Below, one piece after another: positions 1-33,937 of a DNA stretch of 33,937 nt; position 1 is the stretch's first letter; each line of letters opens with the position of its first letter. The translations under genes and the position numbers were made by a program. The stretch is from Bacteroides sp. (lineage in GTDB: Bacteria > Bacteroidota > Bacteroidia > Bacteroidales > Bacteroidaceae): the NCBI GenBank assembly GCA_015060735.1, contig SUXX01000026.1:1-33937 (forward strand). Reading direction: 5' to 3'. The notes under the pieces are model-generated. The model had not been told where the DNA came from. It did no database searches and saw only the letters and a program-made list of their open reading frames with translations.

Positions 1-695
1 GGATATTTCTTGTAAAGGTTGATTCGAGCAATGCCCGAATTGTGCACTTGCTTGAAGAATTTCTTCAAATCCGTACGTCGCTTATGCCACACCCAAGCTT
101 CGGGAAATAACCGACAAACATATCCCCCTTTAAAAATACGAATACTAAAATCAATATCCTCCCCAAAACGCATCTTCGAGAATCCTCCTAGAGTTTGATA
201 GGTTTCCTTGCGTATTCCCATATTAAAGCTACGAGGATAAAATTTATCCAATTTCTTCTTCCCCCCACGAATACCTCCTGTGGTAAAAAACGAAGTCATG
301 GCATAATTAATGGCTTTCTGCACATCAGAGAAAGAATCGTGTGCTCTATCGGGCCCCCCAAACGCATCAGCCTTCTCCCTTTGAAGTTCTATCTCCACCT
401 CTTTCAGATAATCCTCAGGAACAATACAATCGGAGTCCAATATCAACATAAACTCTCCATTCGCCCTTTCCACGCCAAAGTTTCGGGTTTGTCCAGGACC
501 GGAATTCTCCTTATAATAATAATGTATAGGCAAACAACCTGCGTATTTATCTACGACATCCCGACAAGGAATATCTGAACCATCTTCGACTACCACCACT
601 TCGAAATCGCGAACTGTTTGTCTGGTCAAACTATCCAATAATTCATCCACTTCATCGGGACGATTATAAACAGGTATGATGAAAGAATACTTCAT
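1..695 (-). CDS. GT2-family glycosyltransferase, C-terminus cut by window edge
   Basis: The frame opens at ATG 695 and stays open to base 1, giving 231 residues without a stop, so the C-terminus lies outside the window. The protein begins MKYSFIIPVYNRPDEV, the usual opening of a GT-A fold family 2 transferase. It continues with VVVVEDGSD, with SGPGQTRNFGVERANGE, and with LILDSD, which carries the DxD-type metal/nucleotide-sugar site at about residues 93-95. Farther on, GGFSKMRFGEDIDFSIRI resembles the ED acceptor-side motif. No signal peptide or membrane segment is visible in the part present, so a cytoplasmic or membrane-associated enzyme of surface polysaccharide or glycan synthesis is likely. 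It lies downstream of efp on the same strand but beyond a strong terminator. Donor and acceptor cannot be read from the sequence. Confidence 0.88.
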   Translation of the reverse strand, partial: MKYSFIIPVYNRPDEVDELLDSLTRQTVRDFEVVVVEDGSDIPCRDVVDKYAGCLPIHYYYKENSGPGQTRNFGVERANGEFMLILDSDCIVPEDYLKEVEIELQREKADAFGGPDRAHDSFSDVQKAINYAMTSFFTTGGIRGGKKKLDKFYPRSFNMGIRKETYQTLGGFSKMRFGEDIDFSIRIFKGGYVCRLFPEAWVWHKRRTDLKKFFKQVHNSGIARINLYKKY

Positions 696-715
696 AAATT
701 CATGGCATTAATAGA

Positions 716-747
716 CAAAGGAACATAAAAAAGGCGGAACTTGCAAT
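716..747 (-). promoter_or_regulatory. Possible promoter of the GT2 gene, nested in the efp terminator
   Basis: On the minus strand TTCCTTTG (716-723) differs by one base from the Bacteroidetes -7 box TAnnTTTG. ATTG (744-747), 20 bp upstream, differs by one base from the -33 box TTTG. The -33 candidate lies in the loop of the hairpin at 729-761. Both boxes are imperfect, so this is tentative. Confidence 0.35.
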
Positions 748-761
748 AAGTTCCGCCTTTT
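729..761 (-). terminator. Intrinsic terminator of efp
   Basis: A perfect 14-bp stem (729-742 with 748-761) encloses a 5-base loop. Read on the minus strand it is followed by a T-rich tail. It begins about 20 bases after the efp stop codon. Confidence 0.9.
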
Positions 762-781
762 CATGTCCAATCTTTTTCTGA

Positions 782-1348
782 TTATGCCTTTACACGGCCT
801 ACGTATGAACCGTCGCGAGTATCGATTTCGATTGTTTCGCCTTCGTTAATAAACAAAGGAACACGAACTGTAGCACCTGATTCAACAGTTGCCGGCTTCA
901 ATGTGTTAGTAGCTGTATCGCCCTTCAAGCCCGGTTCTGTATAAGTAATCTTCAACTGAACCTTTACCGGCAATTCACCATAAAGAATAGTTTCAGTAGA
1001 AGCATCAGAAACTACATCGATAACCATACCTTCAATCAAGAAATCCACACCTGTAATCAATTCCTTAGCGATAGGTACTTGATCGAAAGTTTCCTGATTC
1101 ATGAAGATGTAGTCAGCACCTTCCATATACAAATATTGGTACGGACGACGTTCTACACGTACATCTTCCAACTTTTCACCGATGTTGAAACGACGTTCCA
1201 ATACGTAACCGTTTACTACGTCTTTCAACTTAGTACGCATAAATGTGTTACCCTTACCTGGCTTTACGTGCAAGAAGTCAATACAGAAATACAATTTGCC
1301 GTCCATACGGATAGCTGTTCCGATTTTAATGTCTTGAGCGTTAATCAT
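782..1348 (-). CDS. efp: Translation elongation factor P
   Basis: A 188-residue protein, the usual EF-P length. EF-P enters ribosomes stalled on consecutive prolines and stimulates peptide-bond formation; it acts in the cytoplasm. The three beta-barrel domains are recognisable: an N-terminal KOW-like domain with the loop HVKPGKGNT at residues 27-35, a central OB domain (about 65-125), and a C-terminal OB domain with GETIEIDTRDGSYVGR near the end. The loop tip carries Lys32, the position that is post-translationally modified in several bacteria. No epmA or epmB gene is in the window, so whether Lys32 is modified here cannot be told. The gene is monocistronic, with a promoter at 1414-1445 and a terminator at 729-761, and is divergent from rpmH. 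Confidence 0.98.
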   Translation of the reverse strand: MINAQDIKIGTAIRMDGKLYFCIDFLHVKPGKGNTFMRTKLKDVVNGYVLERRFNIGEKLEDVRVERRPYQYLYMEGADYIFMNQETFDQVPIAKELITGVDFLIEGMVIDVVSDASTETILYGELPVKVQLKITYTEPGLKGDTATNTLKPATVESGATVRVPLFINEGETIEIDTRDGSYVGRVKA

Positions 1349-1413
1349 AACTTTTTCGCTTATATTTGATTATTAATCTGATTATATTCAACTTTTCATC
1401 TTGAATTCGGGTG

Positions 1414-1445
1414 CAAAAGTAATGTAAATCAGCAAAAAACGCAAA
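1414..1445 (-). promoter_or_regulatory. efp promoter
   Basis: On the minus strand TACTTTTG (1414-1421) matches the -7 consensus TAnnTTTG exactly. TTTG (1442-1445) lies 20 bp upstream, the expected -33 spacing. The leader to the efp ATG is about 60 bases. Confidence 0.75.
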
Positions 1446-1472
1446 AAGAAAAGCATAAAAATCGCTCCACTC

Positions 1473-1503
1473 TTTGTTTATTTCAAAAAAGTCACTAATT
1501 TTG
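1473..1503 (+). promoter_or_regulatory. rpmH promoter
   Basis: TTTG (1473-1476), a 19-bp spacer, and TAATTTTG (1496-1503) give an exact match to the Bacteroidetes sigma-ABfr promoter. The rpmH ATG follows about 42 bases after the -7 box. It points away from the efp promoter, the two starting about 75 bp apart. Confidence 0.8.
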
Positions 1504-1545
1504 CAGCCCGTTACGGTGAATAATAACATAAAATAGTATATAGCA

Positions 1546-1710
1546 ATGAAAAGAACATTCCAACCCTCTAACAGAAAGAGAAAAAACAAGCACGGTTTCC
1601 GTGAAAGAATGGCAACAGCGAACGGTCGCCGCGTATTGGCAAGCCGTCGTGCTAAAGGTCGTAAGAAATTAACAGTATCTGATGAATTCAATGGCACAAC
1701 AAAGAAATAA
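1546..1710 (+). CDS. rpmH: 50S ribosomal protein L34
   Basis: A short gene of 54 codons starting at ATG 1546 and ending at TAA 1708-1710. The product begins [20 protein letters not shown] and continues with [20 protein letters not shown], which is unmistakable L34: a highly basic small protein of the large ribosomal subunit. L34 is usually 44-46 residues; this one has a C-terminal tail of about ten residues ([12 protein letters not shown]). It does not sit beside rnpA or dnaA as in many bacteria but opposite efp. It has its own promoter (1473-1503) and a terminator (1723-1771) shared with the convergent GH20 gene. Confidence 0.97.
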
Positions 1711-1722
1711 ATCATCAGAACC

Positions 1723-1771
1723 GATAAAATAAAAGGAGCGAACTTCCAAGTTTCGCTCCTTTTATTTTATC
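1723..1771. terminator. Bidirectional terminator between rpmH and the GH20 gene
   Basis: A long inverted repeat (1723-1745 with 1748-1771) is fully paired except for one bulged base. AT-rich outer arms give a T-run on either strand. It overlaps the last codons of the convergent GH20 gene. Confidence 0.85.
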
Positions 1772-4154
1772 ATTCTGACTCTACAGTCTCCACTTCCACC
1801 ATGATTTCATCTACATATATTTTGGCTTCCTGATTAGGTCGAACATGCGTTTTCGGACATTTCCCTATACCTTTCAATATAACCCGAACGTATCGTGCCG
1901 CATCATCTATTTCAAGAGCCAAATCTTCAACTCGACATCCCTCGTTAAAGATTTCGACAGGCTTGAAGCTTTTTTCCGAAATCTTCCAATATGAAACTTC
2001 ATTATCAGACAACCATACCTCCACCGATGCTGGTTTATGAATCCCCATTCCAAAATCATTCAAACACCCCAGTAATAATCGTTTCAGTTTCTTGCGACCA
2101 CCCATATCCAATGTCAACGCTATCGAATCGTTTTTTGTCCAAGAAGCCCATTCCGAATCTGTACACTTCAAACTACCACGCACACCATTCACTATCCTTC
2201 TTTCCACAGGATTACTTCTCAGTAGATTTTTTCCCGTACTTTCATTCATTACAATAGGAAGTTCCAACACCTCTCCCATCTGTTTACCATTCTTAAAAGT
2301 TGCACACTTCACCACTTGCGACTCCTTCACTACCCACGGGCGACGATACAATGCAGAATTAGCTTGAGGAGTACGCCCATCCTCTGTATAGCGAATTTCC
2401 AAATCAGGTCGCTGGCTCTTTAGCGTTACTTTCAAGTTACCAAATTCCGGAACAACCTCATGTTCTATATTATACATAGACTGAGCCGGTTTTATCCCTT
2501 TCATTATCCAGCGTTCCATATATCCATCCAAAGTCGGCAGAAAACGATTCCATCGCTTGGCTATAGGAAGACTCCATGCCGTTTCTGCAACTGCAGCCAA
2601 TCTAGGGAACAATAAATACTCCGCCTCTTCCGGTTTCTCGCAAAATTCAGTCCATAAAGAAGCTTGTACTCCCAGCAACAAAGACCGCATAGACATTGTC
2701 CAATACCGTTCTATTGGCTCATATTTATAAATTTCTTCCAATGTATTTTCTCCTTCAAAAGCTCTAGGTTCAAACCATTGAGGCCCTTGTCTGCGATTCA
2801 GGTACATAATATCGGTAGGTGCCACTATAAACTGATGTCCCTGCTTTCCCGCCTTTACTGCTCCATGACCATATCCATGCCAATCAAATACCACAGCCCC
2901 TTTTGACAGATTAGCATCCATGACTTCTTCCCAACCCATTACTTTGCGACCTTTACCACGAACATAGCGATCTATCCGTCGCATAAAATATCCCAACAGG
3001 TCTTTTTCATTATTCAAATCCTCCTTCTTCATCAACGCCTGACACACAGGGCATTCCTCCCAATGTGTTTTCCGAACAGCATCTCCACCTAAATGAATAT
3101 AACGGGATGGGAACAACGAAATCACTTCATCAAGAACATTTTGCAGAAACGTGTATACTTCCTCACTCCCTGCACAATAAAGAATATCCGAATGATTTCC
3201 TCCCAAACCGGGCACAACTCCTATATATTTATCAACTACCGGGCAAGCCAACAACGGATATGCAGCCAAAGCTGCATTGCTATGTCCCGGCATGGCTATT
3301 TCCGGAATAACATCTATCTGACGGGCAGATGCATACGCTACAATCTCACGAATATCATCCTGTGTATAGTATCCGTGATCAACGACCGGCTCACCTTGTC
3401 GTTGATTCCTACGGTCAGGAAAATCAATTCCGGATCTTTCTACCCTTTTTGAGCCTATTTCCGTCAATAACGGATATTGTTTGATCTCCAAACGCCAACC
3501 ATTATCATCCGTCAAATGCAAATGCAAGGCATTCAGTTTCAACATCCCCATACAATCTATAATCCGGAGCAAATTCTCTTTCGGTATAAAACAACGAGCG
3601 ACATCTACCATCAGCCCACGATATTCATAACGAGGTTCGTCTGCGATATCTAACACCGGAATAGACCATTCCATTTCCTTTTGCAAATTAGCCCCTTCTA
3701 TTTCAACAGGCAACAATTGACGAATGGTTTGTAACGCATAAAAAAGTCCTTTATTGGTAGAAGCCCTGACAATGATTTTATTCAATGTGACGGTCAAATG
3801 ATAAGCCTCATCTTTCAAGTTGCCATCTTTCAACAAACAGACATCTCCCTTCTTACTTCCTATTTTCAATTTCGGGATAAAGCCTGTTTTCTGTCCCATA
3901 AAAGTCAAAAAATCCTTCACCATCAGTTCTCCTGATTTATCTTCTAAAGCGACTACCGTCTTCTCCGAAAAGACAAAACGTCCTTCACCAATAGTCATGC
4001 TAGCAGGATAAGGAATGATTGATACAGAATTCATTGAAGTTTGTGCATTCACAAAAATAGGGCATAAACATCCCATTAATAAATAGAGGGAAATACACAA
4101 ATAGCTTTTTGCAAAAAGTTTCAAATATTTGTCTAAAGTTTTCTCTTTGGTCAT
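1770..4154 (-). CDS. Secreted GH20 beta-hexosaminidase homologue, probable pseudoenzyme
   Basis: The start at 4154 is chosen because the promoter at 4179-4210 lies inside the longer open frame and because it puts the signal peptide (about residues 1-37, ending near VNAQ) at the N-terminus. Domains in order over 794 residues: GH20 N-terminal domain (about 45-175), GH20 TIM barrel (about 180-540, with HLHLTDDNGWRLEI), a chitobiase C-terminal-like domain around RYTEDGRTP, and a discoidin-like C-terminal domain. Active GH20 enzymes cut terminal GlcNAc/GalNAc using an Asp-Glu pair in HxGGDE. Here that motif reads HLGGDAVRKTHW, with Ala359 in place of the catalytic Glu. In addition PEI(D/E)MPGH reads PEIAMPGH (Ala287), and the usual DVSRHF reads DVARCF. 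The fold is intact, so this looks like a conserved non-hydrolytic, perhaps sugar-binding, protein. The gene is monocistronic. Confidence 0.9.
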   Translation of the reverse strand: MTKEKTLDKYLKLFAKSYLCISLYLLMGCLCPIFVNAQTSMNSVSIIPYPASMTIGEGRFVFSEKTVVALEDKSGELMVKDFLTFMGQKTGFIPKLKIGSKKGDVCLLKDGNLKDEAYHLTVTLNKIIVRASTNKGLFYALQTIRQLLPVEIEGANLQKEMEWSIPVLDIADEPRYEYRGLMVDVARCFIPKENLLRIIDCMGMLKLNALHLHLTDDNGWRLEIKQYPLLTEIGSKRVERSGIDFPDRRNQRQGEPVVDHGYYTQDDIREIVAYASARQIDVIPEIAMPGHSNAALAAYPLLACPVVDKYIGVVPGLGGNHSDILYCAGSEEVYTFLQNVLDEVISLFPSRYIHLGGDAVRKTHWEECPVCQALMKKEDLNNEKDLLGYFMRRIDRYVRGKGRKVMGWEEVMDANLSKGAVVFDWHGYGHGAVKAGKQGHQFIVAPTDIMYLNRRQGPQWFEPRAFEGENTLEEIYKYEPIERYWTMSMRSLLLGVQASLWTEFCEKPEEAEYLLFPRLAAVAETAWSLPIAKRWNRFLPTLDGYMERWIMKGIKPAQSMYNIEHEVVPEFGNLKVTLKSQRPDLEIRYTEDGRTPQANSALYRRPWVVKESQVVKCATFKNGKQMGEVLELPIVMNESTGKNLLRSNPVERRIVNGVRGSLKCTDSEWASWTKNDSIALTLDMGGRKKLKRLLLGCLNDFGMGIHKPASVEVWLSDNEVSYWKISEKSFKPVEIFNEGCRVEDLALEIDDAARYVRVILKGIGKCPKTHVRPNQEAKIYVDEIMVEVETVESE

Positions 4155-4178
4155 ATTGTTTGTTTTTGTTATTGCTTG

Positions 4179-4210
4179 TAAAGGTACTGAATTTTCACTT
4201 ATTAAGCAAA
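4179..4210 (-). promoter_or_regulatory. Promoter of the GH20 gene
   Basis: On the minus strand TACCTTTA (4179-4186) has one mismatch to TAnnTTTG. TTTG (4207-4210) lies exactly 20 bp upstream. Transcription would begin about 20 bases before ATG 4154, which rules out the longer upstream start. Confidence 0.65.
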
Positions 4211-4364
4211 TTCTAAATTTCGTTTCTCTCTCTTTCCATACTTTTCCACCTTGATTTGAGGAGAAATCAGACAAAACGAGCAATAAATCAGATACATTTA
4301 ATCCAAAAGTTATCAATCTAAAATTTCAATATTGTTTTAACTAGGAATAAAAATGAATTTATCG

Positions 4365-4372
4365 TATCTTTG
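4365..4372 (+). promoter_or_regulatory. Promoter -7 box of the PASTA-rhodanese operon
   Basis: TATCTTTG matches TAnnTTTG exactly and lies 26 bases before ATG 4399. No clear TTTG is found at the -33 position. Confidence 0.6.
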
Positions 4373-4398
4373 ACCCGTTAATTAATAAAAGAAGACAT

Positions 4399-5031
4399 AT
4401 GATTTCATTGAAAGATTTTTTTTCATTCAAGAATAACCGTTTCTTTTGGCTGAATTTAATAGCCATGCCCATATTTGTAATAGCTGTTATATTCGGTGTG
4501 TTACACTGGTTAGATATTTATACCCTTCATGGTGAATCAATTATTGTCCCCAATGTTAATGGACTTCCCCTAAAACAAGCAGAAGTTGAATTCAAGAAGA
4601 AAGAATTGAAATTTGTTGTAGTAGATTCCAACTATGTAAAAGGAATGATCGCCGGAGCCATTTTGGATCAAAAACCTATCGGAGGGGCTAAAGTCAAAAA
4701 AGGAAGAACCGTTTATTTAACCATCAACACGGACGAAGTTCCCAAAGTAGCCATTCCAGACATCATCGACAACAGCTCTTATCGTCAAGCCGAAGCACGT
4801 CTCCGTGCTCTTGGTTTCAAATTGACAGAACCCGAATATATCGAAGGTGAGAAAGACTGGATTTATGGTATAAAATACAATGGCAAGGAACTGACTTCCG
4901 GTGAAAAGATTCCTCGCGAAGCCGTATTGACTCTTTGCGTGGGTGATGATGAATTGAAGGGCGACTCTATCCAAACTGATTCTTTAAGGATTGACGCAGA
5001 AAAACCCATTGTAGATGAATCGTGGTTCTAA
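4399..5031 (+). CDS. Membrane-anchored PASTA-domain protein
   Basis: A 210-residue protein with a short cytoplasmic N-terminus, one membrane segment at about residues 17-40 (LNLIAMPIFVIAVIFGVLHW), and a periplasmic part. The periplasmic part holds two PASTA-like repeats: about 48-115 (IIVPNVNGLPLKQAEVEF, ending in GRTVYLTIN) and about 118-185 (VAIPDIIDNSSYRQAEARL). PASTA domains are known from penicillin-binding proteins and Ser/Thr kinases, where they contact peptidoglycan or its precursors. No kinase or transpeptidase domain is attached here. It is the first gene of a six-gene operon that includes D-Ala-D-Ala ligase, with a 20-base gap to the next gene, so a role in cell-wall sensing or assembly is a reasonable inference. 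Confidence 0.9.
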   Translation: MISLKDFFSFKNNRFFWLNLIAMPIFVIAVIFGVLHWLDIYTLHGESIIVPNVNGLPLKQAEVEFKKKELKFVVVDSNYVKGMIAGAILDQKPIGGAKVKKGRTVYLTINTDEVPKVAIPDIIDNSSYRQAEARLRALGFKLTEPEYIEGEKDWIYGIKYNGKELTSGEKIPREAVLTLCVGDDELKGDSIQTDSLRIDAEKPIVDESWF

Positions 5032-5051
5032 CTTTATAACAATAGAGGAAG

Positions 5052-6122
5052 ATGCAAGACTTCATAGAAGACGAATTGGATGACAATCTGGATGACCTCG
5101 AGCCGATAGTAGACAATCCGGCGGAGCTATACGAGCACTTCCGTGTCGTTGTAGACAAGGGGCAGAAACAAGTACGTATCGATAAATATTTATTCGAACG
5201 ACTTGTCAATTCATCGCGTAACCGCATCCAGAAGGCGGCAGATGCAGGATTCGTCATGGCTAACGGAAAGCCTGTAAAGAGCAGCTACAAGGTGAAGCCC
5301 AATGATGTACTGACCTTAATGCTTGACCGCCCTCGATACGAAAACGACATCATTCCCGAAGATATTCCATTGGACGTTGTATATGAAGACGAAGACTTGA
5401 TGGTTATCAACAAACCGGCCGGCCTGGTGGTTCATCCGGGTTGTGGAAATTATCACGGGACTTTAGTCAATGCCATCGCCTGGCATTTGAAGGACAATCC
5501 AAAGTATGACCCGAACGACCCACAAGTGGGATTGGTACACCGTATCGACAAGGACACATCGGGTTTATTGGTAGTAGCCAAAACTCCTGACGCCAAAACA
5601 CACCTCGGCCTCCAGTTCTTCAACAAAACCACCAAGCGTAAATACAATGCCGTGGTTTGGGGAACGGTAGAAAAGGACGAAGGTACGATTGTCGGAAACA
5701 TCGGACGCAATCCGAAAGACCGGATGCAGATGGCAGTCCTCAGCGACCCTACCCAAGGAAAACATGCAGTAACCCATTACAAGGTTTTAGAACGACTGGG
5801 GTATGTCACCTTGGTAGAATGTGTATTGGAGACCGGCCGTACTCACCAAATCCGTGTCCACATGAAACATATCGGACATACCTTATTCAACGATGAACGA
5901 TATGGAGGTCATGAAATTCTAAAAGGAACGCACTTTAGTAAATATAAACAATTTGTAAACAACTGTTTCGAGACTTGTCCTCGTCAGGCACTTCATGCCA
6001 TGACGTTGGGATTCGTCCATCCCCGTACCGGCGAGGAGATGTTCTTTACATCCCCTTTGGCCAACGACATGGTGGAACTAATTGACAAGTGGAGAACTTA
6101 TATAAGCAATAGAGAATTATGA
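5052..6122 (+). CDS. RluA/RluD-family rRNA pseudouridine synthase
   Basis: A 356-residue cytoplasmic enzyme that isomerises uridine to pseudouridine in RNA. After an acidic N-terminal extension (about 1-30) comes an S4 RNA-binding domain (about 40-95, VRIDKYLFERLV). The catalytic domain carries LVHRIDKDTSGLLVVAK, with the catalytic Asp at residue 166, and TGRTHQIRVHMKHIGH toward the C-terminus. The S4 domain and length fit RluD-type enzymes, which modify the helix 69 region of 23S rRNA, but the exact target is not proven by sequence. Its stop codon overlaps the start of the next gene by four bases (ATGA), so translational coupling with the ligase is likely. Confidence 0.95.
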   Translation: MQDFIEDELDDNLDDLEPIVDNPAELYEHFRVVVDKGQKQVRIDKYLFERLVNSSRNRIQKAADAGFVMANGKPVKSSYKVKPNDVLTLMLDRPRYENDIIPEDIPLDVVYEDEDLMVINKPAGLVVHPGCGNYHGTLVNAIAWHLKDNPKYDPNDPQVGLVHRIDKDTSGLLVVAKTPDAKTHLGLQFFNKTTKRKYNAVVWGTVEKDEGTIVGNIGRNPKDRMQMAVLSDPTQGKHAVTHYKVLERLGYVTLVECVLETGRTHQIRVHMKHIGHTLFNDERYGGHEILKGTHFSKYKQFVNNCFETCPRQALHAMTLGFVHPRTGEEMFFTSPLANDMVELIDKWRTYISNREL

Positions 6123-7099
6123 AAAAACGTACCATAGCTATCGTAGCCGGTGGCGACTCCAGCGAATTACCGGTATCATTGCGTAGTGCCCAAGGCATTT
6201 ATTCTTTCATCGACAAAGAAAGATACAACCTATATATCGTAGAAATGCAAGGCAAGCGTTGGGAAGTAGTTTTGCCCTCTGGCGATAAGACTCCCATCGA
6301 CCGTAACGACTTCAGCTTCATTGAAAACGGTGAAAAGAAAGTATTCGACTTTGCCTATATCACCATCCACGGCACTCCGGGTGAGAACGGTCTTCTCCAA
6401 GGATATTTTGAGCTGCTTGGCATCCCTTATTCCAGTTGTAATGTATTGGTATCGGCCATGACTTTCAACAAGTTCACTTGCAACCAATACTTAAAAGGTT
6501 TTGGCATCCGGGTATCCGAATCGATGATTCTCCGCAAGGGGTTTGAAATCCTTGATGAAGAAGTCATCAACAAGGTAGGACTTCCTTGTTTCATCAAGCC
6601 CAATGCTGGTGGCTCCAGCTTCGGTGTTACAAAAGTGAAGACCAAAGAAGACATCCAACCGGCCATCGAAAAGGCTTTCAACGAAAGCGATGAGGTGATG
6701 ATTGAAGCCTACATGAAGGGAACAGAAATCACTTGCGGATGTTACAAGACAAAAGATAAGGAAGTAGTCTTCCCTATTACCGAAGTGGTTACAAGTAACG
6801 AATTCTTTGATTACGACGCTAAATATAACGGACAAGTAGATGAAATCACTCCGGCCCGCATCCCAGAAGAAACCGCCGAACGTGTCCGTTTGCTGACTTC
6901 CGCCATCTACGACATCCTGGGTTGTGAAGGCATCATCCGCATCGACTATATCATTACCGAAGGCGAAAAGGTGAATCTACTGGAAATCAATACCACCCCG
7001 GGGATGACGGCCACCAGCTTCATTCCGCAACAAGTGCGTGCCGCCGGTCTCGACATCAAGGACGTGATGACTGACATCATTGAAAACAAATTCAATTAA
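6119..7099 (+). CDS. ddl: D-alanine--D-alanine ligase
   Basis: A 326-residue ATP-grasp enzyme that joins two D-alanines for the peptidoglycan precursor; cytoplasmic. Visible landmarks are the N-terminal GGDSSELPVSLRSA (Glu16 at the first substrate site), HGTPGENG at 84-91, CFIKPNAGGSSFGV of the ATP-grasp fold, the omega-loop region FFDYDAKYNG, and the metal-binding NLLEINTTPGMTATS near the C-terminus. It overlaps the pseudouridine synthase by four bases and is followed 17 bases later by an acyltransferase-like gene. The YDAKY-type omega loop is typical of D-Ala-D-Ala ligases rather than the vancomycin-resistance D-Ala-D-Lac type. Confidence 0.96.
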   Translation: MKKRTIAIVAGGDSSELPVSLRSAQGIYSFIDKERYNLYIVEMQGKRWEVVLPSGDKTPIDRNDFSFIENGEKKVFDFAYITIHGTPGENGLLQGYFELLGIPYSSCNVLVSAMTFNKFTCNQYLKGFGIRVSESMILRKGFEILDEEVINKVGLPCFIKPNAGGSSFGVTKVKTKEDIQPAIEKAFNESDEVMIEAYMKGTEITCGCYKTKDKEVVFPITEVVTSNEFFDYDAKYNGQVDEITPARIPEETAERVRLLTSAIYDILGCEGIIRIDYIITEGEKVNLLEINTTPGMTATSFIPQQVRAAGLDIKDVMTDIIENKFN

Positions 7100-7116
7100 C
7101 CTCAAAATATAAAGCC

Positions 7117-8274
7117 ATGAACATACCTGCTGAATTCGACGAAATTCGTCCGTATGCTCCCGAAGAGCTTCCACAAGTGTTTGAAGAACTGATTGCCGAC
7201 CCAATGTTTAAAGCGGTAGTAGGACAAGTGATGCCGGGCATTCCTTTCGACATGATTGCTACCCAAATGCGTCAATGCAAGACCAATCTGGATTTTCAGA
7301 AGGCTTTCCTCTACAAGCTATTGAAAGAATTGGTACAGAAATGTGCCAAGGGGTTGGAATTCGATTGTTCTGCCATCACCGATAAGTCTATGAACTATAC
7401 TTTCATTTCCAATCATCGCGACATTGTACTCGACTCAGCATTCTTGTGTGTTCTGCTCATTGAGAACGGAATGAATACGGTGGAAATTGCCATTGGAGAT
7501 AATCTGCTCATCTATCCTTGGATTAAAAAGATTGTCCGCATCAACAAGTCATTCATAGTGAAACGTGGCTTGGGTTTACGTGAACAATTAAAGTCTTCTA
7601 TGCTGATGTCTAGCTACATGCACTATGCCATCACCAACAAGCACGAGAACATCTGGATTGCCCAACGCCAAGGACGTGCCAAGGACTCCAACGACCGCAC
7701 TCAAGATAGCATATTGAAGATGATGGTGATGGCTGGTGAAGGTGACATCATCGACCGATTGAAAGAAATGAACCTCGTTCCTCTGTCACTCTCTTACGAA
7801 TTCGACCCTTGCGACTACTTGAAGGCAAAAGAAGCTCAACAAAAGCGTGACGATGTCAACTTCAAGAAAAGCGAGGCTGATGACTTGACCAATATGCAAA
7901 TCGGCATTTATGGCTACAAGGGACACATCCATTTCCAAACTGCTGCTTGCATTAATGCTGAATTGGATGAAATCAAGACACGCAACCTCCCAAAGACTGA
8001 GTTATTCACGGTGATTGCTGAACTGATAGACAAGTACATCCATCAGAATTACCGTCTCTATCCGTGCAACTACATCGCTTTGGATGCTTTGAACGGTGAA
8101 GCAAAGTTTGCCGATAAGTATACCGATGAAGACAAAGCTCAATTCGAAACTTATCTAAGCAAACAAATGGACAAGATTGATTTGCCCAACAAGGATTTGG
8201 ACTTCTTGCGTCAATACATGCTGACCATGTACGCAAATCCGGCCATTAATCATCTGAAAGCCATTAACGCGTGA
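7117..8274 (+). CDS. LPLAT-type acyltransferase-like protein
   Basis: A 385-residue protein without a signal peptide or clear membrane span. The central part resembles glycerophosphate/lysophosphatidate acyltransferases: TFISNHRDIVLDSAF at about 95-109 corresponds to the NHx4D catalytic block, FIVKRGLG to the second block, and IWIAQRQGRAKD to the PEGTRS-like block. Such enzymes transfer acyl chains to glycerol phosphates at the inner membrane. Here the Asp that would complete the motif is six positions after His100 (HX5D), with another Asp at 102, so the active site departs from the classic HX4D. The C-terminal 130 residues are not recognised. It sits 17 bases after ddl and overlaps the next gene. 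The acyltransferase assignment is likely but the substrate is unknown. Confidence 0.75.
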   Translation: MNIPAEFDEIRPYAPEELPQVFEELIADPMFKAVVGQVMPGIPFDMIATQMRQCKTNLDFQKAFLYKLLKELVQKCAKGLEFDCSAITDKSMNYTFISNHRDIVLDSAFLCVLLIENGMNTVEIAIGDNLLIYPWIKKIVRINKSFIVKRGLGLREQLKSSMLMSSYMHYAITNKHENIWIAQRQGRAKDSNDRTQDSILKMMVMAGEGDIIDRLKEMNLVPLSLSYEFDPCDYLKAKEAQQKRDDVNFKKSEADDLTNMQIGIYGYKGHIHFQTAACINAELDEIKTRNLPKTELFTVIAELIDKYIHQNYRLYPCNYIALDALNGEAKFADKYTDEDKAQFETYLSKQMDKIDLPNKDLDFLRQYMLTMYANPAINHLKAINA

Positions 8275-8930
8275 AAAACTTGATAAAAGTATATTGTCTC
8301 TTCCTTGCTGCAACTATATTGATTGGTTGCGGTGAGGAAGAATATGTTTATCCAGACCTCATCACCGAAATGGTTTGTTTGAAAACAAACGCTGAAGGAT
8401 TTGGTACCCAAATCGTTACCGACGAAGGCAAAGTTTGGCATCTCCGAGAAGGGAATCAGCCGGATAGTCTTACCGCCGACTCCACTTATCGAATAGTTTG
8501 CCGATATGCTCCTCAAACTCCTCTGGAAGGCACGAATCTTGAAGCTACTGCCTATTCTTTTTTGTCGGTCATCGCTCCAATTCCACTGCCCGCGACCAGT
8601 TTTGAAGCCATCTACACCGACCCCGTAAGTATTCAAAGCATCTGGAGAAGCGGTGACTACCTAAATATAATTCTAAACATCAAAATCAAAGAAAAGGGTT
8701 CAAAACTAGCATTCATTGAAGACGGGATTTCAACCGGTAATGATGGGAAACAAACATTAAGTCTAACCCTTTTTCATAACCGAAACAACGACATCGAAGG
8801 GTTTGACCAAAAGTATTATCTCTCCGTCCCTTTGTGGCACTACCGCAACATCTTACAGAAAGGTGACGCCATCGTTTTCAACCTAAACACTTATAAAGAG
8901 GGCATGACCAGCCGAATATTCACTTATTAA
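8271..8930 (+). CDS. NigD-like lipoprotein
   Basis: Translation most likely begins at GTG 8271, which overlaps the preceding stop codon in the string GTGA. This start gives a lipoprotein signal ending in ATILIGC, with Cys20 as the lipidated residue. The 219-residue product has no enzymatic motif; its mostly beta pattern (TDEGKVWHLREG, TYRIVCRYAPQT, YYLSVPLWHYRNI) fits the NigD-like family known from Bacteroides, whose function is undefined. It probably sits at the outer membrane. It lies between the acyltransferase-like gene (4-base overlap) and the rhodanese lipoprotein (12-base gap). Confidence 0.75.
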   Translation: MKNLIKVYCLFLAATILIGCGEEEYVYPDLITEMVCLKTNAEGFGTQIVTDEGKVWHLREGNQPDSLTADSTYRIVCRYAPQTPLEGTNLEATAYSFLSVIAPIPLPATSFEAIYTDPVSIQSIWRSGDYLNIILNIKIKEKGSKLAFIEDGISTGNDGKQTLSLTLFHNRNNDIEGFDQKYYLSVPLWHYRNILQKGDAIVFNLNTYKEGMTSRIFTY

Positions 8931-8942
8931 GACCCTTTAATC

Positions 8943-9326
8943 ATGAAAGCCCCATCACGAATACTTTTTGTCCTACTAATAGCATCGAGCCTAAGTGCTT
9001 GTGTGCCATATAAAAATCTATCTACACATCGGTTTGAGAAAAAGATTCAAGACGACCAAATCCAGTTGGTAGATGTCCGTACGCCAGAAGAATATGCAGA
9101 AGGTCATATCCCCGGTAGCATTAATATCGATGTAAAAGCCGAAGAAAGATTTCCGATTTTGGTCGATAGCTTATTAAATCCCAATCAAAAAGTAGCCGTC
9201 TATTGTCGTAGCGGACGGCGTAGTCGCAATGCAGCGAAGATTCTTGTCAACAAAGGATTTAAGGTTTATAATCTTGACAAAGGCATTTTGAATTGGAAGG
9301 AAAAAGGACGGGAAGTTGTGAAATAA
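8943..9326 (+). CDS. Rhodanese-domain lipoprotein
   Basis: A 127-residue protein with a lipobox SSLSAC (Cys20) followed by one rhodanese domain (about 35-127). LVDVRTPEEYAEGHIPGSIN is the classic N-terminal part, and VAVYCRSGRRSRNAA holds the active-site loop with Cys88. Rhodaneses move sulfane sulfur or handle thiols; a single-domain exported version is probably periplasmic, facing the envelope. The active-site loop CRSGRRS is intact, so the protein is probably active. It is the last gene of the operon and is followed by a strong terminator. Confidence 0.92.
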   Translation: MKAPSRILFVLLIASSLSACVPYKNLSTHRFEKKIQDDQIQLVDVRTPEEYAEGHIPGSINIDVKAEERFPILVDSLLNPNQKVAVYCRSGRRSRNAAKILVNKGFKVYNLDKGILNWKEKGREVVK

Positions 9327-9365
9327 GCAAAAATTACTTTCGAGATGCCCTAAAAGCCTCAACAT

Positions 9366-9409
9366 AAAAACGTGCTGACGTTTCAGGTAAAACGTCAGCA
9401 CGTTTTTTT
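9366..9409. terminator. Strong terminator after the rhodanese gene, probably bidirectional
   Basis: A perfect 18-bp stem (9366-9383 with 9390-9407) with a 6-base loop and T-runs on both strands. It ends the plus-strand operon and can also end argF' transcription. A second, weaker 10-bp hairpin (9417-9426 with 9432-9441) lies just after the argF' stop. Confidence 0.92.
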
Positions 9410-9450
9410 ATTTCGTGAAGGTATTTACCAAAAATACCTTCGCAAATCCC

Positions 9451-10413
9451 TTAAAGTTCTTGAAGCATCCTCTTCAATACCACCGTAGCCGAGATTTCAC
9501 GATTGGCAGCTTCGGGGATGACGAGGGAAGTCGGTGCTTCGATAACCTCATCCGTCACAATCATGTTACGACGAACCGGGAGGCAATGCATGAAGTGGGC
9601 ATTGTTGGTCACCGCCATATGGGCAGCATCTACCGTCCAACTCATGTCCTTGCAGAGAATCTTGCCATAGTCTTCGGGACGGGTGACACCCGGACAAGCC
9701 CAGTTCTTGGCATAGATGAAATCAGCACCTTCGAAAGCTTTCATCTGGTCGTATTCCACTTTGGCACCACGCACGAAGGCCGGGTCGAGTTCATAGCCTT
9801 CGGGATGGGTAATGACGAAATCCACATCGGCTTCGTTCATAAAGTCGGCGAAGGAATTAGGTACGGCTTGGGGCAATGCCTTGGGATGGGGAGCCCAAGT
9901 CAAGACTACTTTCGGGCGATCCTTCTTCTTGTATTCTTCGATGGTAATCAAGTCGGCAAAAGCCTGCAACGGATGTCCCGTAGCAGCTTCCATCGAGAAG
10001 ACCGGCTTACCCGAATACTTGATGAACTGGTTGAGAATCTTTTCGGTATAGTCGTCTTCGCGGTTTTCGAAGTGAGCAAAAGAACGTACACCGATGATGT
10101 CACAATACGATGCCATCACGGGAATAGCCTCAAGCAAATGTTCGCTCTTGTCACCATCCATGATGACGCCACGCTCGGTTTCGAGTTTCCAGGCACCTTG
10201 GTTTACATCGAGTACAATCACGTCCATACCCAGATTGCGAGCAGCCTTTTGGGTGCTGAGACGGGTACGAAGGCTGTTATTGAAGAAAATCAACAAGCAA
10301 GTTTTATGCTTGCCCAACGCTTCATATTTATAGCGGTCTTGCTTTATTTCGAACGCTTCTTGCAGGGCGGTCTTCAAGTCGCCCAAATCGAATACATTTC
10401 TATAATATCTCAT
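9451..10413 (-). CDS. argF': N-succinyl/N-acetyl-ornithine carbamoyltransferase
   Basis: A 320-residue enzyme of arginine synthesis. In Bacteroides this enzyme carbamoylates an N-acylated ornithine rather than free ornithine. The start at 10413 (MRYYRNVFDLGDL) is chosen because the longer frame runs into the promoter at 10453-10460. Landmarks: FFNNSLRTRLST (residues 43-54), the carbamoyl-phosphate site that replaces STRT of ordinary enzymes; FSMEAATGHPLQAFAD; and HCLPVRRN, which contains the HCLP signature. From family knowledge, Pro90 of the B. fragilis enzyme favours succinylornithine and a Glu at the equivalent place favours acetylornithine; here residue 90 is Ser (DGDKSEHLL). Substrate preference is therefore open. 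Single gene, divergent from the PNGase gene. Confidence 0.93.
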   Translation of the reverse strand: MRYYRNVFDLGDLKTALQEAFEIKQDRYKYEALGKHKTCLLIFFNNSLRTRLSTQKAARNLGMDVIVLDVNQGAWKLETERGVIMDGDKSEHLLEAIPVMASYCDIIGVRSFAHFENREDDYTEKILNQFIKYSGKPVFSMEAATGHPLQAFADLITIEEYKKKDRPKVVLTWAPHPKALPQAVPNSFADFMNEADVDFVITHPEGYELDPAFVRGAKVEYDQMKAFEGADFIYAKNWACPGVTRPEDYGKILCKDMSWTVDAAHMAVTNNAHFMHCLPVRRNMIVTDEVIEAPTSLVIPEAANREISATVVLKRMLQEL

Positions 10414-10452
10414 AAGATTTATGATTGATGGTTTTGATTGCTTTTGAAAATG

Positions 10453-10460
10453 CAAAGATA
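10453..10460 (-). promoter_or_regulatory. argF' promoter -7 box
   Basis: TATCTTTG on the minus strand matches TAnnTTTG exactly, 39 bases before ATG 10413. The -33 region has no clear TTTG. No arginine-operator palindrome was recognised. Confidence 0.55.
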
Positions 10461-10540
10461 AAGAATTTAATCAATTTGTAAGAAGAAATGCAGAATAAAA
10501 AACTATCCATAAAAATTACCTTATTTACACAAAAAAGCCG

Positions 10541-10548
10541 TATCTTTA
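10541..10548 (+). promoter_or_regulatory. Possible promoter of the PNGase-GH92-GH92 operon
   Basis: TATCTTTA has one mismatch to TAnnTTTG and lies 26 bases before ATG 10575. No convincing -33 box is seen. A short palindrome, GTTAAATTTAAC (10553-10564), lies between this box and the start codon and could be an operator or chance AT-rich symmetry. Confidence 0.45.
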
Positions 10549-10574
10549 CCGAGTTAAATTTAACTCATAAATTC

Positions 10575-12284
10575 ATGAAAAACATCTATTTAAAAAATGT
10601 GTGGATGCTGATAACTTGTTTATTGGCTTTATCAGTTCAAGCACAAGTGTCGCCTAAGAAATTCAAAAAGGCAAAAGGTATCGAAGTAACTTACCAATCA
10701 AGCTACAAAGGCAAGGTTCGCCCCGGAGAAATGATTATGAAGGTCAACGGAGACCAAGTGGCCTTGGAAAGCATCATGCCCAAACGGGATAATCAGCCGG
10801 CAACCGATGGCCGACCGGTTTACAAACTTCCCGTGACCAAAAGCTACATGGACTACTCTGCCAATGAATATTACCGATGGGCCGAACTTCCTAGCGGAGA
10901 AATCATCTCATCGGCTACGGCCTACGAAATGGACAAGGATTTGAAAGTTATCGGCCAGGAAAAATATTTAGGTTTGAACTGTACCGTAGTACGCACATCG
11001 GTTCGTTCGAACACCATCGAAATTTGGTATACCAATGACTTGGCTTTCCGCGGAACTCCACAACCCAACATGGGTGTGCCCAATGGTTTGGTACTCCGCG
11101 TGGTTCGTAATGGCGACACCGTGCAAGAAGCAACTGCCATCACTCCGGTGAAGGAAGAACAAACCCTTCTCCCTTCTTCATGGGGTACTCGGATGATTGC
11201 TGAAGTTTACCAATATAAAATCAACCATAGCAATGTGATTACCATACCTGTATTCGAAGAAGAAAATGTATGCTTCAACGGTGCCAAGTTCCCCGAAAAG
11301 TTGGAAGACGGTGTATCATATCGTGTCGGAGGTGGTACCATCTTAATGAAGAAAGTGAAACTTCCTGAATATGTGAAAGATCGCAGCATCTTCGTGGAAC
11401 TTATCCAATGGTCGGACGGAGATGCTTACGACCGTACCGGCTCGGTATTCGTAATTCCGACCGACAAGAAGCAATCATTCCTGGATGCAATGAAAGACCT
11501 TAAGAGTGTCCCTCACTTTACTTCCGACAATGAAAACTACCACGGTTTGGTTTCTACAGAAGACTACAACGCCCCGTTGGAACTGATGCGTTTCTTCACC
11601 GGCTTCGGTGTACGTCAGTACAACCATAACATTGTGCCAGGACAAGAATGGTCAGACTCAGTGCTTTACAAAACCGAAGTAACAGCCTTGGCCGACCGTT
11701 TGCAAGGCGAAGTATGGGTAGCCGCCTACATCGGAAACTGGGATGCCAAAGGCCATAAGATAACCTTGAAAATGAAATATTATCCGGATGAAAATCGCCG
11801 TATGTATAAAGTAACCCCACTGTTCAATACCGTAAACTATCTGGAACAAGCCGGCCAGCCTTATCCTGTATTTATGCTGAACGACAAGTTGAACGCCAAG
11901 TTCACTCTGAAGGAGCCGGTAAAGAATGCTGTACTCTATTTTACAACAACCGGCCATGGCGGTTGGGGCAATGGCGATGAATTCAACCAAAAGCCGAATA
12001 CCATTTACCTGAATGGCGACAAAGTCATCTCCTTTGTACCTTGGAGAGACGATTGCGGAACATACCGCAATTGGAACCCATGTTCAGGCAACTTTGCCAA
12101 TGGTTTGAGCTCATCCGACCTAAGCCGTTCGAACTGGTGTCCGGGTACCGTCACTAATCCGGAGTACATCTACTTAGGCGACTTAGACGCCGGTGAGCAC
12201 ACCATTACCGTAGAGATTCCGCAAGGAGCACCGGAAGGTGGAAGCAACAGTTACTGGTGTCTGTCAGGAACCTTGCTCTATTGA
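10575..12284 (+). CDS. PNGase F-type peptide-N-glycosidase, secreted
   Basis: Start at 10575, giving a signal peptide (MKNIYLKNVWMLITCLLALS, cleaved near VQAQ) and 569 residues. PNGases hydrolyse the bond between Asn and the first GlcNAc of an N-glycan, freeing the whole glycan. Layout: an N-terminal domain (about 25-225) with a GLPGLI-like stretch (IEIWYTNDLAFRG, GVPNGLVLRVVRNG), probably comparable to the bowl-like domain of PNGase F-II; then the first (about 235-420) and second (about 425-569) PNGase F jelly-roll domains. By my alignment from memory with PNGase F, Asp60 matches Asp286 (AYDRTGSV) and Glu206 matches Glu469 (GNGDEF), while Glu118 matches Gly387 (YIGNW). A Gly there is, as I recall, also seen in enzymes tolerating core alpha-1,3-fucose. 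SDLSRSNWCPGTVTNP is typical of the C-terminal domain. First gene of the operon; 30 bases before a GH92 gene. Confidence 0.88.
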   Translation: MKNIYLKNVWMLITCLLALSVQAQVSPKKFKKAKGIEVTYQSSYKGKVRPGEMIMKVNGDQVALESIMPKRDNQPATDGRPVYKLPVTKSYMDYSANEYYRWAELPSGEIISSATAYEMDKDLKVIGQEKYLGLNCTVVRTSVRSNTIEIWYTNDLAFRGTPQPNMGVPNGLVLRVVRNGDTVQEATAITPVKEEQTLLPSSWGTRMIAEVYQYKINHSNVITIPVFEEENVCFNGAKFPEKLEDGVSYRVGGGTILMKKVKLPEYVKDRSIFVELIQWSDGDAYDRTGSVFVIPTDKKQSFLDAMKDLKSVPHFTSDNENYHGLVSTEDYNAPLELMRFFTGFGVRQYNHNIVPGQEWSDSVLYKTEVTALADRLQGEVWVAAYIGNWDAKGHKITLKMKYYPDENRRMYKVTPLFNTVNYLEQAGQPYPVFMLNDKLNAKFTLKEPVKNAVLYFTTTGHGGWGNGDEFNQKPNTIYLNGDKVISFVPWRDDCGTYRNWNPCSGNFANGLSSSDLSRSNWCPGTVTNPEYIYLGDLDAGEHTITVEIPQGAPEGGSNSYWCLSGTLLY

Positions 12285-12314
12285 ATATAAATCATAAATA
12301 AACAATCATAACTC

Positions 12315-14510
12315 ATGAAAAAAACGGTTTCATTTTTATGTTCACTGGCTTTGGCCGGAACATTTATCAGTTGCGGTAACACTACGGAAAATACCGCACA
12401 GAAGGATTACACACAATATGTGAATCCCTTCATTGGAGCAGCCGACAACGGCCACACCTTCCCAGGAGCTTGTGCCCCTTTCGGTATGATACAAACCAGC
12501 CCCGTCACAGGAGCAGTGGGATGGAGATATTGCTCGGAATATGTAAACGAAGACTCAGAAATTTGGGGGTTCACTCAAACTCACCTCAACGGTACCGGAT
12601 GTATGGACCTGGGCGACTTGCTCATCATGCCCGTAACCGGCAACCGCACCCGATCCTGGGATGGTTATCGTAGCAGTTTTAAAAAGGAACACGAAGCAGC
12701 CACTCCCGGATATTACACCGTAGAGTTGCAAGAGCCGAACGTGAAGGCTGAGCTCACCGCATCAACCCGTGTAGCATTCCACCGTTATACCTATCACAAG
12801 GCAGATTCGGCCTCGGTACTTATCGACTTGCAACATGGCCCGGCTTGGAATGAAAAACAATATCATTCGCATGTACGTTCTTGCGAAACAAATTGGGAAG
12901 ATGCACAAACCTTGACCGGACATGTAAATAACAGCGTATGGGTAAACCAAGATTACTACTTCGTAGTGAAGTTCAATCGACCGGTAAAGGAACACATCTA
13001 CTTGCCACTGGCTGAAACAGAAAAAGGTCACCGCATCGTAGCTAGCTTCGACATGAAGCCAGAAGACGAACTATTGGTAAAAATTGCCCTTTCTACCACC
13101 GGTGTAGAAGGTGCCAAGAAGAATCTGGAAGCTGAAGTGCCGGGGTGGGAATTTGAAGCCACTCGACAAGCTGCCAAGGATAGTTGGAACAGTTACTTTG
13201 CTCGCATTGATGTGACAGGCACAGAAGACCAACTAATGAACTATTATACCTCTTTCTATCATGCATTGATTCAACCAAACCAAATCTCGGATGTGGACGG
13301 TATGTATCGTAATGCCAAAAACGAAGTGGTGAAGACAGCCGGTGATGCTTTCTATTCTACTTTCTCTTTGTGGGACACTTACCGTGCTGCTCATCCATTC
13401 TACACCATCATGATTCCTGAACGTGTAGACGGTTTCATCAACTCGTTGATTGAAAACGGTGAAGCACAAGGTTTCATCCCTATCTGGGCATTGTGGGGCA
13501 AGGACAACTATTGTATGGTGGCTAACCACGGTGTAGCCGTAGTAGCCGAAGCTTATCGCAAAGGTTTCCGTGGCTTCGATGCTGAACGTGCTTTCAACAT
13601 CATGAAACGCACACAAACTGAATCGCACAAATTGAAATCTGATTGGGAAACTTACATGAAGTATGGTTACTTCCCTACAGACTTGATTCGTGCAGAATCG
13701 GTATCTTCTACTCTCGAATCTGTTTATGATGACTATGCAGTATGGGACATGGCAACTCGTATGGGTAAGACAGAAGATATTGAGTACTATGCCAAGCGTA
13801 AGGATTTCTATAAAAACTTGTTCGACACCCAAACTCAATTCATGCGTCCTCGTTTAGCCGATGGAACTTGGAGAAGCCCGTTCGATCCTAGCCGTATCGG
13901 CCACTCTGAAAGTGTGGGTGGAGACTATACCGAAGGTAATGCATGGCAATATACATGGCATGTACAACACGATATTCCGGGATTGATTGAACTCTTTGGT
14001 GGCGAAGAAGCATTCACACACAAGCTGGATTCATTCTTTACATTGAAGTTGGAAACCAATGCTGCCGACGTTACTGGCCTCATCGGACAATATGCACACG
14101 GTAACGAGCCAAGTCACCACGTAGCATACCTTTATAATTTGGCAGGAAAACCGGAACGTACACAGGAACTCATCCGCAAAATCTTCGATACACAATACCG
14201 TCCGGAACCTGACGGCTTGTGTGGTAACGACGACTGCGGCCAAATGTCAGCTTGGTACATGTTCTCGGCCATGGGCTTCTACCCGGTAGACCCAGTAAGC
14301 GGGAACTATGTATTTGGAGCTCCACAGATGCCGAAGATTGTTCTCCACTTGGCTGATGGTAAGACTTTCACCGTCATTGCAGAAGGCATCTCTGAAGAAA
14401 ACAAGTACGTGGAAAGCATCACCTTCAACGGCCAGCCGTACACCAAGAATTACATCACCCACGAAGACGTGATGAATGGTGGAACACTGGTATTCAAGAT
14501 GAAAAAGTAA
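12315..14510 (+). CDS. GH92 alpha-mannosidase lipoprotein, first copy
   Basis: 731 residues with a lipobox ending TFISC (Cys20), so probably anchored in the outer membrane or periplasm. GH92 enzymes are calcium-dependent exo-alpha-mannosidases acting on N-glycans and related mannans. Seen here: YVNPFIGAADNGHTFPGA in the N-terminal beta-sandwich domain, FYSTFSLWDTYRAAHPF entering the (alpha/alpha)6 domain, DYTEGNAWQYTWHVQHD with the probable acid Glu540, HGNEPSHH, and LCGNDDCGQMSAWYMFSAMG with the probable base Asp639/640. All expected residues are present, so it should be active. Linkage preference (alpha-1,2, -1,3, -1,6 or mannose-1-phosphate) cannot be assigned by eye. It is followed after 35 bases by a close paralogue, clearly a tandem duplication. 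Confidence 0.95.
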   Translation: MKKTVSFLCSLALAGTFISCGNTTENTAQKDYTQYVNPFIGAADNGHTFPGACAPFGMIQTSPVTGAVGWRYCSEYVNEDSEIWGFTQTHLNGTGCMDLGDLLIMPVTGNRTRSWDGYRSSFKKEHEAATPGYYTVELQEPNVKAELTASTRVAFHRYTYHKADSASVLIDLQHGPAWNEKQYHSHVRSCETNWEDAQTLTGHVNNSVWVNQDYYFVVKFNRPVKEHIYLPLAETEKGHRIVASFDMKPEDELLVKIALSTTGVEGAKKNLEAEVPGWEFEATRQAAKDSWNSYFARIDVTGTEDQLMNYYTSFYHALIQPNQISDVDGMYRNAKNEVVKTAGDAFYSTFSLWDTYRAAHPFYTIMIPERVDGFINSLIENGEAQGFIPIWALWGKDNYCMVANHGVAVVAEAYRKGFRGFDAERAFNIMKRTQTESHKLKSDWETYMKYGYFPTDLIRAESVSSTLESVYDDYAVWDMATRMGKTEDIEYYAKRKDFYKNLFDTQTQFMRPRLADGTWRSPFDPSRIGHSESVGGDYTEGNAWQYTWHVQHDIPGLIELFGGEEAFTHKLDSFFTLKLETNAADVTGLIGQYAHGNEPSHHVAYLYNLAGKPERTQELIRKIFDTQYRPEPDGLCGNDDCGQMSAWYMFSAMGFYPVDPVSGNYVFGAPQMPKIVLHLADGKTFTVIAEGISEENKYVESITFNGQPYTKNYITHEDVMNGGTLVFKMKK

Positions 14511-14545
14511 ATATAGAGTATAAAGAGAAATTAAAAACTAAAAAA

Positions 14546-16738
14546 ATGAAAAAGACAACATTGTTTTTGTGTAGTCTTATTCTGACCGGTATTGGTTTCA
14601 GCTGTAGCACGGCTGAAACCAATACTACGATTAAAGACTACACCCAATATGTAGATCCTTTCATCGGAGGATTTGAGAATGGTCATACATTCCCTGGAGC
14701 TTGTGCTCCTTTCGGAATGCTTCAACCTAGTCCTGTAACCGGTGCTATCGGTTGGAAATATTGTGGAGAATATTCGTATGCCGACTCCATTATTTGGGGA
14801 TTCACGCAAACTCATTTAAATGGTACAGGCAGTATAGACTTAGGTGACTTGCTTATTATGCCTGTTACAGGAAATCGGACACGAGCATGGGATGGCTACC
14901 GCAGTAAGTTCTCCAAGGAACACGAAGCAGCATCACCAGGATACTATACAGTTGAACTGGATGAGCCAGGAGTAAAGGCTGAAATGACTGCTACCACTCA
15001 TGCAGCCATCTATCGCTACACTTACCACAAGGCAGACTCAGCTTCAATGCTCATCGACTTGCAACATGCTCCTTCAGGCAATGAAAAAAGATATCACTCC
15101 AACGTGTTGGAATGTGAATATAATTGGGAAGATGCACAAACATTGACCGGCCATGTGAAAAACAAGGCATGGATTGAACAAGACTACTTCTTCGTATTGC
15201 AATTCAATCGTCCTGTAACCGAACGTATCAACCTTCCGATGGCTGAAACTGAAAAGGGGCAACGCATCATTGCTAGCTTCGACATGAAACCAGAAGATGA
15301 GTTGTTGGTTAAATTGGCTTTATCAACAGCTAGCGTAGAAGGAGCCAAGAAAAATCTGAATGCCGAAATTCCTCATTGGGAATTTGATGCTACTCATCAA
15401 AAAGTTAAAGACGAATGGAACAGTTATTTAAGTAGAATTGATGTAAAGGGTAGCAAAGAACAATTGTTGAATTACTATACCTCTTTCTATCACTTACTCA
15501 TGCAACCAAACGAAATCTCGGATGTGGATGGTATGTACCGTAACACAAACGATGAGACCGTAAAGGCACAGGGAGAAGCATTCTATTCTACTTTCTCTTT
15601 ATGGGATACTTACCGTGCTGCACATCCATTGTACACTATCATCACTCCTGAACGTGTGGATGGTTTTATCACTTCCTTGCTCGAGCATGGCGAAGCCCAA
15701 GGTTTCCTCCCTATTTGGGCATTGTGGGGCGTAGATAATTTCGGTATGATTGCTAATCATGGCGTTCCTGTAGTAGTTGAAGCATATCGTAAAGGTTTCA
15801 AGGGATTTGATGCAGAACGTGCTTACAACATGGTAAAAGCGTCACAAACTGTTCCCCACAAGCGTAAATCTTATTGGGATATGTACATGAAATATGGTTA
15901 TTACCCAACAGACTTGATGGATACTGAATCGGTTTCGTATACCCTCGAATCAGTTTACGATGACTATGCAGCAGCCGTAATGGCCAAAGACTTGGGCAAG
16001 ACCGAGGATGCCGAATACTTTGGAAAACGTGCAAATTTCTACAAGAATTTGTTTGATACAGAAACCCAATTTATGCGTCCTCGCAAAGCAGACGGAAGTT
16101 GGAGAACTCCTTTCAATCCAAGTGCCGTAGGACACTATCAAACCGGCGGTGACTATACCGAAGGTAATGCATGGCAATACACTTGGCACGTTCAACACGA
16201 TGTAACTGGTTTGATTGAACTCTTTGGCGGTGCAGACAAGTTCAAGACTAAACTTGACTCCTTGTTTACAGTAGAATTGCAAACCAATGCAGTGGATGTA
16301 ACCGGATTGATTGGACAATATGCTCATGGCAACGAACCTAGTCATCACGTAGTTTATATGTATACCATTGCCGGCTATCCGGAACGTGCACAAGAGTTAA
16401 TCCGTGAAATCTTTGATACTCAATACAAGCCAGAGCCTGACGGTCTTTGCGGTAACGATGACTGCGGTCAGATGTCAGCTTGGTACATGTTCTCAGCCAT
16501 GGGCTTCTACCCGGTAGACCCAGTAAGCTGTAACTATATATTTGGTGCACCACAGATTCCACAAATCACATTGAATTTGAACAACGGTAAGACATTTACT
16601 GTCATTGCAGAAAACCTCTCGGAAGAGAACAAGTATGTAGAAAGCATTACTTTCAACGGAAAACCATACACCAAGAATTACATCACTCATGAAGATGTTA
16701 TGAACGGTGGCACATTGGTATTCAAGATGAAGAAATAA
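14546..16738 (+). CDS. GH92 alpha-mannosidase lipoprotein, second copy
   Basis: 730 residues, lipobox ending GIGFSC (Cys20), and colinear with the preceding GH92 gene with hardly any gaps. Catalytic landmarks are intact: DYTEGNAWQYTWHVQHD (Glu539), HGNEPSHH and LCGNDDCGQMSAWYM (Asp638/639). Differences from the first copy cluster in substrate-facing loops, for example LWGVDNFGMIANHG against LWGKDNYCMVANHG, TPFNPSAVGHYQTG against SPFDPSRIGHSESV, and DPVSCNY against DPVSGNY. That pattern suggests the two copies divide linkages or branches between them. The C-terminal 20 residues are nearly identical. Last gene of the plus-strand block, ending at the convergent terminator. Confidence 0.95.
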   Translation: MKKTTLFLCSLILTGIGFSCSTAETNTTIKDYTQYVDPFIGGFENGHTFPGACAPFGMLQPSPVTGAIGWKYCGEYSYADSIIWGFTQTHLNGTGSIDLGDLLIMPVTGNRTRAWDGYRSKFSKEHEAASPGYYTVELDEPGVKAEMTATTHAAIYRYTYHKADSASMLIDLQHAPSGNEKRYHSNVLECEYNWEDAQTLTGHVKNKAWIEQDYFFVLQFNRPVTERINLPMAETEKGQRIIASFDMKPEDELLVKLALSTASVEGAKKNLNAEIPHWEFDATHQKVKDEWNSYLSRIDVKGSKEQLLNYYTSFYHLLMQPNEISDVDGMYRNTNDETVKAQGEAFYSTFSLWDTYRAAHPLYTIITPERVDGFITSLLEHGEAQGFLPIWALWGVDNFGMIANHGVPVVVEAYRKGFKGFDAERAYNMVKASQTVPHKRKSYWDMYMKYGYYPTDLMDTESVSYTLESVYDDYAAAVMAKDLGKTEDAEYFGKRANFYKNLFDTETQFMRPRKADGSWRTPFNPSAVGHYQTGGDYTEGNAWQYTWHVQHDVTGLIELFGGADKFKTKLDSLFTVELQTNAVDVTGLIGQYAHGNEPSHHVVYMYTIAGYPERAQELIREIFDTQYKPEPDGLCGNDDCGQMSAWYMFSAMGFYPVDPVSCNYIFGAPQIPQITLNLNNGKTFTVIAENLSEENKYVESITFNGKPYTKNYITHEDVMNGGTLVFKMKK

Positions 16739-16744
16739 GACTCA

Positions 16745-16808
16745 CATCTTATCCAAATAAAAAGAGAGCATCCAAAATTGGATACTCTCTTTTTATTTGG
16801 ATAAGATG
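16745..16808. terminator. Convergent bidirectional terminator between GH92 and GH3 blocks
   Basis: A 29-bp inverted repeat (16745-16773 with 16780-16808) with one mismatch and a 6-base loop. AT-rich outer arms supply T-runs on both strands. It separates the two convergent glycosidase blocks and fills almost the whole gap between them. Confidence 0.92.
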
Positions 16809-16816
16809 CAAAACTA

Positions 16817-19165
16817 TTACAGCTCAAATTTTCCGTTCAAACGAATATCGTTAGAAGCAGCACCAACCATGACTTTGAATTCACCTGGTTCTACCACTTC
16901 TTCCAAATTCATATTATAAATAGACAATTCCTTCTTGGTCAAGTTGAAAGTAACCTTCTTACTTTCTCCCTTCTTCAAGCTAATACGTTCAAAAGCCTTC
17001 AGCAAAATCGGAGCCTGAGCAACCGAAGCTACCATGTCACGAATATAAAGCTGAACCACTTCATGCCCATCACGATCACCGGTGTTAGTTACTGTACAGC
17101 TTACAGTCTGAAGCACATCCTTACCATCACCAGATTTGATTTCCAGGTTGCTATAATCGAACTTTGTATAGCTCAAACCATAACCAAATGAATAGAGTGC
17201 ATTGGCTTCACCATCCATATAAGCACGTTGCTTGCCCTTCGAGTAATAAATAGGCAACTGACCTTCGTTGCGAGCAATGGATACCGGCAAACGACCAGCA
17301 GGATTGTAATCACCGAACAATACATCGGCAATACCATGACCACCTTCACCACCTGGATACCATGCAGTCAACAAGGCATTAGCCTTCTCTGCTGCAAGGT
17401 TCATCTTCAAGGTACGTCCCTGAATGTAAACTACTACCAACGGCTTGCCTGTTTCAATCAAAGCCTGCATCAATTTTTCTTGGTCACCTAGGAGATCAAG
17501 AGTGCTACGGTCGTAACCTTCACCACAGTCCATATCGAGCAATACTTGTCCTTCTTCATCATTAGCAATAGCAGCAGCAGTTGCCTCATACTTCACTCTG
17601 AAGTCGCGAGCACTGGAACCACCGACTACCAATACAACTACATCCGATTCTTTTGCAGCCTTTACTGCAGCTGGGATATCGCTCATAGTCACGTCTCGGA
17701 TGGCACACCCCTTCACATAGTTCACCTTAGTATTCTTTGACACTGCAGCTTGGATACCTTCTAACGGAGTGATGATGAACTTGTCATCCTGAGGAGCGGT
17801 ATAGTCCCCCAACTGATTGTATTGTGTATCTGCATTCGGTCCAATCACTGCAATGCTCTTGATATCCTTACTCAAAGGAAGAATACCATCGTTCTTTAAA
17901 AGCACTGTACCTTCACGTGCTACTTCACGAGCTACCTGGCGATGAGCTTCCGAACGTACATACTTCTTTGCATCTTTCGGAGATACATACGGATTTTCAA
18001 ACAGGCCCATCTTGAATTTCAAACGAAGAATATTTGCCACTGCTTGGTCTACATATTTCATATCCAAACGGCCTTCGTTCAACAATTCCAAAGTACGTTT
18101 ACCATAAGCATTTGCACCAAGGTCCATATCCACACCGGCTTCCAAAGCAAACTTTCCGGCTTCCTTGGTATCCTTTGCCACATGATGGGTACCGGCAATA
18201 CCGTCAATACTATACAAGTCTGAATAAACAAATCCCTTGAATCCCCACTTGCCACGCAAAATATCGGTCAACAAGAATTTATTGGAAGTACAAGGTACAC
18301 CGTCTATCGCATTATATGAAGTCATGATTGTAGCCAAACCATTTTCTACAGCCATTTTCATTGGAGGGAGGAAATCGGAGAACAACTGATTCATACCCAC
18401 CATGGCACGATCACCATTATGACCACCTTCCGGAGTTCCATAAGCAGCGAAGTGCTTCACTGTAGAATACAAATGCTTTCCATCGTTTTGCACATCCCCT
18501 TGCATACCTTTCATATAGGCTACACCCAAGATTCCGGCCAACATCGGGTCCTCACCGAAACTTTCTTCCATACGCGACCAACGCGGTTCACGCGAAATAT
18601 CCAATACCGGGCCATAACCAACATTTGCTCCTTGCAAACGGGCTTCAAGAGCTACCACTTCGCCAGCACGACGGAGCAATTCTTCATTCCAGGTACTAGC
18701 CATTGACAAACCGGTAGGGAATACTGTTGCACCAATAGCCATATGTCCATGTGGCGTTTCTTCTGCGAACAGCACCGGGATACCCAAACGAGTTTCTTCC
18801 ACAGCATACTTCTGAAGTTTGTTAATAGCTTCTGCTGCTAATTCCGGGTTCAAACCTGTTTCCAGCGTCTTACGGGTCCATGGGTCGGCACGAAGCACTG
18901 CCCAATACGAACCAATAGGCATACCGTTTCCCATCTGCTTCTTGTAAAGCTCAGAAACCTCTACCTTATCTCCAGTCTTGGTGTACATTTCCCACCCTAA
19001 CGGGCAACAAAGTTGGCCTACTTTTTCTTCTGTAGTCATTCTTTCCAACAAATCCTTCACACGGTCTTCTATCGGAGCCGAAGCCTGCTTATACAAAGGT
19101 TGTTGAGCCACTGCCTGACCTACCACAAGGAAAAGAGCAGCCGCCAATACATGTTTCATTCTCAT
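16817..19165 (-). CDS. Secreted GH3 beta-glycosidase
   Basis: 782 residues with a signal peptide (MRMKHVLAAALFLVVGQAVA, cleaved near AVAQ). Family 3 enzymes are retaining exo-beta-glucosidases, beta-xylosidases or N-acetylglucosaminidases. Domain order: (beta/alpha)8 barrel with GYGPVLDISREPRWSRMEES and GFVYSDLYSIDG, where Asp316 is the expected nucleophile; alpha/beta sandwich with VLVVGGSSARD and DCGEGYDRSTLDLLGDQ, where Glu549 is a good acid/base candidate; and a C-terminal fibronectin III-like domain. The three-domain form argues against a short NagZ-type enzyme. Beside PNGase, GH92 and GH29 genes, removal of core beta-1,2-xylose or another beta-linked sugar of N-glycans is plausible but unproven. 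Only 4 bases separate it from the upstream GH29 gene; it is the last gene of the minus-strand operon. Confidence 0.93.
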   Translation of the reverse strand: MRMKHVLAAALFLVVGQAVAQQPLYKQASAPIEDRVKDLLERMTTEEKVGQLCCPLGWEMYTKTGDKVEVSELYKKQMGNGMPIGSYWAVLRADPWTRKTLETGLNPELAAEAINKLQKYAVEETRLGIPVLFAEETPHGHMAIGATVFPTGLSMASTWNEELLRRAGEVVALEARLQGANVGYGPVLDISREPRWSRMEESFGEDPMLAGILGVAYMKGMQGDVQNDGKHLYSTVKHFAAYGTPEGGHNGDRAMVGMNQLFSDFLPPMKMAVENGLATIMTSYNAIDGVPCTSNKFLLTDILRGKWGFKGFVYSDLYSIDGIAGTHHVAKDTKEAGKFALEAGVDMDLGANAYGKRTLELLNEGRLDMKYVDQAVANILRLKFKMGLFENPYVSPKDAKKYVRSEAHRQVAREVAREGTVLLKNDGILPLSKDIKSIAVIGPNADTQYNQLGDYTAPQDDKFIITPLEGIQAAVSKNTKVNYVKGCAIRDVTMSDIPAAVKAAKESDVVVLVVGGSSARDFRVKYEATAAAIANDEEGQVLLDMDCGEGYDRSTLDLLGDQEKLMQALIETGKPLVVVYIQGRTLKMNLAAEKANALLTAWYPGGEGGHGIADVLFGDYNPAGRLPVSIARNEGQLPIYYSKGKQRAYMDGEANALYSFGYGLSYTKFDYSNLEIKSGDGKDVLQTVSCTVTNTGDRDGHEVVQLYIRDMVASVAQAPILLKAFERISLKKGESKKVTFNLTKKELSIYNMNLEEVVEPGEFKVMVGAASNDIRLNGKFEL

Positions 19166-19169
19166 AATA

Positions 19170-20558
19170 TTATTTCTTAAGTTTAAATTTCAAAGCAACA
19201 GGTTCATTCTTCAAACCTTTCGGAAGGGTTACTACAACCTTACCATCCTTTACCTTATACTTGGCACCCTTACCAGTGTTCAATACCGTTAACTTGCCCT
19301 TCGGAATATTTACCGTCCACTCAATGGTTTCTGGAAGGGTTTCACCATCAGCTACGGTATAGATTGCATAAAGGGTTTCACCATCTTTGTTAGCAGTAAA
19401 CCACACATTACCTTCGTTGTAATGCGGAGTGATGCGAGTGCTATAGATGGCTTCACCGTTTTGACGCAACCAATTACCTACCTCATGCAGACGTTCTACT
19501 ATCGGCTGCTCGATGATACCATCAGCCGTAGGGCCAACGCCCAACAAGAAGCAACCACCTTTGGCACAAATTTCAGCCAAAAGATTGATAACAGTCTGCG
19601 GAGACTTATATGGAGCATTGGGCACCCATCCCCAGTCGTGACTCAATGTAATACAACTTTCCCAGGGATAATCCAATTGAGTTTCCGGAATACCACGTTC
19701 CGGAGTCTGGTAATTTTCATTCTTACCGCGAATACTTCTATCGACCGAAATCAAACCCGGATGTCTTTGACGAGCCTTTTCCAAAACGCGGTCCAAGTTC
19801 ACGTCATCACCGGTGACCCAACCTCCATCTAACCAAAGAATATCAAAACTTCCATAATTGGACATCAATTCATTCAACTGGTTTTCAGTAAACTCCTGAT
19901 AATTCTTCCACCACTCCGGATGTAATTTCACGTTGTAGTTATGACGTCGATTCGGTGTGGCATAGTAAGGATTCCAATACCACTCGCAATGCCAGTCCGG
20001 CTTGGAAAAATAACATCCCATCATGAATCCTTTCTTACGGAACGCATCCCATACATGGCGAGCTACATCTTTTCTTGGGTCATCCTTATATGCACCATTA
20101 GCTATTGAGAAATCGGTATATTTCGTATCAAACATACAAAATCCATCATGATGCTTGCTGGTAAAAATCATATACTTCATTCCGGCATCTTCCATCACTT
20201 CTGCCCATTGGTCCGGATTAAAGTTTACAGGATTCAGCTTATCCTTCAAACCAAAATACCATTTCTTATATTCTACATACGGAAGATTCTCTTTACGAGT
20301 TATCCAATCCACATCTTCCGAACAGATTGACCATGATTCCACGATACCGGGAACAGAATACAATCCCCAATGAAACAACACACCGAATTTCTGGTCTTGC
20401 CATTTATCAAGTTTTTCCAATACTTGTGGGTCAGTAGGCCATACATAGTCCGAAGCTTTGGACTGTTGGTGCACAAATCCTTGTACTTGTTGAGCCTGTA
20501 CATTCATAGCCAAAGCCATACCAGCCAGGCATCCCATTATCTTTTTCCAATTTTTCAT
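19170..20558 (-). CDS. GH29 alpha-L-fucosidase, copy A
   Basis: 462 residues with a signal peptide ending near VQAQ. GH29 enzymes remove alpha-linked L-fucose by a retaining mechanism. The barrel carries FGVLFHWGLYSVPGIVESW, FTSKHHDGFCMFDTKYTDF, and FDILWLDGGW with the nucleophile Asp244. LDYPWESCITLSHDWGW resembles the region that holds the acid/base Glu in the alpha-1,3/1,4-specific subfamily (GH29-B), so action on alpha-1,3-fucose, including core fucose, is possible. A short beta-sandwich follows. It is a tandem paralogue of the next gene upstream, separated by 5 bases, and lies 4 bases before GH3. Confidence 0.95.
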   Translation of the reverse strand: MKNWKKIMGCLAGMALAMNVQAQQVQGFVHQQSKASDYVWPTDPQVLEKLDKWQDQKFGVLFHWGLYSVPGIVESWSICSEDVDWITRKENLPYVEYKKWYFGLKDKLNPVNFNPDQWAEVMEDAGMKYMIFTSKHHDGFCMFDTKYTDFSIANGAYKDDPRKDVARHVWDAFRKKGFMMGCYFSKPDWHCEWYWNPYYATPNRRHNYNVKLHPEWWKNYQEFTENQLNELMSNYGSFDILWLDGGWVTGDDVNLDRVLEKARQRHPGLISVDRSIRGKNENYQTPERGIPETQLDYPWESCITLSHDWGWVPNAPYKSPQTVINLLAEICAKGGCFLLGVGPTADGIIEQPIVERLHEVGNWLRQNGEAIYSTRITPHYNEGNVWFTANKDGETLYAIYTVADGETLPETIEWTVNIPKGKLTVLNTGKGAKYKVKDGKVVVTLPKGLKNEPVALKFKLKK

Positions 20559-20563
20559 TATTC

Positions 20564-21940
20564 TTACTTCTTTACGTTGAAACTTAATGCTATCGGTTCA
20601 TTTTTCAAACCTTTCGGTAATTTTACAATCACTTTACCATCTTTACAAGTATAGCTTACAGCCCGCTTTCCCTTCAGTAGTGTCATTCGACCTACAGGTT
20701 CATTGCCTTCCCATTCAATGGTTGCCGGAAGTTCTTCACCATCAGGCAAAGCATAAATGGCATACAATGTCTTCTCATTTTTGTCGGCAGTAAACCAAAC
20801 ATTACCGGTATTATAATTAGGCGTAATACGAGTATTATAAATAGCTTTTCCATTAACCTTCAGCCATGCACCGATTTCTTTCAAAATCGCTTCTACCTCC
20901 GGCTGAATCAAACCTTGCGGAGTAGGACCGACACCTAAAGCTAAGCTACCGCCCTTGGCACAGATTTCGGAAAGCATACCAATCACCTTACGAGGAGTCT
21001 TGAACACTGGATTAGCTACCCAACCCCAATCGTGGCTCAAAGTGATACAACTTTCCCAAGGATAATCCAATTGCTTGGCAGGAATACCTCGTTCCGGAGT
21101 TTGGTAATTTTCATTACGGCCCTTAATGGCACGGTCTACACTAATCAAGCCCGGTTGAGTGGTGGAGCGTACTTCGGCCAACAATTTGTCCAAGCCCACT
21201 TCTTCACCTTTCACCCAGCCTCCATCCAGCCAGAGGATATCAAAACTACCATATCCGGTCATCAATTCTTTCAACTGATTATAAGTATATTCCTGATAAT
21301 TCTTCCACCATTCCGGATGACGTTCTTTCTTATAGTTCGCTCCTCGTCGCGGAGTGTCGTATTCGGGATTCCAGAACCATTCACAATGCCAGTCTGGCTT
21401 CGAGAAATAACATCCCATCATAAAGTTCTTCTTACGGAATGCATCCCATACATGACGAGCAACATCCTTTCGAGGGTCATTTTTGAATGCACCATTAGCG
21501 ATTGAGAAATCAGTATACTTCGTATCATACATACAGAAACCATCGTGATGCTTGGTCGTAAATATCATATATTTCATCCCTGCTTCTTCCATAATCCGTG
21601 CCCATTGGTCTGGATCAAAATCAGTTGGATTGAATTCATCAATCAAACCAAAGTACCACTTTTTATAGTCATAGTAACTATCCATCGGACGTACAATCCA
21701 ATCCTCCGAACAAATATTCCATGATTCTACAATACCCGGCACAGAGTACAATCCCCAATGAAACAGTACACCAAACTTTTGGTCTTGCCACTTGTCCAGT
21801 TTTTCCAACACTCCTTTGTCTGTAGGCCATTCATAGCCGTCAGATTGTCCATGAACAAAACTGTTCTCCGATTGTGCATGGATGTTCAAGGCCATTGCCC
21901 CTCCCAACAAGGATACCATTAATCTTTTAATCATTTTCAT
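20564..21940 (-). CDS. GH29 alpha-L-fucosidase, copy B
   Basis: 458 residues, signal peptide ending near IHAQ. It matches copy A along its whole length: FGVLFHWGLYSVPGIVESW, TTKHHDGFCMYDTKYTDF, the nucleophile Asp239 in FDILWLDGGW, and LDYPWESCITLSHDWGW. The main differences lie just after GIVESW (NICSEDWIVRPMDSYYDY here, SICSEDVDWITRKENLPYVE in copy A), a loop near the active-site entrance, and in the C-terminal sandwich. The two copies therefore may accept fucose in different linkages or on different glycan arms. An in-frame ATG at the third codon is an alternative start. It lies 10 bases downstream of the FGE/BNR gene. Confidence 0.94.
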   Translation of the reverse strand: MKMIKRLMVSLLGGAMALNIHAQSENSFVHGQSDGYEWPTDKGVLEKLDKWQDQKFGVLFHWGLYSVPGIVESWNICSEDWIVRPMDSYYDYKKWYFGLIDEFNPTDFDPDQWARIMEEAGMKYMIFTTKHHDGFCMYDTKYTDFSIANGAFKNDPRKDVARHVWDAFRKKNFMMGCYFSKPDWHCEWFWNPEYDTPRRGANYKKERHPEWWKNYQEYTYNQLKELMTGYGSFDILWLDGGWVKGEEVGLDKLLAEVRSTTQPGLISVDRAIKGRNENYQTPERGIPAKQLDYPWESCITLSHDWGWVANPVFKTPRKVIGMLSEICAKGGSLALGVGPTPQGLIQPEVEAILKEIGAWLKVNGKAIYNTRITPNYNTGNVWFTADKNEKTLYAIYALPDGEELPATIEWEGNEPVGRMTLLKGKRAVSYTCKDGKVIVKLPKGLKNEPIALSFNVKK

Positions 21941-21950
21941 AAGTATCGAT

Positions 21951-23900
21951 TTATTTATTATTTATTTTATCTTCCAACCAAGCCAAGTTAAACCGATAGT
22001 GAATACGGCTACTCAAAATATGAATTACGTTGTCTGAAGTCTGTGTGCCGGCCAAGTATCCTCTAGGTTCTGCATGTGTAGCATCCATTGTAAAATATCC
22101 TGTCCAAGCTCCCCCGTTCAGATGACGTTCTTTTCCATCCGTTATCAGTTTTCTTACCGGCCATGTCTTACCCTCGTCATACGACAAGGCTGCATACATG
22201 CCATATCCTCGGAACGAATTTCCTTTTCCATCTGTGAACTCCATTCCCCTATCCGTTTTTCTAGTCCGTTGAGGATGATCCGTAAATGAAACGAGCAACA
22301 ACGGTCCCTCTTTCAATCGCATCAAAACCAGCCGTTGTCCACCATCAATGGCTGGGAAAGGCGACAGATGATATTCCCATGTCTTCCCCATATCCTTGGA
22401 TAAACTCATTGGCATCATTTTCTTCCCATTTTCTCCTATCAAACTATTTCCACGACCTAAGGCCAACAGATTTCCATTATTCAAGGTTACTACTCCAGCA
22501 TGAATACCGGCAATTGTTGTTCCTTTACCACCATCCTTAAACTCCGGCATCGGTGCACCATCCCAAGGATCCGTCCAAGTTTCTCCTCCATCTTTACTGA
22601 TATGAACAGCTGCTCCATCATGACTACCCGGTCCTGCATCACACACTTGAATCATCCATCCCACGGGCGTCATCGAGGTACCCGATACGACTTGATGTCG
22701 CTTCGTATGTTCGGGAGCTATAATCCTGGATTTTGACCATGAAAAACCATTATCTGTGCTTGTCCGCATCACCATCATCAAGTTTTGCCAGTCGCCGGCA
22801 GCCTCTACTCCATTAAAATGAAATAATTTCCCCTTGCCATTATTAAAAAGGGAGGAACCTGTCATATTTCTGTCCGGCACTTTATAAAACAATTCTGCCG
22901 GAGTCCATGTCGTAGCCCCCTTCCGCAACCGTGAAGAAAGTACGACCATCCCTCGCCCATTTTCGGCACTGGCCGAGAACCATACCGCCAACAAATCCCC
23001 ATTATTACACCAAGTAATAGAGGGTTGATGATTATGCTTATAAAATGGAACATTAGAGCCAGATACCGGCGGTTGAACATAGACCAACGGTTCCATAAAA
23101 AGTGGCTTCGCTAAATCCAAACGATTCGATGCAAACGGTTCCTCACTTTCCACAACTCGGAAACCGGTCAATGAATGTTTGTCTTCCGGAATCATAGCCA
23201 TCCGATTGGCACTCCGCAGATATTCATCGGGGGTATGATGGCTTCCACCTCGTGTCACCCGGAACTCTCCTTCCATTGGACCTCTTGGGTCGGTCTGTTC
23301 TTTGGCTTCATAAGGTGCATACCAATCCATACACCATTCTTCTACATTACCATGCATATCATAAAGGCCAAATGCATTTGGCGGTGTTTGACCAACTTTC
23401 AATGAAACGGCCTTATAATCACGGGCTATCGTTTGATTTCTTCGCATGGATGACGGCAATCCATCCCCAGTATAATATAAGGTATAAGTGCCTGCCCTAC
23501 ATGCATATTCCCATTCTGCCTCAGTAGGCAAACGATAATATTTCCCTTCCTTCTCCGACAACCATTTACAAAAGTCCAAAGCATCTTGATAAGAAACATT
23601 GACTACCGCATCATCATCCTCGGTTGAGACATTATTTTTCCCACGTAAAGACTTATGTTCAGGGCGGAACAATTCATATTGAGCATTGGTAACTTCGGTC
23701 ACTCCCATCCGAAAAGGTTTAGAGATATTTACTTTATGCACCGGTGCTTCATCAAAGTCCTCTCCAAAGCCATCACTACCCATATAAAAACTACCGGCCG
23801 GAATTTCAACCGTTTTAATGACAAAAGTTTGGGCATTGCTCACTAACGAGCATCCTAACGTCAAGAAAAGAGAAATAAAAAAGCAATATGTATTTTTCAT
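21951..23900 (-). CDS. Exported fusion of FGE-like domain and BNR (sialidase-fold) propeller
   Basis: The start at 23900 is preferred over a longer frame because the promoter at 23937-23967 lies within that extension and because it gives a signal peptide ending near SNAQ (a Cys at 17 makes a lipoprotein possible). Residues about 28-250 are an FGE-sulfatase/SUMF1-like domain: IPAGSFYMGSD, YRLPTEAEWEYACRAG, FGLYDMHGNVEEWC and RVTRGGS. The two cysteines of true formylglycine-generating enzymes are absent (Thr223 and Leu228 by alignment). Residues about 265-649 form a BNR propeller with four Asp boxes at 381-388, 435-442, 501-508 and 573-580. No (F/Y)RIP motif is seen, so canonical GH33 sialidase activity is doubtful. 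It is the first gene of the GH29-GH29-GH3 operon. Substrate unknown. Confidence 0.88.
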   Translation of the reverse strand: MKNTYCFFISLFLTLGCSLVSNAQTFVIKTVEIPAGSFYMGSDGFGEDFDEAPVHKVNISKPFRMGVTEVTNAQYELFRPEHKSLRGKNNVSTEDDDAVVNVSYQDALDFCKWLSEKEGKYYRLPTEAEWEYACRAGTYTLYYTGDGLPSSMRRNQTIARDYKAVSLKVGQTPPNAFGLYDMHGNVEEWCMDWYAPYEAKEQTDPRGPMEGEFRVTRGGSHHTPDEYLRSANRMAMIPEDKHSLTGFRVVESEEPFASNRLDLAKPLFMEPLVYVQPPVSGSNVPFYKHNHQPSITWCNNGDLLAVWFSASAENGRGMVVLSSRLRKGATTWTPAELFYKVPDRNMTGSSLFNNGKGKLFHFNGVEAAGDWQNLMMVMRTSTDNGFSWSKSRIIAPEHTKRHQVVSGTSMTPVGWMIQVCDAGPGSHDGAAVHISKDGGETWTDPWDGAPMPEFKDGGKGTTIAGIHAGVVTLNNGNLLALGRGNSLIGENGKKMMPMSLSKDMGKTWEYHLSPFPAIDGGQRLVLMRLKEGPLLLVSFTDHPQRTRKTDRGMEFTDGKGNSFRGYGMYAALSYDEGKTWPVRKLITDGKERHLNGGAWTGYFTMDATHAEPRGYLAGTQTSDNVIHILSSRIHYRFNLAWLEDKINNK

Positions 23901-23936
23901 GTTTTCACTCAAAGGTTCATTCAAAAGCTCAGAGCA

Positions 23937-23967
23937 CAAATATACATAAAAAAAAGAGCCACACAAA
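23937..23967 (-). promoter_or_regulatory. Promoter of the FGE/BNR-GH29-GH29-GH3 operon
   Basis: On the minus strand TATATTTG (23937-23944) is an exact TAnnTTTG box. TTTG (23964-23967) lies exactly 19 bp upstream. The -33 box sits in the loop of the preceding terminator hairpin and the spacer includes its T-run. The leader is about 30 bases. Confidence 0.75.
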
Positions 23968-23983
23968 TTTAGCAGCTCTTTTT
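23948..23983 (-). terminator. Terminator of the XRE-synthetase-24013 operon
   Basis: A 9-bp stem (23951-23959 with 23975-23983) with a 15-base loop, followed on the minus strand by eight T. It lies 30 bases after the stop of the small secreted protein. Confidence 0.75.
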
Positions 23984-24012
23984 ATGAAATTAAACCAACA
24001 AGTCAAACCTTT

Positions 24013-24477
24013 TCATTCTTCCATTTTGAAACTTTTCAATATTTTATCAACGGATTGTTCTTCCGTTCGATTATACAAAATGGTTATCAGAAACATACTT
24101 CCTGCGTCCTTTGTTATCAAACAAACATAATAACAAGAATCCTCGCCTGAGGTTCCTTTTACATAAATGCCCTGAAATTGTGGCAAGTCATAATCAACAA
24201 CCGAAGATAGACCTTCTACACCATCATCCTTAGCCAACCCTATCAACAAAGCATTCAATTCTTCTCGAGTTATTTCATCAGAATCCAAGGTCTGTAGTGT
24301 GATATAAAAACGCTTGTTATTCAACAAGAAAGTATCTTCTGTATCTTCCTCTATTCGGATACCTCTTGGAGCATCGAACACCAATCCATAAGCCGTCCAA
24401 CTTATTGGAACCAATGACTGGGCATTCACAACAAGCGACAAGCAAAGAGCCACTCCTATCAAATAGATTCTTTTCAT
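24013..24477 (-). CDS. Small secreted protein of unknown function
   Basis: 154 residues with a clear signal peptide (MKRIYLIGVALCLSLVVNAQ), so periplasmic or outside the cell. The mature part, about 134 residues, is a mixed alpha/beta pattern: YGLVFDAPRGIRIEEDTEDT, FYITLQTLDSDEITREELNA, SCYYVCLITKDAGSMFLITI and a C-terminal helix VDKILKSFKMEE. I do not recognise the family. The layout (a stability or chaperone-like fold with the final SVDKILKSF helix) recalls small proteins that test the magnitude of a peptide or lipid ligand, but that is only an impression. It starts 6 bases after the acyl-CoA synthetase and ends the operon. Confidence 0.8.
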   Translation of the reverse strand: MKRIYLIGVALCLSLVVNAQSLVPISWTAYGLVFDAPRGIRIEEDTEDTFLLNNKRFYITLQTLDSDEITREELNALLIGLAKDDGVEGLSSVVDYDLPQFQGIYVKGTSGEDSCYYVCLITKDAGSMFLITILYNRTEEQSVDKILKSFKMEE

Positions 24478-24483
24478 AGTTAC

Positions 24484-26136
24484 TTATTTATCTTTTGCAC
24501 GAATTTCTACACGACGAATCTTACCACTGATTGTCTTGGGCAACTCGTCTACAAACTCAATCACACGTGGATATTTGTAGGGAGCAGTCACCCGCTTTAC
24601 ATGGTCTTGAAGTTCTTTAATCAATTCAGGACCTTCTTTGCCTTTATAATCTTTGGCAAGAATAATGGTCGCTTTTACCACTTGTCCACGAATTTCATCG
24701 GGCACACCGGTGATAGCACATTCCACTACTGCTGGGTGTGTCATCAAGGCACTTTCCACTTCGAATGGACCTATGCGATAGCCGGAACTCTTGATGACAT
24801 CATCCGCACGGCCGACAAACCAGAAATACCCGTCCTCGTCACGCCAAGCTACGTCCCCTGTATAATAAACATCATCATGCCAAGCATCCTCAGTACGTTC
24901 AGCATCACGGTAATATTCCTTGAACAAGCCTAATGGTTTTCCGTTCTTTGTCCGTACTACAATCTGTCCTTGTTCTCCGTCTTCAGCCGAACGACCATCC
25001 GGAGTCAACAAATCAATTTCGTATTGCGGATTAGGTACCCCCATGCTTCCCGGCTTTGGTTCCATCCACGGGAAAGTAGCCAACGTCAAAGTGGTTTCTG
25101 TCTGACCGAATCCTTCCATCAAACGAATACCCGTAATCTTCAGGAATGTTTCGTACACCGAATAGTTCAAGGCTTCGCCAGCTGTTGTACAATATTCCAA
25201 AGATGACAAGTCGTACTTGCTGATATCTTCCTTAATCAAGAAACGATAGATGGTAGGGGGTGCACAAAGAGACGTGATGCGGCAATCTTGAATTTTCTGC
25301 AAGATATCGGCCGGTGTAAACTTCTCATGGTCGTAAACAAAGATATTGGAACCGGCAATCATCTGTCCATACAGCTTTCCCCAAACGGCCTTTCCCCAAC
25401 CGGTATCGGCAATGGTCAAATGCAAACTGTTCTCGTGCAGATTGTGCCAGAAAGAACCGGTGGTGATGTGCCCCAACGGATAAGTGAAATCATGAGCCAC
25501 CATTTTCGGCTCACCGGTTGTCCCTGAGGTGAAGTACATCAACGAGATATCATCATTGGTATTCGGATGCTCCGGTCTTACAAAAGGAGCAGCCTGCTTC
25601 ATTCCTTCCTGAAAATCCTTGAAACCTTCCGGCATATCAGGACCAATGCTGACCAAATGATTGACGGTTGGGCTTTCAGGCATCGCATCCAAAATATGCT
25701 TGGTGATGACTTCCTCACCGGCACAAACTATCATCTTGATGTCTGCCGCATTGCAACGATAAACAATATCCTTTTTCGTCAACAAATGTGTAGCCGGAAT
25801 CACGACCGCACCCAGTTTATGTAAAGCGATGATACTGAACCAGAATTCAATGCGTCTTTTCAAGATAAGCATCACCATATCGCCGTGTCCAATTCCCAAA
25901 CTTTGGAAGTAAGAAGCCGTAGCATCCGTTTTCTCCTTCAGTTCGGCATAGGTGTACTGATGTTCCTGCCCTTTATCGTTTGTCCAAAGGATGGCTTTCT
26001 TGTCCGGTTGTTCAGTAGCCCAAGCATCCACCACATCATAACCGAAGTTGAAATTCTCCGGGACCTCTATCTTAAAGTTTTTGATAAAATCCTCTTGCGA
26101 GGTAAACTTTGTTTGTTTTACAAATCTTTCCAACAT
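24484..26136 (-). CDS. AMP-forming acyl-CoA synthetase
   Basis: 550 residues, cytoplasmic, of the ANL superfamily. It activates a carboxylic acid with ATP and joins it to CoA. Motifs: YFTSGTTGEPKMV (201-213, phosphate loop), MEGFGQTETT, YYTGDVAWRDEDGYFWFVGR (hinge and ADP-ribose contacts), and PKTISGKIRR with the catalytic Lys539. The overall form is closest to acetyl-CoA synthetase-like/medium-chain acyl-CoA ligases in Bacteroides. Chain length cannot be assigned. It follows the XRE-cupin regulator by 18 bases, an arrangement suggesting that the regulator controls it, perhaps by sensing an acid or its CoA ester. Unusually for this genome, a full AGGAGG lies 10 bases before the ATG. Confidence 0.93.
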   Translation of the reverse strand: MLERFVKQTKFTSQEDFIKNFKIEVPENFNFGYDVVDAWATEQPDKKAILWTNDKGQEHQYTYAELKEKTDATASYFQSLGIGHGDMVMLILKRRIEFWFSIIALHKLGAVVIPATHLLTKKDIVYRCNAADIKMIVCAGEEVITKHILDAMPESPTVNHLVSIGPDMPEGFKDFQEGMKQAAPFVRPEHPNTNDDISLMYFTSGTTGEPKMVAHDFTYPLGHITTGSFWHNLHENSLHLTIADTGWGKAVWGKLYGQMIAGSNIFVYDHEKFTPADILQKIQDCRITSLCAPPTIYRFLIKEDISKYDLSSLEYCTTAGEALNYSVYETFLKITGIRLMEGFGQTETTLTLATFPWMEPKPGSMGVPNPQYEIDLLTPDGRSAEDGEQGQIVVRTKNGKPLGLFKEYYRDAERTEDAWHDDVYYTGDVAWRDEDGYFWFVGRADDVIKSSGYRIGPFEVESALMTHPAVVECAITGVPDEIRGQVVKATIILAKDYKGKEGPELIKELQDHVKRVTAPYKYPRVIEFVDELPKTISGKIRRVEIRAKDK

Positions 26137-26146
26137 AATACCTTTT

Positions 26147-26152
26147 CCTCCT
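26147..26152 (-). promoter_or_regulatory. Consensus Shine-Dalgarno site before the acyl-CoA synthetase
   Basis: AGGAGG on the minus strand with a 10-base spacer to ATG 26136. Most genes here have A-rich leaders without such a site, so it stands out and fixes the start. Confidence 0.6.
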
Positions 26153-26154
26153 TT

Positions 26155-26721
26155 TTACATGATGATTGCCAAGAACTTCACGGTCTTGCCATCCAAGGCT
26201 TGCATGCCATGCGGCTTGGTCGAATCAAAATACAAGCTGTCACCTTCGTTCAAAATGATATCCTTTCCATCGATATTCAAAAGCAGACGTCCTTCCATCA
26301 CCATGTTGAACTCTTGTCCTTCGTGAGCATTCAGGTGCATCGGGGTACCTTCCGGCTTAGGCTCTACCGTTACGATGAACGGGTCGGCCAACCGACGACG
26401 GAATCCCGAAGCCAACGCTTCGTATTTATAGGCTTTGGTTCGTTCTACAGATACACCGGCACCTTTACGAGTCAGGAAATAACTATTCATCTTGGGTTCT
26501 TCGCCAAACATCAACACATCCAAAGACACTTCGTACTTACGGGCAATCTGTTGCAAGGCACTCACCGAGATATCCTTATTGCCACTTTCCATTTCCAAAT
26601 AAGCCTCCAAAGGCATCTGGCAACTATCCGCCACTTCTTCCGGAGTCAAATCGAGCACATCACGCAATCCACGCAAGCGTTCAGCTATTTGTTTTATCTG
26701 TTCATTCATATTTTCCATCAT
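26155..26721 (-). CDS. XRE-family regulator with C-terminal cupin
   Basis: About 188 residues from ATG 26721; ATG 26718 and ATG 26709 (MNEQIKQIAERLRGLRDVLD) are equally possible and remove one to four residues. The longer frame from 26772 would begin inside the proC terminator and is rejected. The N-terminal helix-turn-helix covers about residues 5-65 (LTPEEVADSCQMPLEAYLEM, ISVSALQQIARKYEVSLDVL). The cupin_2 domain covers about 105-185, with HLNAHEGQEFNMVMEGRLLL and GDSLYFDSTKPHGM. Such proteins bind DNA and sense small ligands with the cupin. It is the first gene of a three-gene operon with the synthetase and may autoregulate. Confidence 0.92.
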   Translation of the reverse strand: MMENMNEQIKQIAERLRGLRDVLDLTPEEVADSCQMPLEAYLEMESGNKDISVSALQQIARKYEVSLDVLMFGEEPKMNSYFLTRKGAGVSVERTKAYKYEALASGFRRRLADPFIVTVEPKPEGTPMHLNAHEGQEFNMVMEGRLLLNIDGKDIILNEGDSLYFDSTKPHGMQALDGKTVKFLAIIM

Positions 26722-26732
26722 TAAATATGTGG

Positions 26733-26740
26733 CAAAAATA
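26733..26740 (-). promoter_or_regulatory. Possible -7 box of the XRE-synthetase operon
   Basis: TATTTTTG on the minus strand is an exact TAnnTTTG match formed by the T-run of the proC terminator. No good -33 box is present. The leader would be only a few to about 20 bases, which favours the 26709 start if the promoter is real. Confidence 0.4.
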
Positions 26741-26779
26741 ATGAAGATTGACGAGAATTCATCAATCTTCATTATTTTT
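26734..26779 (-). terminator. Terminator of proC
   Basis: A perfect 18-bp stem (26734-26751 with 26762-26779) with a 10-base loop, starting 30 bases after the proC stop. The stem's outer arms supply the T-run. Confidence 0.85.
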
Positions 26780-26809
26780 TCTACCTAAAACCTTTCAAAA
26801 AGAAAAGAT

Positions 26810-27589
26810 TTACTTCACACAACTGACTTTCATCGCTTTAATTATTGCCGAAGAAAAGCCTTCATGCTCCAATTCATTGATGCCTCGGATGGTGATTCCT
26901 CCCGGAGTTGTTACCTTATCGATTTCGACCGACGGATGCGTATCGTTGTTCAAGATGAGCGAAGCCGCCCCTTTCACAGACTGAGCCACCATCCGCTGGG
27001 CATCTTTCGGATATACTCCCAATTCAATGCCGGCCTGCATAGCCGCTTGAATGTATTTCAACACATAGGCAATGCCGCAAGAAGTCAAAGCCGTGGTAGC
27101 CGCCATCTGACTTTCGGGTATCAACATGGCCAACCCCATTTCATTGAATACATCCAGCATCCAGCTTTCTTGTTCGGTCGTAGCCCGATACGAGGCAATC
27201 AACGTCATGCTCTCCAACTGAGAGATGGCCGTATTTGGGATGACCCGGAAGATAGTCATCTCTTTTCCCACCCATTCCACATATTGGGTAAACGGAATGC
27301 CCGCCGCAACCGAAACCAGGATTTGGCGTTCCGCATCCAAGTCCAACTGCTTCAAAACACCTTCAACCAACCAAGGCTTTACGGCCAACACCACCACATC
27401 GGCCGATTGAGCAGCTTCCTTATTATTGGTAGTCACATTCAGTTCAGGGAACTCGGCTTTCAAAGCTTCCAACTTGGCATTTCCCCTATTCGAAACAAAA
27501 ATATGCGAAGACGAAATCTTTTTTCCCCTTGCCAAACCACGGGCAATGGCACCGCCCATGTTTCCGGCACCGATGATTGCTATTTTCAT
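26810..27589 (-). CDS. proC: Pyrroline-5-carboxylate reductase
   Basis: 259 residues, cytoplasmic. It reduces 1-pyrroline-5-carboxylate to proline with NAD(P)H, the last step of proline synthesis. The start at 27589 gives MKIAIIGAGNMGGAIARGLA, the Rossmann nucleotide site right at the N-terminus; an upstream in-frame start would overlap the preceding gene and is rejected. Other landmarks are ADVVVLAVKPWLVEGVL, FRVIPNTAISQLESMT, and the C-terminal signature HPSVEIDKVTTPGGITIRGI. Length is typical of the family (about 260-280). It follows the DUF4965 gene by 5 bases, so it may be co-transcribed with it, although their functions seem unrelated. Confidence 0.97.
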   Translation of the reverse strand: MKIAIIGAGNMGGAIARGLARGKKISSSHIFVSNRGNAKLEALKAEFPELNVTTNNKEAAQSADVVVLAVKPWLVEGVLKQLDLDAERQILVSVAAGIPFTQYVEWVGKEMTIFRVIPNTAISQLESMTLIASYRATTEQESWMLDVFNEMGLAMLIPESQMAATTALTSCGIAYVLKYIQAAMQAGIELGVYPKDAQRMVAQSVKGAASLILNNDTHPSVEIDKVTTPGGITIRGINELEHEGFSSAIIKAMKVSCVK

Positions 27590-27594
27590 ATTCT

Positions 27595-30084
27595 TTATTT
27601 GATTAATTGAGGTTCTAACATCTTCAAGAAATAACCACCGATAACCGAACGTGCCTGGAAGCCTCTTTGGTTCGGTTCCAATGTCCACGACCAGTCTGTC
27701 ATCGGCACACGGTTCGGAGTTTCGTTCATAAATTTATAAATCGGAGCAATCAAGTGTTCAAAGCCGGCTTGATCCTTGGCCATGACAGCTGTCCACATAA
27801 TCCAGTCACTCTTGGTGTATGTCTCACGGCAATCCAATGGAAGACCGTAAGTATTTTGAACCGACGGATAAAAGGCCAGTTCCTTTTCTGCAATTTGCGG
27901 GTCAAAGATGTTGAAATTCAACAAACGGTCCCACACAAGATTGTACTTCTGGCTCCAAGTACCCGGTTTGTCAAAGGTCAATCGATAATGGTCTCCATCG
28001 TTGGCCATCTTTTCCCATTCTGTTGCCATCGATTTGGCCTTGCCCATGTATTCATCGCAAGTGGCCTGGTCGCCCAACACTCCTGCCAAATAGCCATAGG
28101 AAGCAATACCCAAAATAGCCTTGATGGAAAGATTCGCATTGTGTGCAAAGTGGCCTGCAAAGTCATCGGTGCAAAGTTGATTTTCCGGGTCAAGACCGTT
28201 TTCCACCAGATAATTGGCCCAAGTCGTCAAAGTCTGCCAATGCTTCTTGGCATATTCCGCATGACCCTCTATCTTGGCTATTGCAGCACAAAGAATCAAC
28301 ATGTTTCCGCTTTCTTCCACCGGCATGTCTCCTCCGTAAGTTTGTCCGTTGGCCAACGGATAAGTACCCAAATCGTGTGCCGCAAATGGTTTCGGCCATT
28401 TTCCACTTTCACTATAGTAGAAGATACCGTTCATCATGCCTTTCTGCAATTCCGGATTGTAGAGCAAATACATCGGACACGACGGGTAAGTCAAGTCCAC
28501 CGTATTGATACTACCGTTGCTGAAGTTTTCCTTCGACAAATAAAGTAACTCTCCTTGTGGAGATTCCACCAATTTATGAGCAGCCATCACCTGGCGGTAA
28601 GCCAAGGCACAAAGTTCGGCATACTTCTTTCCGCCCACCTTGGCCGCATCGGTTATCAACTGAGAATCGAAAGCAACACAACGTTCCAACAAAGGCTTGT
28701 ATTCCGCCTTGGCCTTTTCCAATTGAGTAAAGATGGTTTCGTTTCCGTTTCTATTCCAATAAGGACGTAAGTTCTGACCGAAATATTGAATGGAATAGAC
28801 ATCGTCATAAGCCAACATCACATAACCTTCCTGTTGCTTACCACGTCCCAACGGATAGTTCATGCACAATTTGGTATGTTCCGGCTTCTCGTTGCCAGCC
28901 TGGATAGAGCCATCGATGAAAGCCCGACGCATTTCTGTTCCTTCCGCAGTTGTCACGATAGCCTTACCCTGTGGGTCAGTCAAGTAGAAATAGCCCCAAT
29001 CGATACGCACATCATCCCCCTTCTTCTTCAAGACAGGTTGTTCTACACTACCCACCTTGGCATATTTCATACCGGCATGAGTACCCACCTCGCTTACCGT
29101 AGCTTGTCCCGGTGCATCGATGGCCCATTGATTACCAGCCTCCAGGTAAAGTTCCACTTCATGTTCCGCTCCATCGGTAGAAGTCACTTCGTATGTCATG
29201 TAGTTCACTGGACGAGTCATGACATCCAGGTTGTCCATCATCACCGGTGCGGTAAACTTCAGACGCAAGTCCACCGGCCCGCAAGCAAAGGTGTAATAAG
29301 TCTGAGTAGCCTGAGCATTCACTTCTTTCTGAACAGCTGTTTCCTTGAAGAAGCGGGTATTGTCCTTTTCAGCCATCAAGCCAAAGTCCAGCAATCCGTT
29401 GCCCATTCGGTTATGACAATAAGCCGCAATCAGGTTCTCTCCTTTCTTCAAGCTGGCCAACACTTCGTCCGACAACTTTACATTGGCACGCTTCTGTACC
29501 GCATTGCCTGTATCCACCACCTTCACACCATTGATATAGATGATGACATCATCGTCGTGCGAGTATTGCAAGTACACATTCTTATCGGTCAAATCTTCCT
29601 TTACATCTACCACTCGGCGTACCCAGATGAATTCTTCTCCCCATTGGGTTTTGGCCATCGGTTCATTTTCCATGGTTCCGAAAGCACCCTCTCCTGTTTT
29701 CCAAGCCGCATCGTTAAAGCCGGCCTTTTCCCAACCAGAGGCTGGTTCCTTCGTGGTATATTTACCTTCCCACTTTTGTTGTTCAGAAGTACCCGAAACC
29801 GGATAAAGTTCCAGTTCTTCATCTCCCATGAATCGGTAAGGTTTTCCGTCCACCTTCAATACACCCAACAACGGGAAGCTATGTCCCGTCCAATGCTTCA
29901 CCGGAGTGTCATACAGACAATCACTCATCGACCATGCACTGGTATACGGGTCAATCGTCACCAACGGATAAGCCGGTGCACGAAGGTCACTCTTGACAAC
30001 TTCTACCGATGTCGTCGCTTTATCTCCACAACTGCTCAAACAAAGCAGCAATCCCAATAAGGGAAGTAAACTTTTGCGTATCAT
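27595..30084 (-). CDS. DUF4965/glutaminase A-like lipoprotein
   Basis: 829 residues with a lipobox CLSSC (Cys19), so surface or periplasmic. The family is widely labelled glutaminase A because of distant similarity to a fungal protein; a carbohydrate-related role is equally possible. Domains by eye: N-terminal beta-rich part (YPLVTIDPYTSAWSMSD), an inserted galactose-binding-like jelly roll (about 105-235, from WEGKYTTKEPASGWEKAGFN through QYSHDDDVIIYINGVKV), the DUF4965 region (about 265-480), and an (alpha/alpha) toroid-like C-terminal part with THDL-type segments (AAHDLGTYPLANGQTYGG, MPVEESGNMLILCAAIAKI, FAGHFAHNANLSIKAILGI, TYTKSDWIMWTAVMA). The helical part resembles the catalytic barrels of several glycoside hydrolases. 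Catalytic residues cannot be named. Followed by proC after 5 bases. Confidence 0.82.
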   Translation of the reverse strand: MIRKSLLPLLGLLLCLSSCGDKATTSVEVVKSDLRAPAYPLVTIDPYTSAWSMSDCLYDTPVKHWTGHSFPLLGVLKVDGKPYRFMGDEELELYPVSGTSEQQKWEGKYTTKEPASGWEKAGFNDAAWKTGEGAFGTMENEPMAKTQWGEEFIWVRRVVDVKEDLTDKNVYLQYSHDDDVIIYINGVKVVDTGNAVQKRANVKLSDEVLASLKKGENLIAAYCHNRMGNGLLDFGLMAEKDNTRFFKETAVQKEVNAQATQTYYTFACGPVDLRLKFTAPVMMDNLDVMTRPVNYMTYEVTSTDGAEHEVELYLEAGNQWAIDAPGQATVSEVGTHAGMKYAKVGSVEQPVLKKKGDDVRIDWGYFYLTDPQGKAIVTTAEGTEMRRAFIDGSIQAGNEKPEHTKLCMNYPLGRGKQQEGYVMLAYDDVYSIQYFGQNLRPYWNRNGNETIFTQLEKAKAEYKPLLERCVAFDSQLITDAAKVGGKKYAELCALAYRQVMAAHKLVESPQGELLYLSKENFSNGSINTVDLTYPSCPMYLLYNPELQKGMMNGIFYYSESGKWPKPFAAHDLGTYPLANGQTYGGDMPVEESGNMLILCAAIAKIEGHAEYAKKHWQTLTTWANYLVENGLDPENQLCTDDFAGHFAHNANLSIKAILGIASYGYLAGVLGDQATCDEYMGKAKSMATEWEKMANDGDHYRLTFDKPGTWSQKYNLVWDRLLNFNIFDPQIAEKELAFYPSVQNTYGLPLDCRETYTKSDWIMWTAVMAKDQAGFEHLIAPIYKFMNETPNRVPMTDWSWTLEPNQRGFQARSVIGGYFLKMLEPQLIK

Positions 30085-30109
30085 ATTCTTATAAATCTAT
30101 ATCTGAAAG

Positions 30110-30117
30110 CAAAGTTA
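30110..30117 (-). promoter_or_regulatory. Promoter -7 box of the DUF4965-proC unit
   Basis: TAACTTTG on the minus strand is an exact TAnnTTTG match, 25 bases before ATG 30084. No clear -33 box. Confidence 0.55.
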
Positions 30118-30255
30118 TAAAATATTTCTTAAATCAGGACAAGCTGACACCTTTTTGGTACAAAATCATACCATACAACTCATCCGCCATACATAAGAAT
30201 GAATAAAACTTCCACAAAAGTCACCTCAAGTGCATGGAAAATCCCGAATGTTTTC

Positions 30256-30263
30256 TATTTTTG
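30256..30263 (+). promoter_or_regulatory. Promoter -7 box of the metallo-beta-lactamase-fold gene
   Basis: TATTTTTG is an exact TAnnTTTG match, 28 bases before ATG 30292. The rest of the divergent gap 30118-30255 shows nothing else. Confidence 0.55.
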
Positions 30264-30291
30264 CATCAGCTGAATCTTTAAAATCTAGCAC

Positions 30292-31254
30292 ATGAAAAAA
30301 TCATTAAAAGCCTTATTGCTGGCAATCATTTTATTCGTACCTGCACTCTCCTCGGCACAGACCATTGAGGAGTTAACCGATATTTTCTGGAGCAAGACCT
30401 CTTGTCGTCAACTCACTCCCGAACGCCGTTCAGCCATGAAAGAGATGCAGACCTATGCCGATAGCTTCACGCATACACAATTCAACGAATACCTGGCCAC
30501 ACCTGCCGGAAGTGAGCAAGAGCGTAACTTCGAGCAATCGGGCCTGATGAAATACTACAACATGGCTCTCGACAAGTTACTGGCCGAGATACCTGCCACC
30601 AAAGTCAAGAAAGGCGAAGTGGCCGTATGGCAACTCTACAACATGGGATATGTTATCAAGACCAAGACACAATGCTTCGGCATTGACCTCTACCACAAGC
30701 ATGCCGAAAAGTTGGTCCCGATGATTGACTTCCTGCTCATCACCCACAACCACGGCGACCATCACGACAAGCATCTGGTAGCCGAAATGGAAAAGCAAGG
30801 GAAACCTGTTTATTCCAATTTCTTGAACAACGGGCACAAAGTCACTACCGGCGACTCGTTCACCACCGGAGACATCAGCGTAAAGGTTACCACGGTAGAC
30901 CACAATGCCACCTTGAAGAATTTCGTGAACACCTACGAAGTAAATTGCTATACCGGGAAAAGAAAGGATTATGTGATGTTCTTCACGGGCGATGCCCACA
31001 ATTACCAGCAACTCAACCCTACCGGCAAAGTGGATGTATTCATCCCTCACTTGGCCGTAGGCCTCAACATGGCCGAAGCGGTTAAGAAAATCAATCCCAC
31101 CGAAGTACTCATGTCGCACATTCTGGAGTTAGGTCATGCCATCACCAAGTGGCGTTGGTCGTACGAGTACGGCATCAACGAATGCGAAAAGCTTCAACGC
31201 CCAGGTGTCTATCTGCCGGTATGGGGAGAAAAGATTGTATTGAGAAGAAAATAG
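30292..31254 (+). CDS. Exported metallo-beta-lactamase-fold protein
   Basis: 320 residues with a signal peptide (MKKSLKALLLAIILFVPALS, cleaved near SSAQ). An N-terminal helical segment (about 24-100) precedes the metallo-hydrolase fold. The metal site THNHGDHHDKHL gives His152, His154, Asp156 and His157. Further candidate ligands are VDHNAT, FFTGDAHN and the late SHILELGH. The overall form resembles the UlaG/RomA-like branch (L-ascorbate-6-phosphate lactonase or NAPE-PLD-like) more than antibiotic beta-lactamases; nothing suggests antibiotic resistance. The substrate is unknown. Single gene, divergent from DUF4965, with its own terminator. Confidence 0.85.
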   Translation: MKKSLKALLLAIILFVPALSSAQTIEELTDIFWSKTSCRQLTPERRSAMKEMQTYADSFTHTQFNEYLATPAGSEQERNFEQSGLMKYYNMALDKLLAEIPATKVKKGEVAVWQLYNMGYVIKTKTQCFGIDLYHKHAEKLVPMIDFLLITHNHGDHHDKHLVAEMEKQGKPVYSNFLNNGHKVTTGDSFTTGDISVKVTTVDHNATLKNFVNTYEVNCYTGKRKDYVMFFTGDAHNYQQLNPTGKVDVFIPHLAVGLNMAEAVKKINPTEVLMSHILELGHAITKWRWSYEYGINECEKLQRPGVYLPVWGEKIVLRRK

Positions 31255-31276
31255 ACTTCTCTTCGCATTACACAAA

Positions 31277-31323
31277 TATCGGCACTCTAATTTGATTGAT
31301 AGAATCCTATTAGAGTGCCGATA
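31277..31323 (+). terminator. Terminator after the metallo-beta-lactamase-fold gene
   Basis: A perfect 15-bp stem (31277-31291 with 31309-31323) with a 17-base loop, followed by CGTTTTTATT on the plus strand. It lies between convergent genes and may also slow minus-strand transcripts. Confidence 0.88.
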
Positions 31324-31328
31324 CGTTT

Positions 31329-32351
31329 TTATTCGTTCAAAGAAATATAAAAGAGGTCAGTTCCCCCTTCCTCATTAAATGCCGTATAAATAATTCTTTC
31401 ATTTAAACTATCCAAGGCAAAAATTGTAGCGTAATGCGGTAGCTGGTACGTTTCAAGGTTCTTCAAATTCCAATCAAATACGAGGATTCGAGAAGGCGGA
31501 TTATCATTTTTCTCAAAATTCTTTTCTTTAATGTTTTGCATCAATACATACACCTTATTTTCTGTAGACACAACCTCGCGAAAGCAAATATAATTATCTT
31601 CGCTTAACTGAAATTCTCCCATTACGGTCGGTTTAATCTCTTTATGACCAATCTGCACCGTTTTCTTCAACATACAATTTTCATCGTATAAGAAAAGTAG
31701 ATTGTAATAGGTCATCGCTGATAATACTTTACCTTTTTGAGGGTGAATCGCTATTCTATTCCTATTCATCACCGTAAAGTCAAGTTTCGGTTGTTGCAAT
31801 GTAGCTGGGAACTCTACCCACTTCATTTCATTATGACTGCCCTTATATCTAAAAAACAGACCTTTACCATTGTCCATATTTCCCACAAAATCATTCAGAC
31901 CAATTTTGGTCAGATTAGGAGAACCGATAAGTTGGGAGGGCATTTTCTCAGAGGCTACGCTATTAGAAAGTTCATCAAACCTGCTATTTAAAGAAACACT
32001 TTTAAAAGAAGCAGTCCCGACATCATATAATTCCAATATATCATCCTCTGATTTCATATCTTTCAAGAAAAAAGGAAATTGGAAATCCCCCGGGCCATGA
32101 CCTATTTTGCCAAAGCTTCCTTTAAAGGCAAAAGTTCGACTGTCATAAACACAAAATATAGGTTCTACCTTTCGATTGATAACAATCAGTAAAGAATCAT
32201 AAACACCAATCCTGTCGACATATAGCAATTCATCCACCTTTATCTCGTAAGCAGTAGGACGAGAAACATTATTTTCTATAATAACCTCATCATTCGAAAG
32301 GGAACATGAAACCAAGCCAAACAATAATAACAGATACAAAACCTTCCTCAT
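31329..32351 (-). CDS. BF3164-like 6-bladed beta-propeller lipoprotein
   Basis: 340 residues with a lipobox GLVSC (Cys16). The mature part has repeated four-stranded blades without enzymatic motifs, and the characteristic SFGKIGHGPGDFQFPFFLKD (about residues 78-97) typical of Bacteroidetes BF3164-like/TolB-like propeller lipoproteins. Their function is unknown; they are usually predicted to sit at the cell surface or in the periplasm as binding proteins. It follows the DUF4221 gene on the same strand after 81 bases, so it may share its transcript. No clear promoter box was found in the gap. Confidence 0.82.
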   Translation of the reverse strand: MRKVLYLLLLFGLVSCSLSNDEVIIENNVSRPTAYEIKVDELLYVDRIGVYDSLLIVINRKVEPIFCVYDSRTFAFKGSFGKIGHGPGDFQFPFFLKDMKSEDDILELYDVGTASFKSVSLNSRFDELSNSVASEKMPSQLIGSPNLTKIGLNDFVGNMDNGKGLFFRYKGSHNEMKWVEFPATLQQPKLDFTVMNRNRIAIHPQKGKVLSAMTYYNLLFLYDENCMLKKTVQIGHKEIKPTVMGEFQLSEDNYICFREVVSTENKVYVLMQNIKEKNFEKNDNPPSRILVFDWNLKNLETYQLPHYATIFALDSLNERIIYTAFNEEGGTDLFYISLNE

Positions 32352-32432
32352 AAATGCCTTATTTAGGAACTACACTAATTATTTTAATTGAGCTACAATA
32401 AATATAATACGCATATCCTTATACTACAAATG

Positions 32433-33590
32433 TTATTTTTTTACTAACTCTATTCGTTGGAATCGAAGCACATCATCACTATAATCCTCCCGTTTGAAAT
32501 GACTGGTGCTAAGATATAAACCATCTTTATTGATGAAACAGATGTGTGGTACGTACGTAAAAGCAGGGAAACGAGTTTCACCTAATATATTAAAGTTTTC
32601 ATCCAATATCACGATAGAGAAATCGGCTTTGCCAGCGTGTAATATCTTACGATAGTCTTCATTAGAACCTAATTCCGCCTCAAGGGTCACAAAACGATAA
32701 TATACATTCCGATATTTGTCGTAGAAAACATTTCTATATTCAGCTGTTTCACACGTCTTTTTCAATGTTTGAGAAAAATCCTCTGGGAACTTGGGGAATT
32801 TAAGCCTTGGAAGATATCTACTTTTTGCAGGAAATGTTTCCACCTTCCCTTGTTTATCAACTTTATATAACTTTTCATCTTTATTGAAAGCAACAATTAA
32901 ATTCTTACCATCATAAATTTGAGTAGATTCCATTGTACCATGAATCGCTTCATGCCGCTGATTATACGGTATTACATAAGGGTAATTCATCGGGAAACGA
33001 GTCGTTTTTCCGGTTATAGTATCAACCAATATCCCAATAGGACTTTCTTCAATCATTCTTTCTCCTAAACTAGTATTCAGGGCTTGGGGAATGTATAACG
33101 ATTCTCCCATAAAGGTTAACTGTCCATAGCTCAGATTCGTATAATGTGCACTCTTCGTCTTTAAGCCATCTTCGGTACGAGAAAAATCAATTTTATTCCT
33201 AAGTACGCCCGTCGTATCTGTCAAATAAATAAAAGATTCATTAACTGAAGGTATATAAATGTGGTCGAAATCCTTTACGTAGAATCCAAAAAGAACCGAA
33301 CCAATGCCATTAGGCCCTTCCCTATCAAAAGGAATCTTTTTTACTTGCTGACAAGAATGCAAGTCATACATTAATATTGTTCTCGATGAAGGATCTGAAA
33401 AGGTTAGATACTCCACTCCTCTTTCTTCAAAGGTATATAAACTATATAATGGGACTCTCGTATCATCGTCTATTTTATACTCCAAATATTCATCTATGGG
33501 GTGCAACACATATTTATCTTCCGGATCAGCCTGCTCAGCACAAGCAACCAATAAAAAACATATAGTCAATAATATAGAAAATCTATACAT
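32433..33590 (-). CDS. DUF4221-type propeller lipoprotein
   Basis: 385 residues with a lipobox LLVAC (Cys17). Blade-like segments such as RTILMYDLHSCQQVKKIPFD, IYIPSVNESFIYLTDTTGV and IVILDENFNILGETRFPAFT suggest a beta-propeller, and DREGPNGIGSV is the family's turn motif, comparable to GxGPGDF of the neighbour. DUF4221 is a Bacteroidetes-restricted family of unknown function. It lies between another propeller lipoprotein (31329-32351) and the partial gene at the right edge, all on the same strand. Confidence 0.8.
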   Translation of the reverse strand: MYRFSILLTICFLLVACAEQADPEDKYVLHPIDEYLEYKIDDDTRVPLYSLYTFEERGVEYLTFSDPSSRTILMYDLHSCQQVKKIPFDREGPNGIGSVLFGFYVKDFDHIYIPSVNESFIYLTDTTGVLRNKIDFSRTEDGLKTKSAHYTNLSYGQLTFMGESLYIPQALNTSLGERMIEESPIGILVDTITGKTTRFPMNYPYVIPYNQRHEAIHGTMESTQIYDGKNLIVAFNKDEKLYKVDKQGKVETFPAKSRYLPRLKFPKFPEDFSQTLKKTCETAEYRNVFYDKYRNVYYRFVTLEAELGSNEDYRKILHAGKADFSIVILDENFNILGETRFPAFTYVPHICFINKDGLYLSTSHFKREDYSDDVLRFQRIELVKK

Positions 33591-33601
33591 GATATTAAGA
33601 T

Positions 33602-33609
33602 TAAAGGTA
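33602..33609 (-). promoter_or_regulatory. Possible promoter of the DUF4221 gene
   Basis: TACCTTTA on the minus strand has one mismatch to TAnnTTTG and lies 11 bases before ATG 33590. An ATTG 20 bp upstream (one mismatch to TTTG) is the only -33 candidate. Weak. Confidence 0.35.
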
Positions 33610-33643
33610 GCAAATTAAACTTGCAAATACAATCGAATTCTAA

Positions 33644-33937
33644 TTATTCCTTCAAATGAAGCAGCTGGAGACGAATACCGAAATCATCCTTTGATTCATC
33701 ACAAACTCTTGCCCATGTGGAAGAATTTAAATAGAATAAAGAAGGATTGTCAATAACCGTTTCATCGAAATCATTATGGAGTTTCTTTGCAATAGTAACA
33801 TCTTGAGTGCGATTATCAACCAAAGCCCATAAAAATCTTCGTTTATCCTGATTCTGCTCATAAATAAACTGACAGAATCCCATTAATAAATAGGAAGGAG
33901 AATAAGCATAATAATCACAAATGCCATATCCATCCAA
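33644..33937 (-). CDS. C-terminal part of a probable 6-bladed beta-propeller protein
   Basis: The frame is open to the window edge and gives the last 98 residues. The first codon in the window is an ordinary in-frame TTG, most likely internal Leu. DYYAYSPSYLLMGFCQFIYEQN, KRRFLWALVDNRTQDVTIAK and the ending DDFGIRLQLLHLKE resemble the C-terminus of Bacteroidetes 6-bladed propeller proteins of the BF3164/DUF4934 kind. It is followed after 53 bases by the DUF4221 gene on the same strand. The N-terminus, and so any lipobox, is not visible. Confidence 0.65.
   Translation of the reverse strand: MDGYGICDYYAYSPSYLLMGFCQFIYEQNQDKRRFLWALVDNRTQDVTIAKKLHNDFDETVIDNPSLFYLNSSTWARVCDESKDDFGIRLQLLHLKE

Follow-up and report, generated by a model that had tools for sequence, protein, structure and literature searches.

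The locus studied here raises the question of what a GH20-type protein can still do when alanine stands in place of its general acid/base glutamate, and whether the gene for it is maintained at all. The gene lies on the minus strand of the window, that is, of the whole stretch of 33,937 nucleotides that was analyzed. The initial annotation described an intact frame of 794 residues with four domains and several independent active-site changes, and argued from these for a retained non-catalytic role or a changed mechanism. The gene and the parts of its product were located as follows:

4179..4210, minus strand: Bacteroidetes-type promoter-like site TTTG-N20-TACCTTTA, from an upstream motif scan
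1770..4154, minus strand: CDS of the Glu-less GH20-type protein (P0001), 794 aa, stop codon included; open frame, Pfam GH20
4044..4154, minus strand: putative N-terminal export signal, residues 1-37; N-termini judged by eye
3639..4022, minus strand: GH20b domain, residues 45-172; Pfam PF02838, 70.7 bits
2571..3629, minus strand: GH20 catalytic-type domain, residues 176-528; PF00728, 367.9 bits (cut-off 22.3)
2262..2435, minus strand: Fn3_assoc / CHB_HEX_C domain, about residues 574-631; PF13287 and PF13290
1869..2159, minus strand: weak F5/8 type C-like region, about residues 666-762; PF00754, 21.6 bits (cut-off 28.2)

No internal stop was found over the 794 residues encoded at 1770-4154 (-), and the frame is intact, as had been claimed. 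The protein matches the PF00728 profile (370.7 bits in the genome search), which places it in the GH20 sequence family. Three of the four domains were recovered with Pfam; the fourth, F5/8 type C-like, is weakly supported because its score lies below the Pfam cut-off (21.6 vs 28.2 bits), and the description of the protein as four-domained is still fair. The NCBIfam search gave no usable name for the protein (28.5 bits vs a cut-off of 1000). The N-termini, inspected by eye, suggest export, and the signal is probably cleaved before Gln38. The promoter-like site follows the Bacteroidetes-type promoter consensus. It was matched in two of the seven upstream regions of the clade described below (window and G071), against 0.32 expected from shuffling; in the other five, a TA-N2-TTTG box alone was seen by eye.

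The motifs HLGGDAVRKTHW, PEIAMPGH and DVARCF were all found in the 794-aa protein. The positions that set its active site apart, together with a possible ligand-binding pair, are listed below:

3294..3296, minus strand: Ala287 in PEI(D/E)MPGH; codon GCC
3078..3080, minus strand: Ala359, general acid/base position; codon GCT; Ala in 7/7 clade members, Glu in 63/63 other rows
2994..2996, minus strand: Leu387; Gln in 46/46 Glu-bearing rows counted
2928..2930, minus strand: Glu409 (GWEE); Asp (GWDE) in 46/46 Glu-bearing rows counted
2865..2885, minus strand: DWHGYGH, residues 424-430; new Asp424, His426 and His430 around kept Trp425
2793..2798, minus strand: Asn453-Arg454 in YLNR, at the place of the 6-sulfate-binding residues of Bt4394; alignment to 7dup; Asn in 7/7, Arg in 5/7

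The two alanines reported in the initial annotation were confirmed by their codons (GCT at 3080-3078 and GCC at 3296-3294). The alignment with characterized GH20 enzymes that it called for was run, and the solved structures 6q63, 3rcn and 7dup read GGDE where the present protein has GGDA (three printed alignments). Position 359 was Ala in nine of the 72 aligned rows and Glu in the remaining 63. Since L003 is identical to L035 and L004 to L037, these nine rows represent seven distinct sequences, each from a different genome. In all seven, Asp358 is kept and position 359 is Ala, so that the adjacent Asp-Glu catalytic pair is absent. At position 287, six members have Ala and one has Gly, whereas each of the 46 Glu-bearing rows counted has an acid there (Asp or Glu). 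An error of sequencing or assembly was considered and rejected: seven genomes each contribute a distinct sequence with Ala359, for which two codons are used (GCT in three members, GCC in four). The Ala287 codon is GCC, GCG, GCT or GCA.

The third block, DVARCF, had also been read as an active-site change. This part of the claim did not stand, because Arg187 of the block is kept in 7/7 clade members and the block itself varies among Glu-bearing close orthologues, which mostly read DVARFF, DVARYF or DVSRYF. The set of active-site changes thus retains A359 and A287, loses DVARCF, and gains Q387L, D409E, D424, H426, H430 and N453, which had not been listed. Of 70 positions that are near-invariant (identical in 45 or more of the 46 Glu-bearing rows), 65 are untouched in the clade. 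Three are replaced in all seven proteins (E359A, Q387L and D409E), and two vary within the clade (Y352F and P463S, two members each). At nine clade-fixed positions (359, 387, 409, 412, 424, 431, 447, 453 and 700), at least 93% of the 29 close Glu-bearing orthologues have a different residue; eight of these positions lie within the catalytic-type domain. Asp424, His426 and His430 are invariant in the clade.

Homologues carrying GGDA, a search for which had been proposed, were sought in 61 genomes of the genus (24 with a match at E <= 1e-180), in an even sample of the family (27/399 genomes at E <= 1e-180) and in an even sample of the order (17/393 genomes at E <= 1e-150). The duplicates L035 and L037 and the fragments L018, L044 and L045 were left out of the residue counts; L002 and L005 are the window gene itself. 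In a tree of 55 rows, the Ala359 sequences formed one clade with a support of 100/100, which corresponds to a single change of state. Two of the loci come from Bacteroidaceae MAGs, one from goat colon and one from water-buffalo colon. Glu-bearing members of the orthogroup are 45-61% identical. Each carrier genome gave 2 to 12 GH20 matches and so holds one or more besides the clade gene, and the Asp-Glu pair was kept in 23/23 further GH20 paralogue loci read in six carrier genomes; these 23, with L001 and L002 of the window genome and five clade genes, make up 30 of the 49 match rows. On viral contigs, searched with a family alignment, 13 stretches matched a pattern, and none was a GH20 relative.

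Besides the clade gene, the window genome has a second GH20 (L001:1009-3327, contig C37), which reads GGDE. Its sulfate loop is LYFS-N and its domain limits lie very close to those of F3-ORF26 (PMC11659886), and by its sequence it is probably a 6-sulfo-GlcNAcase.

The neighborhood of the gene was then compared between the clade and its Glu-bearing sisters. In the sister genomes G016 and G002, the orthologue occupies the same chromosomal place, beside PASTA-RluD-Ddl, and is accompanied by frames of 527 aa (sulfatase-sized), 1024-1054 aa and 621 aa. By Pfam, the G002 neighbors are an SGSH_C-type sulfatase, a GH2 beta-galactosidase and a GH29 fucosidase with F5/8C. The scan covered five neighbors at L067, four at L068 and one at L069, and the GH2- and GH29-sized frames at L068 were assigned by size alone. 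Beyond the G002 cluster lies a radical-SAM/SPASM gene, whose product presumably matures sulfatases; G016 has this gene close by as well. The orthologue of G011 is adjoined by a sulfatase gene and by genes of the SusD and TonB-receptor types.

In all seven clade loci, the GH20-type gene directly faces PASTA, so the sulfatase is absent from this place. Two of the seven contigs (window and L062) extend far enough to show the downstream side, and the other five end there. The window has an rpmH-like frame followed by EF-P, and G070 has EF-P beyond a spacer that is 91% identical over 415 bases. Relatives of the G002 sulfatase at 62-64% were found elsewhere in G010, G031, G070 and G029, and none at E <= 1e-40 in G000, G071 and G073. 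GH2 relatives in the seven clade genomes reached 34-44% at best. The radical-SAM protein has relatives at 75-77% in G070, G073 and G029, and no match at E <= 1e-60 in G000, G071, G010 and G031. As the carrier genomes are 54-88% complete, these absences are no more than suggestive. The closest Glu-bearing sisters, G025 and G083, also have no such cluster beside the gene (a GH106 gene is there in G083), and the cluster was therefore probably lost before the Glu.

The open reading frame of 124 aa at 1341-1715 (-) was considered as a partner gene and rejected. It is antisense to the rpmH-like frame 1546-1710 (+), which encodes 54 aa recognized by eye as ribosomal protein L34, and it is probably not a gene. 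Its 92% conservation in L062 would be accounted for by the overlap with rpmH.

Two further observations concern other genes. The Glu-bearing sister L012 (G025; L070:8709-11012) has Cys at pocket position Tyr451 and Gly at Asp217, and the sulfatase/GH2/GH29 cluster is absent beside it; judged from these residues, it may possibly represent a second, independent loss of catalysis. Within the window, positions 10488-23966 hold an N-glycan-type run with a protein of PNGase F type, two GH92, a GH3, two GH29 fucosidases and a BNR protein. One frame of this region, 21951-23966 (-), combines an FGE-sulfatase-type domain (51-272) with a BNR/sialidase-like domain (323-612), which is an unusual-looking pairing.

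Once the cluster was gone, the gene may simply have begun to drift, with the loss of Glu as a hitch-hiker. The disappearance of the cluster partners from the locus is in keeping with such decay, as are the orphan sister L012, which bears Glu and has lost the pocket Tyr, and the divergence of the protein, since the clade members are 65-77% identical to the protein of the window and the adjacent RluD and Ddl 95-99%. However, the reading frames are open in 7/7 members, and the dN/dS values, determined by the NG86 method, range from 0.064 to 0.123. They were computed for 10 of the 21 clade pairs, of which eight gave a finite value and two did not, and one pair had a usable dS: G010-G070, the closest, with a dN/dS of 0.064 at a dS of 1.14. 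The other seven finite values were 0.074-0.123 with dS near saturation. A Glu-bearing pair, G016-G002, gave 0.070. The neighbors evolve more slowly within the clade (dN/dS 0.007-0.016 for RluD, 0-0.046 for Ddl and 0.024-0.052 for PASTA). Moreover, identical replacements are fixed in all members, and Ala359 persists through the turnover between GCT and GCC. We therefore disfavor decay as very improbable.

Neither the broken frame nor the relaxed selection of a pseudogene was found. What was found is a combination expected of a pseudoenzyme, a missing conserved catalytic residue together with purifying selection, and the Glu-less GH20-type protein looks like a maintained protein. The retained role postulated in the initial annotation is thus well supported by the conserved clade, the low dN/dS and the 65 of 70 near-invariant positions left untouched. 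Mean identity within the clade is 0.80 for the catalytic-type domain and 0.57-0.68 for the other four parts of the protein.

The role itself was approached through the sugar pocket. Of the nine subsite -1 residues of SpHEX (PMC8098473, Table 3), placed here by motifs and not by a residue-by-residue SpHEX alignment, seven are kept: R187, D358, W408, W425, Y451, W501 and E503. D216 and H291 are likewise retained by the clade. The equivalents of SpHEX Glu314 and Asp395 are Ala and Asn. The missing Glu predicts that ordinary GH20 hydrolysis is lost. In VhGlcNAcase, the equivalent replacement, E438A, lowers kcat/Km 354-fold and gives a Km of 128 vs 92 uM (PMC8098473, Table 4). Because this Km stays near the wild-type value, a GH20 pocket without Glu can still bind.

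The YLNR motif of the window protein aligns with YYINR of 7dup. According to PMC11659886, the 6-sulfate of 6S-GlcNAc is bound by an Asn-Arg pair that lies within YLNR in human HexA and within YYINR in Bt4394. We take 7dup to be Bt4394 because the paper gives 7DVB as the D335N mutant of that enzyme. A 6-sulfated ligand is a lead and not a finding, since Arg is present in 5/7 clade members and the place of Asn is occupied by Ile in 28/29 close Glu-bearing sisters; Arg at position 454 is found in 29/29 of them. The ligand is also uncertain because Asn stands at the place of SpHEX Asp395 and two of the seven members have lost Arg454.

The most economical reading, which we hold with moderate confidence, is that of a GH20 pseudoenzyme, an apparently exported protein that would bind N-acetylhexosamines. 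Its ancestor would have been an exo-hexosaminidase of a host-glycan gene cluster that lost its cluster partners first and the acid/base catalyst afterwards. The pocket would still hold a terminal sugar of the GlcNAc or GalNAc type, perhaps 6-sulfated and contacted through Asn453-Arg454. Hydrolysis would be lost or minimal, and the selected function would be the capture, presentation or sensing of the terminal sugar. This reading is supported by the single origin of the clade, the 65 of 70 positions and seven of nine contacts kept, and the low dN/dS, and further by the nearly unchanged Km of the VhGlcNAcase mutant, the catalytic-type domain being the best conserved, and the absence of the sulfatase from the locus. 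What argues against a pure binding role are the fixed residues E409, D424, H426 and H430, which are potentially catalytic and not required for binding.

These residues are the basis of the main rival, namely that the protein is a rebuilt enzyme which catalyzes without Glu at position 359. In one variant, a relocated acid/base, either Glu409 or the Asp424/His426/His430 patch, protonates the leaving group. In another, the substrate has so good a leaving group that no acid is needed, and Asp358 and the acetamido group still form the oxazoline. We consider such catalysis possible but rather unlikely; in its favor, the clade has fixed new Asp, His and Glu residues beside the kept pocket residues. 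The changes are concerted and fixed, with D409E, G424D, Q/R426H and the new H430 arising together with E359A, and the two residues of the substrate-assisted step, Asp358 and Tyr451, are retained in 7/7. In other pseudoenzyme families, such as kinases, catalytic residues are known to have migrated (PMC10211241). However, Asp424 and His426 flank Trp425 and may face away from the pocket, and D409E with Q/R426H could be a repacking of the second shell. Added formate, moreover, does not rescue VhGlcNAcase E438A (PMC4752478). A more specific proposal, to which we give a low probability, is that D424-x-H426-x3-H430 around Trp425, perhaps with Glu409, forms a new acid/base dyad or metal site next to the bound N-acetyl group, and supports a reaction on N-acetylhexosamines not known for GH20.

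A regulatory or structural partner, modulating a canonical GH20 or another glycosidase, would need no sugar in its own pocket. The further GH20 in every carrier genome would provide such a target, and other families are known to include pseudoenzymes by which active homologues are regulated (PMC10211241). Yet it is the sugar pocket that is kept, not surfaces alone, and no partner gene is linked at the locus. This role appears improbable.

If the protein does bind, as in the sugar-binding reading that we prefer, it would amount to a natural lectin for hexosamines, built on a GH20 scaffold; catalysis would break the rule that GH20 needs the acid/base Glu. The fixed replacements form a short list, each individually testable. 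With Glu-bearing sisters that are 55-61% identical, the transition from enzyme to probable non-enzyme has a definite place on the tree, and two relatives still carry the likely ancestral gene cluster at the corresponding chromosomal position.

Among the literature matches listed, which were mostly titles and beginnings of abstracts with few subscription papers, there was no natural GH20 clade without the acid/base Glu. With the known GH20 beta-N-acetylhexosaminidases (6q63, the best PDB sequence match, 3rcn, 7dup, SpHEX and VhGlcNAcase), the protein shares the common domains, the fold as judged by sequence, the polarizing Asp and seven of the nine subsite -1 residues. It differs from them in having no acid/base Glu, no acid in PEI(D/E), and GWEE for GWDE. 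The Glu-bearing orthologues from the same genus and family (L009, L010, L011, L012, L039 and others) belong to the same orthogroup and, in G016 and G002, occupy the same chromosomal place. Unlike the clade, all of them have GGDE and GWDE, and several lie within sulfatase/GH2/GH29 clusters. In comparison with the 6-sulfo-GlcNAcases Bt4394, human HexA and F3-ORF26 (PMC11659886), the protein reads YLNR at the sulfate-binding loop, like HexA, and YxNR, like Bt4394. Those enzymes are active with an Asp-Glu pair, whereas here the Glu is missing and Arg is found in 5/7 members only. The nearest precedent met is NGS1 of Trichoderma, which has a glycosidase-derived domain with variant catalytic residues and is a proposed GlcNAc sensor (PMC12176254). 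NGS1 is a fungal protein whose GH3-like part is joined to an acetyltransferase-type domain, whereas the present protein is of GH20 type, bacterial and has no output domain by Pfam.
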